From a virus: a DNA stretch of 38,408 nt. Of the stretch, positions 1 to 38,408 are shown one piece after another. The notes under the pieces are model-generated. The model worked only from the letters and a program-made list of their open reading frames with translations, was not told where the DNA came from and made no database searches. Numbering within the stretch: the first letter of the stretch is position 1; each line of letters opens with the position of its first letter. The stretch covers positions 1 through 38,408 of the IMG/VR virus record IMGVR_UViG_3300033153_002985. One strand, given 5' to 3'. Made by a program: the position numbers and the translations under genes.

Positions 1-114
1 ATTCCTGTTTAAATTGCTTCGCGCTCATGTGACGCTTTGCTGCTTCGATTGTCTTCGCTGGCAATATCTCCGCACTCGTCCAGTGGTATGCCTTCCAATC
101 TGGGTCACCGCTGT
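1..114. repeat. terminal direct repeat, left copy (circular closure)
   Basis: Bases 1-114 are identical to 38295-38408. The joint lies inside the terminase large subunit gene, whose frame continues correctly when one copy is removed. This is the signature of a circular or circularly permuted genome assembled with an end overlap, not of a biological terminal repeat, although a short physical repeat cannot be excluded by sequence alone. Confidence 0.95.
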
Positions 115-664
115 CTCTAGCATACATAAACATATCATAATAGTGGTTCAGGCCGTCCGGTACGCCGATAAGCCAACACCATGCGCGGTAATCCGGTCGC
201 GTGGGGTTAAACGTGTCTAATGCTGGGGCTATGTGTGATTCCCATGCGTCAGGTTTTATATCGGCTATCTCGTCAATAACGCCGCCCGTCCAGAAAACAC
301 CCTCTATTCGCTCGGCTTTGTCAAGCCCTATTAGCGATATCTGGGAGCCATTTTTAAACGTGATTGTTAATTCTGTTTCACTCGGCTTGGACTCCAATAG
401 TCCAGCAGGAGCGAGGGCCTTCATGTCAGCCCAATAGATCTTTTTTACCTGTGCGTTTGTAGGAGCGGCGATAAAATAACTTTCATCGGGGTTTTTTAAT
501 GCCTGTTTGATAACGTATCGTTTCGCCCGTTCTGTTTTTCCTGAACGTCTGCCAGCGGGTACAACTTTAAAACGCACATCATCGGCTACTAGATCAAGCT
601 GCTCTTGGTGCGGTATGAGTTCGTACCAACGTTTTTTATTCTTATCGTTTAAATATTCAGTCAT
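1..664 (-). CDS. terL: terminase large subunit, N-terminal (ATPase) part; gene continues across the circular joint
   Basis: This is the motor that translocates DNA into the prohead and cuts concatemers. The ATG at 664 overlaps the TerS stop by one base (TAATG). The N-terminal ATPase half is visible: Walker A GRRSGKT at residues 38-44 and Walker B VIDE at about 129-132, within the usual TerL context. The frame runs off base 1 and resumes at 38294, ending at 37654. The joined gene is 1,305 bp (434 aa), normal for the family. It lies directly downstream of the putative TerS and upstream of the portal gene, interrupted only by a homing-endonuclease gene. Confidence 0.95.
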   Translation of the reverse strand, partial: MTEYLNDKNKKRWYELIPHQEQLDLVADDVRFKVVPAGRRSGKTERAKRYVIKQALKNPDESYFIAAPTNAQVKKIYWADMKALAPAGLLESKPSETELTITFKNGSQISLIGLDKAERIEGVFWTGGVIDEIADIKPDAWESHIAPALDTFNPTRPDYRAWCWLIGVPDGLNHYYDMFMYARDSGDPDWKAYHWTSAEILPAKTIEAAKRHMSAKQFKQE

Positions 665-1155
665 TAATCGGGGAGAGCTTCTGCTACTGCTTGTGTTATT
701 TCAGATATCGATAAATTGCTTTGCAATGCATTGGTGTTGTTAATGTCGGTCTTTGGTGCGTGTCTCTCTGCTACCTTCAAAGTGATAGCCAGTTTGTCGT
801 TCGCATCTACTAGATGTTTTAAGTCTTGCGGTTCGTCTATGTTGTCTGCCATATCGCTTATTTTACCAGCCAGTTTAGTAGCGTTATCATTAATCAGCTT
901 CTTGTGTCTGATTTTTTCATCTGCCACCTCATCCGCACAAACAATAGACTGTTCCTTTTCTGTTCCCTTTTTGGACGCTATTATTTCTTTGGCTTCCACG
1001 TAGTCGGTGTTTCTGCCCTGTTCCCATTGTTCCTTTTTTGCACGTTGGGAAATTGTGTTTCTGGCTATTCCTGTTTTCTCTTTGATCTTTGACAATGAAA
1101 GCCCGGCTTCATAATATCCTTTAGCCCTACCCCACTGCTCATTACTGAACGCCAT
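664..1155 (-). CDS. terS: putative terminase small subunit
   Basis: This 163-residue protein has an N-terminal helix-turn-helix (about residues 18-40, 'LSLSKIKEKTGIARNTIS') followed by a charged helical region, the usual plan of TerS proteins that bind the packaging site. It sits immediately upstream of TerL with a one-base stop/start overlap. The ribosome site GGGAGG lies just before the ATG, inside the end of the preceding gene. The assignment rests on the HTH, size and position. Another DNA-binding protein is possible but unlikely here. Confidence 0.75.
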   Translation of the reverse strand: MAFSNEQWGRAKGYYEAGLSLSKIKEKTGIARNTISQRAKKEQWEQGRNTDYVEAKEIIASKKGTEKEQSIVCADEVADEKIRHKKLINDNATKLAGKISDMADNIDEPQDLKHLVDANDKLAITLKVAERHAPKTDINNTNALQSNLSISEITQAVAEALPD

Positions 1156-1384
1156 TTACTCTCGCCTCCCCCGCATCTCTAAAAAACTCCGATATCATCA
1201 TGTCGTTATCTATGCAGAATTGATAAAATAATTTAGCTTGATGAATTTTCATATACACGCGTACCCGTTCGAGGTCGGTGTCTTTATAGAATGGTTCGCC
1301 GTTGACGTCTTTTTCGTCAAGTGTCACAAGACGCTCTTTGAGATATTGCGTCCTCGTTTTGGCTGTTGGGCCTGTTTTTCCCAT
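1142..1384 (-). CDS. hypothetical protein, first gene of the terminase operon
   Basis: An 80-residue charged protein that I do not recognise. It is the first gene after the extended -10 promoter at about 1415 and overlaps the TerS start by 14 bases, so it is probably co-translated with the terminase. AAAGGCC precedes the ATG. The position just ahead of TerS suggests a packaging accessory role, but nothing in the residues shows this. Confidence 0.75.
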   Translation of the reverse strand: MGKTGPTAKTRTQYLKERLVTLDEKDVNGEPFYKDTDLERVRVYMKIHQAKLFYQFCIDNDMMISEFFRDAGEARVNGVQ

Positions 1385-1411
1385 AAGTGGCCTTTATGGT
1401 TGTGTTGTGAC

Positions 1412-1420
1412 ATTATAACA
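1412..1420 (-). promoter_or_regulatory. extended -10 promoter of the terminase operon
   Basis: The minus strand reads TGTTATAAT (TGn plus a perfect -10) in the 70-base gap between the early gene chain and the terminase genes. No good -35 is seen. The same TGnTATAAT form recurs at 7824, 10329, 18659 and 37653. Confidence 0.6.
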
Positions 1421-1454
1421 TAACCTATTTTTTCACCTCACACCCCCGTCCATT

Positions 1455-1781
1455 CTAATCAAATTTCAATTTTACGAGCCTATGGTCTATTTGCAACTCT
1501 TCCACACCTTTGTATCTGTCTATATAAACCAATTTGTCTTTCTTGTTAAACTGCTTCGCATAGCCCTTATTCCACTCTATGGCCGTCTTTCTAAACGCAG
1601 TCAACCCTTTACGCTCAAAGTCGTTTTGTGTGGCCCTGTGCTGCTGCCTTGCATCCTCAACGCCCATTTCTTCCAGCTTCCAAGCTTCATACTCGTTTTT
1701 TGTTTTGGTGTCGGCGTATTTGTCAACTATTGACTGGCATGTCCCTGTTAATTCCGCATCTGAAAACTTTGGTATGCTCAT
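1455..1781 (-). CDS. hypothetical protein, last gene of the left early chain
   Basis: A 108-residue, highly charged, mostly helical protein with no recognised motif. An upstream in-frame start exists at 1808, but the ATG at 1781 overlaps the stop of the YopX-like gene as ATGA, the linkage used throughout this chain, so I prefer it. It is followed by a gap holding the terminase promoter. Confidence 0.75.
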   Translation of the reverse strand: MSIPKFSDAELTGTCQSIVDKYADTKTKNEYEAWKLEEMGVEDARQQHRATQNDFERKGLTAFRKTAIEWNKGYAKQFNKKDKLVYIDRYKGVEELQIDHRLVKLKFD

Positions 1782-2191
1782 TGCTCTGCCTTCAGGTGTT
1801 CTTCCCATTGGGTTGAAGTGATTTTACAATCACCTGTTCCGACCATTTGAATGCTGCATGTGCCTGATTTATCAGTATCGGTTACCATGAATGACCCATC
1901 ATTAAACTCTACATATCTTATAATTCTATCTCCGATTGTATCCCAATTATATAAAGCTACATTATCCCCGCCATACTTAGCCGCGCCCACACCGCAAAAG
2001 ATCGGCTTCCCGTCTTTGTCGTCTTTGCCTGTGTAGACTCCTATGCTGTCTGGGTAGACAAGCGGCGCAAGTCCCTCTCTGTTATCCGTTAATATTCTTT
2101 CTTTCCCAAATAAATCTCCATATACCCAGCACTCTTCCGTCTCGCGCCAACCCCTGAAAGTCGTCAACGCTGTATAGTTATGCTTGCTCAT
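1778..2191 (-). CDS. YopX-like protein (copy 1)
   Basis: This 137-residue protein has a YopX-type C-terminal half: 'GVYTGKDDKDGKPIFCGVG' followed by a segment nearly the same as in the protein at 16705-17109 (EFxxGSFMVTDxDxSGTCSIQMV). YopX proteins are small phage proteins of unknown biochemical function. The N-terminal half differs from copy 2. The ATG at 2191 follows AGAAGGGGATAGG and overlaps the upstream stop as ATGA, so an earlier in-frame start at 2239 is rejected. The two copies also resemble each other at DNA level, suggesting duplication or acquisition from related phages. Confidence 0.85.
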   Translation of the reverse strand: MSKHNYTALTTFRGWRETEECWVYGDLFGKERILTDNREGLAPLVYPDSIGVYTGKDDKDGKPIFCGVGAAKYGGDNVALYNWDTIGDRIIRYVEFNDGSFMVTDTDKSGTCSIQMVGTGDCKITSTQWEEHLKAEQ

Positions 2192-2394
2192 CCTATCCCC
2201 TTCTGGTAGTTTAATATCTTCTTCCGCATCTCTTGCCAAACCAAATCAAGTTTGGCATTGTAATACCGCCCGGCCTTTTGTCTGCTCATCGGCTTTGGCT
2301 TGTTGCCGATGAAGTCAATCTCCCATTTACCTTTTACCAGCCGCTTTGATTCGGCTTGAGCGTAATGGGCTTCTCCGTAAGTTCTGCTTATCAT
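2188..2394 (-). CDS. hypothetical basic protein
   Basis: A 68-residue basic protein without a recognised domain, joined to both neighbours by ATGA overlaps (2394 and 2191). Its last codons contain the AAGGGGATA ribosome site of the YopX-like gene, so the two are translationally linked. Confidence 0.75.
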   Translation of the reverse strand: MISRTYGEAHYAQAESKRLVKGKWEIDFIGNKPKPMSRQKAGRYYNAKLDLVWQEMRKKILNYQKGIG

Positions 2395-2729
2395 GCGCTT
2401 GCTCCAAATTTGAGGTCAAAGATTGTCTTCTCTCGTTGCTTGGCCTGCTCTTTGAGTTCCCGGTTTTCCTCTTCAAGTTCTTCGATGCGGTCTTTTAGCA
2501 CTTCTTTGGGGGCTTTGTATTCTCTTTTTCCGCCGTGCGTGCAACCGCAAGCTGCCTTCTCGCCGCCCCTCAGTCTTGTTGTGCTTACAACCGTATCGCC
2601 GCCGCAATCGCAGGTACAATACCACATAGCATTTCCGTTTTTAGAGCCTTGCCTGTGCTGCACGATAAGCTTACCGAATCGTTGCCCTTCAAGGTCGTAT
2701 TGTTTGCCTCCCACTACGGTGCCTCCCAT
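2391..2729 (-). CDS. zinc-binding protein with C-terminal coiled coil
   Basis: A 112-residue protein. Residues about 10-55 match the 'DLxGQRFGKLxV...WxCxCDCG...LRxGxxxxCGC' segment known from the N-terminus of many AP2-type phage endonucleases, with Cys in a CxCxCG...CGC pattern that probably binds zinc. Instead of an AP2 or HNH domain there is a charged heptad-rich helix (from about residue 70). It could be a decayed or repurposed endonuclease-derived DNA binder. The ATG at 2729 lies in the end of the upstream gene. A TTG start at 2759 is less likely. Confidence 0.8.
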   Translation of the reverse strand: MGGTVVGGKQYDLEGQRFGKLIVQHRQGSKNGNAMWYCTCDCGGDTVVSTTRLRGGEKAACGCTHGGKREYKAPKEVLKDRIEELEEENRELKEQAKQREKTIFDLKFGASA

Positions 2730-2944
2730 TTGATTCTCTCTGCATTGACCGGAAAGCAAAAGAAGATATTGTAATGCGTTCCGGTGTCAAGGTCGGTTAG
2801 CGTGATGCCTGTGACATTATAGTCGTATATCAGGCCTGATGCGCCTTTACAGTTGTATATCTCCGCCGCGTACACCTTATTCGCTCCCCATGCCACGAAG
2901 AGCAGGACGAACACCCATGCGAGCTTTTCTGCTTTTGTTATCAT
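2714..2944 (-). CDS. small exported protein
   Basis: A 76-residue protein with a clear N-terminal signal: basic start (MITKAEK), hydrophobic core WVFVLLFVAWGA, and a likely signal-peptidase site after VYAA. The mature part has two Cys (one after export, one near the end) that could form a disulfide. It overlaps its upstream neighbour by ATGA. Export to the envelope suggests an accessory or superinfection role, but this is inference. Confidence 0.75.
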   Translation of the reverse strand: MITKAEKLAWVFVLLFVAWGANKVYAAEIYNCKGASGLIYDYNVTGITLTDLDTGTHYNIFFCFPVNAERIKWEAP

Positions 2945-3795
2945 TTCACTACCTCAACCAATTTAAAAAACCGTAGTTCATAATCCTCAATAGGCGACCA
3001 TATTGGGTTTAAAATACTCATTCTTGGTTTGTCTTTATGAAACACCTTAACAACCAACCCACCATTCGCTTCAGCCTCTTTCGCTTCTGCGTAACGGGCT
3101 TTGATGTCGGCGTGCGGGTCTTTGGGTTTTGGTTTTGGTTTAAGTGTAGTAAAATTAAGAAGAGGATAGCCGTTATTGTTCTCAAATCGTTTACCATTCC
3201 ATTTATAAGACCATGCATCTTCCATACATTCCCCACCGCCCAACATAAACTGAATAGCATCTTTTGGGCTTAGGTATCCATCTTCATTAATCTTCAGCTC
3301 CCGCTTTGCCTCAGTAATCAAAAACGGCTCAACGGCCTTTTGATGCTCGTCGAATGTGAGTTCGGGGGCTTCTGTATCGTCTATTCCTTTCTTTTCTTTA
3401 TCGGGTATATTGCTATCAGTAGAACGTAAATTACTATCCCGCCCGTTAGATATAGTGCTAATGCTTCCATTTGTATTTTTTCCTTTTTTCAACCAACGCT
3501 CCTTATGCTCATCCTCGCCGTATGTTAATTCTTTTTCCCATTCGCCGTTGATGGTGTAGAAATTGCCTTGGTGGTGAAATGCTTGTGTTTCGCCGTTGTT
3601 TTGCTCTAACGTGCCATTTAAAAAAGCGCCGTCTTTGTCAATATATATTACACAGTCATTATTTATTCCAGTAAACATAGTCTCGTATGTGTCTGTTTCT
3701 CTATGGTCATATATCGAATACCCAGCTTTCACCAAGGCATCAAAAGTTGCCTCATTCGCTTCAAGCCAATACCCTCTTAAATTTGTAATTTTCAT
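2941..3795 (-). CDS. large hypothetical phage protein
   Basis: A 284-residue hydrophilic protein, the largest of the left early chain. The N-terminal ~95 residues form one module, followed by a Ser/Asn/Asp-rich linker (about 105-140). The C-terminal half includes Lys/Pro repeats (KPKPKPK, about residue 218) and a segment resembling small 'sequence-context' domains seen in phage early proteins. No catalytic motif was recognised. The ribosome site TAGGAGAGAGAG precedes the ATG, and the 3' end overlaps the exported protein as ATGA. Confidence 0.8.
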   Translation of the reverse strand: MKITNLRGYWLEANEATFDALVKAGYSIYDHRETDTYETMFTGINNDCVIYIDKDGAFLNGTLEQNNGETQAFHHQGNFYTINGEWEKELTYGEDEHKERWLKKGKNTNGSISTISNGRDSNLRSTDSNIPDKEKKGIDDTEAPELTFDEHQKAVEPFLITEAKRELKINEDGYLSPKDAIQFMLGGGECMEDAWSYKWNGKRFENNNGYPLLNFTTLKPKPKPKDPHADIKARYAEAKEAEANGGLVVKVFHKDKPRMSILNPIWSPIEDYELRFFKLVEVVK

Positions 3796-3806
3796 CTCTC
3801 TCTCTC

Positions 3807-3920
3807 CTATAAATGATTTTTAATGCCGTCCCAATGTACGGCGAGCGTCCCCAGGATTATCAGCATGACTGTTGCTATTGTTGCTGTGGCTAGTAATGCG
3901 CTTATTTCTTCGGGGGTCAT
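3807..3920 (-). CDS. 37-residue single-span membrane protein
   Basis: This small gene starts with ATG at 3920, overlapping the stop of the upstream membrane protein as ATGA, and ends with TAG at 3807. After a short N-terminal acidic stretch (MTPEEISALL) it has one membrane span (ATIATVMLIILGTLAV). It forms a pair with the two-span protein upstream. Possible roles are holin-like or membrane-modifying, but no homology supports this. Confidence 0.65.
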   Translation of the reverse strand: MTPEEISALLATATIATVMLIILGTLAVHWDGIKNHL

Positions 3921-4114
3921 TGTGAAATCACTATTTCAAATGGCTTATTAATCCAAGCGACATAAAGCATCATTAGTCCGAATACACAGAGGGCGATACC
4001 CTCAATGCTGATTTTACCAGCAAAGCCCACAGTGATGCTGTTGAGTACTATTCCGGCGATAATGGCATAAGCGCCTATCACCAAAAGTGCTATTAAACCT
4101 ATCCACTCCATCAT
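3917..4114 (-). CDS. small two-span membrane protein
   Basis: A 65-residue protein with two hydrophobic segments (about 4-25 and 38-56) separated by a short polar loop. It is linked to its neighbours by ATGA overlaps at both ends. The pairing with a second tiny membrane gene is reminiscent of holin/antiholin sets, but the location in the early chain argues for caution. Confidence 0.75.
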   Translation of the reverse strand: MMEWIGLIALLVIGAYAIIAGIVLNSITVGFAGKISIEGIALCVFGLMMLYVAWINKPFEIVISQ

Positions 4115-4275
4115 TTCCCCCTTGTATCGTTTTGCTTTTGTCTCTCGTGCAGTCCTGCTTTTAACGCTGCAAGCCCTAGGAGCATTAGCTTTAGTTTCTC
4201 CCGTGGGTATTTGCTTACGGTTGATTTTGCCCTGCCGAGGTGATCGGCTAGGTCTTGGTGGGTTGCTTTTTTCAT
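4111..4275 (-). CDS. small helix-turn-helix protein
   Basis: A 54-residue protein whose centre ('THQDLADHLGRAKSTVSKYPREK') reads as a helix-turn-helix. The ATG at 4275 overlaps the upstream stop as ATGA. A longer start at 4299, with AAGGACAG upstream, is an alternative. It probably binds DNA as a small regulator. Confidence 0.7.
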   Translation of the reverse strand: MKKATHQDLADHLGRAKSTVSKYPREKLKLMLLGLAALKAGLHERQKQNDTRGK

Positions 4276-4358
4276 TTTTTCGTACCGCAGTTTGGGCATT
4301 CTCTGTCCTTGCTTGGTGCGCCGCAAAGTTTGCAGATGTCTTTTTCTTCTATTACCAT
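4272..4358 (-). CDS. 28-residue zinc-ribbon protein
   Basis: A very small gene with ATG at 4358 preceded by GAAGGGATATTAAG, ending at 4272 with an ATGA overlap. The product has CxLCG...CxNCG, two Cys pairs spaced as in a minimal zinc ribbon. A longer in-frame start upstream (4469) would run antiparallel to a good gene and is rejected. Confidence 0.65.
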   Translation of the reverse strand: MVIEEKDICKLCGAPSKDRECPNCGTKK

Positions 4359-4359
4359 C

Positions 4360-4557
4360 TTAATATCCCTTCTCTTCCATATATTCTGCATGTTGATGCT
4401 TGCTTGCTTCACACAGTGCCTCGCAATGCGTACAGATATAATAATATCTCTCTTGCTCTTTTTTTGCAAAACCTTTGTTTGTATCGCACTTAAATGATAG
4501 CTTGGCGTTGGCTACCCTTTGCGCGGTCAGTGCTGCTTTACAGTTAAAACATTTCAT
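4360..4557 (-). CDS. Cys-rich zinc-ribbon-like protein
   Basis: A 65-residue protein with CFNC at the N-terminus, a further Cys at about 24 and CTHCEALC at about 42-48, suggesting one or two zinc sites. It is immediately followed (one base apart) by the 28-residue zinc-ribbon gene, making a pair of tiny metal-binding proteins. Confidence 0.75.
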   Translation of the reverse strand: MKCFNCKAALTAQRVANAKLSFKCDTNKGFAKKEQERYYYICTHCEALCEASKHQHAEYMEEKGY

Positions 4558-4558
4558 C

Positions 4559-4774
4559 TTATGCCGCCCATGTTGCGTAAGATGAAAAAATCTCTTTTCT
4601 TTGTTTTCTTGTTACAGACACCGTTCTGCCAATGCGTGATGCCTTAATATAATCGGCCTCAGTTTCACATTCTTTTAAAATCCCAAGTTCGATCAATGCT
4701 TCTTTCTTGTCAAAACCTAAAACGAACATGTCTGTAAAAAAAATCTCTTTCTCTTCTTGCTTAATCGTTTTCAT
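4559..4774 (-). CDS. hypothetical protein
   Basis: A 71-residue charged protein with no recognised domain. The ATG at 4774 has a strong GAAAAGGGGATAAG leader. The 83 bases upstream are AT-rich and may hold an internal promoter (TTTAAA...GATATA), which I rate as weak. Confidence 0.75.
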   Translation of the reverse strand: MKTIKQEEKEIFFTDMFVLGFDKKEALIELGILKECETEADYIKASRIGRTVSVTRKQRKEIFSSYATWAA

Positions 4775-4857
4775 CTTATCCCCTTTTCCTCTTTGTTACC
4801 TATATCTTAACATGTTTTGCTTTAAAGTTTCTTAAATTAGTACCGTTAAGCGGATAT

Positions 4858-5037
4858 TTATTGCAATTTCCCCTCTTCTGCTTTTTTGGCCCGCTCGTGC
4901 TTCTTTATTTCCCCGTTCATCAACTGAAGCAGCAGTGATGTTCTGTTGAGCACCTCTGAGCGTTCTTGTATCATTTTGTCGAAAGCGTCCAGCAGTGAAG
5001 CCGGAACGATTAGTTGGACTCTTTTGTTTTCAGGCAT
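4858..5037 (-). CDS. ribbon-helix-helix-like DNA-binding protein
   Basis: A 59-residue protein. 'KRVQLIVPASLLDAFDKMIQ' has the alternating strand and helix pattern of a ribbon-helix-helix (Arc/CopG-like) domain, and the second helix follows from about residue 25. Such proteins bind DNA as dimers and often autoregulate. The start at 5037 lies inside the end of the upstream gene. Confidence 0.7.
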   Translation of the reverse strand: MPENKRVQLIVPASLLDAFDKMIQERSEVLNRTSLLLQLMNGEIKKHERAKKAEEGKLQ

Positions 5038-5215
5038 CACAAAATCTCTCTGTGTCACCATTAGCAACTGCTGTTTTGAGTGCATCGATCATAGAATGGT
5101 GTGCATTCTGGAAACTGCCCTCTACAAAAACGTTTTTAACTGTTCCATCCTCATTCAAACAAGCAACTATAAAGCTTTTCTTTCCGTTTCTCTTTATGTA
5201 TCTTACCTTTTTCAT
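5030..5215 (-). CDS. hypothetical protein
   Basis: A 61-residue basic protein (MKKVRYIKRNGKKSF...) with no recognised family. The ATG at 5215 has GAAAAAGGGGATAAG before it, which decides against the longer start at 5242. It overlaps the RHH-like gene downstream by 8 bases. Confidence 0.75.
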   Translation of the reverse strand: MKKVRYIKRNGKKSFIVACLNEDGTVKNVFVEGSFQNAHHSMIDALKTAVANGDTERFCDA

Positions 5216-5285
5216 CTTATCCCCTTTTTCTTTATCTTCCACAGTATTGCATTATCTAGCTTATACACACCTGAAACACACGAAG

Positions 5286-5849
5286 TTATGCTAATTTCTT
5301 CTCAACCCTTCTTATCTTCTTCCGCAGTATCTTTATCAGCCTTTGGTAGTATTCGACACTATACCCTCTCAACACGCTTTTTGTGGCTTCGAGCTTTTCC
5401 ACATATTCAAGACCGTATTTGTCTATCATAAAAACTCTGTACTCTTTAGGCATACCGCCCCGGTACTGGTTGCAGTTCACACACTGCTGATGTATTTGGT
5501 TTACGTTGTATCTTATCGCGCTGTAGCCGGATGTGGGTAGGAAGTGGCCGCCGTCCATCTTCCCCGTTGTATTGGAGCAAGTGCAGCATCTATGCCCGTT
5601 GTTGAGTCGATCTCTCAGCCTGGCATACTTGTTGACCAGCATTTGAAGATTTCTCTTTAATACCGTTCTGTCTGAGTCGTTGAATTGTTTTAGGGCTCTG
5701 CGGTCTTTCTTTTTTTTGTTCTCTGCGTTCTTTTGGGCTTGCTTTGATGCATGATTCATAGCACAGACATAAGAGCATGTGGTTTGCATGTCTCGGTCGG
5801 GGATAAAAAAGCCTCCACATGTTTTGCACTTCTTTTTACGCCGGGCCAT
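5286..5849 (-). CDS. ninG: NinG-like recombination protein
   Basis: A 187-residue protein matching the NinG family of lambda-like phages. It has an N-terminal zinc finger (CKTCGGFF...CSYVC), a long basic coiled segment, then CCTC...DGGHFLPTSGYSAIRYNVNQIHQQCVNCN, which carries the family's Cys/His set. NinG acts with phage recombination functions (in lambda it relates to the Red pathway and resolution of recombination intermediates). The partner ERF annealing protein is encoded in the plus-strand operon. The start overlaps the preceding gene by 14 bases. Confidence 0.9.
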   Translation of the reverse strand: MARRKKKCKTCGGFFIPDRDMQTTCSYVCAMNHASKQAQKNAENKKKKDRRALKQFNDSDRTVLKRNLQMLVNKYARLRDRLNNGHRCCTCSNTTGKMDGGHFLPTSGYSAIRYNVNQIHQQCVNCNQYRGGMPKEYRVFMIDKYGLEYVEKLEATKSVLRGYSVEYYQRLIKILRKKIRRVEKKLA

Positions 5850-6177
5850 CTGCTATCTCTTTTATCGGCTTGCCGCACCCTGGGCATAGATTTATTGTTG
5901 AAAGTTCTTTCACTATGTATTCATGCCCACAGTCCGAGATATAAGTAATCATTCCGAAAGCCTGAAAAAACACTTTTCTTTTACACGTATCGGCTCCTGT
6001 CTCCCGCATAGGCGTACCAAATTCATCCTCTAGCATCTCGCTGAGGTCCGGCATGATTTGTGGTGCAGCCCTTTCGATGATGTCAACGAACCTGTTGAGC
6101 GCATTGGTTAATTGTGTTGGCGCGATTTCGTCTATCTGCCATTTTAGGCGTTCGGCTTCTTTCATCGTCTTGCTCAT
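5836..6177 (-). CDS. hypothetical protein with C-terminal zinc knuckle
   Basis: A 113-residue protein. The first 60 residues are helical and acidic. The last 45 contain C-GHEY...CPGCGKPI, likely a zinc site. AAAGGGGAGAAG precedes the ATG. It lies directly upstream of ninG with an overlap, so a linked recombination or replication role is possible but unproven. Confidence 0.75.
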   Translation of the reverse strand: MSKTMKEAERLKWQIDEIAPTQLTNALNRFVDIIERAAPQIMPDLSEMLEDEFGTPMRETGADTCKRKVFFQAFGMITYISDCGHEYIVKELSTINLCPGCGKPIKEIADGPA

Positions 6178-6237
6178 CTTCTCCCCTTTTCATTCTTGTA
6201 TTGTGCCAGTATTTCGAGTGAAAAGCCTTGACCAAAA

Positions 6238-6489
6238 TCAAGAAAATAGCACACTTTTCTGCAAAGATTTTTCATACTCAATTTCTTTTTTGCTTTTTTT
6301 CGGCTCATACTTGACAATGCCTAATTCCACAAAGGCCATCTTCCTACACTTGAGCCAAACTTTGTATGGGTGATATTTTCGCTCCCCGAATGGATACGCT
6401 GCGTCAATGGCTTTTTTATAATCCCCGTCACCGCAGTTTTGTATTGCCTCTCCGATTGTCTCGTTTGCTATTTCTTCCCATTGGCTCAT
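6238..6489 (-). CDS. conserved-looking hypothetical phage protein
   Basis: An 83-residue protein with the segment 'YPFGERKYHPYKVWLKCRK', a pattern I associate with small uncharacterised phage proteins near replication or recombination genes. The function is unknown. The 60-base gap before the next gene holds nothing recognisable. Confidence 0.75.
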   Translation of the reverse strand: MSQWEEIANETIGEAIQNCGDGDYKKAIDAAYPFGERKYHPYKVWLKCRKMAFVELGIVKYEPKKSKKEIEYEKSLQKSVLFS

Positions 6490-6492
6490 CTT

Positions 6493-6537
6493 TTACCCCT
6501 CAACCCATTTCCCAGGGTTTATTGTTTTGCGCTTCAT
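6493..6537 (-). CDS. possible 14-residue leader-type peptide
   Basis: A tiny reading frame (MKRKTINPGKWVEG) begins with ATG at 6537, sharing one base with the TGA of the preceding 206-residue gene (TGATG), and ends just before the ribosome site of the next gene (GAGGGGTAAAAG). The coupling is suggestive, but size makes the call tentative. Confidence 0.35.
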   Translation of the reverse strand: MKRKTINPGKWVEG

Positions 6538-7157
6538 CACGACCTGCCTATTTTCTGCAACATTCCCGCTACCTTTGGGTGTATCGGTTCTTGCTCTATC
6601 ATTACAGGTTCGTCTTTATCTTTCAAAAACGGAAGCACGCCGCCCAGCTCTTCGAACTTGCTTTTGACTTCTTTAATGACTCCGATTTTGTGCTGATTGA
6701 CAAAAAGCCACTTCCAAAATAAAATCTCATCATCCGACGTGAGTTTTTTACCGCTGTACTGGTTCACCAATTCGCTATCACGGTTCATTGCAACAGTCAC
6801 AGAGGGCTGATATAGTCCTTCGATGTCGTTTGCTATGCGCTTGCCTTTAAAGTAGTGATAACAGAAGTCTTTCACTGTGTCGAGTTCCTTGAAGGTGCGC
6901 GTTCCGGCTTGTAGTTCATTGGTGAATATTTCGGCTTCGTACTTTCTTACAACATTACTAATCGCGGTATCTGGTCTCATCATTGTATTATCGTTTCTAA
7001 TAGTCTCAACGACAAACTGTTTGATTTTATCGTCAGGGATATTTTTCAAAAGCTCTTTGTATATAAACATCGTGCTGGTATTAAATGGAATCCTAAAGCT
7101 TTCCAGCAATGCCTTTATCATTCCTGCCCTAAATGGATTATGATCTGTGCTGCTCAT
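6537..7157 (-). CDS. hypothetical protein, possible replication protein
   Basis: A 206-residue protein starting MSSTDHNPFRAG. An N-terminal extension open to 7289 is antiparallel coding of the endonuclease gene and is rejected. It has no recognisable Walker motif. Position between an HTH_39-type DNA binder and the ninG region corresponds to that of replication genes in lambda-like phages, but this is inference. The start overlaps the last codons of the inserted homing-endonuclease gene, and a near-copy of its first codons lies on the far side of that insert. Confidence 0.75.
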   Translation of the reverse strand: MSSTDHNPFRAGMIKALLESFRIPFNTSTMFIYKELLKNIPDDKIKQFVVETIRNDNTMMRPDTAISNVVRKYEAEIFTNELQAGTRTFKELDTVKDFCYHYFKGKRIANDIEGLYQPSVTVAMNRDSELVNQYSGKKLTSDDEILFWKWLFVNQHKIGVIKEVKSKFEELGGVLPFLKDKDEPVMIEQEPIHPKVAGMLQKIGRS

Positions 7158-7746
7158 GCTTATACCCCCATTTATACCCATTTGCACTATTCCTTGTACC
7201 ATTACAGCATTTAAAAATATTCGATAAATGGGAATTTGTTTGTCTTGCTGCTTCACTAAGTGAAATAAACTCACCCACAATACAGTCATTTAAGCTATAT
7301 TGTAATACTGCTTTTTTTGGCTTACCTGTGTTTATTTTTAATGTCATTGCGACAATGGAACCTTTTTTGTTATTCTCATCCCATGTTATTAGCTGTATGT
7401 TGTTTTTCGTATATCCGATAGAATCGTCTATCCTATCCACCGAGGGAATACAATCTTTTAGATAACCACTCGCCACCCATCTTGTATAGAGTTTGAAAAA
7501 GTTTTGATTTTCTAATATCCAATTTGCGAACCACCCTTTAGTATACGTTGGCATTTTATGGCCGCGTCTTTTGCTATTGAATCGTTGCATTGCGTATATT
7601 CTAGCTATTAATCCAGGAATTGATCTATTGTAAACAAGAGTGCATTTTTTGCATCTGTTTTCTAGTCCATCTTTTAGTAATTTGTGTTTATAAAATTCTT
7701 CTGTCGGTTTTTTGATATCGCATTTTTTACATTTTTTAAATGTCAT
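7138..7746 (-). CDS. HNH homing endonuclease with zinc finger and NUMOD1-like domain (copy 1)
   Basis: A 202-residue protein. It has an N-terminal zinc finger (CKKC...CKKC), a central HNH-like core around 'SVDRIDDSIGYTKNNIQLITWDENN', and a C-terminal NUMOD1-type DNA-binding segment ending NGYKWGYK. It is free-standing, not in an intron. Its tail HEQHRS is read from the start region of the next gene, whose ATG lies 20 bases before the endonuclease stop codon ends. The same tail (KHEQHKS) ends the gene on the far side, so the insert sits exactly at a gene junction. AGGAGAC precedes the ATG. Related to the gene at 36974-37582. Confidence 0.9.
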   Translation of the reverse strand: MTFKKCKKCDIKKPTEEFYKHKLLKDGLENRCKKCTLVYNRSIPGLIARIYAMQRFNSKRRGHKMPTYTKGWFANWILENQNFFKLYTRWVASGYLKDCIPSVDRIDDSIGYTKNNIQLITWDENNKKGSIVAMTLKINTGKPKKAVLQYSLNDCIVGEFISLSEAARQTNSHLSNIFKCCNGTRNSANGYKWGYKHEQHRS

Positions 7747-7829
7747 GATTGTCTCCTATCTGCTGATAGGCTTCGGACGGGGTTCGTCCTTGAGAGGCTG
7801 CCATTTTACTGGGCTTATATGTAATTATA
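7747..7829 (-). promoter_or_regulatory. promoter and hairpin leader of homing endonuclease copy 1
   Basis: The minus strand has TGGTATAAT (7824-7832) then an ~80-base leader with two adjacent hairpins, GGACG-aaccc-CGTCC and CCTATC-agca-GATAGG, the second just ahead of the ribosome site. The start TTTTATGGTATAAT and a GCnGCCTCTCA block also occur in the leader of the second endonuclease (37583-37661). Confidence 0.65.
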
Positions 7830-7878
7830 CCATAAAACATGATATTTCTAGCAAGGGGTTATGATTTGTGTTGTTCAT
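7825..7878 (-). pseudogene. 17-codon remnant of the start of the 206-residue gene
   Basis: On the far side of the endonuclease insert lies a short frame starting MNNTNHNPLLEIS, near-identical in DNA to the first codons of the intact gene at 7157 (MSSTDHNPF). It ends FMV-stop where the inserted promoter TTTTATGGTATAAT begins. This reads as the displaced original 5' end of the target gene. Confidence 0.6.
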
Positions 7879-8077
7879 GCTTTACTGCTTTAAAATACTT
7901 TGCTACAAATTTCCCACTATTCAGCTTGAACGGTTCGCTGACAATGTTCATGCCTGAATCTCGAAGGTCTCTTATGCGCGCTGCCAGTCTGAAACACCCG
8001 AACATTTCAAGTGCTTCGAGTTGGGTCAAGCTGGCACCGCCGTTTAGATGGGCTTTGATTTGGTTAAGCTGGCTCAT
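7859..8077 (-). CDS. helix-turn-helix protein, HTH_39-like
   Basis: A 72-residue protein with 'LTQLEALEMFGCFRLAARIRDLRDSGMNI', the typical sequence of the small phage HTH_39 family. These are found near replication genes and probably bind DNA. The ATG at 8077 follows GGAGTCAGA and lies in the end of the upstream gene. Its last codons KHEQHKS overlap the start of the displaced target-gene remnant. Confidence 0.8.
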   Translation of the reverse strand: MSQLNQIKAHLNGGASLTQLEALEMFGCFRLAARIRDLRDSGMNIVSEPFKLNSGKFVAKYFKAVKHEQHKS

Positions 8078-8297
8078 TCTGACTCCATTTGTCTTTTGCA
8101 TATTGCTTATATACTTCTTCCATCTTCCTGCTTTCTTCATCACCAAAAACAAATTCTTTGCATTTTGTTAAATGCTCTATTTGTTCATCAAACAATCTCA
8201 TAACATTTTTTCCATCGCCAATCTCACAGGAGTGTATAATTTCTCTTATGAGTGCATCAGATAATGCCTGTATTCTTATTTCGGCTATTTCATTCAT
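8064..8297 (-). CDS. hypothetical helical protein
   Basis: A 77-residue acidic, helical protein without recognised domain. The ATG at 8297 follows AAAGGGGAAGCA and overlaps the stop of a 40-residue gene (ATGA). Confidence 0.75.
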   Translation of the reverse strand: MNEIAEIRIQALSDALIREIIHSCEIGDGKNVMRLFDEQIEHLTKCKEFVFGDEESRKMEEVYKQYAKDKWSQNEPA

Positions 8298-8416
8298 TGC
8301 TTCCCCTTTATCAGCTTCATCACGTCTTTACTCGCCGCACTGTCTCGGTATGAGGTGCGGCACTTTTTCGGCTGGCTGGCTTTTAGGTATTGTTGGATTA
8401 GGTATTGGTTAGACAT
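8294..8416 (-). CDS. small basic protein (40 aa)
   Basis: A 40-residue basic frame with ATG at 8416, preceded by a perfect GGAGG six bases upstream, and ending with an ATGA overlap into the next gene. It overlaps the upstream 156-residue gene by 19 bases. The ribosome site and linkage support it. Function unknown. Confidence 0.65.
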   Translation of the reverse strand: MSNQYLIQQYLKASQPKKCRTSYRDSAASKDVMKLIKGKQ

Positions 8417-8868
8417 TTATTTTCCTCCGTTGGCTCACCATAAGTACACCAAATATTTAAAAGATGGTCTCCGGCCCATGCAGGCTTATTTATGAGTGTT
8501 CTCCTATCTTTGGAGTCACCCATATTGGAAACCTCCATATATTCATAATAACTACCATTTTTCTGCTCAAGCCATCGTCTATGAATAAAAAAACGATCTC
8601 CTTCGCCTTCTTGTTTTTCTGGTATGCTTTTTTTGATTTTTGATTTTTTAAAATCAGCACAGTACCATGAATCATCAAGCGGGCAATATCCGATATCAAA
8701 AGTCTGGCAAGTTTTGTTTTTTTGATGTTCACAACTACCACAATTGCCTAAAGATAGATATATTTCATTAATCAACACTATTAAATCAAGCGTTCTATCT
8801 CTGCTATCTTGATAATATGTATTCTGTATTTCCTGCATTTTGTTAATTGCTTCTTCTCTTGGTGTCAT
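8398..8868 (-). CDS. Cys-rich zinc-binding-like protein
   Basis: A 156-residue protein. Residues about 38-75 contain CGSCEH...C...CPLDDSWYC, a cluster resembling small phage zinc modules. The C-terminal half is Trp/Gly-rich, with no recognised fold. It overlaps its upstream neighbour by ATGA. Confidence 0.75.
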   Translation of the reverse strand: MTPREEAINKMQEIQNTYYQDSRDRTLDLIVLINEIYLSLGNCGSCEHQKNKTCQTFDIGYCPLDDSWYCADFKKSKIKKSIPEKQEGEGDRFFIHRRWLEQKNGSYYEYMEVSNMGDSKDRRTLINKPAWAGDHLLNIWCTYGEPTEENKCLTNT

Positions 8869-9263
8869 GTGATCTCCTGTATGGTAACTCTGTATGTATG
8901 ATTTTCTTTTAATTTTGTGTGATCATCCCATAACTCAAAGCCAATCTTTTTCCAATTACCTACGACATAGCCATCCTTTAGCACGTTCAATCTGCTTTTT
9001 CCTTCAAAAACATCAACTACATTATTATCATATGTTTTTAATTCAGCTTTCAGACTACAAACCGTACTATAATTGTATGCTCTCATTTTCTTTTCATGCT
9101 CGAGTAACACCTCTAAATCATCAACACGCTTCATTAACTCTTTAATTCTTTTATCTTTTTTTGCTACCAGAAACTCTATTTCTGTCTTAAACGCTTTTGC
9201 ATCTTTCGGATGTTTCATTTCGTATTGATGGTATATAAATGATACTTCACTTTCTTGATTCAT
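8865..9263 (-). CDS. coiled-coil protein
   Basis: A 132-residue protein with a long central coiled coil (about residues 30-75, many Lys/Glu/Leu heptads) and a beta-rich C-terminal part. I choose the ATG at 9263 because GGGAGAG lies five bases upstream. The earlier in-frame ATG at 9281 has no such site. Confidence 0.75.
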   Translation of the reverse strand: MNQESEVSFIYHQYEMKHPKDAKAFKTEIEFLVAKKDKRIKELMKRVDDLEVLLEHEKKMRAYNYSTVCSLKAELKTYDNNVVDVFEGKSRLNVLKDGYVVGNWKKIGFELWDDHTKLKENHTYRVTIQEIT

Positions 9264-9273
9264 CTTCTCTCCC

Positions 9274-9399
9274 TCATTCATTTGTGTGTGCAGCGGTTGT
9301 GTTCACATACCTGTCATGCTTTTTTCTTTTAAGCCTATTGAATCTTTGAATCTTGGCTAACCTTTTTGCTGTGTGTTTTTGGTTTTTGGGCTTAGTCAT
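9274..9399 (-). CDS. small very basic protein (41 aa)
   Basis: A 41-residue frame starting with ATG at 9399, which overlaps the stop of the upstream gene as ATGA. About a third of its residues are Lys or Arg. It ends just before the next gene's ribosome site. A nucleic-acid contact is plausible from charge alone. Confidence 0.55.
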   Translation of the reverse strand: MTKPKNQKHTAKRLAKIQRFNRLKRKKHDRYVNTTAAHTNE

Positions 9400-9698
9400 T
9401 CTTCTATCCACTGAGTATGAAAACCGTCGCATGGGCTTGAAGTGATTATTTTTTGAACTAAATGTGTTCTGTCACATCCTTCGCCATCATGCATTACGAC
9501 ATGCTCTTCATAATGCTTTTGCTTATCGTTCCATTCAAACCATCTCTTCTCTATCTCATATTGAGGATTAACCGGAGTGAATATCGGTTTTCTTTGAGCG
9601 CGCTTAGTTAATGGTTCTTCTAAGACTTTAACTATTTCTTTTTTATCTTGATCTGAAATCTTATCCATATGTGCTTTTATATTCTTACTGTTTTCCAT
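9396..9698 (-). CDS. hypothetical protein downstream of the structured RNA
   Basis: A 100-residue charged protein, no recognised domain. It is the first gene after the ~620-base structured RNA region, and its start has only a weak AGAG ribosome site, so its expression could depend on the RNA upstream or be low. Confidence 0.7.
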   Translation of the reverse strand: MENSKNIKAHMDKISDQDKKEIVKVLEEPLTKRAQRKPIFTPVNPQYEIEKRWFEWNDKQKHYEEHVVMHDGEGCDRTHLVQKIITSSPCDGFHTQWIEE

Positions 9699-9719
9699 GT
9701 TTTCTCTTTGCTCTTGTTA

Positions 9720-10322
9720 TATGACTTTGGTGAAACTCGTTTGCAAGGCATACTTAGACCTCCCCCGAAATAGGGAAAACGTCAATGTATGACTTCGGAG
9801 CCAACTTCGTAGCTTTTAACAAACGCGCACTGTTGCGCCAGTAGTTCCAATCAGCAGCGGTCACCATTGTGTGCTGAGAGTTCCATACAAGCTCTACAAC
9901 TGAATGTCAGAGCATGGTTAGGCATGAACTACCGTTAGCCTAACTTAATAGGTGACGGTATCTGGAATCGTTAAACCAGTCCCTTTAGAAAGCCTTTCGG
10001 ACGATCTCGATTTTTTTAGTTCGGTTGACAATGAAATAAGAGTTTTTTGATTTATAAGTAGGAGGGTTGAGCCTGTCAGAACTACCACTACTTATAGACA
10101 AATATTTCAAGTCAACCCCCCGAAGGAGGTCAGCAGTGATAGCTGACAGGCTAACTTGAAATATCAAAGTAAATTAAAGATCACAACGCAGGAGAGTAAA
10201 CTCTACTGACCGCGTTATTAAAATTATAACTATTAAAAGCTGAATGTTTGTTGAAGCCCCCGCATTGATGAGACGCGGAGGGAGGATTTAAGGAGGTACG
10301 ATTTAAAGGGGTAAAATCGTAC
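9720..10322 (-). ncRNA. candidate large structured phage RNA or very long structured leader
   Basis: There is no coding potential between 9699 and 10428. The minus strand folds extensively. A 5' hairpin spans 10296-10322 (9 bp). Further stems are 10257-10263/10275-10281, 10185-10191/10210-10216, 10102-10112/10154-10164 (11 bp), a UUCG-capped stem 10115-10120/10125-10130, and a pseudoknotted core 10053-10164. The 3' part has 9917-9923/9938-9944, 9851-9856/9872-9877 and 9825-9828/9835-9838. Four helices contain pairs that are G-U on the minus strand but A-C on the plus strand, which fixes the strand. An extended -10 at 10329 would start transcription at the first base of the 5' hairpin. No intrinsic terminator is visible; the 3' end is approximate. 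Confidence 0.65.
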
Positions 10323-10328
10323 AGGGTG

Positions 10329-10337
10329 ATTATAGCA
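10329..10337 (-). promoter_or_regulatory. extended -10 promoter of the structured RNA
   Basis: The minus strand reads TGCTATAAT, with a poor -35. A start seven bases downstream of the -10 falls on base 10322, the first base of the 9-bp 5' hairpin. Confidence 0.6.
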
Positions 10338-10428
10338 GAAGTTTGGTTAAACGGTTTCTTTGCTATATCTTGTCACGTCCATTACATGTTCCCCCATTCT
10401 TTGGCATCGTTGTTTTCCCATCTACTGC

Positions 10429-10806
10429 CTACTGTTGGTGATGGTTTTGGTTTCCATTCCATTGTATATCCTTTGTTGTATTTACTATTGCCCTTGCACT
10501 TGCAAAGGTGTACTTCTTGTATGTAAAGCATTCTGAGTTGTATTCAACTACTGTCGCGGTAAACTCTACCACTTCTCCGCATTTTAGCTTTTCTTCTCTC
10601 CATCTTTTAGAGTAGTTTATAAAAAAATGGTCTATTGGTATATCGTTAACAACCGCATCCTTTATTAACACTTTTTTTATCCCGCCGAACGGTTCAACTA
10701 TGCCCTCGTATCTCCCCTTTATTTTTAGCTTTTCCCCTAAATATTTTTTTAGAAAAAATCTACAATGTCTTTTTTCTTTATTTGGTGTTCTTGTATCGTC
10801 GATCAT
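10429..10806 (-). CDS. OB-fold-like small phage protein
   Basis: A 125-residue protein with 'IKGRYEGIVEPFGGIKKVLIKDAVVNDIPIDHFFI', a beta-rich pattern seen in small phage early proteins thought to have an OB-like fold. No catalytic residues. AAGGGGGAATAA precedes the ATG. The 117 bases upstream, to the HExxH gene, show no recognisable feature. Confidence 0.7.
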   Translation of the reverse strand: MIDDTRTPNKEKRHCRFFLKKYLGEKLKIKGRYEGIVEPFGGIKKVLIKDAVVNDIPIDHFFINYSKRWREEKLKCGEVVEFTATVVEYNSECFTYKKYTFASARAIVNTTKDIQWNGNQNHHQQ

Positions 10807-10923
10807 TTATTCCCCCTTCTATTTTTAAGTTCATTACGCTCCACCACCCTGCAGCATACAACATATTGTAAATATTGCATGCTTCGGCGGGTTATTGGCT
10901 CTGTTTCGGCTGCTGTTTACATT

Positions 10924-11283
10924 TTATTGTATCTTTTTCTTTTTCACTTCTTCGTACAGATACTCTGTCAAATATGCCAACAATTCGCCCAGGCTATCCG
11001 ATGGGTCTATGTCTCTGATTTTCAGTAGCCACAGCGCAATATGTACACACTCATGCAGTATGTGGGTATCTTCATCTTCAAATATGCCAATCACGAAAGA
11101 GCCGTTGGTGTCATTCATCAAACAGTTAGCGTTATGATGATCGTCTGTATAATCAAACTCATGTTTTTTCTTACATATCTCTTTGTATTCTTTTAGGCTG
11201 AAGACTATGTTTCCGTTCGCGCCTAAAATTGGTACGTAAATGTGCGATCTTTTGTATAGCTTGCAGTATCGCTTTTTCTTCAC
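10924..11283 (-). CDS. HExxH protein, putative phage metallopeptidase-like
   Basis: A 119-residue protein with HECVH at about residues 73-77 followed by 'GELLAYLTEYL', which gives the HExxH...E ligand set of zinc peptidases. I choose GTG at 11283: GAGGGGAAG lies just upstream and GTGA overlaps the stop of a 31-residue gene. The longer frame to 11394 would run over two small genes. Whether it cleaves anything is unknown. Many phage relatives are similarly short. Confidence 0.75.
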   Translation of the reverse strand: MKKKRYCKLYKRSHIYVPILGANGNIVFSLKEYKEICKKKHEFDYTDDHHNANCLMNDTNGSFVIGIFEDEDTHILHECVHIALWLLKIRDIDPSDSLGELLAYLTEYLYEEVKKKKIQ

Positions 11284-11375
11284 TTCTTCCCCTTCTCTTC
11301 CAATTTCCGCAGCTCTTCGGCATGCAGCCGGGCTTTTTCCTCTTCTCTGAATTGTTCGCGCTCTTCGGGGGTCAT
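11280..11375 (-). CDS. 31-residue charged helical peptide
   Basis: The frame begins with ATG at 11375 (overlapping the stop of the membrane protein as ATGA) and ends with TGA overlapping the next GTG start. Almost all residues are Glu, Lys, Arg or helix formers, predicting one amphipathic helix. Confidence 0.55.
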   Translation of the reverse strand: MTPEEREQFREEEKARLHAEELRKLEEKGKK

Positions 11376-11521
11376 TTATTAGCCTTTGACTCAAAGATGC
11401 TTATATTTTCAGGCATTTCTATATCGTTTATGTTTGCTCCTAAAAACGTAAGCCCTAACATAATCCAAAAGCCAGCCCATGCTATCCCGCTTCCTATGTG
11501 ATACCCGTGCTTGTCAGTCAT
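11372..11521 (-). CDS. small single-span membrane protein (49 aa)
   Basis: The ATG at 11521 overlaps the upstream stop (ATGA). The product has a hydrophobic segment 'GIAWAGFWIMLGLTFLGA' at about residues 13-30 and a short acidic C-terminus. Overlaps at both ends support expression. Function unknown. Confidence 0.65.
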   Translation of the reverse strand: MTDKHGYHIGSGIAWAGFWIMLGLTFLGANINDIEMPENISIFESKANK

Positions 11522-11835
11522 CTTTTTCCTCCTGGATGGTTTCTATCATTGGGCGGCCTTTTTTGGCGTGGTAGTCTACTATACGAAGTTATTCCATCAT
11601 CAATACTTATAAGCCATTCGCAGCTATCCCACACTGCTGTTATGTAACCTTGACCACACAGCCACTCTTCAAGCTTGTCTTTTAGTTCGTAGATGGAAAG
11701 TTCAGATTCATATTCCTCTCCTACTGCTTCAAAATATTCAATCATTCCATTTCTATCAGTTTTTATGTGAACTTTTCTTCCCAACACATCCGACAACATC
11801 CCCTCCGTGATTAGTGCTTTTGTTTCTTCGGTCAT
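11518..11835 (-). CDS. hypothetical protein
   Basis: A 105-residue protein. The first 75 residues are acidic with alternating strands and helices, and the tail is basic and Pro-rich (RLPRQKRPPNDR). No family recognised. ATGA overlaps on both sides. Confidence 0.7.
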   Translation of the reverse strand: MTEETKALITEGMLSDVLGRKVHIKTDRNGMIEYFEAVGEEYESELSIYELKDKLEEWLCGQGYITAVWDSCEWLISIDDGITSYSRLPRQKRPPNDRNHPGGKR

Positions 11836-12221
11836 TCTGTCTCCTTTTTGATTATTAGTACGGTGTAGGTTTGGCAGTTTTTTAATGCACCCATAAGCAG
11901 GCCGTCCGCGATGAATCCATCAAAATCATCACTCATCTCTCCAAACGCATCAACTACTTCTGCATCAAATTTAACCACCACTTCCCCGCGCTCTGCTTCG
12001 CTCAGGCTCGTAGCCATTTTGTTACAGTCTTTAAATGCGAGGGAAAGATTTTCTTTTAGACAGGCTATCTCTTGTGTTAGCTCTATGTTAAGAGGCGTTA
12101 CGTGGACTGCTTCTAGTTTGGTTTGTAAGTCGTTGATCTTTGCTGCCTGCTCAACGAGTTTTGATTTTAAGATTCCTGTTTCGGCTTCGTGTATGCGTTT
12201 TAGTTCTTCCAGTTGGTTCAT
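11832..12221 (-). CDS. coiled-coil protein
   Basis: A 129-residue protein with an N-terminal coiled coil (about 1-75, LxxLxxI heptads) and a C-terminal alpha/beta part. The two-part plan resembles the protein at 8865-9263, and both end in a hydrophobic beta strand, but I see no clear sequence relation. AAAAGGGGAGCAA precedes the ATG. Confidence 0.75.
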   Translation of the reverse strand: MNQLEELKRIHEAETGILKSKLVEQAAKINDLQTKLEAVHVTPLNIELTQEIACLKENLSLAFKDCNKMATSLSEAERGEVVVKFDAEVVDAFGEMSDDFDGFIADGLLMGALKNCQTYTVLIIKKETE

Positions 12222-12358
12222 TTGCTCCCCTTTTTTATCATTTCTTTAATCTCTCTCTTGGCTTTTCTCAGTGACTTTATGTTTGCTTTGTTGATGTCGG
12301 CGTGACCGTTTGGAGGCGTTGGCTTTATGACTGCCACGATTTTATCAAAGGTACTCAT
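12218..12358 (-). CDS. small basic protein (46 aa)
   Basis: ATG at 12358 overlaps the upstream stop as ATGA, and the TGA overlaps the next ATG. The product has a Pro/Asn-rich middle and a Lys/Arg-rich helical end. The ribosome site of the next gene (AAAAGGGG) is inside its last codons. Function unknown. Confidence 0.6.
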   Translation of the reverse strand: MSTFDKIVAVIKPTPPNGHADINKANIKSLRKAKREIKEMIKKGSK

Positions 12359-12600
12359 AATTCTAGCCCGTATTTTTCTGCTATTTTTCTCAATGGGCTA
12401 CGGTGATGAAAATTTATGTTTTCATGCCAAAGCTTTTTTATTCTGGCATGGATTACCTCTATCGGCTCATCTATTTCCTCGACTGTAATGCGGGTTTTTG
12501 TAACTTGGACGCTACTATTGAAACAGGATGGCTCATTTTGTTTCAAACTGCCCAACTCATACGCGCCTATTTTTTTGAATGTTTCGATTGTTTTTTTCAT
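12355..12600 (-). CDS. hypothetical protein
   Basis: An 81-residue protein without recognised domain. The ATG at 12600 follows AAGGGGTGTGAG, which decides against the upstream in-frame ATG at 12615. Confidence 0.7.
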   Translation of the reverse strand: MKKTIETFKKIGAYELGSLKQNEPSCFNSSVQVTKTRITVEEIDEPIEVIHARIKKLWHENINFHHRSPLRKIAEKYGLEL

Positions 12601-12601
12601 C

Positions 12602-12811
12602 TCACACCCCTTCATCTAAATCACGCATCAAATGCGTCTTCTCGGCTGGCTCATATTCAAAGCATGACTGGCTGAAATCTTTAACCAATATCGAAACATC
12701 TACGCCGCCCCATTCCTTTGTATTGACGATCACCTGTTTTGTCAGTGCGTCTTTGCAGTCTGTTTTCGAGCATCGTGCGTTGCAGTATGTTCTGTCTTTG
12801 TAGCATGTCAT
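12602..12811 (-). CDS. small Cys-rich phage protein
   Basis: A 69-residue protein beginning with 'CYKDRTYCNARCSKTDCKD', four or five Cys in the first 20 residues. This is a pattern of small zinc-binding proteins common in the early regions of siphoviruses. Function unknown. Confidence 0.75.
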   Translation of the reverse strand: MTCYKDRTYCNARCSKTDCKDALTKQVIVNTKEWGGVDVSILVKDFSQSCFEYEPAEKTHLMRDLDEGV

Positions 12812-13014
12812 TCTAAAGCCTCTTTTGTTGTCTTTATCTCTGCCATGCCTATGATCTCAAATTTTTTAAAGTCTTCTTTATGGTATTTAGTAACATGTCC
12901 GAAATTCATAGATATCACTTTGCACATATTGTTTTCACTTCCTATGTATACGCTTTTTTTTAGTGGGTTTTTGTCGGATGCCCACGGGTTTACAACCACT
13001 GTTCCTACTTTCAC
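12808..13014 (-). CDS. hypothetical beta-rich protein
   Basis: A 68-residue protein starting with GTG at 13014, which overlaps the upstream stop (GTGA) and follows AAGGGGATG. Alternating hydrophobic strands suggest a small barrel (SH3 or OB-like). No family assigned. Confidence 0.7.
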   Translation of the reverse strand: MKVGTVVVNPWASDKNPLKKSVYIGSENNMCKVISMNFGHVTKYHKEDFKKFEIIGMAEIKTTKEALE

Positions 13015-13301
13015 CCCATCCCCTTCTTTTCTTCTGCGAGTTCTTTAATGCTCTGCTTTATCATGCCGTGTGCTTCATATATAGCATTTAATAGCTCTCC
13101 CGCTGTCTCTGTATCGGAATTGCTTATTTCTTCGTTCAGGAGCTTTTTAAGCGCACCTTCCATATTGCCGAAATATCCGAGCCTTGCGTTTGTCGTTGTC
13201 GGTTCTTTGGTCTGTGGGTTTTTCCCCTCTCTTAATACCGTTAAGGTGATGTTGTATTCGTCGGTTTTTTCTAGTGTGTATTTACCTATTGTGAGTTTCA
13301 T
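13011..13301 (-). CDS. hypothetical early protein, DUF5405-like
   Basis: A 96-residue protein: 'LTIGKYTLEKTDEYNITLTVLREG' (two-stranded start), a conserved-looking 'ARLGYFGNMEGALKKLL' and a C-terminal helix. It resembles small phage proteins grouped as DUF5405. The assignment is tentative and the role unknown. The ATG overlaps the upstream stop. Confidence 0.7.
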   Translation of the reverse strand: MKLTIGKYTLEKTDEYNITLTVLREGKNPQTKEPTTTNARLGYFGNMEGALKKLLNEEISNSDTETAGELLNAIYEAHGMIKQSIKELAEEKKGMG

Positions 13302-13456
13302 TTCATTTCCCCTTTTGCCTTATGCGCACCCCAGTTTTTCAAGTGCTTAATAATAGTATTTCTAGCACATCCGTAATGCGCCGCCAGCTTGTCATAGCTC
13401 AGACCTTTTTTATAGTCTGCTATGATCTCGTCTTTTTGTTTCTCCAAATGCTTCAC
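13298..13456 (-). CDS. small HTH protein, first gene of the leftward early operon
   Basis: A 52-residue protein starting with GTG at 13456, eight bases after AAGGAG. The centre 'LSYDKLAAHYGCARNTIIKHLKNWG' is a clear helix-turn-helix, similar in style to the HTH of the putative TerS. As the first gene after the main leftward promoter, next to a divergent plus-strand operon, it is a good candidate for a Cro-like regulator. That role is inferred from position. Confidence 0.75.
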   Translation of the reverse strand: MKHLEKQKDEIIADYKKGLSYDKLAAHYGCARNTIIKHLKNWGAHKAKGEMK

Positions 13457-13477
13457 GCTTTCTCCTTGATTTTTAAA

Positions 13478-13507
13478 AGTATACCACTTTAACATAACGT
13501 TTGTCAA
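13478..13507 (-). promoter_or_regulatory. main leftward early promoter
   Basis: TTGACA (13502-13507) and TATACT (13478-13483), 18 bases apart, the -10 preceded by TGG (extended). This is the best sigma-70-type promoter in the window. It drives the 12-kb leftward chain. Its -35 lies at the edge of the divergent plus-strand leader. Confidence 0.8.
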
Positions 13508-13529
13508 ATCTGCCGTGATTTATGTTAGT

Positions 13530-13904
13530 TTAAGCTAGGTAATGCGACAATACAACATCGAAAAAGAGAAAAGCAAGCCCGACCAGCGCGAAACACGGCC
13601 TATGCGTAACCTCGACTTTTCGAGCCACACCATAAGCACCCATGAGCTTGTAGTTAGAGTAGGAGAAAGATAGGGTTCACCTGCGAATGTGTGGTTGTTT
13701 ACTCTTACAGCACACGCGCCAAGCCCGGCAAAGGTGGACAAGACCGTCTGTCCGTGTGCTGTATGATTTACAACTGTTAAGATTTTAAAGAGCGGGACAA
13801 GGCGAGACTGGAGGAGCGCGCCTGCCTTGCACGTGGGAAAATGTTGGATCGTAGCCAACTGTCTCGTTCTGAGAGTCTTAACAAGTTCTATAAAAGGGGT
13901 AAAG
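13530..13904 (+). ncRNA. structured non-coding leader of the plus-strand operon
   Basis: These ~375 bases hold no credible gene. The plus strand has an 11-bp stem 13706-13716/13753-13763, a hairpin CTCGA-cttt-TCGAG (13611-13624), GTTGG/CCAAC (13843-13847/13855-13859), and an enclosing 11-bp stem with one bulge (13772-13782/13876-13887). Inside that stem, CAAGGC (13798-13803) pairs with GCCTTG (13824-13829) and the adjoining GAGAC (13804-13808) pairs with GTCTC (13861-13865), a classic H-type pseudoknot. The last stem ends just before the AAAAGGGG ribosome site of the first gene. Strand is inferred from gene orientation. No clear promoter was found. Confidence 0.55.
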
Positions 13905-14174
13905 ATGAGAAGAGTTATGAAGAAACCTGAAGAATTGGCAGTTGTTTATGCAGATAACATCGAAGAACTTATGGAAAAATATGATTTCATTGGATTTATG
14001 AGTGATATAAAAATTAGGTACATGGTTGTTGCTTGTGGGGGTGCGAAAGGGCTTGCTGTAACACCTGATGGTACTTATGCTGGGCGGCAAGAGCAAAAGA
14101 ATAACTACCCTATGGAAAGTTATAGGGTTTTTGATTCTGGTGCTGAACTTCTGTTGTGGATGTCTCAATCATGA
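13905..14174 (+). CDS. hypothetical protein, first gene of the plus-strand operon
   Basis: An 89-residue protein, no recognised family. The ATG at 13905 has AAAAGGGGTAAAG, which rejects the longer frame from 13827 that would enter the structured leader. It is linked by ATGA to the next small gene. Confidence 0.75.
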   Translation: MRRVMKKPEELAVVYADNIEELMEKYDFIGFMSDIKIRYMVVACGGAKGLAVTPDGTYAGRQEQKNNYPMESYRVFDSGAELLLWMSQS

Positions 14175-14251
14175 CCCCCTCCCACTGGACACGCTTCGAC
14201 AAAGCGTTTACAAAACTGGCTGTGTGGTGGGAAAAGAAAGGATTGTTGTGA
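14171..14251 (+). CDS. 26-residue peptide
   Basis: The ATG at 14171 overlaps the upstream stop (ATGA), and the TGA overlaps the next GTG. The C-terminal 'KLAVWWEKKGLL' is an amphipathic Trp-rich helix of a kind seen in tiny phage proteins. Tight linkage on both sides supports translation. Confidence 0.55.
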   Translation: MTPSHWTRFDKAFTKLAVWWEKKGLL

Positions 14252-14451
14252 AAGTTGAAGAAGCGAAACAAAAATGGTGTCCCTTTAAAGATAGTGGGTA
14301 CGATTCAAGGACATGCATCGGCGACGATTGTATGGCATGGGCAGAAATAAGCGCATACGAATTTGAAGAGATTAAGGGAGGCCAAGTTGCTACAAAAAAA
14401 GAATTGCCAGAAGACCAAAAAGAAGGCTACTGTATACGCCTTTGTAAATAA
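14248..14451 (+). CDS. small Cys-containing protein
   Basis: A 67-residue protein starting with GTG at 14248, after AAAGGA. 'CPFKDSGYDSRTCIGDDCMAWAE' is a four-Cys module seen in small uncharacterised phage proteins, probably zinc-binding with the C-terminal Cys (YCIRLCK). A longer frame beginning at 14068 overlaps two linked genes and is rejected. Confidence 0.7.
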   Translation: MKVEEAKQKWCPFKDSGYDSRTCIGDDCMAWAEISAYEFEEIKGGQVATKKELPEDQKEGYCIRLCK

Positions 14452-14546
14452 TGCAAAGCCTTAAGCAAGAGTTGAGCGCCGCGCTGCTTGAATGTCTGGC
14501 GTTTAGATTGGAGTTGATGAGCTTGAGGATACGTGATGACGTTTAA
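14451..14546 (+). CDS. 31-residue helical peptide
   Basis: The ATG at 14451 shares one base with the preceding stop (TAATG). The product is a single Leu-rich amphipathic helix. Linkage supports it but there is no ribosome site of its own. Confidence 0.45.
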   Translation: MQSLKQELSAALLECLAFRLELMSLRIRDDV

Positions 14547-14676
14547 AGAATACGTTTGGTTTTTCAAAACGAGCTGGAGCTATGCGGGAGGAATTAAAAA
14601 CTTGAAGTCATTTATTGTCGGCCTTCCGCTGGCCACATGGAGATACAGAAAGTCAATAATTAGCGATAGGGCTTGA
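14536..14676 (+). CDS. 46-residue aromatic, possibly membrane-associated protein
   Basis: The ATG at 14536 overlaps the previous frame by 11 bases, and the TGA at 14674 falls inside the palindromic operator of the next promoter. The product is rich in Phe/Trp/Tyr, with a hydrophobic 'SFIVGLPLATW' followed by basic residues. Confidence 0.5.
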   Translation: MTFKEYVWFFKTSWSYAGGIKNLKSFIVGLPLATWRYRKSIISDRA

Positions 14677-14714
14677 TTTGTATCAAGGCAATAAATAACC
14701 AGGTATGCCATACT
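14673..14714 (+). promoter_or_regulatory. palindromic operator plus extended -10 promoter of the ERF gene
   Basis: TTGATTTGTATCAAGGC (14673-14689) is followed 16 bases later by TGC-CATACT (14706-14714). The sequence recurs with one change, at exactly the same spacing, at 33903-33944. The palindrome overlaps the -35 position, as expected for a regulated promoter. CCAG...CTGG (14700-14717) forms an additional dyad around the -10. Confidence 0.65.
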
Positions 14715-14736
14715 GGGGTATCAAAAAGGGGAAACG

Positions 14737-15324
14737 ATGAAAGGTATTTACAAAAAATTAAACTCGATCATGAAAAAGGTTGAGTTCGTTACAAAAGACG
14801 GGCTTCTAGGTTACGGGCAAAATCAGTTCCGTATCGTCACTCACGATAAGGTTTTATCGGTAGTCCGTCAACACTTCGTTGATGCTGGCGTATTGGTGGT
14901 GCCGTCTCAGGTTGAAAAAGGAATAAGCGTTCCAGGCAAAACCAAAAACGGCGGCGACAAGATCAGGCTTGAAGTGCTTTATGATGTGTCGTTTATCGAT
15001 TCAGAGGACGGCTCCGAGCTTATTATCCGCACCGAAGCACACGCAGAAGACAATAGTGACAAGGCGGCAAACAAAGCTATCACCTATGCTGTTAAAAATG
15101 CAATTCTTAAGGTGTTGTTGCTTCAATCCGGCGACGATGTGAACCAAGAAATATCAAATAAAGTAAACAACACACAGAGAAGCATATTGCAAAAGCTTGT
15201 CACCTCTACCAAATCCAACGAAGAAGAGTTTCTGGCTTATTACGGTGCATCAACTTACGCTGATTTCAGCCAAGCATATTATCAAGGCGCGGTTGACGCT
15301 CTCCAAAAAAAGGCTAAAAAATGA
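14737..15324 (+). CDS. erf: ERF-family single-strand annealing protein
   Basis: A 195-residue recombinase. The family segment is clear: 'RLEVLYDVSFIDSEDGSEL' then 'AHAEDNSDKAANKAITYAVKNAILKVLLLQSGDD', matching the ERF pattern of D..DKA..KA.T.A.K......GDD. ERF proteins anneal complementary strands during phage recombination and circularisation, usually with an SSB partner. A short C-terminal helical tail follows. AAAAGGGGAAACG precedes the ATG. It is linked by ATGA to the Gp157-like gene. Confidence 0.9.
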   Translation: MKGIYKKLNSIMKKVEFVTKDGLLGYGQNQFRIVTHDKVLSVVRQHFVDAGVLVVPSQVEKGISVPGKTKNGGDKIRLEVLYDVSFIDSEDGSELIIRTEAHAEDNSDKAANKAITYAVKNAILKVLLLQSGDDVNQEISNKVNNTQRSILQKLVTSTKSNEEEFLAYYGASTYADFSQAYYQGAVDALQKKAKK

Positions 15325-15836
15325 GTTTGCAAAAAACCTACGAGACAAAACTTGAAACGGCAGAGAAACATGAAGTCGAGGCCATCCTTGATTTTAAACT
15401 CGAAGCCACTTCGCCTTTTGGTGTTGCGGATTATGTAGAATATGCGGTAGACAATCTTGACGATAAACTAAAACGCATCGAGCAAACCGAAAAAAGATTA
15501 AAAGCGATTAAAGTACAAATCAAAGCCCAAATCGAAACTATCAAAATCGGGGCCTCTGCATGGCTTGACGGTGCAGGGCTGGACAAACTACAAGGAGACC
15601 ATGTTTCGAGCGTCACGGTGCTTGAGCGGTCCGCTAAAGAAGATTTAATTGTAACGAGTGAAGAAGCGTTGATTAATGCGGGATATTTCAAGACGATAGC
15701 CGATAAAACCGCTGTAAAAAATGCCATCAAAGAGGGTGTGCAGATTGGGGGCGCGCATATCGAAATCACATATCTTGAAGATAGTTTGAAGATCAACAAG
15801 AAGAGAAGTAATGCTTCTGGAACTGATAAGAACTGA
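15321..15836 (+). CDS. Gp157-like protein
   Basis: A 171-residue protein. A long N-terminal coiled coil (to about residue 75, 'LDDKLKRIEQTEKRLKAIKVQIKAQIETI') leads to a beta segment 'GDHVSSVTVLERS' and a C-terminal 'KTAVKNAIKEGVQIGGAHIE'. This is the plan of the siphovirus Gp157 family, which typically sits beside recombination and SSB genes. Biochemical role unsettled. It overlaps the DUF1367-like gene by 26 bases. Confidence 0.85.
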   Translation: MSLQKTYETKLETAEKHEVEAILDFKLEATSPFGVADYVEYAVDNLDDKLKRIEQTEKRLKAIKVQIKAQIETIKIGASAWLDGAGLDKLQGDHVSSVTVLERSAKEDLIVTSEEALINAGYFKTIADKTAVKNAIKEGVQIGGAHIEITYLEDSLKINKKRSNASGTDKN

Positions 15837-16212
15837 ACACGGCTTAGTGCCGGTCAGTGATGAAAGCGTGAAGGCTGTCAAAAAGATTGCATTGCGTGAT
15901 TCTGTTTTTGTGGAATATAAACCGAGGCGTAATTACAAGTTTCATAAAAAATACTTTGCTCTTTTGCAGGCAGTCATTCCGAATCAAGAGCATTTCAAAA
16001 CCATTGATAATTTACATGAAGCGGTGAAATATAGAGCGGGTTGGTTTGAAACGATTATTCCGCTAAAAGGAGAGCCTTTTATAAAGACAAAAAGTATAGC
16101 TTTTTATTCTATGGATGATGCAGAGTTTGAGACATTTTTCAGCTCCGCCTTAGATGTGTGTGCCGAGTTGGTCGGTGATGATGCAGTGCGAGACATAATC
16201 GCATTTATATAA
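15811..16212 (+). CDS. DUF1367-like protein
   Basis: A 133-residue protein with 'YKPRRNYKFHKKYFALLQAV', the typical signature (RNxKFHKKFFALL) of DUF1367 phage proteins, followed by an alpha/beta C-terminus. These proteins occur in recombination/replication clusters, as here between Gp157 and an SSB-like protein. Function unproven. Confidence 0.85.
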   Translation: MLLELIRTEHGLVPVSDESVKAVKKIALRDSVFVEYKPRRNYKFHKKYFALLQAVIPNQEHFKTIDNLHEAVKYRAGWFETIIPLKGEPFIKTKSIAFYSMDDAEFETFFSSALDVCAELVGDDAVRDIIAFI

Positions 16213-16221
16213 AGGAAAAAC

Positions 16222-16533
16222 ATGACACGATACAACATAATGGCGGCGAAGCCATACACTGACAAGCAGAGCAATGAGCAGAAAACAAAGTGGGTCAAGC
16301 TTGGCTCAATCGTTATAATGCAAGATTCTCAGACGGGTAAACAAAAAATGTTTGGTGATCTCGATTGTATCCCCGCTGGTGCATGGTTCGACGGCTCGAT
16401 TCAGCTTTTTGAGGCAGACCAGCAACAGAGTGGCGGGCAGCAACAGCAGGGGCAGGGACAACAGCAGGGCGGTTACAACCAGCAACAGACAGGAGGCGGC
16501 TACAACCAACAGGGCGGCGGTTATGCTCAGTAG
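16222..16533 (+). CDS. putative SSB-like protein with Q/G-rich tail
   Basis: A 103-residue protein. Residues 1-64 ('KWVKLGSIVIMQD...FGDLDCIPAGAWFDGSIQLFE') have a compact beta-rich pattern compatible with a small OB fold. Residues 66-103 are almost only Gln, Gly, Asn and Tyr, in repeats like GGYNQQ, as in the flexible linkers of bacterial SSB proteins. There is no acidic SSB-type tip. Its place after ERF/Gp157/DUF1367 supports a single-strand-binding partner, which is inference. The tail-coding DNA is low-complexity (CAG/GGC). Confidence 0.65.
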   Translation: MTRYNIMAAKPYTDKQSNEQKTKWVKLGSIVIMQDSQTGKQKMFGDLDCIPAGAWFDGSIQLFEADQQQSGGQQQQGQGQQQGGYNQQQTGGGYNQQGGGYAQ

Positions 16534-16708
16534 CGAACCAATAGAAACTCACGCAGGGATTTTTATCTTCTGCGTCGGCGGCCTCTTCTGCATGGATAAC
16601 GTTACGCAGGCGTTCGGGTGTATTGAAGATGCCCGGGACTGGATTGACGGGCTGGCGGGGTTCACTGCGGTGAACGGGGTGATAGTTGAATATGAGGAGG
16701 CAGCATGA
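16523..16708 (+). CDS. hypothetical protein (61 aa)
   Basis: The ATG at 16523 overlaps the end of the Q/G-rich gene. The product is 61 residues with a hydrophobic centre (GIFIFCVGGLFC), then 'EDARDWIDGLAG'. It ends with ATGA into YopX copy 2. No family recognised. Confidence 0.65.
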   Translation: MLSSEPIETHAGIFIFCVGGLFCMDNVTQAFGCIEDARDWIDGLAGFTAVNGVIVEYEEAA

Positions 16709-17109
16709 GGGAGGCTAGGTTTAAGATATGGGACAAAAAAAGAAAAAAATGGGTTCATAAAACACCCGTAAATCTCTTAGGTGAAACTATACTTTTAGGA
16801 GAATTCATGAGAAGACCAGATGGTACTCATGTAAGACTTGAGGAACTAAATGATATGGAAATAATTCAATACACCGGCCTAAAAGACAAAAACAAAAAAG
16901 AGATTTATGAGGGGGATGTAGTCATTTTGTATAACTGGGATGAAGATTGCTGGGATGTTTTAAGAACCGTAGAATTCAGCGAAGGATCATTTATGGTAAC
17001 TGATATTGACAACTCCGGCACTTGCAGCATTCAGATGGTAGAACTGTCAGAGTGTAGAATCATCGGCAACATCTACGAAAACCCAGAACTATTAAAGGCC
17101 GGAGCATGA
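16705..17109 (+). CDS. YopX-like protein (copy 2)
   Basis: A 134-residue full-length YopX-type protein: N-terminal 'REARFKIWDKKRKKW', 'IIQYTGLKDKNKKEIYEGDVV', the shared 'SFMVTDIDNSGTCSIQMV' and the C-terminal 'RIIGNIYENPELL'. This copy has the canonical ends that copy 1 (1778-2191, opposite strand) lacks. Function unknown. Linked by ATGA on both sides. Confidence 0.9.
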   Translation: MREARFKIWDKKRKKWVHKTPVNLLGETILLGEFMRRPDGTHVRLEELNDMEIIQYTGLKDKNKKEIYEGDVVILYNWDEDCWDVLRTVEFSEGSFMVTDIDNSGTCSIQMVELSECRIIGNIYENPELLKAGA

Positions 17110-17282
17110 CACCCGAAAAATACGAAGAAGAAAAGGCGTACATTATCGAGCATTGTTTTGACCCTGAACAGCGAAGGGTCGAGCTTGACAAGCTGGATGC
17201 AGAACGGAGAAAGTCTGCCGTTGCTGTTCCAGGTGATTTTGATTCAGACGGCGGGGATTTATACTGTTTCGAAGAAGGGTAA
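17106..17282 (+). CDS. acidic small protein (58 aa)
   Basis: The ATG at 17106 overlaps the YopX stop as ATGA, and the frame ends at 17282, two bases before the next ATG. The product is 58 residues, strongly acidic, with an Asp/Gly-rich end (DFDSDGGD). Function unknown. Confidence 0.65.
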   Translation: MTPEKYEEEKAYIIEHCFDPEQRRVELDKLDAERRKSAVAVPGDFDSDGGDLYCFEEG

Positions 17283-17284
17283 AA

Positions 17285-17497
17285 ATGAAAGATTTGGACA
17301 GAATGATAAAACAGTTGGAGCATGCAGTTGTCAACGAAAAACATTGTGGCACAGAATCAATAAATGAACTATTTCCTTTGATTGGGGAAGTCGTGCAACT
17401 GCCTAGCAATCCACGGCCCGAGGCTGTATGGGCGTATGCTGTGGCTCTGTTGCTTCGTAGAATCGAAGAACTAGAGAGGGTTAGCAAACAAAATTAA
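17285..17497 (+). CDS. hypothetical protein, last gene of the plus-strand operon
   Basis: A 70-residue helical protein, no recognised family. GAAGAAGGGTAAAA precedes the ATG. It is convergent with the lysis-type cassette. The 28-base gap shows no strong terminator hairpin. Confidence 0.75.
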   Translation: MKDLDRMIKQLEHAVVNEKHCGTESINELFPLIGEVVQLPSNPRPEAVWAYAVALLLRRIEELERVSKQN

Positions 17498-17525
17498 TAC
17501 AGCCATGAAACATCCTATTACACCG

Positions 17526-17939
17526 CTACGCATCATAATCCTTTTGTCTGAATTCACCTTTGTAAGTTATGGTGATACTATCATTAGTGCCGTTCTTTTT
17601 TTTCCAAAAAGCCTTTCGGCCCTTGCTGAACATCACGCCCAGAAAGTATTTTAAGGCGCGTTCGGCGCGTAGCAGCATCATAAACCTGTTTGACTCATTG
17701 ACGACTATCGCGGTCATATTCCAAAAGAACATAGCATTAGAGAAATAGTAGTCGCCTATCGTCTTGCCTTTGGAAAACATCCAGTCGTGAATATTGCAGG
17801 CTTCCGTGATGGTGAGGCCCCAGAACGTATCAGGGACGTTAACGCCGCCTTTCGCGCCGCATCCGTTGCAGAGTGCATCTCTTAAGTGTTGCGGGGCTGT
17901 GAAGTAGTCTGACGGGGCGTAGATGGGTAGCTTTTTCAT
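17526..17939 (-). CDS. phospholipase A2-like protein
   Basis: A 137-residue protein with 'CNGCGAKGG...PDTFWGLTITEACNIHDWMFSKGKTIGDYYFSNAMF'. This contains the ACxxHD motif and flanking pattern of PLA2-like phage and bacterial proteins: a CxGCG loop for metal and a His-Asp active site. It would hydrolyse membrane lipids. It is the last gene of the late transcript, in the place where lysis genes occur, after a membrane-anchored coiled-coil protein. A role in lysis or envelope breaching is inferred. Confidence 0.75.
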   Translation of the reverse strand: MKKLPIYAPSDYFTAPQHLRDALCNGCGAKGGVNVPDTFWGLTITEACNIHDWMFSKGKTIGDYYFSNAMFFWNMTAIVVNESNRFMMLLRAERALKYFLGVMFSKGRKAFWKKKNGTNDSITITYKGEFRQKDYDA

Positions 17940-18199
17940 TCTGTTATTTTTAGCGGTTTGCTATGTAGACAAAAACTGCACGGGCTTGACCGTTCAAGAT
18001 ATCCGGCATCTTCCAGCAGTGTCATAACTTTTTTAATCAGGACTTTGATTTTCTCCTCTATCTCTTTTCGCTCGGAATCGCTTATAAACGTTCCTTCGTC
18101 TGATTCTGGCATAGTGGCTTTGTATATCAAGTCATTGATTTGATGTGAGAGTCCAGCGACTTGATGCATCGTGTATCTTATGTCGTTTGTTTTATCCAC
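17936..18199 (-). CDS. hypothetical helical protein of the lysis-type cassette
   Basis: An 87-residue protein. I use GTG at 18199 (after AGGGGGAG), not the TTG at 18220. It is mostly helical with a coiled-coil part (about 48-70) and a final Cys pair CSFC. No membrane span. It overlaps both neighbours. Confidence 0.7.
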   Translation of the reverse strand: MDKTNDIRYTMHQVAGLSHQINDLIYKATMPESDEGTFISDSERKEIEEKIKVLIKKVMTLLEDAGYLERSSPCSFCLHSKPLKITE

Positions 18200-18641
18200 C
18201 TGCTCCCCCTGGTATTGCAACTATCACCAATCCTTTTGAGTGTAGCCAATACGCGCCGTATGCCAATCCAGACGCGCCGGAAAAAGCATATATTGATTTC
18301 ATAATGAATTTAGAATTTTTATCAGTCTCTTTTTTGATAGGGGCCAATACCTCGAGTATTTCTTTATGTCCCGCGCTCATTGTGCTTTTTATCTCTTCCA
18401 TTTTGGCTATCTCTGCTTTTTCGTGGGCGGTTTGCCATGCCACTTGCTGTTCATAGAGCTTATTGAGGGAGGCGATGTCTTTGCGTATTGATTCAATACT
18501 GGAGTTGGTGTTGGTGTTGACGTTGTCTATGGCAGACAGTTTGTGGTCATGCTTGTCTAGTTGTTCGCCTTGCTTTTGTACTGTTGCATGAAGCTCCTCA
18601 TGCCTTTTTGCTAAATGCTCGCAACCTATACACTGTTCCAC
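18192..18641 (-). CDS. coiled-coil membrane-anchored protein, possible holin-type
   Basis: A 149-residue protein starting with GTG. CIGCEH is near the N-terminus, a long coiled coil runs from about 15 to 110, and a C-terminal hydrophobic region 'YAFSGASGLAYGAYWLHSKGLVIVAIPGGAGG' can make one or two spans. This topology occurs in haemolysin XhlA-like phage lysis proteins. It is the first gene after an extended -10 promoter separating it from the tail genes, which fits a lysis cassette. Confidence 0.65.
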   Translation of the reverse strand: MEQCIGCEHLAKRHEELHATVQKQGEQLDKHDHKLSAIDNVNTNTNSSIESIRKDIASLNKLYEQQVAWQTAHEKAEIAKMEEIKSTMSAGHKEILEVLAPIKKETDKNSKFIMKSIYAFSGASGLAYGAYWLHSKGLVIVAIPGGAGG

Positions 18642-18658
18642 ATTGCCGCCTTTTTAAA

Positions 18659-18667
18659 ATTATATCA
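18659..18667 (-). promoter_or_regulatory. extended -10 promoter of the lysis-type cassette
   Basis: TGATATAAT on the minus strand in the 28-base gap after the kelch gene, with a second TATAAT ten bases upstream. No evident -35. It would give the cassette independent expression. Confidence 0.5.
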
Positions 18668-18669
18668 CA

Positions 18670-19713
18670 TTATACACAGGTGTAGTCGTTGAAGCTTCCG
18701 CTTATCGTTGCCACTTGCACTACTGCTGTAGCTGAGCCATCATTCCCGCCCAATAGGTGCAAGTGGTCTTTGGTGGCAACGACTTGTGAATATGCGGCAT
18801 CATCGTATATATCATTAGGTACATCCTGCGCCCATGTACCTATTAATCCGTCTTCATCGATTGTTGCTATTTGTACATAGTGGGAAAGAACCGAAGCACC
18901 AAGTAAATATACAGTGTCATGAGTAGAAAACACTTGCGCATAAGCAGCAGCATAATCTAAAGTGTTGCCTGTTGTCCATGTGCCTATTATGCCCGCAACT
19001 ATTGGGGCCGTGTATGTTGTGTCAACAATACCTGACCCGCCATTACCGCCCAACATATACACTCTGTTTTTGGTTGTAATGGCTTGTGAGGCATACAGCG
19101 GGCCGGGCATACTTGTAGTGGTTGACCATGTGCCTATTGCACCAGCCGTAATAGTGGCCGTTTGCACCACTGCTGAAGCGGAAGAGCCAGTGTGACCGCC
19201 CAATAAATAAATACGATCTGTTGTGATAATCGCCTGAGAGATACCCATTGCCGTATTAAGACTATTGGCGGATGTCCATGTTCCAAGCGTGCCGTCTCCG
19301 TTAACTGGGGCAACATGGACAGTGCTTGTTGTGGTGTTAGATGAATTACGCCCACCAATTAAATAGATGTATCCGTCCGTTACAACAACTTGCGCATATC
19401 TTTTAGCTACTGGCACGCTCGTAGTAGTTGACCATGTGCCAAGTGTGCCATCTGAATTAATAGGCGCCATATAAACTGTAGCAACTGTAGCAGAACCATT
19501 ATTTCCACTAATCAAATACACATAATCTTTTGTGATAGCGGCTTGAGACATTTGCAATGCACCTGGCAAAGATGTGGCTGCTGCCCAACTTGTTATTGAC
19601 GCGCTTTGGGTGAAATTTATATCATATTGGTTTTTCCACGGCTTTGCATTGTTGCAAAAAACTGGAACATCCCCAGCGGCTACTTTGCTAAAAAATAGCT
19701 TATTGGATAGCAT
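18670..19713 (-). CDS. kelch-type beta-propeller tail fibre or receptor-binding protein
   Basis: A 347-residue protein. After a ~45-residue N-terminus it consists of about six repeats of ~48 residues, each with 'YLIGG' (YLISG, YLIGG, YLLGG, YMLGG, YLLGA, HLLGG) and 'GTLGTWS' elements, i.e. kelch-like blades forming one propeller. It lies at the end of the tail module after a fibre-chaperone-like gene, so receptor binding is the likely role. DNA repeats are diverged, not tandem-identical. Confidence 0.8.
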   Translation of the reverse strand: MLSNKLFFSKVAAGDVPVFCNNAKPWKNQYDINFTQSASITSWAAATSLPGALQMSQAAITKDYVYLISGNNGSATVATVYMAPINSDGTLGTWSTTTSVPVAKRYAQVVVTDGYIYLIGGRNSSNTTTSTVHVAPVNGDGTLGTWTSANSLNTAMGISQAIITTDRIYLLGGHTGSSASAVVQTATITAGAIGTWSTTTSMPGPLYASQAITTKNRVYMLGGNGGSGIVDTTYTAPIVAGIIGTWTTGNTLDYAAAYAQVFSTHDTVYLLGASVLSHYVQIATIDEDGLIGTWAQDVPNDIYDDAAYSQVVATKDHLHLLGGNDGSATAVVQVATISGSFNDYTCV

Positions 19714-20332
19714 CCCAAACCTCTTGCGCTGTGATGGCGGCCTTGATGCCGTCTTCTTTGTTCTGCTTGGCCCCTGTTATCTCTGCTGCCAGCAACTCGT
19801 ATGCATCGGCATTGGTGATTATCTTGTCGGATATTTGGGACACAGTAAGGGTCGGATTTTTTAACTTCTTTACTTCTACTAGTTTTGTCAAAAACGGCGT
19901 AGCTGCGTTGGAATCTGCCTTGTATGCTCTGGCCTGCTCTTCTTGTTTTCTCCATGTCTCTCTTTCGCTTTGAGGGTAGCCGTTTTTAATCTGCTCCATA
20001 GCTTCTTCATACTCTTCGTAAGTATTGCTTAACTCTCTAGTTTGAATCTCTGCTAGCGGGATATCTTCAGTTGTTACGGCTTCAGAAACTATTCCATTCG
20101 ACATGCTAAGTGTTGAGCCGATTGACCGCAGAGAGAATGAATCAAAGGTTCCAGCCGTTGCCGTATAGATTCCTCTTGAATTTCTGTACTCCTCTGTCCA
20201 TCTTTGCAAGTAGATTGCTGGGTGCTTTATTCCAAAAGCGTCAAAAAACTTTGGAATGCCTTTTTCCTTGAACACTTCGAGATATTCTAATATCGGGGAT
20301 TCTGCTGTTCCTGTATTTATTGCGAAACTCAT
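19700..20332 (-). CDS. tail protein with fibre-chaperone-like C-terminus
   Basis: A 210-residue protein. The C-terminal ~100 residues ('YPQSERETWRKQEEQARAY...TPFLTKLVEVKKL') match the pattern of tail fibre assembly/DUF4376-type domains. The N-terminal ~110 residues look like a separate beta-rich module. It overlaps the kelch gene, probably its client or partner. Confidence 0.7.
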   Translation of the reverse strand: MSFAINTGTAESPILEYLEVFKEKGIPKFFDAFGIKHPAIYLQRWTEEYRNSRGIYTATAGTFDSFSLRSIGSTLSMSNGIVSEAVTTEDIPLAEIQTRELSNTYEEYEEAMEQIKNGYPQSERETWRKQEEQARAYKADSNAATPFLTKLVEVKKLKNPTLTVSQISDKIITNADAYELLAAEITGAKQNKEDGIKAAITAQEVWDAIQ

Positions 20333-20341
20333 ATTTACTCC

Positions 20342-20692
20342 TTATACCGTTACCGCCGTGGCGAGTGTTACGGTTGCGGCCTGTGATTTGAATGCAATTT
20401 CATACGTTCCCGCCGCGCTTAGGTCTTGGGCATCCTCGCCGCTGAATGTGGAATCGAAGCTAACTGTTTCCGTGCCACCTTTGGTTATCTTAATGCTTCC
20501 CATCATATCTTCTATGAAGTCCGAGGCTGTTAATGTCAGATTTGTTGAACTGGTTGTCGTTAATTCTAAGTTGTTGCCGTCTGCGATTGATACCGTTTTT
20601 GTTGATGTCACCGTGCCGTAATCGTGCGCTGTGCTGTATTGAGGTTCGTTAAAATCGTTTTCAGTATCTTCTAATTCTACTGTTGTTGCCAT
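20342..20692 (-). CDS. beta-rich tail protein
   Basis: A 116-residue Thr/Ser-rich protein with an Ig- or jelly-roll-like composition (repeated TVS/LTLT strands, no Cys). It lies between the glycine-rich adhesin and the fibre protein. Possibly a tail-tip decoration. No family assigned. Confidence 0.65.
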   Translation of the reverse strand: MATTVELEDTENDFNEPQYSTAHDYGTVTSTKTVSIADGNNLELTTTSSTNLTLTASDFIEDMMGSIKITKGGTETVSFDSTFSGEDAQDLSAAGTYEIAFKSQAATVTLATAVTV

Positions 20693-20695
20693 CTT

Positions 20696-21517
20696 TTACC
20701 ACCATACCTTAAGATATCCGTCCGCACCGTCCGCGCCCGCTGCACCCGCTGAACCGCCCGTGCCGCCCGTACCGCCGGGGCCAATAGTGACCGTGACCGT
20801 TGCCGCCGGGGTTAGACCTGTGACCACTTCTCTAACCATAATGGAAGCACCACCACCTCCGCCGCCCGGGTCTGTGGCTTGACCACCACCACCGCCGCCG
20901 CCGCTTCCGTAGTCTGTGGCTGATGGTTCTGTGCCTGCCGTTCCTGTAGTGCCGCCGTCACCGCCGTCGCCAAAGCACCCACCCGCACCGCCGCCGCCGC
21001 CGTAGTTTGTACCGCCGTCACCACCTAATGTTAAAACGGTCTCAGTGAGGTATATTCGTAATTCAAAACCGCTGCCATCCTCGCCGCCTGTACCGCCGCC
21101 ACTGTCGCCATCGCCGCCGCTTACGGGGTAGCCGTTGCGGGTGTTCCCACCTATGCCGCTTTCGCTGGTAGTGCCGCCCGTGCCGCCATCACCGCCTATC
21201 GCCGTTACATGCGCGCCAAATGTCGAAGAGGTGCCGTCTGCGCCATTGTTTCCGCTAGAGCTGTTGTCGCCGCCTTCGCCACCACCACCTCCGCCGCCGC
21301 ATGTCTCTATGATGACTGTCGTAACGCCTTCGGGTACTGTAAAAGTTCCGCTGGCTGTGAACTCTTCCGAATACATGTTTTTAATGATAGTTGGTGCGCC
21401 TGATGCTTGTTTTGCAAGGCCGCCGAAGTTCGCTTGCATTCCTTCTACTACCGAGCCTTTGATTGGCTTTCCTGTGTCGAACGTAGCCGCTGCGTAATCC
21501 GTGTATGTTTCAGCCAT
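20696..21517 (-). CDS. glycine-rich tail adhesin-like protein
   Basis: A 273-residue protein. An N-terminal part (1-75) with a beta strand 'TFTVPEGVTTVIIE' leads into a region (about 78-265) made of poly-Gly runs and GGDGGTGG-type repeats, ending LKVWW. This resembles glycine-rich phage tip proteins in which polyglycine helices pack into a sandwich, such as T-even gp38-type adhesins. Likely host recognition. The coding DNA is a run of GGC/GGT repeats, GC-rich compared with its neighbours. Confidence 0.7.
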   Translation of the reverse strand: MAETYTDYAAATFDTGKPIKGSVVEGMQANFGGLAKQASGAPTIIKNMYSEEFTASGTFTVPEGVTTVIIETCGGGGGGGEGGDNSSSGNNGADGTSSTFGAHVTAIGGDGGTGGTTSESGIGGNTRNGYPVSGGDGDSGGGTGGEDGSGFELRIYLTETVLTLGGDGGTNYGGGGGAGGCFGDGGDGGTTGTAGTEPSATDYGSGGGGGGGQATDPGGGGGGASIMVREVVTGLTPAATVTVTIGPGGTGGTGGSAGAAGADGADGYLKVWW

Positions 21518-21529
21518 TAAAATACTCCT

Positions 21530-23344
21530 TTATACAAATAAGTACCCATCGGTACCGTCTGGGTTTAATCCGTTGTCATCGGCAAAATAACCGTACAACT
21601 CTTTATATTCGTCCGAATCCGTAGAATAGTCAACCGCGTCATCTGGTGCAAAATATCCGAAATTCAGATCATCAAAGAAAGAGGTGCGAACTTTGAGCGC
21701 GAAGCGGTGCGCTGTTGATGTTTCTTTCGATTCGATAACATAATATCTCTTAAGCGGTATCGCGCCTGTGTTGTCCTGATCGGTGCGTGTTGCAATGTCA
21801 ATATAAATACCTACTTCTATTTTGTCGGCGGCATCTACAGAAAAAGACAACTCGACTGGTGTATCTTTCGCATAATTCACCAATGCGGAACTGAAGCCGC
21901 TTACTCTTGTTTCGCTTGTGAACCATCTCGACATTATGTTTTTAACACGCTTATCGCCGTATAGGTCTTCACCCTCTTCTGTCAAAGCGGCTGTTATTAA
22001 AGTCTGTGCATAATCGTCTTCATCTTTGAGCTGTGACCAATCATAAGGCGAGTATGATACCCACATCTGCGTAAGTCGCTCGCTGTCGTTCTTGGTGATC
22101 TTCATTGAGCCGCCGACTATCTGCGTATTATCATAAAATGCAGGTACTGTGTCAGTTGGTGGTGAAGGTGCTATGGCTTTTATTTTAACCTTTTGGGTGA
22201 GCGCATCGGCCCACATTAAGCACATTGATTGATATGTAAGTTCGTCGATTAGCGTACCGACTCCTGTGGGCTTTGATACGATAGTATGGTGATTCACATC
22301 GCTGAACCAGGCGGCCTTTTCGTCGTCCCATTCGTCCGGGTCTGATGGATTATCATTATAAGGCAGGTACGAGACGGGAATATCTGCATAATCTTTGCAT
22401 AGTTCGTAAAGAATATCAACAAAATTATCATCAAACACTTTGCACTCTTGAACCGTATCGTCTTCGCTATGGCTTTCCGCTGTGGTACCATATTGACCGC
22501 GTACGATTGTTAAAACGTCGCTACTGCGCGTGAAGTCCATTATCTCATCACCAATGCGTATCAGGCCGCTTGCTGCATATTCTGAGCCTATCCCTGACGG
22601 CGTTAGCGTTGCTGTTGTATCTGAGTCGGTAATGTCTGCGAAAAGAGATCCTTCGGACGGCGCCGGGCATTGGGCGCGTTCGTTGTCAATCTTTTTGAGC
22701 GTGTCTATGCCTGTGATTTTAACGATACCTTTGGAATCGGGGCCTTCGATATTTTCAATCAAGTATTCGCGAGTCTCGTAATTAAAAAGGCTGAATCCAT
22801 CGGCTGTACCATGCACAACCTGAGCGCCGTCTTTTACGACCGGAACGCCGTCTTTTACGACTTGTATCGGCCCGGCACCTGAGTACCCGGTCATCACCTT
22901 GATTTTACGGCCTATGTAATATTTATTCCTGGCTATCAGTTTGCCGAAGAAAGTACCTTGCTCTGTATCGTAAGAACGGCTTGATTGATACGGGTCTATG
23001 CCTATATCGTCGTGCTTAAAATCCCTGAGAAGTACGGTACATTTACCGCGATATCCTAGTCCTTGACCGAATGTAACGCGATTGGGTGCGATATTGGCAC
23101 TGATAAGACAAGGGTGCATTAATTCGCCGATAGGTACGAGTTGGTTTTCCTGGATAAAGGTGTGCGTTACTGTGGCCCCTGCGAAGTTGGCAGTGTCTTT
23201 GCATGTTGAGCGTGTGTTATAGCACTCTTCGCCCGTAGCGGTACAAGGCGATACACCAAATGTTAAAGAGCAGTCGCTTAACTCTATTTGACATATTGAT
23301 GACGTTTTTCGGCCAAATTCTAACGCCTCAGATGAGTAGCTCAT
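21530..23344 (-). CDS. tail hub / baseplate-like protein
   Basis: A 604-residue protein, the largest after the tape measure. It is mostly beta, with several Cys near the N-terminus (CSLTFGVSPC, CYNTRSTC). The position directly after the distal-tail-type gene and before the adhesins is that of the tail hub (gp27-like/Tal-type) in siphoviruses. Assignment is by order, size and composition. It overlaps the upstream gene by 17 bases. Confidence 0.7.
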   Translation of the reverse strand: MSYSSEALEFGRKTSSICQIELSDCSLTFGVSPCTATGEECYNTRSTCKDTANFAGATVTHTFIQENQLVPIGELMHPCLISANIAPNRVTFGQGLGYRGKCTVLLRDFKHDDIGIDPYQSSRSYDTEQGTFFGKLIARNKYYIGRKIKVMTGYSGAGPIQVVKDGVPVVKDGAQVVHGTADGFSLFNYETREYLIENIEGPDSKGIVKITGIDTLKKIDNERAQCPAPSEGSLFADITDSDTTATLTPSGIGSEYAASGLIRIGDEIMDFTRSSDVLTIVRGQYGTTAESHSEDDTVQECKVFDDNFVDILYELCKDYADIPVSYLPYNDNPSDPDEWDDEKAAWFSDVNHHTIVSKPTGVGTLIDELTYQSMCLMWADALTQKVKIKAIAPSPPTDTVPAFYDNTQIVGGSMKITKNDSERLTQMWVSYSPYDWSQLKDEDDYAQTLITAALTEEGEDLYGDKRVKNIMSRWFTSETRVSGFSSALVNYAKDTPVELSFSVDAADKIEVGIYIDIATRTDQDNTGAIPLKRYYVIESKETSTAHRFALKVRTSFFDDLNFGYFAPDDAVDYSTDSDEYKELYGYFADDNGLNPDGTDGYLFV

Positions 23345-24098
23345 GCCATGCCTCCCCCGTTACTCGAATTGATTGGTACATTGCGTCTTTATACGGCTGT
23401 CTGCTCTTGCTTACGTCGATTTGAACCAACACCGCATCATCTGGGTACTCTGAATGATTCCATGAGAAAACAAGCGGATTACTAAGAGAATGCTCGATTA
23501 ATGGTTCCCAATTGGCGCGAAGCCATGCGGGTGTGATTATGTCGAAGTTGGCCTTAAAGCCGTTTTCTTTGCTTTCTACTGAGTTACCCAATTGTAGGCC
23601 TGTTTCGCTCTTGTTAGATAGCTGTTTGAATTTCCTATCCATGTGAGCAGGTGTGAACCCGCCGCTGATTCCGCGCTGCATTGTCATGTATTCGCCAATT
23701 ACGATAATGCCGATGGATGGGATCAGAGTAGGGGCTACGACTTCGACACGGAAATAACGCTTGTTTACAGAGGTAAAGATATCAAATATCATCTGGCTAT
23801 CTGACTTTTGCAGGGCAGAGGTTAAATCCGTCCAGCCTGTCGCGCCATCGGCAGACCATTGCAGCTTAGCTGTGGAGTTTTTCTCTGTGAGGTTATGGCT
23901 GAACACGGCGAAGCAGTCAACGTCTACCGCTGCGCCTGCATCTACGTTGATGTAGTATGTCCCGGTAGCTGATGGCTTATGAAAGTATGCGCTCTTCCAA
24001 TTGGTGACATTAGACACCGGAAACGAAGCGTCTGAACTTGTCGCCGTTACCGTACCAGTGGTCATTATGTTTTGATAAAGAAAAATAGGCAAACTCAT
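23328..24098 (-). CDS. distal tail protein-like
   Basis: A 256-residue protein with an N-terminal beta-sandwich of galactose-binding type (residues ~15-140: 'WKSAYFHKPSATGTYYINVDAG', 'LQWSADG'). A second beta part follows. This plan occurs in distal tail/minor tail proteins of phages with similar gene order. The ribosome site AGGAGT lies in the last codons of the inserted AP2-type gene. Confidence 0.7.
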   Translation of the reverse strand: MSLPIFLYQNIMTTGTVTATSSDASFPVSNVTNWKSAYFHKPSATGTYYINVDAGAAVDVDCFAVFSHNLTEKNSTAKLQWSADGATGWTDLTSALQKSDSQMIFDIFTSVNKRYFRVEVVAPTLIPSIGIIVIGEYMTMQRGISGGFTPAHMDRKFKQLSNKSETGLQLGNSVESKENGFKANFDIITPAWLRANWEPLIEHSLSNPLVFSWNHSEYPDDAVLVQIDVSKSRQPYKDAMYQSIRVTGEAWHELLI

Positions 24099-24700
24099 AA
24101 AACACTCCTATTGCAACTTAATAATTCTGCGTGCTTCTGCAATCCTTTTTTTACTTTATCGTCTTTGGAGAGCAATGCGTATCGATTAATTTCTGATATT
24201 TTTACTGTTAGATATGCATGGTGTGCTTCTTTTATTGAACCATAGCTACCTATATAACACCGCTTCCCAGCTATGGTTATTTGAGCAATATATTTTTTAT
24301 TTGGTTTGTTTAAATATACCCCCTGCGGGTAGTCGCCTCTTATTTTTTCGTTGCTTCGAAGAATCCCGTTTAATTCTTTCGAAACAAAAACACATCTGCT
24401 CGGCGCATATACTTTGTTTCCCGGGCGTACTATATCTTTATCTAGTTCTTTTCCTTTCCAATCCCTGTTCGCCATCCATTTTTTAAAATTAGAAAAATAA
24501 TGCCATTCTTCACATACAGAAACATCTGAATACGTTATTTGCCTTTTGTGAAACTCTTTGTCATATGCGCGCTTTAGCATATTAACCCATTTCATGTAGT
24601 ATGGGCAAAGAATGCATTTCCCGTTATCATCTTTCCATCTTACTGGCTCGCTGGAATCATTTATCCCGATACCGCATATTAGTTTATTCTTTTTTCTCAT
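24095..24700 (-). CDS. AP2-domain homing endonuclease-like protein
   Basis: A 201-residue protein: 'CPYYMKWVNMLKRAYDKEF...SVCEEWHYFSNFKKWM...DKDIVRPGNKVYAPSRCVFV' (the family's HNH-like core), then a C-terminal AP2 segment 'GVYLNKPNKKYIAQITIAGKRCYIGSYGSIKEAHHAY'. Such genes are selfish and sit between structural genes, here tape measure and distal tail. It is linked to both by ATGA overlaps and has no promoter of its own. Confidence 0.85.
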   Translation of the reverse strand: MRKKNKLICGIGINDSSEPVRWKDDNGKCILCPYYMKWVNMLKRAYDKEFHKRQITYSDVSVCEEWHYFSNFKKWMANRDWKGKELDKDIVRPGNKVYAPSRCVFVSKELNGILRSNEKIRGDYPQGVYLNKPNKKYIAQITIAGKRCYIGSYGSIKEAHHAYLTVKISEINRYALLSKDDKVKKGLQKHAELLSCNRSVL

Positions 24701-26811
24701 GATGCAAACCTTACATTAACGTTCATATCCTCTGATGTCTTAACAAACTCTTCAATAAAACCCCTCATGTTATCTTCGCTCATAAATGCGCCTCCCTCCG
24801 GGAATCCTGTAAAGGTAAAAGTTCTGTCTCTTGTCTCTGCTGTGACTGGCCCTGCTATATCAGACGGTGCTATCCCCGGCGTTGTTGTGCTTCCCCCGCC
24901 TGCTGTTGGTGCTGATGTGGTGCCACCACCACCGCCGAAAGATGCTCCTAGTATATTTTGCATTTGTGACATTTGGGCAGTAAGTGCAATGCCGCCCATT
25001 ATTGCACCTAATACTGGGCCACCTATCTTAGTTCCGAAGGCGTAAGAGTTCATCACCGCCTCAGGAGTAGCGATTGCAGCATTTGCAAGAGCCGCCGCTT
25101 TGTTTATTTCAAACATTGCTTTATTTCCATTAGCGACACCCGCTGTTAAAGAAGACATCTCGCTTAAAACGGCTTTTGTTTTTTGCTTCGCGGTCATCTC
25201 GTCGAATTTTCTTCTCTTCAATATGCCTTGCGCTTCGATATTCCCTAAATTGGCCTGATGTTGTAGTTCCAATTCTTCCAACAATGCTTTGCGCTCAACC
25301 TCTGTCACCATCTTTTGATTAAACGCATCTTCAACGATAGCGACTTCGCCTGCGAACTGCGCCAAAAGTGCCTCCTCGTTGAACATCGAATGTCTGAGGT
25401 TGTTGTATGCCTCTTTAATGGCGTCTATTTTCTCGATAGTCTCTTCGGGGTCTGCACCCTCTTCGCGTAGCTGGTCGCGTAGTGCCATTTGTTCGACAAG
25501 TTGGCGGCCTGTTTCGGTTTCAAGGCCGACACCCATTTTTCTTAGCGCATTAAGGTATTCGATACCACCGACATTATTTTGTACCATGTCGTTTTGAAGT
25601 CGTAGATTAACTAATGTTTCTTCTGCATTTAGCTTTTGTTTAAGCTGTTCGTTGTTGTATTTTTCTATAGCGTCTAATGCTTCTTTGTTTAGCGTTGTAT
25701 CTGCCGTAGGCGTAAGGCTTGATATTAATTCCGTTTTGTCTACTTCTGCTACTACCCCAAACAATTTAATATACTCGTCGGATAGCTTTTTTACATTGGC
25801 CTGTGCTTCGTCTGCCTTGGCTGCGATTACTTCAAGATTTCCAGCACCAAATCCGCCTTTTGCAGATATCGCCATTTTCGCGTTTAATTCTGACGCTAAC
25901 GCTGATGCTTTTGTAATTTCATCTATAAGCCTGAACTCTTCACGCTTCTTATCAAGGTCTCTGAGATGCTTTATTTTGTTGGTTATGTTGTCAAGCTCTC
26001 CCGCCAATCCCACTGCAAGCTCTTTTGTATCAGCAAATACATTTTTCATCATTTCGCCTGTGAGCTGTTGCCATGAGTTTGTGAGGTTTGAGGTTGCTTC
26101 GTCCATTGACTTGGCGGGGATAACCATTTCTTTCAGGCGATCATTAACAAGCCCGGCTACATCGTCTGTTTTTCTTAGCTCTTCATTTGTGAGGCCGAGT
26201 GAGTTAAGGAAACGTCCGAAGTCTGAGTTTGCTAATACTGTACCGCTTCCCAATGCATCGACTCCAGCTAATACCGCTTGAAACGGAATATTAGAGGTTG
26301 CGATTGATAGTCGTTTTGTTAATTCGATCATCTCTTCGGTAGATGCACCTGTTTTCTTCATGGCTGCGAATTGAGCGTTGAAAAGCTGTGTAGTCTGTCC
26401 GAGCGTGTGCGGGGTGAGCGCGTTGATCTCCTCTAGTCCTTTCATTGCTTCGGTTGCATCACGTGTCGCTAGTGTGTATTTCCGCGTGATGTCTAATGCT
26501 ACGCCTTTGGAATCTACATCGCCCGATGTTGCAACAATAAGCCTTTTTAGGGCCGTGATGTTGTTCTCCATCATGCGGTTGTACTCGAAGCCGTCCGCTA
26601 TGGCTGTTTTAACAATGCTTAACGCGCCATAGGCCGCCGCTAGGCCACCGACGGCGACCGCCATATTCTTTAATGATGATATGTTGCCATGTGATTGTTT
26701 TTCGGTTTTAGAGAGGGATTCGCCGAGGTCGTCGATACTATCGGTTATTTTTTTTAGCTTAATCGAGCCGTCGTCTTTAACATCAAACTTTAATATCAAC
26801 GACTCAGCCAT
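24697..26811 (-). CDS. tape measure protein
   Basis: A 704-residue protein, largely helical. Hydrophobic segments lie near residues 48-72 ('NMAVAVGGLAAAYGALSIVK') and in the C-terminal third ('GPVLGAIMGGIALTAQM'). A long coiled-coil middle and a Gly/Thr-rich linker near 640-665 complete it. It follows the G/GT chaperones, as in lambda. Length predicts a tail near 105 nm by the usual 1.5 angstrom per residue rule (inference). A late promoter lies directly upstream. Confidence 0.9.
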   Translation of the reverse strand: MAESLILKFDVKDDGSIKLKKITDSIDDLGESLSKTEKQSHGNISSLKNMAVAVGGLAAAYGALSIVKTAIADGFEYNRMMENNITALKRLIVATSGDVDSKGVALDITRKYTLATRDATEAMKGLEEINALTPHTLGQTTQLFNAQFAAMKKTGASTEEMIELTKRLSIATSNIPFQAVLAGVDALGSGTVLANSDFGRFLNSLGLTNEELRKTDDVAGLVNDRLKEMVIPAKSMDEATSNLTNSWQQLTGEMMKNVFADTKELAVGLAGELDNITNKIKHLRDLDKKREEFRLIDEITKASALASELNAKMAISAKGGFGAGNLEVIAAKADEAQANVKKLSDEYIKLFGVVAEVDKTELISSLTPTADTTLNKEALDAIEKYNNEQLKQKLNAEETLVNLRLQNDMVQNNVGGIEYLNALRKMGVGLETETGRQLVEQMALRDQLREEGADPEETIEKIDAIKEAYNNLRHSMFNEEALLAQFAGEVAIVEDAFNQKMVTEVERKALLEELELQHQANLGNIEAQGILKRRKFDEMTAKQKTKAVLSEMSSLTAGVANGNKAMFEINKAAALANAAIATPEAVMNSYAFGTKIGGPVLGAIMGGIALTAQMSQMQNILGASFGGGGGTTSAPTAGGGSTTTPGIAPSDIAGPVTAETRDRTFTFTGFPEGGAFMSEDNMRGFIEEFVKTSEDMNVNVRFAS

Positions 26812-26838
26812 AGAAAGCCCTTATTTTTTGATAATGTT

Positions 26839-26869
26839 AGTGTAAATAATTAGCATTTAATAGGGGCTA
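26839..26869 (-). promoter_or_regulatory. late promoter, tape measure gene
   Basis: TAGCCCCTATTAAA (26869-26856), 11 bases, TACACT, then TAACATT. The layout is identical to the copies before the portal and tail tube genes. The first TAG is also the stop codon of the GT frame. Confidence 0.7.
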
Positions 26870-27220
26870 TATGTTGACAGGTGACACTATTTCATGCTCG
26901 AACTCGCCCATAACTTCCAGTACCATAGCCTGATAATCGCCCGGTATGGCGAAGGTGTCCATTATGCGAAGCAGGGCCGACACGTCGAAGGTGCCGTTTT
27001 TAACGTCCCTACCATAACTGGCATACCCATAGCAATCAACTAAAATCCGTTCTATGGACAATAAGTCGGGTGCATGATAGATACATCTGTATTTATCTTT
27101 GTAGGGTTCGTGCTTGTCCCCAGGGATATCTAATATACAAGGCGGCTTCCCGTCTGAGAAATTAGAGCATGTCCGACAATCGGGGCCGCGCTTTCTTTGC
27201 CATCTGAGATGACTTAGGAC
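26867..27220 (-). CDS. tail assembly chaperone T domain (made by -1 frameshift, G-T fusion)
   Basis: This frame has no good start but is open in the -1 frame from the slippery site at 27220-27226 to the TAG at 26867, giving 117 residues. Fused to 142 residues of G it makes a ~259-residue GT protein. GT proteins recruit tail tube subunits onto the tape measure. The T part begins with a Cys cluster (DCRTCSNF..PPC..., then C-x-C-like residues) that may bind zinc, which is not usual for lambda GT. Confidence 0.85.
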   Translation of the reverse strand, partial: VLSHLRWQRKRGPDCRTCSNFSDGKPPCILDIPGDKHEPYKDKYRCIYHAPDLLSIERILVDCYGYASYGRDVKNGTFDVSALLRIMDTFAIPGDYQAMVLEVMGEFEHEIVSPVNI

Positions 27221-27645
27221 TTTCCCTTGACGGCCTTTTTCTTCTTGGCTTCTTTGATCTCTTTTTTGTCAAACTCGTATATCTTGGTTTGCACCGCCGC
27301 GACAAGAACATCAAGCCCTTCGCCGTTCCATATAGCCTCTTTCATTTCGTGAGTGCATGGGATGTCATTCCCGTTTTCATCTTTGAGCCCTTCCCATGAT
27401 ACGATAGAAGCAATGAATTTTTCTTTTGAAGAGTTCCCGCTATTGGTAGTTATTTTTATGTCGTCTGGGTCGCCGCTGATGTCAGAGGAGTTAATCAGCA
27501 CGTTAATAGCATCTGAGCGGTCTAATTGCTTGATAGTTATGGAGAACTCTTCCGAGGCAAAAGAAGTGCCTTTAAATAGCTCATCTGTGTTCTTAAGGGT
27601 GATTGTTTTCTTTTCGGTTTGAAGTTGGTCTTTGGTTAGTATCAT
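27214..27645 (-). CDS. tail assembly chaperone G
   Basis: A 143-residue protein between tail tube and tape measure, with a Lys-rich C-terminus (KKEIKEAKKKKAVKGKS). It is the shorter product of the G/GT pair. The start has AAAAAGGCCAC upstream, which is duplicated in tandem. Identified by position and by the frameshift signal. Confidence 0.85.
   Translation of the reverse strand: MILTKDQLQTEKKTITLKNTDELFKGTSFASEEFSITIKQLDRSDAINVLINSSDISGDPDDIKITTNSGNSSKEKFIASIVSWEGLKDENGNDIPCTHEMKEAIWNGEGLDVLVAAVQTKIYEFDKKEIKEAKKKKAVKGKS
27220..27226 (-). promoter_or_regulatory. -1 programmed frameshift site GGGAAAG
   Basis: The minus strand reads AAG GGA AAG TCC TAA, so G-GGA-AAG is in the required phase, six bases before the stop of G. 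It is the same heptamer used in phage lambda G/GT. The -1 frame continues without a stop for 117 codons. Confidence 0.9.
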
Positions 27646-27678
27646 TTTGTGGCCTTTTTATAGTTTTGTGGCCTTTTT
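27645..27678. repeat. tandem 15-bp repeat at the ribosome site of G
   Basis: TTTTGTGGCCTTTTT occurs at 27645-27659 and 27664-27678 (plus strand). On the minus strand this is two copies of AAAAAGGCCACAAAA. The second abuts the ATG of G. Confidence 0.8.
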
Positions 27679-27709
27679 TGTAGTGCGACAGGCCACCGCC
27701 GCACCGCTG

Positions 27710-28642
27710 TTAAGCGTAAGAAGCAGTGCCGTTTGTAAGAGTTGCTTTCAAGACCGAAGCGTCGGCATGATCGTCATAGTAACCTTTATAATTAAAAGAC
27801 TGCACAAGGCCCATCGGAGTATCTACCGTGACGCCTGTTGGTTCAAGCACAAGTTCTGCTACTTGGAACGCAAGAATATCCGCGCCCGATGTAAGCGTGA
27901 TGGTGATAGTCGTTTCGGTTTGGCTACGGGCCGCAAGCAGCAGCGTATCATCTACAAAGAGCGCGTCAAGCGTACCGGACACCATGGCAAGCCCCTCGGG
28001 AATATCACCACGAATCGCGCCATCATCAATCGTGTACTGGTCGCCGTCTAAGCTGTTGGTAAAATTGAGAGTGATGTTTTTAACGTCTGTTGCGCCTGAT
28101 AATGCAGCCTCAAACTTATTGAAACGGTCAAGGGCTACGACGGTAGGTGTCGCGACTTCTGATGTGTCTTTTGTCTCTTTGGCCCCGATAAGCGCGATTG
28201 ATGCCGTAAGTTCATCGTCGCCGCCAAAGGTAATCTCTAAAGAGTTGGCCTTCATACCGTTATCAAGGTAGAACAGAGATAAGTCGGTGTGTGCTTTTTC
28301 AATAAATGCCGACGGGGTATCGTCGCCCACTTTGAATACATGCTCGTATGTTGGCCCTGAACCTGTTGTGGCTGGCACGCCCATAAGAAGCTTAAGCCAA
28401 TGCCCAAACGCCGTAGCATCAACGGGAACGACTACAGATCCGTCAACAGACTTATAGCCGACAAAAGGGGCGGTCATGTTACGATTACCTGTGATTGTAG
28501 CGGTATCGTTTAATGCCTGAGTCTCTTTAAAGTCGAACGTGTTGAAGGGGAGTGTAAACGTAGCGGGTGAGCCTGGAGTCGTGCCGTAAACGGTTTCAAA
28601 TCCTAATCGCAGCTCTGAAGATGAGCCTTTTCCTTGAGCCAT
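27710..28642 (-). CDS. major tail tube protein
   Basis: A 310-residue protein starting 'MAQGKGSSSELRLGFETVYGTTPGSP', typical of tail tube proteins of the TTP_14 type. It has an alternating-strand body and a C-terminal domain. It forms the tube around the tape measure. It is preceded by its own late promoter, consistent with high-level production. Confidence 0.85.
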   Translation of the reverse strand: MAQGKGSSSELRLGFETVYGTTPGSPATFTLPFNTFDFKETQALNDTATITGNRNMTAPFVGYKSVDGSVVVPVDATAFGHWLKLLMGVPATTGSGPTYEHVFKVGDDTPSAFIEKAHTDLSLFYLDNGMKANSLEITFGGDDELTASIALIGAKETKDTSEVATPTVVALDRFNKFEAALSGATDVKNITLNFTNSLDGDQYTIDDGAIRGDIPEGLAMVSGTLDALFVDDTLLLAARSQTETTITITLTSGADILAFQVAELVLEPTGVTVDTPMGLVQSFNYKGYYDDHADASVLKATLTNGTASYA

Positions 28643-28669
28643 GATGAATCCTTATTTTTCTTGAATGTT

Positions 28670-28700
28670 AATATAAATCAAGCCCGTTTAATAGGGGCTA
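28670..28700 (-). promoter_or_regulatory. late promoter, tail tube gene
   Basis: TAGCCCCTATTAAA (28700-28687), 11 bases, TATATT, then TAACATT and an A-rich leader to the AAGGA ribosome site. The TAG doubles as the stop of the tail terminator gene. Confidence 0.7.
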
Positions 28701-29105
28701 TGAATACTCTCTAAACGTCACAGTAAACGGCAAAACGTAAAAGGTGTTCTTTGCTCCCATTTGCGCGCTTCCAGGATCGGCACTGCTCAGCGGGCTATCC
28801 GCCAATGGTACATCAAACACTAGGCCAGACATAGTGGCCTCTTTGAATATAACCTCTAGTGCATCGGCTAAAGTCTCAGCCCGCCCCGCCCCAATACCTG
28901 CGCGGGTATAGATAGCGATATATAAAAGGTACTCTTCTTTGTATGGTGTAGAGCCGCCCATTACTTCGCGCTCTGTTTCAAGTTGCCGGATAAGCGGGAT
29001 AATGAATTCATCCACATTAGCACCTTCGGTATTCTCATACACTATCGGCGTCGCCGACCAGTTGGCTTCCAAATACTCTTCAATTATTTTTCGTGCTGCT
29101 TTCAT
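28698..29105 (-). CDS. tail terminator-like protein
   Basis: A 135-residue protein. 'ARKIIEEYLEANWSATPIVYENTEGAN' and the 'YLLYIAIYTRAGIGAGRAETLAD' segment match DUF4128-type tail terminators that cap the tail tube at the head-proximal end. Its place between the tail completion and tube genes fits. Confidence 0.8.
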   Translation of the reverse strand: MKAARKIIEEYLEANWSATPIVYENTEGANVDEFIIPLIRQLETEREVMGGSTPYKEEYLLYIAIYTRAGIGAGRAETLADALEVIFKEATMSGLVFDVPLADSPLSSADPGSAQMGAKNTFYVLPFTVTFREYS

Positions 29106-29506
29106 AGTCCAAACTTCCTTTTTGTTTCGGCTTCGGCCCGCTTGTAAATACCTTCTGTAGCTTGCTTGGAGTGGCCCGCTTCCAACGCTTCAGCATACGC
29201 GAGATGATTTTGGATGATGATTGAGTCGCCTTTTTTAAACTTCTTTGAATACAAAGTAAAAGCATTTGCCATATTGTTTGCAAGTCCTTGATGTATAGCG
29301 TTCGGGTTTGCTGTCCAATTTGCAATTTTGTTAATGCTGATAATATTAGAAGCTCGGAATAGTCCGGTATCAACCGGGGATAGCTTCAAGATTCGGTTAT
29401 ATGCGAAATTAACAACATTCGCCATATTTCTGTTGCGTATCTTGACTGTTTTTTTGAGCTTCTTATCTAGTCCGCGCTGAAATGATTTTATGTTGCTCGA
29501 TATCAT
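29102..29506 (-). CDS. HK97 gp10-like tail/neck protein
   Basis: A 134-residue basic protein with 'NFAYNRILKLSPVDTGLFRASNII' and 'HLAYAEALEAGHSKQATEGIYKRA', the standard pattern of HK97 gp10-like proteins that complete the head-tail joint. ATGA overlaps at both ends. Confidence 0.85.
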   Translation of the reverse strand: MISSNIKSFQRGLDKKLKKTVKIRNRNMANVVNFAYNRILKLSPVDTGLFRASNIISINKIANWTANPNAIHQGLANNMANAFTLYSKKFKKGDSIIIQNHLAYAEALEAGHSKQATEGIYKRAEAETKRKFGL

Positions 29507-29850
29507 TTCCGCGCCTGCATGACATACATTACCGTTACGCCTTGCGCTACTATCTTCTCTACGTTGATAATGTCATGCGTTAAAGAATCTATCTCTACTT
29601 GACCTGTAATGGCTGGCTCTGTGCCTTTGTCGGCAATCGTCACCTTAATGTCACCCACGGCAACCAGGTTGCCCAATTCATTCGCTTTGTAATTCTCTAT
29701 AATGGCCTTCTGTGTTACAGGCGTTGGGGTCTTTGTGTTTGCCCCGGAAGCTGTGCTGTATGACGAAGCGATAGCGTTTATGATTATGTCGGTTCCAAAA
29801 TCATCAATCTGCTCAATAGCTATCTGTTTGAGGTCGGCGGCTATGCTCAT
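29503..29850 (-). CDS. head closure / head-tail joining protein
   Basis: A 115-residue beta-rich protein between the connector and gp10-like genes. Strands such as 'VGDIKVTIADKGTEPAITGQVEI' are compatible with a gp16/HK97 gp7-type stopper. Assigned mainly by order. Confidence 0.7.
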   Translation of the reverse strand: MSIAADLKQIAIEQIDDFGTDIIINAIASSYSTASGANTKTPTPVTQKAIIENYKANELGNLVAVGDIKVTIADKGTEPAITGQVEIDSLTHDIINVEKIVAQGVTVMYVMQARK

Positions 29851-30341
29851 CCTCTGAATACCTCAACTACGCCGGGGTTATTATCTAGAAATGGCGTAAG
29901 GTAATCAAGCACATAAGGCGGCAATTCGTTATTGGCAGGCTGAATCGTGTTGAAATCGACTTCCAATGGCCCCAGCTTCACCGAGTCGTAAGCATCGTTG
30001 CTGTCGGCTGCGGTCATGTCGGTAGAAAGCATGTAAATAGCCAATTCATAAACAGCGGTTTTTACACCAAGTGGTATCTCATCGACTGGATAGGTTTTAT
30101 TATCGATAGTCATTTCGGTACGAGGCCATTTAAGAGCCTGTGTTGTCGTGTAGCGCTCGCCCTCAAACTCTTCAAAGTCAACTCGCAGTGATGCCTGAGA
30201 GATTGCCCGATTCTTTACGTCATCGGTTCCCGTCCAGTTGTCCACATTTAGCCGTGTCAAAAAATACGCCTCTGCTTCCACTAGTGTTACATAACTGTTT
30301 GAATCTGTGCCGCCGACTGTCGCGTCTATTTCTAGAGCCAT
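29847..30341 (-). CDS. head-tail connector (DnaT-like/gp6-type)
   Basis: A 164-residue protein. 'SNSYVTLVEAEAYFLTRLNVDNW' and 'WPRTEMTIDNKTYPVDEIPLGVKTAVYELA' match the connector family often labelled DnaT-like in databases. It is a head-completion protein below the portal, not a replication factor. Overlaps the next gene. Confidence 0.85.
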   Translation of the reverse strand: MALEIDATVGGTDSNSYVTLVEAEAYFLTRLNVDNWTGTDDVKNRAISQASLRVDFEEFEGERYTTTQALKWPRTEMTIDNKTYPVDEIPLGVKTAVYELAIYMLSTDMTAADSNDAYDSVKLGPLEVDFNTIQPANNELPPYVLDYLTPFLDNNPGVVEVFRG

Positions 30342-30354
30342 TTAATATCCTTCA

Positions 30355-31560
30355 TTAGATTTCTTCACCCCACTCGAAAGAGCATCGCATGTCCGCAGTA
30401 GCCCCTTTGCCTATTACAACAAAATAATCTCCAGCTGTCAAAAAACAATCTATATGATCTGAGTCGGGGTTGGTCACATATTCAGTCACGTTGGCCTGCA
30501 AAAATCTTCCGCAGAACAATCCCGCCTTTGCGGTGTCTAGTTCCGAATCGGCGGCGAGTACTGGCAAAAACACCTCTATATTTCCCCCATTGTGCGGAGT
30601 CCATGAGCCTGTGTTTATAACAAATGCCGTTGTATCCCTTGTGCTATAGACTTCAAACTCGCCCTTCTTGCTTGATGTTACTATTAATCTGGCTCGCCTT
30701 AAATCTCTTGTATTGGTTTGTCCGTGGTGTAACAATGGTATTCTTAGCGCATAAATAGGGTCGCCGCCAGCGGTTACTGTTACCTCGTTGCCAGTAGATA
30801 CCGAGAACTGCTCCCTCGTCTTATTCCCGCCTTCGCTGGAAACATCAATACAGCCACTTTTAATCGTTACTTCGTCACCTTTGTTTATCGCTACAAATGC
30901 GGCAGACAGTGCGGGGTCAGGCATTACGATACTGTCCCGAGTGCCTACCAAATCAAAAGAATGAACGAGCTTTGATCTTCCCGTTGCGGAGTCACTTGTA
31001 AAAAAATAAATATCACCTACGCCCCGCCATTGCATTTGAATATCATAGAGATTGCCTTTTTCTACATCAAAACCTTCAGGGAGATGTTTTATTTCTTCTT
31101 CCATGGTTTCCACTCCACCATTTTTTAAAACAGCGTATAGCTTGCCATCTGCTTTGAGCCTGAAAAATACACCGCTTTCATGATTGAACATGCCGAAATT
31201 TCTTTCACCCTCTAAATTTTTATCTGGTAAAAATATCGATGCAGACCAGACATGGCCTCTATTTGGCTGATAACGCGGGTGCCTCTTGGTGTGTAGATGC
31301 GATTCATCATTTAAGACAGGGCCGGATTTAAACACCAGTTCCCCGCCAACACTTCCGCTGCGGGTTGATGTGCTTATGTCGAGTAATTCCGTGCCGTTCT
31401 CTTCCATAATCCACAATTGATAAGGAATATCAAAAGTAAACAGGCTATGCAAAACAGAATAATCACTAACGACTTTAGCGCGCCCGTAAGCATCCATCGT
31501 AAGCTCGCCATCACCCAACACAGTCTTTGTCTGCGTAAGGGGTCTTAAAAGGTCTCTCAT
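30355..31560 (-). CDS. large virion structural protein, possibly head decoration or fibre
   Basis: A 401-residue beta-rich protein. The middle ('HPRYQPNRGHVWSASIFLPDKNLEGERNFGMFNHESGVFFRLK') resembles structural proteins found near capsid genes in some phages. Position between the capsid and connector genes suggests an exposed head protein. AAAGGATTGCA precedes the ATG. Confidence 0.65.
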   Translation of the reverse strand: MRDLLRPLTQTKTVLGDGELTMDAYGRAKVVSDYSVLHSLFTFDIPYQLWIMEENGTELLDISTSTRSGSVGGELVFKSGPVLNDESHLHTKRHPRYQPNRGHVWSASIFLPDKNLEGERNFGMFNHESGVFFRLKADGKLYAVLKNGGVETMEEEIKHLPEGFDVEKGNLYDIQMQWRGVGDIYFFTSDSATGRSKLVHSFDLVGTRDSIVMPDPALSAAFVAINKGDEVTIKSGCIDVSSEGGNKTREQFSVSTGNEVTVTAGGDPIYALRIPLLHHGQTNTRDLRRARLIVTSSKKGEFEVYSTRDTTAFVINTGSWTPHNGGNIEVFLPVLAADSELDTAKAGLFCGRFLQANVTEYVTNPDSDHIDCFLTAGDYFVVIGKGATADMRCSFEWGEEI

Positions 31561-31610
31561 TGCAATCCTTTATAGATTTATCAACACCCGCCGAAGCGGA
31601 CGCAGTAAAG

Positions 31611-31757
31611 CTACTCTTTTGGAGCTTCTTGTTTTAGGGACTTGCCGTTTTTGTCGCATTGCTCGTTTCCGGCGGCCTCCCATTCTTTGATATCTACGGC
31701 ATATTTGACTTCGACAACTTTGGCTGTCCTGCCTGTCCCGGCCTTGAAGAAGGCCAT
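31611..31757 (-). CDS. small hypothetical protein in head module (48 aa)
   Basis: The ATG at 31757 lies two bases after the stop of the upstream gene, which contains its AAGGC ribosome site. The product has a beta-like start (TAKVVEVKYAVDI) and a charged end. It fills most of the gap between two structural genes. Function unknown. Confidence 0.65.
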   Translation of the reverse strand: MAFFKAGTGRTAKVVEVKYAVDIKEWEAAGNEQCDKNGKSLKQEAPKE

Positions 31758-31759
31758 TG

Positions 31760-32182
31760 TTAAGCCTTCGCCAAGTAACAACCCGCGACGATGTTGGTCT
31801 GCGCTGTACTGACCTTAACAGCCGTGACGCGCACGTGAGTCGGTGTCGAACCTCCGGCAGCTTCTACCGCTTGATTTCCGGTAAAGGCAACCTCAAACAG
31901 GCCAGTCTGTGCGGCTGCACCTGTGATATCCCATGAACTCTGCACTTCGCCTACTGGGTAGTAATTCGTACCGTCGCTTGATACTTCAAGGCCGAGCGTG
32001 AAATAATCCGAATCTGCTGGTGTACCCGCATTTGAAATAATGTTAAACACAGCAACAAAGCTGTTATCACCTAGCAGACCTGATATGGTTGCCGCTGTTT
32101 GGTCTCCTGACGCCGTGATAGTCACGCCGTCAATATCTAACACCTCCAGAAGAGAGTCAAATGTTCTTGAACCTTTAGGCAT
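31760..32182 (-). CDS. capsid decoration-like protein
   Basis: A 140-residue Thr/Ala/Gly-rich, all-beta protein directly after the major capsid gene, the usual place for decoration proteins. 'YFTLGLEVSSDGTNYYPVGEVQSSW' suggests an Ig- or jelly-roll-like fold. AAAGGAGACACT precedes the ATG. Confidence 0.65.
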   Translation of the reverse strand: MPKGSRTFDSLLEVLDIDGVTITASGDQTAATISGLLGDNSFVAVFNIISNAGTPADSDYFTLGLEVSSDGTNYYPVGEVQSSWDITGAAAQTGLFEVAFTGNQAVEAAGGSTPTHVRVTAVKVSTAQTNIVAGCYLAKA

Positions 32183-32192
32183 AGTGTCTCCT

Positions 32193-33098
32193 TTACGCTG
32201 TTACTGCTGCGTCTGTAATGTTTTTCAGACGTGCCGCTGATCTTGGAGCGAAGACGCCCATTCCGTTGTACCATTCGATACGTGTTCTTAGTGCTGGTTT
32301 GGTTTCCAGTTCACCAATGTCACGAACGTCCATCGTGCCGTTTTCAAGACCTGATACCTGACCTTCACCGATAGCCATAATATAAATAGAGGTTGTCGAA
32401 CCTGTTTCGGTATATCCGAGAATATCCGTATTTGTATTATCTTTATCCGCGATAAGAATCGGAAGGTCGTTGTATTTAGCAACCTGGCGACCGAACTCGT
32501 CAACTTCGTATGTGATGTTACCGCCGACTGCCGCTGTACGTGCTGCAACTGTCAGGCGTCTACGAACCGATTTAGACATAAGCAAGTATGTCGCGCTGTC
32601 TACTGCGTCGATAGCTTCATCAAGCTTGGCAAGCGAAAGACCTGCACCTGTTGCATGGTTAGCGATAAGTGCATCACCTGTCAAACGAATCTGAAGGCCG
32701 TCAAACTCACGCGGGTCTGCTGTTGAATCACCTTTTACAAACGTTTTAGTCCAGGCAAGTGAAAGAGCTTTAATCTTCATTGCTTCATGCACTGCACGTG
32801 AACCGCCACCCTGCGTATCGACGATAAACTTGTCGACATCTAAATCGCCACCTGCAATTACGAGGCTTTCGACTTGTGGGTTGATGATACCCGTTGATTC
32901 TGTATAAGATTCATTCACACCACGGAAACCGATTCCAGGGAGAGTTTCCTCTATGTTGTACTTGAGCGAGTTGCCCGCAATGCCTTCAAAAGGAAGTACA
33001 CGAAGGATGTCGCTTGTTTCTGCGAACTTCTCCATTACGCCTTGCTTGTAGACGTCGCCCGTTTCGAGCTTCGCCGCTTCTATGATAGTTAGTGCCAT
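32193..33098 (-). CDS. major capsid protein, HK97 fold
   Basis: A 301-residue protein with the N-arm 'IIEAAKLETGDVYKQGVMEKFAETSDILRVLPFE' and the C-terminal 'RTRIEWYNGMGVFAPRSAARL', the pattern of gp48-like HK97-fold capsid proteins. It lacks a long N-terminal delta domain, consistent with the separate scaffold gene just upstream. Confidence 0.9.
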   Translation of the reverse strand: MALTIIEAAKLETGDVYKQGVMEKFAETSDILRVLPFEGIAGNSLKYNIEETLPGIGFRGVNESYTESTGIINPQVESLVIAGGDLDVDKFIVDTQGGGSRAVHEAMKIKALSLAWTKTFVKGDSTADPREFDGLQIRLTGDALIANHATGAGLSLAKLDEAIDAVDSATYLLMSKSVRRRLTVAARTAAVGGNITYEVDEFGRQVAKYNDLPILIADKDNTNTDILGYTETGSTTSIYIMAIGEGQVSGLENGTMDVRDIGELETKPALRTRIEWYNGMGVFAPRSAARLKNITDAAVTA

Positions 33099-33101
33099 TT
33101 T

Positions 33102-33803
33102 TTATGCCCTACCTTGTTTCATTTTCTCCGTTGAGCTCATGCTCTGGGAGTTATTGTTCACGACTTGGCGCTGATTGCCCATGCCGCCGCCGCCTGGTGG
33201 TGTCTCAGGTTCGAGATGTCTCGCCCAAAGTGGATCTTTTCTCATGTTATCCACGAATTGAACGGGTTGGATATACTCGCCTGTCTGAATATTCTTCGCA
33301 GGTTCGTTGTTCTCGTCTTTGACGTACATTTTGCCGTCACGATGAATGAATGAGTTTTTAATATGGTTGATTACATTGGCCTTAAGCATCGGGTCATCTG
33401 TGATGAATCCCTTAAGCAGGCCGCCGTTTTCAATCTCCGTCGAGAATACCAAATCCTCATTCGCCTTTTGAAGCGTTGCGTTTGTCGTGTCTTTTTGAGT
33501 GATTACTGTGCGTAGCTCGTTAAGCTGGCCTTCGTATTTACTCTTAATCGCGTCATCATCTGCGGTTTTGTCCAAAACCTTAGAAAGTGCATCGACTGAA
33601 AGATCGCCCTCGATATCAAACTGCTTTGCGATTGCATCGTTTAGCGTTATCATGTCGCGGTTTTTTGTCTTGGCTTTGTCGCGCGTTTCTAAAGCCTCAT
33701 CAAATACGCCTTGCAGTTTAGTAAGCCCGTCTTTTAACTGGCCTCTAACCTCTTCATCTTCTACCGTGTCGAGCATTTCCCCGAACTGTGAAAAGTAATT
33801 CAT
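33102..33803 (-). CDS. scaffold protein
   Basis: A 233-residue, acidic, coiled-coil-rich protein directly upstream of the major capsid gene, four bases apart. It ends with a Gly/Asn/Gln-rich stretch and a basic tip (TEKMKQGRA), the usual capsid-contacting end of scaffolds. No protease motif was recognised. Preceded by a late-type promoter and a hairpin leader. Confidence 0.85.
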   Translation of the reverse strand: MNYFSQFGEMLDTVEDEEVRGQLKDGLTKLQGVFDEALETRDKAKTKNRDMITLNDAIAKQFDIEGDLSVDALSKVLDKTADDDAIKSKYEGQLNELRTVITQKDTTNATLQKANEDLVFSTEIENGGLLKGFITDDPMLKANVINHIKNSFIHRDGKMYVKDENNEPAKNIQTGEYIQPVQFVDNMRKDPLWARHLEPETPPGGGGMGNQRQVVNNNSQSMSSTEKMKQGRA

Positions 33804-33822
33804 GTTTACCCTTTGTTATATT

Positions 33823-33857
33823 GCTATCCAGCCTAACAAGGCAAGCTATCCAGCTTG
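33823..33857 (-). promoter_or_regulatory. repeated GGAT-loop hairpins in the scaffold leader
   Basis: GCTATCCAGC occurs twice, 22 bp apart (33823-33832, 33845-33854). On the minus strand one copy forms the perfect hairpin CAAGCT-GGAT-AGCTTG, the other a weaker GCT-GGAT-AGC. A GCCT-TGTT-AGGC stem lies between them. Possible protein-binding sites on DNA or in the mRNA leader. Confidence 0.5.
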
Positions 33858-33884
33858 ATAAAATAATAATAGCTTTTAGATTGA

Positions 33885-33898
33885 TTTAATAGGGGCTA
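33885..33898 (-). promoter_or_regulatory. late promoter element, scaffold gene
   Basis: The minus strand carries TAGCCCCTATTAAA as in the other three late units. Here the best -10 (TATTAT) is 13 rather than 11 bases away and TAACATT is not conserved, so this is the most divergent copy. Confidence 0.55.
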
Positions 33899-33902
33899 GA
33901 AA

Positions 33903-33944
33903 TTGATATGTATCAAGGCTTTTTAGTTTTATTTGTGTAATAAT
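33903..33944 (+). promoter_or_regulatory. palindromic operator and extended -10 promoter of the lone zinc-finger gene
   Basis: TTGATATGTATCAAGGC (33903-33919), 16 bases, TGT-AATAAT. One base differs from the operator at 14673 and the spacing to TGn is identical. It lies five bases from the divergent late promoter element, so one bound protein could affect both. Confidence 0.65.
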
Positions 33945-33965
33945 TATAAAAACAGGGGGTTAAAC

Positions 33966-34436
33966 ATGAGTTTTCATGAAACGTATAAAGAAAAAGTCTG
34001 TAAGCGCTGCCATGAGAGTAAAAATATTTCTGATTTTGTAGTGCCATATGGAGATGGTGTGGCGTCTAGACCGTATTGCTCCGAATGCAGACGGCTTATT
34101 GTTCTTGAAAAAAACGCGTATCAGGCTGCTCTGGTCAAAAAAAGGCAAGCCGAAAAAAGAAAAGAAAGGGCCTTAATGCTTAAAAGCGGTGAGGCTTTTA
34201 TTTGCCCCAGATGCAAACGTAATTTTCTCATAAAATATAAAACTAAAAATGGGATTTGCACAGGCTGTGCTAAACAAATAATAGGCAATGAAGAATATAA
34301 TAAAATGATAGATTCTGCCGAAGAGCGCAGGAAAATAATACGCAAAAAATGGGCCACATCTCAACACGAAAAGGCAGAGGCCGAGAACAAAGAGCAGGAT
34401 ATGATTGCTGCTTTCTTAAAAAAGAAAAAAGATTAG
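33966..34436 (+). CDS. zinc-finger protein, lone plus-strand gene in the head module
   Basis: A 156-residue basic protein with an N-terminal CxRC...CSEC finger (CKRCHESKNISDF...YCSEC), a second CPRC...CTGC finger (about 80-105) and a charged helical C-terminus ending KKKKD. The N-terminal finger resembles those of the HNH endonucleases here, but no nuclease core is seen. The start at 33966 follows AGGGGG. It runs opposite to all neighbours, overlaps the MuF-like stop, and has its own operator-controlled promoter: the profile of a cargo ('moron') or regulatory gene. Confidence 0.8.
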   Translation: MSFHETYKEKVCKRCHESKNISDFVVPYGDGVASRPYCSECRRLIVLEKNAYQAALVKKRQAEKRKERALMLKSGEAFICPRCKRNFLIKYKTKNGICTGCAKQIIGNEEYNKMIDSAEERRKIIRKKWATSQHEKAEAENKEQDMIAAFLKKKKD

Positions 34437-35533
34437 ACCACGTTAAGGTTTTTCTTTATCTCCGGTATCGTAAGGCGTTGGTTTCGCGTCTTACTTACAA
34501 GGTCGTTAAAATCCGCGCCCTCGTCTTGAAACAGTTTGTATCTACCCGCGCCCAAATATGCTTTTTGCTCTGTTTTCGGCCATGTCTTAAATATCTCTTT
34601 AAACGATTTATCGCTGCTAACCTCGCCCGTCTTTTTAGGCGTGAACTTCGTGGAGGTCGTGCCGTCTCGATGATGTACTGTCCGTTTATCCCATATCACA
34701 GTAGGGCGGGTTGTCGGTTCCTCTAAAGTCTCTTTAGTCTCAGGAATTAGGATTGACCTGCAATTATAATGCAGTGCTGGCTGGTTCGGTACGTTGCTGA
34801 TAGTGCCATACTTCGACAATGGATAATATACCCCGTCAAGATTCGCGCATATCTCAGAGGTGCGATTGTCGAGTGTCGCCGTATAGGTGTAGCCGACAAT
34901 CTGCCCGCCCTTCTCCATTTGTGCGTATCCTTCCATCTGCGCCTCACGTACCGCCTGGGTCATCGCTGTGCGCGCTATGGTGTCAATATCTCGCCGTTCG
35001 ATCTTTGCAATCACATCGCTTGTCGCGTCTATCATGCGGGCTTGTCGTTGGGCTTCTGATATCCCTGTACCGTCATAAAGGCTGTTAGCGATTGATTTTC
35101 TCAATTTGCTGGATATGCCGAAGATGAAGTTTTCTTTATACTCTTTGAGCGTATAGCCTAATATCGGCCTTGTCGGGTCAAGTATTCTTTTGATTGCCGC
35201 GTCTGGGAGGGTAGAATAAACCGCCGCCGTTGCCCCAACTGATGTTGCTAGTTTCGCCGTAGCGTTGTAGCTGATTGGTGCGACCTCTTCCATGTCTTTC
35301 ATAATGAGCGCGTCGAACTCGCTGAAAGCTTTGGCTATCTCTTCGTTTACCGTTTGCCGAAGCACTATCAGTCTGCGTTTGTCGGTCAAGTCGCCTGTCG
35401 TGGCTATCTTGGCGTTAATGACTTCTTTCGCCATATTGAGCGCGTCGATAGTTATTTCTATCGTGTCGGGTTTGTAGCGTTCAAGGTATAGAAATGTCGC
35501 TAATACCTTGCTGATTAGTGGGTTTTCACTCAT
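34433..35533 (-). CDS. MuF-like minor head protein
   Basis: A 366-residue protein. Residues ~175-275 hold the Mu F-type domain ('IARTAMTQAVREAQMEGYAQMEKGGQIVGYTYTATLDNRTSEICANLDG...ALHYNCRS'). These proteins are attached to the portal and are packaged in the head. It overlaps the portal gene by eight bases. Confidence 0.9.
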   Translation of the reverse strand: MSENPLISKVLATFLYLERYKPDTIEITIDALNMAKEVINAKIATTGDLTDKRRLIVLRQTVNEEIAKAFSEFDALIMKDMEEVAPISYNATAKLATSVGATAAVYSTLPDAAIKRILDPTRPILGYTLKEYKENFIFGISSKLRKSIANSLYDGTGISEAQRQARMIDATSDVIAKIERRDIDTIARTAMTQAVREAQMEGYAQMEKGGQIVGYTYTATLDNRTSEICANLDGVYYPLSKYGTISNVPNQPALHYNCRSILIPETKETLEEPTTRPTVIWDKRTVHHRDGTTSTKFTPKKTGEVSSDKSFKEIFKTWPKTEQKAYLGAGRYKLFQDEGADFNDLVSKTRNQRLTIPEIKKNLNVV

Positions 35534-36914
35534 TGCTTGCCGCTGGAATTATTGGCAGAAACTCACTTTCAAGATTGCCCGCCTCTTCATCTTTGTCGAA
35601 GTCCTCCGCGAGCCATTCGCCTAAAATCATCATATCCCATAGCGTGTCATTACTCATTTGGCCTTTGCCTACCATATCGCTAAGTACGCGCATCTGCTCA
35701 ACCGATAGCGTTTTCTTGAATATGTCGCTATTGACCGTAACCGTGCCGCCGTCTTTTTTGTAGTAAAGCCCCGTGAAGTGCAAAAGTTGTTCGAGCGTGT
35801 CTTTGAGTTGTCGCACCCATCCCGCCATCTGTGATATCTCTTCGGTCTTGTCAAGTATCTTTTCGGTTGCGGTTACGTCGGTCTGTTTGTCAGCCAATAC
35901 AGATAAGCCCATGATAGACATTCGCTGTTCCAGGTCGGTCATAAGGTCGCGGTTGAGGTTCACCCCGGCACCGTCGTATGAAGTCCATCCTAGCTTCGCG
36001 TCCGGGTTCTCTTCCACTATTGCCCGATTGACTCCGATCGTTAAGCTTGTAAAATTCTTTTTATCCACTCCAATGGCGGTAAAGATAGGCACCGACGCGA
36101 TATGTGCAGAGTGCCGCGTATCTGAGTAAATCTGATAGTGTGCGATGTTCATTTCGCAAAGCTCTATCAATGGCGGCAATGCCTCCATGCTTGGCGCGTT
36201 GGTGTCGAGGTTAAGTTCTGCCAACGGAATAACGTTAATTCCTGTCAAGCCTTCGTCATGTACTGCAAATTCGCCTTTTTTGCCTTCGCGGTAAATCGTC
36301 CATGCCCCAGGAGTCAATACGCGATACTGCGTGATAGTCTCTTCTCCAAACTGCCCTACAGGCTCCGATACCGTTTCGGCAATAGTGATCTGCATAAGCA
36401 CATTTTCCCCGCCGACACGCTTGTATCTCCAGTTAAGAACATTACGGGCATTTACAAGCACCCAATAGGGCCGCCTGTTTAATCTTTGCTCATCGGCTTT
36501 GCTTTTAACTTCGCCTTCGGCTTTTGGCATTTCCACGTAAGCGTAATGCAGACCGTCACGTATGCCGTTATCGAATAGTTTCTTTGCGAACACGTCAAAA
36601 TGGTTACCGTCAAGATCAATGCTGGTTTCAATATCTTTGATTTGCGAAGGGACATCTTCGTTAAGTTCGGGGTTTTTTAAGAAAGCGATACCAGACAGAG
36701 AATCAACCGTTTTGTTAAACACGTTAAAAAGAACGGCTTTAGATAGGCGGGAGTTGTAGCTTTTAGCCTCTTCTTTTTCTTCTTGGGGCAAGTATGTTGT
36801 GGTTTTGCTTTTTACGTGCTCAGTGCCTAATGAAAGATCGTAGGTTTTTGTCCAATTCTTTTTCATTGCTGTAACGGCTGGTAGTTCAAAAGAAGGGAGG
36901 TTGTGCTTATCCAT
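35526..36914 (-). CDS. portal protein (DUF4055-like)
   Basis: A 462-residue protein. 'SLSGIAFLKNPELNEDVP', 'YWVLVNARNVLNWRYKRVGGENVL' and the 'LPPLIELCEMNIAHYQIYSDTRHS' helix match portal proteins of the DUF4055 type. It forms the dodecameric DNA gate and partners TerL and the MuF-like protein. A late promoter separates it from the inserted endonuclease gene. Confidence 0.9.
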   Translation of the reverse strand: MDKHNLPSFELPAVTAMKKNWTKTYDLSLGTEHVKSKTTTYLPQEEKEEAKSYNSRLSKAVLFNVFNKTVDSLSGIAFLKNPELNEDVPSQIKDIETSIDLDGNHFDVFAKKLFDNGIRDGLHYAYVEMPKAEGEVKSKADEQRLNRRPYWVLVNARNVLNWRYKRVGGENVLMQITIAETVSEPVGQFGEETITQYRVLTPGAWTIYREGKKGEFAVHDEGLTGINVIPLAELNLDTNAPSMEALPPLIELCEMNIAHYQIYSDTRHSAHIASVPIFTAIGVDKKNFTSLTIGVNRAIVEENPDAKLGWTSYDGAGVNLNRDLMTDLEQRMSIMGLSVLADKQTDVTATEKILDKTEEISQMAGWVRQLKDTLEQLLHFTGLYYKKDGGTVTVNSDIFKKTLSVEQMRVLSDMVGKGQMSNDTLWDMMILGEWLAEDFDKDEEAGNLESEFLPIIPAASNE

Positions 36915-36940
36915 AAATTACCCTATTTTTTGCAAATGTT

Positions 36941-36971
36941 ATTATAATTAAGGGGGTTTTAATAGGGGCTA
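36941..36971 (-). promoter_or_regulatory. late promoter, portal gene
   Basis: TAGCCCCTATTAAA (36971-36958), 11 bases, TATAAT (a perfect -10), then TAACATT. This is the best copy of the late promoter family. Confidence 0.75.
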
Positions 36972-36973
36972 GA

Positions 36974-37582
36974 TTATTCGTACCTCCACCTATAGCCGCC
37001 CGCAGTTTCTCTTTCTCCTCTACAGCATGAAGCTAGATTTCCACAAGATACGCCTGTTTGTCTTTTTGCATCCTGCGCTGATACAAATTTATTTAACTCT
37101 TCGCCATCGAGTTTATATTGAATAACTGTTTTTTGCGGCCTATGTCCATGTTTAATTTTACCTGAGCGCATATCTGCCTCCGCCTTGGCTTTATTCTCGC
37201 CCCACGTCATAAGCTGGATATTATCAAAACTATATCCTTTTTTGTCATCTTTCCTGTCTATACTCGGCGACAGGTTTTTATTATAATCAGACTCTACCCA
37301 TTTTTGATACAATGGCCCAAACTCAATTTTAGAAAATATCCATATTCTCAATTCGCCAAGTGTGTATTTTGGTACGCTGTGGCCTCTGCTTCTGCTGCTT
37401 CCTAGCTGGGAACTATAGATATTTGCCACTAGGCCGCTTTTGGTTTTCTTATATGCTGCGCTTCGTAAATTATTGCATCTTTTACACTGTAATTTTAAAC
37501 CGTCTCTATTGGCTTTCTGTTTGCCAAAATCATCTATTGGTTTTTCTGTTTTACATTCGGTGCATTTTTTAGAAGTGTTCAT
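36974..37582 (-). CDS. HNH homing endonuclease with zinc finger and NUMOD1-like domain (copy 2)
   Basis: A 202-residue protein: zinc finger CTEC...CKRC, core 'SPSIDRKDDKKGYSFDNIQLMTWGEN', C-terminal NUMOD1 pattern 'SAQDAKRQTGVSCGNLASCCRG' ending GGYRWRYE. It is homologous over its whole length to the gene at 7138-7746. The start at 37582 follows TTGGAG. It sits between TerL and the portal gene. Its promoter overlaps the TerL stop codon. Confidence 0.9.
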   Translation of the reverse strand: MNTSKKCTECKTEKPIDDFGKQKANRDGLKLQCKRCNNLRSAAYKKTKSGLVANIYSSQLGSSRSRGHSVPKYTLGELRIWIFSKIEFGPLYQKWVESDYNKNLSPSIDRKDDKKGYSFDNIQLMTWGENKAKAEADMRSGKIKHGHRPQKTVIQYKLDGEELNKFVSAQDAKRQTGVSCGNLASCCRGERETAGGYRWRYE

Positions 37583-37661
37583 GTAGGTTCTCCAATTCAA
37601 TTTCCAATTCAGAACAAATGAGAGGCCGCTAAACCTCTCGAATTGGACTTATATTATACCA
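37583..37661 (-). promoter_or_regulatory. promoter and hairpin leader of homing endonuclease copy 2
   Basis: TGGTATAAT (37653-37661) is followed by a nested hairpin: CCAATTC...GAATTGG enclosing GAGAGG...CCTCTC. The start TTTTATGGTATAAT, ATAAGyCCA and GCnGCCTCTCA are shared with the leader of copy 1. The TAA inside TATAAT-context is the TerL stop. Confidence 0.65.
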
Positions 37662-38408
37662 TAAAAGAAACTGAACCTGACTCGCTAACCCTTATCGGGA
37701 ATCTTACCGCGGTGTAATATCTTAATGCGGTGGTGATGTGCTGGTAATCGCTGTCTTTTTCTTGAAAAGACGAGCCTTCTTTTAGCTGCACTGTTGCTAG
37801 CCCTTTGTCGGCGTATTTGCATTTTTTATTATTTACATACAAGTGTGTTTCGTTTGCCGCGTTTAATATTCTGGCTCTTAATGAATTCTGTCCGTCAATA
37901 ATTTTGCCGTTTGCTTTTGGCACTTTATCCCTAACTGACCAGCCCTCTTTTTTTAATATGTCTTTGATAATCGTAAAGTTTGAATCTTGCGCGTGCTTCT
38001 CCCCAGCTCGCCCACTTGCATCGCCATATAAAATCACTTGTTTCACTTGTGCTGCTTTGTACCGCTCCACAAACTCTAACGCTGCATTTCTGGCTACTGC
38101 GCTTTCTAATATGATTTCATCTACCACGCAAGACACATCGCCGTACTCCTGTACTATTGCACTACTCATCGGCGTATAATTAAAGTCGTGACACCACATT
38201 ATAGGCCGGGTATCATCATATTCCTTATTGGTGTGGTTGGCTTTCGAGTAATCTTCATACACTCGCCCCGTTGCAGTTTCAAAACTGGCCTCGTATTCCT
38301 GTTTAAATTGCTTCGCGCTCATGTGACGCTTTGCTGCTTCGATTGTCTTCGCTGGCAATATCTCCGCACTCGTCCAGTGGTATGCCTTCCAATCTGGGTC
38401 ACCGCTGT
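37654..38408 (-). CDS. terL: terminase large subunit, C-terminal (nuclease) part
   Basis: This is the continuation of the gene that starts at 664. It holds the RNase H-like nuclease domain: 'MWCHDFNYTPMSSAIVQ' (first catalytic Asp), 'ILYGDASGRAGEKH' (second Asp) and 'DYQHITTALRYYTAVRFP' near the end. It runs off base 38408 because of the 114-bp overlap. The last three residues and stop (FMV-TAA) are contained in the promoter start shared by the two endonuclease inserts, so the extreme C-terminus may have come with the insert. Confidence 0.95.
   Translation of the reverse strand, partial: SGDPDWKAYHWTSAEILPAKTIEAAKRHMSAKQFKQEYEASFETATGRVYEDYSKANHTNKEYDDTRPIMWCHDFNYTPMSSAIVQEYGDVSCVVDEIILESAVARNAALEFVERYKAAQVKQVILYGDASGRAGEKHAQDSNFTIIKDILKKEGWSVRDKVPKANGKIIDGQNSLRARILNAANETHLYVNNKKCKYADKGLATVQLKEGSSFQEKDSDYQHITTALRYYTAVRFPIRVSESGSVSFMV
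38295..38408. repeat. terminal direct repeat, right copy (circular closure)
   Basis: Identical to bases 1-114. One copy should be removed to obtain the 38,294-bp circle. Confidence 0.95.

Follow-up and report, generated by a model that had tools for sequence, protein, structure and literature searches.

What does a phage keep in a gap of its genome that carries no gene? The question is raised by positions 9699-10428 of the IMG/VR virus record IMGVR_UViG_3300033153_002985, which was analysed over its whole length of 38,408 bases (positions 1 to 38,408, called the window here). An initial annotation had placed in this gap a structured RNA read from the minus strand and driven by its own promoter, a claim that single-sequence tests support well. 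The gap very likely encodes a structured minus-strand RNA of about 620 nt running from 10322 to about 9695, all structural statements on it being single-sequence predictions.

The gap, its neighbours and its promoter

The ends of the record overlap by about 114 bases, and the phage genome (GC 43.7%) is therefore in all likelihood complete and circular, with a length of about 38,294 bp. Between 0.6 kb and about 13.5 kb the predicted genes are on the minus strand, which also encodes nearly all of those from 17.5 kb to the end (the exception is 33933-34436). A short plus-strand block at 14.7-17.5 kb holds recombination genes (Erf-like, Gam-like and NinB). Inside the gap, no open reading frame bears the codon signature of the phage: the two longest minus-strand frames have per-codon log2 odds of -0.06 and -0.08 and the plus-strand frame 10326-10526 has -0.33, against a median of +0.34 for the known genes. 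The earlier view that neither strand carries a credible gene is thus borne out within the gap itself, but a 24-codon frame with a strong ribosome site overlaps the 3′ end of the RNA (Table 1).

How would such an RNA be transcribed? An extended -10 element, TGCTATAAT, is found where the initial annotation had set it, and the start that it predicts is the first base of the 9-bp hairpin P1. No -35 element is recognisable upstream of TGCTATAAT; extended -10 promoters commonly lack one. Five TGNTATAAT sites occur in the genome against 1.9 expected. Every one is on the minus strand in a gap, with a gene or the gap RNA beginning shortly downstream, and one reaches into the last base or so of the terminase gene. 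With 10.8% of the genome non-coding, chance is by inference very unlikely to have put all five sites in gaps and on the right strand, even when the A+T richness of gaps is taken into account. The TGNTATAAT sites are probably the extended -10 promoters of the phage, and the promoter of the gap RNA is a credible one.

The other four TGNTATAAT sites, at 37653-37661, 18659-18667, 7824-7832 and 1412-1420 (all minus strand), each occupy a gap ahead of a gene, which in two cases is endonuclease VII/HNH-like. Two related endonuclease VII/HNH-like proteins are encoded at 7138-7746 and 36974-37600 (minus strand), each with its own promoter-like TGGTATAAT. One of these genes is directly downstream of the terminase gene, and both look like free-standing homing endonucleases. 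In addition, a near-consensus promoter at 13478-13507 on the minus strand (TTGACA-18-TATACT, 11/12 with TG) overlaps the annotated start of an HTH protein. This is probably the promoter for early leftward transcription; if so, the HTH gene would truly begin further downstream.

Table 1. Coordinates of the features in and around the gap RNA (positions in the window).
Feature	Positions	Strand	Remarks
Structured RNA	9695..10322	-	z about -5, first of 116 windows; 3′ end undefined, may extend into gene 9698
Extended -10 element TGCTATAAT	10329..10337	-	predicted start near 10322; one of five TGNTATAAT sites
P1, 9-bp 5′ hairpin	10296..10322	-	10322-10314/10304-10296; mean pair P 0.97
First ACCUCCUU motif	10290..10297	-	identical to anti-Shine-Dalgarno core; partly unpaired
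P2 hairpin, 9 bp	10257..10281	-	P 0.93
P4 hairpin	10183..10218	-	P 0.87
Bistable domain	10053..10168	-	predicted state A rod or state B hairpins; both below all 300 shuffles
Second ACCUCCUU motif	10123..10130	-	in UUCG-capped tip
Candidate H-type pseudoknot	9917..9960	-	UACCGU/ACGGUA with GUUAGGC/GCCUAAC; pseudoknot itself drawn by eye
3′ domain	9695..9917	-	closed by arm 9917-9878/9738-9695; includes start codon of gene 9698
24-codon ORF MPCKRVSPKSYNKSKEKTWKTVRI	9677..9751	-	ribosome site CGGGGGAGG at 9767-9759; ends inside gene 9698
Downstream gene (gene 9698)	9396..9698	-	100 aa, no assigned family, weak ribosome site

Folding of the predicted transcript

Structure beyond chance, as expected of a large structured phage RNA, is found on the strand of the predicted transcript. 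The stretch 9690-10322 of the minus strand folds with z=-5.15 against shuffles, and in a genome-wide set of 629-nt windows (116 combinations of window and strand) the gap comes out on top, a ranking that is rough because few shuffles were made per window. Long strong stems number 16 in the gap RNA, the most among 242 windows (mean 4.1), while shuffles of its own sequence hold 4.2 +/- 2.0 (maximum 11, n=120). The predicted ensemble of the minus strand contains 27 helices of at least 3 bp with P>0.5, where at least nine had been drawn before. A pairing of the P1 loop with 9986-9981 was rejected, its 6 bp being too short to count. Other 160-nt stretches whose folding energy is unusually low occur in the window at 37441-37600 (plus, z -5.4), 35361-35520 (minus, z -4.7) and 4161-4320 (plus, z -4.3), and lie within or antisense to genes.

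Is the fold a property of one strand? For 10053-10257, z is -5.31 on the minus strand and -1.68 on the plus strand, and for 9694-9919 it is -2.56 and -0.68, the structure being well defined on the minus strand only in both cases; the boundaries of both domains were picked after folding, which leaves the comparison between strands fair. At full length (9699-10335, 20 shuffles each) the strands differ less (z -4.83 minus, -2.86 plus), the plus strand also folding well because long perfect stems are symmetric. Four pairs that are G-U on the minus strand and C-A on the plus strand had been put forward as a sign of selection on minus-strand RNA. All four are confirmed, but only three sit in favoured helices: 10063/10119 falls in a minor competing helix, and 10119 pairs mostly with 10126.

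Strand preference also bears on the view that the gap is a DNA element (a replication origin, packaging site or recombination site) whose inverted repeats merely resemble RNA helices. Several perfect inverted repeats of 9-10 bp are indeed present. The clear preference of the fold for one strand and the promoter at its 5′ edge nevertheless speak for an RNA, and neither iterons nor a change of skew are seen at the gap. A DNA element is considered very improbable. We also rejected a transposable element, since the inverted repeats that would flank it (9773-9787/10405-10419) match at 80% over 15 nt, which is at chance level by our estimate.

The middle domain is predicted to adopt two mutually exclusive states. 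State A is a rod made of 10152-10143/10079-10070 (10 Watson-Crick pairs) and 10142-10132/10092-10082 with the UUCG-capped tip (-45.1 kcal/mol), and state B consists of the hairpins 10164-10154/10112-10102 (11 pairs, extendable) and 10096-10088/10061-10053 (9 pairs; -42.7 kcal/mol). For comparison, 300 shuffles of 10168-10053 have a mean of -25.7 and a best value of -37.4 kcal/mol, so each state beats them all. When folding of the growing chain is modelled, the first state-B hairpin is predicted to persist until 10080 and the state-A helix to displace it once 10079-10070 emerges. In an alternative combination, 10152-10143/10079-10070 and 10118-10113/10068-10063 pair while both state-B hairpins stay closed. 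The combined strands could form a loop-loop pseudoknot, a structure beyond the scoring of the folding programs, for which duplex energies only were computed. The middle domain may either switch between states A and B or combine them.

Relationship to known large RNAs

Does the RNA belong to a known class? The initial annotation could not match it to any, and the search with Rfam covariance models (4227 families) agrees: a spurious microRNA model aside, nothing matches in the gap, whether at the gathering threshold or up to E=10. The models found without a match there include those of ROOL and of the conserved 3′ region of GOLLD (both to E=10), group I and group II introns, RNase P, tmRNA and other Rfam RNAs. 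Blastn with the gap finds no homologue in phages and plasmids, and nothing was found by a related-locus search with the downstream protein or by tblastn with both flanking proteins. Relatives of the major capsid protein are present in IMG/VR at 70-84% identity. In 41 records of capsid relatives, the blastn matches do not exceed about 19 nt; beyond the capsid, the 13 capsid relatives examined have little in common except distant structural proteins, and conserved synteny among the relatives examined comes down mainly to the capsid protein. Scans of IMG/VR and GTDB used short patterns, which are sensitive to close relatives only: TGGAACTACTGGCGCAAC gives 24 hits in IMG/VR, mostly repetitive and in coding-like context, with no RNA similarity, and CTGACAGGCTCAACCC and AAGCTACGAAGTTGGCT give isolated matches without a partner strand. 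Composite probes back-translated from the open frames of the gap find no homologue in IMG/VR and GTDB, and single-sequence covariance models of two domains recover only the window itself among 50 records.

GOLLD and ROOL are phage RNAs that are often found near tRNA islands and form RNA-only cages; GOLLD, with a conserved 3′ region, often exceeds 800 nt and is usually near such islands (PMC12286853). Like ROOL (rumen-originating, ornate, large), the gap RNA is phage-encoded, about 600 nt long and rich in predicted helices and pseudoknots, and occupies a gap of its own, but it has no Rfam match and no tRNA island, and the start of the next gene lies inside its 3′ domain. With GOLLD it shares its large size, its ornateness and a place in a phage gap free of genes, but at about 620 nt it matches no GOLLD model and lies away from any tRNA island, a location that is frequent for GOLLD without being obligatory. 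It resembles both in size, setting and ornateness, but the covariance-model match that would define membership of either family is lacking. The structures of GOLLD and ROOL have been solved and, to our knowledge, neither has a known function. ARAGORN calls a tRNA-Ala at 13792-13869 (plus strand), 3.5 kb from the gap RNA; the call was rejected as a probable false positive, the Rfam tRNA model giving no match even at E<=5.

An abundant RNA of about 800 nt and unknown class was seen by RNA-seq in ICP1, between gp139 and gp140 (PMC7567579). It is likewise a large RNA of unknown class in an orf-less gap of a phage without tRNAs, but it was observed by RNA-seq whereas the gap RNA is predicted from sequence, and no sequence similarity between the two was found in the phage collection.

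These phage precedents (PMC12286853; PMC7567579) favor a new class of large, ornate and free-standing RNA, acting, in the manner of GOLLD, ROOL or OLE, as an RNA or an RNA-only assembly, and whose 3′ end would merely overlap the next gene. In that case the loop-loop complementarity of the middle domain would link parts of a single molecule, or several molecules to one another. Size, complexity and its own promoter fit such an RNA, as do the surplus of competing long stems (16 against 4) and a purine content of 0.47 that is unlike the 0.61 of the phage mRNAs. It would nevertheless have to be squared with the failure to find an Rfam match or homologue, with the lack of a terminator or other 3′ end signal, and with a 3′ domain that takes in the start of gene 9698; we regard it as a serious possibility that falls short of being probable. 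The more specific proposal, a class unrelated to GOLLD, ROOL and OLE with a bistable core whose loops pair within or between molecules, and with a 16S-tail-like ACCUCCUU that could touch translation, is possible but somewhat doubtful. If this is so, yet another unrelated class, in a phage of only 38 kb, would mean that compact genomes repeatedly pay for such RNAs.

The 3′ domain, the start of gene 9698 and anti-Shine-Dalgarno-like motifs

In the arm predicted to close the 3′ domain, gene 9698 has both its start codon and its weak ribosome site paired (P about 0.75-0.9); the excess of the arm over chance is modest (z -2.56), with limits picked after folding. The ribosome site of the 24-codon frame, CGGGGGAGG, stands seven bases ahead of its AUG. 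Three copies of CGGGGGAGG exist in the genome, all on the minus strand, the other two at the predicted terminase small subunit and at gene 21530-23344. Each of the three copies is shortly followed by an ATG, with similar spacing; translation of the 24-codon frame is therefore probable unless structure hides it, and in the predicted fold its ribosome site and AUG are mostly paired. The gap RNA and gene 9698 run in the same direction, and no strong terminator was found between them.

This arrangement is what a leader controlling translation would look like. Regulated 5′ leaders such as riboswitches, translation attenuators and leader-peptide coupling share with its predicted structure two exclusive folds, starts lying in helices and a short frame overlapping the next gene, but the gap RNA is several times longer and has no terminator switch, known ligand or binding protein. 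The initial annotation had offered either a new structured RNA or a very long leader of gene 9698: the lack of an Rfam match or homologue fits the former, and the start codon in the 3′ domain together with the missing strong terminator favors the latter. The two readings, a switchable leader of great length and an ornate free-standing RNA, are about equally likely, the leader being placed slightly ahead mainly because the 3′ domain arrangement suits control of translation.

Our tentative preference, at somewhat less than even confidence, is accordingly for the gap RNA as an exceptionally long leader that refolds and acts in cis. The strand-specific structure beyond chance points to it, as do the promoter element at the 5′ edge (one of five such sites, all in minus-strand gaps), the refolding predicted during synthesis of the bistable domain, the pairing of both starts in the 3′ domain, the recurrence of CGGGGGAGG before ATGs, and a co-directional next gene reached without a strong terminator. 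The length of 620 nt, on the other hand, is far beyond that usual for regulated leaders, and no homologue was found that could provide covariation or a conserved link with gene 9698. This gene has no known function, neither a ligand nor a protein is implied, and the closing arm exceeds chance only modestly.

What was computed are the folds, with their strand preference and their excess beyond chance, the statistics of the promoter and where both starts sit in the 3′ domain; from these we infer how transcription, switching, coupling and the regulatory outcome might proceed in such a leader. Leftward transcription from the extended -10 promoter of the gap RNA would yield the structured RNA of about 620 nt and continue, without a strong terminator, into gene 9698. 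The 5′ and middle domains of the RNA would fold first, the middle domain being made as one fold and rearranged when strand 10079-10070 emerges. Two starts would then be hidden in the 3′ domain, the AUG of gene 9698 and, with its strong ribosome site, that of the 24-codon frame. Opening of the arm, for example by upstream refolding or by ribosomes that occupy the short frame, may allow translation of gene 9698 and the genes after it. Since the gap RNA appears physically tied to the start of one gene, with strong predicted refolding, its function could be approachable by a reporter.

New relative to the initial annotation are the bistable middle domain, the 3′ domain that includes a start, and the only two copies of ACCTCCTT in the whole genome, both of which lie in the gap RNA (10297-10290 and 10130-10123). 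CTCC is also frequent there, with 7 occurrences against 0.9 expected from the minus strand of the genome, an excess that falls to about three-fold, by our estimate, after correction for the composition of the gap RNA. C-rich staphylococcal RNAs such as RsaA mask the ribosome sites of messages (PMC3961350), and a trans-acting regulatory RNA of this kind could use the ACCUCCUU/CUCC motifs, the first ACCUCCUU being partly unpaired, to mask ribosome sites of other messages. However, most copies have local G-rich partners, and local pairing is the simpler explanation for most of them. Moreover, AAGGAGGT is absent from the coding strand of the phage, so that targets would have to be in the host, and we consider such a role improbable. 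The motifs could act in cis on the 24-codon frame or in trans on other messages; together with its flanks, the second ACCUCCUU could form 14 pairs with the ribosome site at 9770-9757.

Follow-up and report, generated by a model that had tools for sequence, protein, structure and literature searches.

The IMG/VR virus record IMGVR_UViG_3300033153_002985 comprises 38,408 bp, and this whole stretch is referred to here as the window. It carries the portal, scaffold, tape-measure and tail-fibre genes of a tailed phage, all on the minus strand. The RNA element analyzed here lies in a 730-nt gap, flanked by the minus-strand open reading frames 10429-10806 and 9396-9698, in which no convincing gene was recognized. 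No coding signal was found in the small open reading frames that cross the element or the gap, and the predicted structure of the neighbouring 125-aa protein had a pLDDT of 45, too low for use. Searches with the neighbouring proteins, the portal protein alone, the matches listed in a portal alignment and portal motif patterns returned no near relative of the phage; the best identity among the at least 590 portal relatives listed was 36%. Judged by its proteins, the phage appears isolated.

The rest of the record contains a partial terminase large subunit (37654-38408, minus strand) and a terminase-small-like protein (664-1155, minus strand) at opposite ends, which suggests a circularly permuted, nearly complete genome cut inside the terminase region. 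Homing-endonuclease-type genes (HNH/endonuclease VII, AP2, NUMOD1 / I-HmuI-like) occur three times on the minus strand, at 7138-7746, 24095-24700 and 36974-37600, and the third of them separates the terminase fragment from the portal gene. The plus strand has a complete tRNA-Ala (TGC) gene at 13792-13869.

Upstream of the element, the gap contains a candidate promoter and a 5' domain:

10329..10337, minus strand: candidate promoter, a perfect extended -10 TGCTATAAT with no recognisable -35; predicted start G10322
10296..10322, minus strand: 5' hairpin H1, 9 bp, GUACGAUUU/AAAUCGUAC
10282..10296, minus strand: single-stranded linker CCUCCUUAAAUCCUC, which with the preceding A10297 includes ACCUCCUUA
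10257..10281, minus strand: hairpin H2, CCUCCGCGU/AUGCGGGGG
10180..10220, minus strand: hairpin H3, approximate limits, AACGCGGUCAGUAGAG...CUCUCCUGCGUU

The predicted start is the first base of H1, and the element takes up the stretch 158-269 nt behind it. The window has five perfect extended -10 motifs against 1.9 expected, a count made after this one had been seen by eye. Every one is on the minus strand, and the remaining four precede minus-strand open reading frame starts by 17-78 nt. Their positions are 1412, 7824, 18659 and 37653 (minus strand), with TTTTATGGTATAAT common to 7824 and 37653.

The element itself spans 112 nt (10053-10164, minus strand) and is built from the following parts:

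10102-10112/10154-10164, minus strand: helix P1, AUAUUUCAAGU/ACUUGAAAUAU, 11 bp
10070-10079/10143-10152, minus strand: helix B, AGCCUGUCAG/CUGACAGGCU, 10 bp
10061-10069/10113-10121, minus strand: helix C, GGGGGGUUG/CAACCCUCC, 9 bp with one G-U
10053-10060/10089-10096, minus strand: helix D, UAUAAGUA/UACUUAUA, 8 bp
10143..10152, minus strand: Ba, 5' arm of helix B (state X)
10070..10079, minus strand: Bb, 3' arm of helix B (state X), mean pair probability 0.94
10136..10142, minus strand: ext_a, CUAUCAC, which lengthens B in state X and, in state L, sits at hairpin 1's apical loop
10082..10088, minus strand: ext_b, GUGGUAG, which pairs with ext_a
10114..10131, minus strand: UUCG-capped hairpin GACCUCC(UUCG)GGGGGUU of state X, which rivals helix C for the G run
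10113..10121, minus strand: Ca, 5' arm of helix C, paired in the pseudoknot only
10061..10069, minus strand: Cb, 3' arm of helix C, CAACCCUCC, whose CCUCC is single-stranded in state X
10102..10164, minus strand: hairpin 1 of state L, with P1 of 11 bp, or 16 with further pairs including G-U
10053..10096, minus strand: hairpin 2 of state L (helix D, 9 bp maximal), whose loop holds ext_b, Bb and Cb

A sequence-only reading had described P1, B, C and D as abutting helices of a pseudoknotted three-way junction, with two local hairpins competing with B and C, and had offered a two-state switch as its second option. All four helices were found where that reading placed them, U10153 is the sole base between P1a and Ba, and both competing hairpins exist. 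Exact abutting holds with the trimmed helices; it is partly a choice of trimming, because the maximal helices overlap. At full length, C (10 bp) has a one-base overlap with B and P1, and D (9 bp) has one with C; P1 can be extended via G-U pairs to 17 bp, into Ba and Ca.

We compared folding strength with that of shuffled sequences and between strands. The minus strand of 10040-10180 folded at -46 kcal/mol, with an MFE z score of -6.05 and 0 of 200 shuffles reaching it, as opposed to a z of -3.1 for the plus strand. When the window was scanned in stretches of 120 nt, the element was the top stretch of either strand (z of -6.7 on the minus and -2.5 on the plus strand). Its own z came to about -6.4 on the minus and -2.6 on the plus strand; overall, the values were about -6 to -7 on the minus and about -3 on the plus strand. 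Subregion z values were computed with T instead of U, which seemingly cost about 1 kcal/mol (-43.6 versus -44.5) and hardly changed z: they were -6.85 (minus) and -3.1 (plus) for the hairpin 10164-10102 alone, -4.4 and -1.6 for the 5' domain 10322-10165, and -1.4, not significant, for hairpin D (10053-10096) alone. From 10052 to 9740 there was no folding excess over shuffles (z of -0.9), so the structure stops at D.

The strand asymmetry arises because of G-U pairs and the UUCG loop: helix C, the extension of B and the UUCG stem each use one G-U pair, which is lost on the plus strand. This asymmetry points to an RNA read in the same direction as the neighbouring genes. P1, B and D are perfect inverted repeats that would serve equally well in DNA, as a binding, replication or recombination site that merely resembles RNA helices, but the folding excess sits on the minus strand, the three G-U pairs do not survive on the other one, and the loop reads UUCG on the minus strand; we regard such a DNA-level element as very unlikely. 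It is more improbable still that the element is one domain of a large ornate RNA across the whole 730-nt gap. The gap is geneless, with more long-range complementarities, and ROOL and GOLLD are phage RNAs of this kind (PMC12286853), but the segment 10052-9740 folds no more than its shuffles and no ROOL/GOLLD-type Rfam model matched, even at an E value of 5. At 9917-9960 (minus strand), a hairpin GUUAGGC/GCCUAAC was spotted by eye, and pairing of its loop to an upstream UACCGU could make a small pseudoknot; the region around it, taken as a whole, does not fold beyond chance.

Unconstrained nested folding gave state X (-44.5 kcal/mol), in which B is lengthened to 17-18 bp by CUAUCAC/GUGGUAG and accompanied by the UUCG hairpin. 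Forcing either P1 or D yielded one and the same nested fold, state L (-41.0 kcal/mol), which combines hairpin D with P1 lengthened to 16 bp. In hairpin 1 of this state, P1 closes a small three-way junction with the hairpins GUCAGC(UAUCACU)GCUGAC and CUCC(UUC)GGGG. P1 and D thus belong to L and B to X. The two states have no base pair in common and exclude each other as nested folds.

To quantify the second fold, we barred all pairs of the best fold, along with their slid neighbours, refolded the sequence, and computed the same quantity in shuffles. The second independent fold scored -39.5 (z of -7.7), a value that none of 2,000 shuffles reached and that ranked top among 2,736 window tiles. Since no shuffle or tile matches it, bistability is the best supported property of the element. 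A bistable switch calls for two folds that exclude each other, are close in energy and each exceed chance, and such a pair is what we found; with two strong folds that lack a common pair, the two-state switch became the better supported of the two earlier proposals. By computation, then, the element has a strand-specific structure and two strong, mutually exclusive folds. As this is a single sequence whose alternatives are tied by repeated motifs (CUGAC, CCUCC), selection for switching is not proved.

Nested energy models leave out pseudoknots, which may be the true fold. For the junction P1/B/C with D, the first choice of the sequence-only reading, the evidence is mixed: its helices are present and their packing is favourable, but C is missing from the nested folds. 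The pair probability of C in the nested ensemble was near 1e-9, and forcing it cost 13 kcal/mol, so that it can form only as a pseudoknot. By chance, all 9 pairs of C would form in 2.8% of permutations of its 3' arm and in 0.4% of random 9-mers of local composition, and C is the weakest part of the helix set. Stacking sums were -15.1 for P1, -21.7 for B, -19.1 for C and -10.3 for D. Their total of -66.3 could offset the pseudoknot costs, in which case P1+B+C would become competitive. A helix-packing score that allows pseudoknots exceeded all 3,000 shuffles in a search limited to 120 helices, which missed the best packing; a fuller rerun covered the element only. Computed without loop costs, the packing search picked B, its extension, C and P1 (41 bp).

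A single static junction of this type (P1/B/C with D or extended B), acting as a scaffold or as a ribozyme-like or nuclease-resistant RNA, would account for this packing and stacking sum, for the presence of all helices, which tile the element, and for linkers of 0-1 nt. We nevertheless consider it unlikely. Apart from the absence of C from the nested ensemble, C may be a by-product of repeated CCUCC opposite the G run; hairpin 1, which is incompatible with B, is the most significant fold alone; and no Rfam family matched. The geometry is a further obstacle, as P1 and D closed around 17-19 bp (B+C or B plus extension) make two rings linked by more than one turn. Forming 19 bp of B+C between hairpin loops that are both closed is demanding on topological grounds, and with P1 and D closed the 17-19 bp would have to wind through more than one turn, presumably slowly. 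The junction may therefore still arise as a tightened form of X.

Searches for homologues gave the following picture. In Rfam 15 (ribozymes, riboswitches, ROOL, GOLLD, xrRNA, introns), no family scored above its gathering threshold, and the one match, to mir-251, was at chance level (20 bits versus a cut-off of 45). No RNA homologue was found by blastn in phages and plasmids or with an exact 28-mer in IMG/VR. A gap pattern based on helix B retrieved 48 loci from IMG/VR and genomes; none of them combined P1, C and D with the CCUCC/UUCG pattern of the element. One-sequence covariance models, run over the candidate loci, 33 complete virus records, 8 genomes and 369 genomes from a single class, found nothing, which is weak evidence. 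Their sole match (E value of 0.0025) was rejected as chance because it lies inside a long open reading frame that reads as a DNA methyltransferase and had been found via the same B pattern. The bistable phage RNA is probably real and an orphan; since no relative was found, its function can only be inferred.

The 5' domain and the element are rich in CCUCC. Between 10296 and 10061, the minus strand contains five copies of this motif within 232 nt, a number reached by 0 of 5,000 shuffles and counted only after the motif had been noticed; the whole minus strand contains 16. The second copy lies at 10285-10281, and the CCUCC bases within 10295-10282 have unpaired probabilities of about 0.8-1.0. 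About three of the five are unpaired in the fold model, including one within ACCUCCUUA, which matches the 16S rRNA tail. The window contains two copies of AAGGAGGT, each on the plus strand of this gap. The phage's own genes use AAGG/AGGAG-type Shine-Dalgarno sites. These features would suit a small RNA that acts in trans, covering the Shine-Dalgarno sites of mRNAs from host or phage with its CCUCC motifs while its fold gates the exposure of these motifs, and alpha-r14 sRNAs such as NfeR1 provide a precedent (PMC10746234). Against this, the motif was counted post hoc, three of the CCUCC copies face G runs within helices and may be there for structural reasons, and no convincing terminator that could end a small RNA was found downstream of the element. 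We judge this reading quite unlikely.

Our preferred reading, to which we give an even chance, is a bistable noncoding RNA on the minus strand, which would belong either to the leader of a run of phage genes or to an independent small RNA with its start near 10322. The energy model gives an order of folding: L was the minimum-energy fold for all tested 3' ends down to 10074, and X took over from 10070, where Bb is complete and X is favoured by about 10 kcal/mol. The computed barrier from L to X was 19 kcal/mol, an upper bound, and 31 kcal/mol once Db is made. We picture hairpin 1 (state L) forming once 10102 is transcribed. The emerging ext_b and Bb could then pair with its apical loop UAUCACU and displace its arms, producing X, whereas emergence of Db would close hairpin D and lock L. 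The decision would fall in the interval 10070-10053, with the pairing of ext_b to the apical loop as a toehold, a possible role for ext_a. The winning fold may be set by elongation speed, pausing or a bound factor, and P1 and C might pair in a pseudoknot that tightens X. According to the model, the barrier would hold the RNA in L if no kissing intermediate or helper accelerated the exchange.

The choice of fold would presumably alter what the nascent RNA presents downstream. No Shine-Dalgarno site or other standard output was found beside the element, and the nearest downstream start is 355 nt away. One conceivable output is a put-like antiterminator bound to RNAP and serving the genes from 9698 down; another is exposure of the 3'-arm CCUCC, which would be free in X and enclosed within hairpin D in L. 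Our best guess is a cis-acting leader switch that folds co-transcriptionally, in a put-like position, or an RNA that masks Shine-Dalgarno sites. Going further, the element might represent a new class of phage switch. In such a leader, a three-way-junction hairpin would be displaced by the nascent 3' arm via a loop toehold, perhaps ending in a pseudoknotted junction, and this would set expression of the following gene run with neither terminator nor ribosome-binding site in the element. We put this forward as a speculative and rather doubtful proposal.

As a possible new RNA switch, the element is a good candidate. A natural RNA that packs two unrelated folds of nearly equal stability into 112 nt is a good model for co-transcriptional folding, and phages often put leader RNAs to unusual uses. 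If the switch is real, evolution has produced a compact strand-displacement device; if it is not, the case still shows that tiled helices may stand for alternatives and not for a single pseudoknot.

Riboswitches, attenuators and metastable leader RNAs also choose between two exclusive folds during transcription, as proposed here. The element differs from them in having no known aptamer, terminator or ribosome-binding output. With ROOL and GOLLD it shares the character of a structured noncoding phage RNA with pseudoknot potential, but it matches no Rfam model, only about 270 nt are folded beyond chance, and the tRNA gene lies 3.5 kb away, with no tRNA island. The alpha-r14 sRNAs (NfeR1, 'cuckoo') silence mRNAs via repeated anti-Shine-Dalgarno motifs (PMC10746234) and resemble the element in their repeated unpaired CCUCC-type motifs in or between hairpins. 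Their hallmark is three hairpins, each with an unpaired CCUCCUCCC; this ultraconserved sequence is missing from the element, which contains CCUCCCUCC and ACCUCCUU and carries its motifs in linkers and switching arms, with no terminator. HK022 putRNA is a cis-acting phage antiterminator, and putR lies about 270 nt behind its start (PMC9378689). The put elements have a sequence in common and suppress pausing and termination through the zinc-binding domain of the RNAP beta' subunit. Both RNAs are noncoding and, in the put case, belong to a phage leader; here, a candidate promoter (extended -10 only) is followed by the element and then by same-strand genes from 9698 down. A put element has two stem-loops in about 70 nt, whereas the element has two in state L only and, within its 112 nt, a second, exclusive fold. 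By analogy, a put-like effect on elongation would fit the position of the element, and Shine-Dalgarno masking would fit its CCUCC count.

Follow-up and report, generated by a model that had tools for sequence, protein, structure and literature searches.

Several phages place a dedicated activator site where the host -35 element would otherwise lie. At the CII promoters of phage lambda, a 14-bp activator site lies at the -35 and the -10 comes 13 bp after it. In the middle promoters of phage T4, the MotA box is centred at -30, 12 +/- 1 bp from the -10 (PMC2988021). In the C-dependent late promoters of phage Mu (lys, I, P and mom), the activator site lies on or immediately ahead of a poor -35; the -10s are non-consensus, host polymerase is used and C acts as a dimer (PMC4461284). 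A missing -35 is also found in bacteria, as in Campylobacter jejuni, where main-sigma promoters follow gnTAnaAT without a -35 (PMC3847290). Here we describe a repeated box in an uncultured phage, IMG/VR record IMGVR_UViG_3300033153_002985, of which the whole stretch of 38,408 nucleotides (the window) was analysed. We consider it likely (probability roughly 0.78) that the four boxes are upstream elements of late promoters, at which host polymerase is recruited by a phage-encoded DNA-binding activator. The principle is known from T4 MotA, Mu C and lambda CII, and the DNA elements that define these families do not appear at the sites described here; the novelty lies in the system as such and in what the comparison of phages shows, namely four fixed promoter positions with differing boxes.

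Four identical boxes ahead of late structural genes

The genome is complete, with 114 bp identical at both ends and a terminase gene spanning the junction, which gives a circularised length of 38,294 bp. A first-pass annotation had described a 14-base box, TAGCCCCTATTAAA, in four minus-strand copies ahead of the portal, scaffold, tail tube and tape measure genes. We confirmed all four as exact matches and found none on the plus strand, and the PHROG matches agree with the gene assignments, the supposed tail tube protein corresponding to a PHROG 'minor tail protein' (Table 1). Each box lies 45-81 bases upstream of its gene, and at the tail site its TAG also ends the preceding gene as a stop codon. 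The tape measure, at 704 aa, is the longest product of the genome.

TAGCCCCTATTAAA is the sole 13- or 14-mer with at least three copies in the 38,294-bp circle, and none of 60 genomes simulated with its dinucleotide composition had a 14-mer in more than two copies. Intergenic DNA accounts for 5% of the late half, and all four boxes lie in it (the tail copy overlapping a stop codon), for which the chance expectation is a rough P of 8e-6. Across the four sites the box is 100% identical, as opposed to 36-42% for the linkers and 27% to <30% for the upstream flanks, and the base directly after it is A, C, T and T. Since flanks and linkers have diverged and the box has not, we judge that the box is kept by selection and does not stem from a cassette copied recently. 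It has no inverted or direct repeat, with a palindromic match of 2/14.

Table 1. Positions in the window of the boxes, their putative -10 elements, the genes behind them and candidate readers
Feature	Position	Strand	Basis or remark
Box TAGCCCCTATTAAA before portal	36958..36971	-	exact match
Box TAGCCCCTATTAAA before scaffold	33885..33898	-	exact match
Box TAGCCCCTATTAAA before tail protein	28687..28700	-	exact match
Box TAGCCCCTATTAAA before tape measure	26856..26869	-	exact match
Favoured -10 TAACATT, portal	36935..36941	-	8-site alignment; alternative TATAAT 36941-36946
Favoured -10 TATTATT, scaffold	33862..33868	-	16 bases after box
Favoured -10 TAACATT, tail	28664..28670	-	alternative TATATT 28670-28675
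Favoured -10 TAACATT, tape measure	26833..26839	-	alternative TACACT 26839-26844
Portal gene, after first box	35526..36914	-	PHROG 145, E 7e-107
Scaffold gene, after second box	33102..33803	-	PHROG 206, E 7e-9
Major head protein	32193..33098	-	PHROG 212, E 4e-80
Tail protein ('minor tail protein'), after third box	27710..28642	-	PHROG 290, E 5e-45
Tape measure gene, after fourth box	24697..26811	-	PHROG 9483, E 3e-27
Extended -10 promoter TTATGTTATAAT, no box, before terminase operon	1412..1417	-	
Small helix-turn-helix (HTH) protein, 62 aa, best candidate reader	4111..4299	-	family alignment, AlphaFold
Small zinc-ribbon-like protein (CxxC...CxxC), second candidate reader	4360..4557	-	sequence
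HTH protein near replication genes, candidate reader	13298-13507		

The -10 register and likeness to described promoters

The portal, tail and tape measure sites share one order: the box, 11 variable bases, a -10, AACATT, 3-4 bases and an AAAAATA-rich ribosome-binding region. The -10 elements originally proposed at 11 bases are indeed present at these three sites, as TATAAT (portal), TATATT (tail) and TACACT (tape measure), each overlapped at its end by TAACATT, and this register also looks good there; the scaffold site has no -10 at that distance. Taking the -10 at a distance of 16 bases from the box instead gives TA(A/T)(C/T)ATT at every one of the four sites (TAACATT three times, TATTATT at the scaffold). 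We favour the 16-base register because it fits 4/4 sites of the window, and 8/8 when those of a relative (L030, below) are added, so that TAACATT/TATTATT is probably the true -10. With the -10 taken there, the box would span about -42 to -29 and not lie squarely on the -35, as first suggested. No -35 was found in its place (with a spacing of 16-18 bp, TTGACA is matched at 1/6 positions at best, for three sites in the 11-base register), and the TG of an extended -10 is absent from the box sites of the window. Help from an activator is proposed because both are missing. A box at a fixed distance from the -10, the lack of a -35 and the use at several late operons are as in class II-like activator-dependent promoters. 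The phage also has an extended -10 promoter without a box, TTATGTTATAAT, which indicates that ordinary promoters are present as well.

In the scheme that we propose, the portal, scaffold, tail and tape-measure blocks would be expressed from four late promoters. Their -10, in our favoured register TAACATT/TATTATT, would be read by the RNA polymerase of the host carrying the main sigma factor, and a sequence-specific phage activator, bound to the box next to or across the -35 position, would aid recognition. The activator would be a product of early or middle genes, so that the particle genes would come on together and late. Related phages would use the same four promoter positions with a different box and, presumably, a different reader. 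Promoter activity, late timing and the phage origin of the activator are what we infer from the DNA sequence.

Compared with T4 middle promoters, the likeness lies in a one-sided phage box that replaces the -35, a fixed distance to a host-type -10 and the lack of a phage polymerase. It is the 11-base register that matches the MotA layout, with the box centre near -30, whereas the favoured register puts the centre near -36; an 11-bp spacing to TANANT occurs at 3/4 sites. However, the window's box is unrelated in sequence (the MotA core TGCTT occurs at 0 of the window sites), it serves late structural genes, and no MotA or AsiA relative was recognised. The Mu system resembles ours in its four late promoters, activator-type site, poor -35 and use of host polymerase, but no Mor/C protein was found in the window and the dyad match of its box is 2/14, unlike the site of the C dimer. 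As at the lambda CII promoters, a 14-bp site is followed by a -10, and a small HTH protein is the candidate for reading it; the CII element TTGC-N6-TTGC is absent from the window sites. Main-sigma promoters of Campylobacterota, with a strong (extended) -10 and no -35, are like the TATGNTATAAT promoters of the relatives described below (PMC3847290), but as host promoters they lack a specific upstream 14-mer box. The P2 Ogr/Delta element TGT-N12-ACA was not found within 60 bp of the sites, and the YuA-type sigma-54 element GG-N10-GC is absent at three sites and occurs once near the fourth (235 in the genome). The T7-like core CACTA(T/A)AG has no match in the genome, in which no polymerase gene was recognised, and the sites have no initiating G. 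A likeness to T3-type polymerase promoters, 10/14 letters by eye, was dropped, as there is neither a polymerase gene nor a conserved start G.

Promoter positions and boxes in related phages

Searching the phage collection by DNA gave no record matching the late half, and the portal as query found no kin. With the major head protein as query, we found a set of IMG/VR contigs in which this protein is 70-85% identical and the portal and other head genes just 20-30%. The nearest record found, IMGVR_UViG_3300022542_000154 (L032/L204), has identities of 85% in the head protein, 73% in the terminase small subunit, 78% in Erf and 53-59% in two tail genes. No close relative was found, and none that carries the exact TAGCCCCTATTAAA: it is absent from the head-protein relatives inspected, and the box together with its -10 was sought in IMG/VR and GTDB genomes with no match. 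The bare 14-mer occurs in at least 119 stretches of IMG/VR, and the 80 examined resemble chance occurrences.

The relatives nevertheless have promoters at the same places. The nearest record has TATG(C/T)TATAATA ahead of the portal, scaffold, tail and tape measure genes, and two others (L027, L028) have NTATAAT promoters, which are extended -10 promoters or nearly so, at the same four positions. Over 16 contigs the extended -10 TATGNTATAAT was observed 34 times against 0.8 expected, nearly always in intergenic DNA immediately 5' of a gene start, and no conserved -35 was found with it. Since many relatives have an extended -10 without a visible box, the activator would not be universal in the group. 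These kin are thus more distant ones in which the exact box is absent and promoters stand before the same genes, in two phages with boxes of their own. By this comparison, promoter positions are conserved among kin and the upstream element is genome-specific. Since the kin start these blocks from matching positions, in two cases with a different box, TAGCCCCTATTAAA is most likely the docking site of a phage protein that switches on the late genes.

The first of these two, L030 (IMGVR_UViG_3300032253_000232), has TA(A/T)CCTCCCA exactly 20 bp before TACAAT/TACCAT at the portal, scaffold, tail and tape measure genes, with just two further matches in the whole record at up to one mismatch, both near its end. 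When the window and L030 are aligned on the box, all eight sites show a TA-N-CC-Y-C-Y start and TA-NN-AT 30 bp later. This likeness in position and sequence suggests that the two boxes are versions of one system, and it also favours the 16-base register. The second, L022 (IMGVR_UViG_3300019762_000018), carries AACAAANNGYAAT-like copies in pairs at four of its six extended -10 promoters, those of the portal block and of the scaffold, tail and tape measure genes; the other two lack the pair. The copies of a pair are spaced 19 bp apart, and exactly 8 bp separate the lower one from the -10. No close kin that keep these boxes were seen for either phage, and the L030 box with TACAATT occurs in 13 stretches of IMG/VR, two of them from one contig, which by a rough estimate is about the number expected by chance. 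In an automatic motif search of all relatives for a box with a fixed -10, the window and L030 beat 40/40 shuffles. L022 was equalled by 9/40, so that its box is judged by the precise sequence patterns and distances given above. The fourth match of this search was L218.

We offer tentatively the possibility that these uncultured tailed phages keep a fixed four-promoter plan in which the 'lock' and its reader are swapped, a fast-changing small HTH protein being the key. If true, each genome would hold a private late-gene code. The combination of kept positions and changed boxes makes the rewiring of late-gene control directly testable, and the box may predict late operons in related metagenomic genomes. 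The comparison also supplies an alignable set of late promoters, with candidate switch proteins, for a phage group without a close cultured member in the phage collection searched.

Candidate readers, rival explanations and the host

Consistent with the original observation that no phage RNA polymerase gene was seen, family scans of the complete genome recognised none, nor a sigma factor. No scanned protein matched the AsiA or MotA families or the Mor/C activator family; many small early genes are without assignment. The earlier expectation of either an activator or a sigma-appropriating protein holds up for activator-type late promoters, in whose favour the two relatives' own boxes speak; sigma appropriation is possible, with nothing specific pointing to it. 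The best candidate reader is the 62-aa HTH protein, which AlphaFold models with a pLDDT of about 90 over the HTH and a long third helix. We prefer it because it has relatives beside the terminase in three kin, adjoining terL in L029, L022 and L032 (the L022 and L032 assignments being weak, and that of L022 made by eye). That it reads the box is a speculative lead, with the odds well against it. It is no more than a possible member of the CII family: its best structure and profile matches include lambda CII, with none significant (phrog_725 E 0.02; Foldseek E >1), and BLASTP gave no alignment with lambda CII. The second candidate has a Pfam zinc-ribbon match below significance, and a third lies near the replication genes. 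The product of 4858-5085 was also considered as a ribbon-helix-helix protein; this was unsupported, the single-sequence model being a beta hairpin with one long helix.

The phage's small HTH proteins might also include a repressor, and the box would then be an operator through which the late genes are silenced in a lysogen, host polymerase reading the -10 unaided. The short asymmetric site, its single orientation with respect to transcription, the short intergenic gaps and the relatives' extended -10 promoters without a visible box all fit such a role, which would resemble that of the one-sided 13-bp stoperators of mycobacteriophage L5. Stoperators, however, occur in larger numbers and without a set distance to a -10, whereas the box occurs in just four copies, all at late structural promoters and at a fixed distance to the -10. 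The -10s of the window are weak and lack both a -35 and a TG, so they seem to need help and not silencing, and the complete genome yielded neither a recognisable integrase nor a clear repressor. We regard an operator as unlikely.

The fixed spacing between box and -10 at all sites would also be expected if an alternative sigma factor, of host or phage, read the box directly as an unusual -35. This is less probable still: none was recognised in the phage, 14 bp exceeds a -35 hexamer, and the core TARCCYC falls at -42 to -36 in the favoured register, upstream of where sigma region 4 binds. Moreover, boxes differ between phages at the same genes, which a single host sigma would not give. Least probable of all is an RNA element of read-through late transcripts (a processing site or translation control), to which the lack of convincing upstream terminators and the conserved ribosome-binding region after the conserved block at three sites would be suited, but against which stand a box without inverted or direct repeat, a -10-like element at a fixed distance and relatives' promoters at exactly these positions.

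For the activator-dependent promoters that we favour, the identity of the host bears on how the missing -35 is read. The N-terminus of the tape measure matches 29/298 genomes from the phylum of a Sulfuricurvum MAG (best 45%, E 4e-51) and, more weakly and in another region of the protein, 8/298 from the phylum of a Burkholderiales MAG. A prophage of the former phylum (L252), with a 45% identical tape-measure stretch, was set aside, as its head module is unrelated and promoters of this kind are absent from it. Matches to the HTH family number 3/298 in the Sulfuricurvum MAG's phylum against 0/299 in that of the Burkholderiales MAG. Together the tape-measure and HTH counts make a campylobacterot host plausible, and with such a host the missing -35 would be ordinary and the box the special element.

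The scaffold promoter region

Between the head morphogenesis and scaffold genes lies a gene oriented opposite to all late genes, and the promoter regions of this gene and of scaffold overlap. This overlap may be the reason that the scaffold site departs from the pattern of the other three. Opposite-strand genes also occupy the equivalent place in the related contig L032 (IMGVR_UViG_3300022542_000154; 8575-9173). Of the two near-identical palindromes, TTGAT(T/A)TGTATCAA, one adjoins the scaffold box and the other precedes the Erf operon, and it is possible that they are the operator of a phage repressor.

Coordinates of features in the window
Feature	Position	Strand	Remark
Endonuclease VII/HNH homing-type gene	7138-7746	-	related to the second
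Endonuclease VII/HNH homing-type gene	36974-37600	-	between terminase and portal box
tRNA-Ala (TGC)	13792-13869	+	ARAGORN prediction, early region
Palindrome	14673-14686		before Erf operon
Palindrome	33903-33916		beside scaffold box
Gene with zinc-finger/HNH-like cysteines	33963-34436	+	between head morphogenesis and scaffold

A hairpin in the scaffold leader

In five related contigs (L016, L021, L026, L031 and L032) the scaffold mRNA leader opens with a hairpin of 9 bp whose loop has three bases. These hairpins are alike in position and shape but differ in stem sequence, and the ribosome-binding site comes next. The window leader (33804-33860, minus strand) likewise begins with a hairpin, CAAGC...GCTTG. 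With weak single-sequence z-scores and covariation judged by eye, the hairpin may serve as an RNA operator through which scaffold or capsid regulates its own synthesis.

Genome ends and homing-type genes

Positions 1-114 and 38295-38408 are identical, a 114-bp overlap that makes the record a complete circular map; its cut point divides the terminase large subunit gene. No integrase was recognised among the genes of this complete genome. Upstream of both endonuclease VII/HNH genes is TTATGGTATAAT (at 7829 and 37658).
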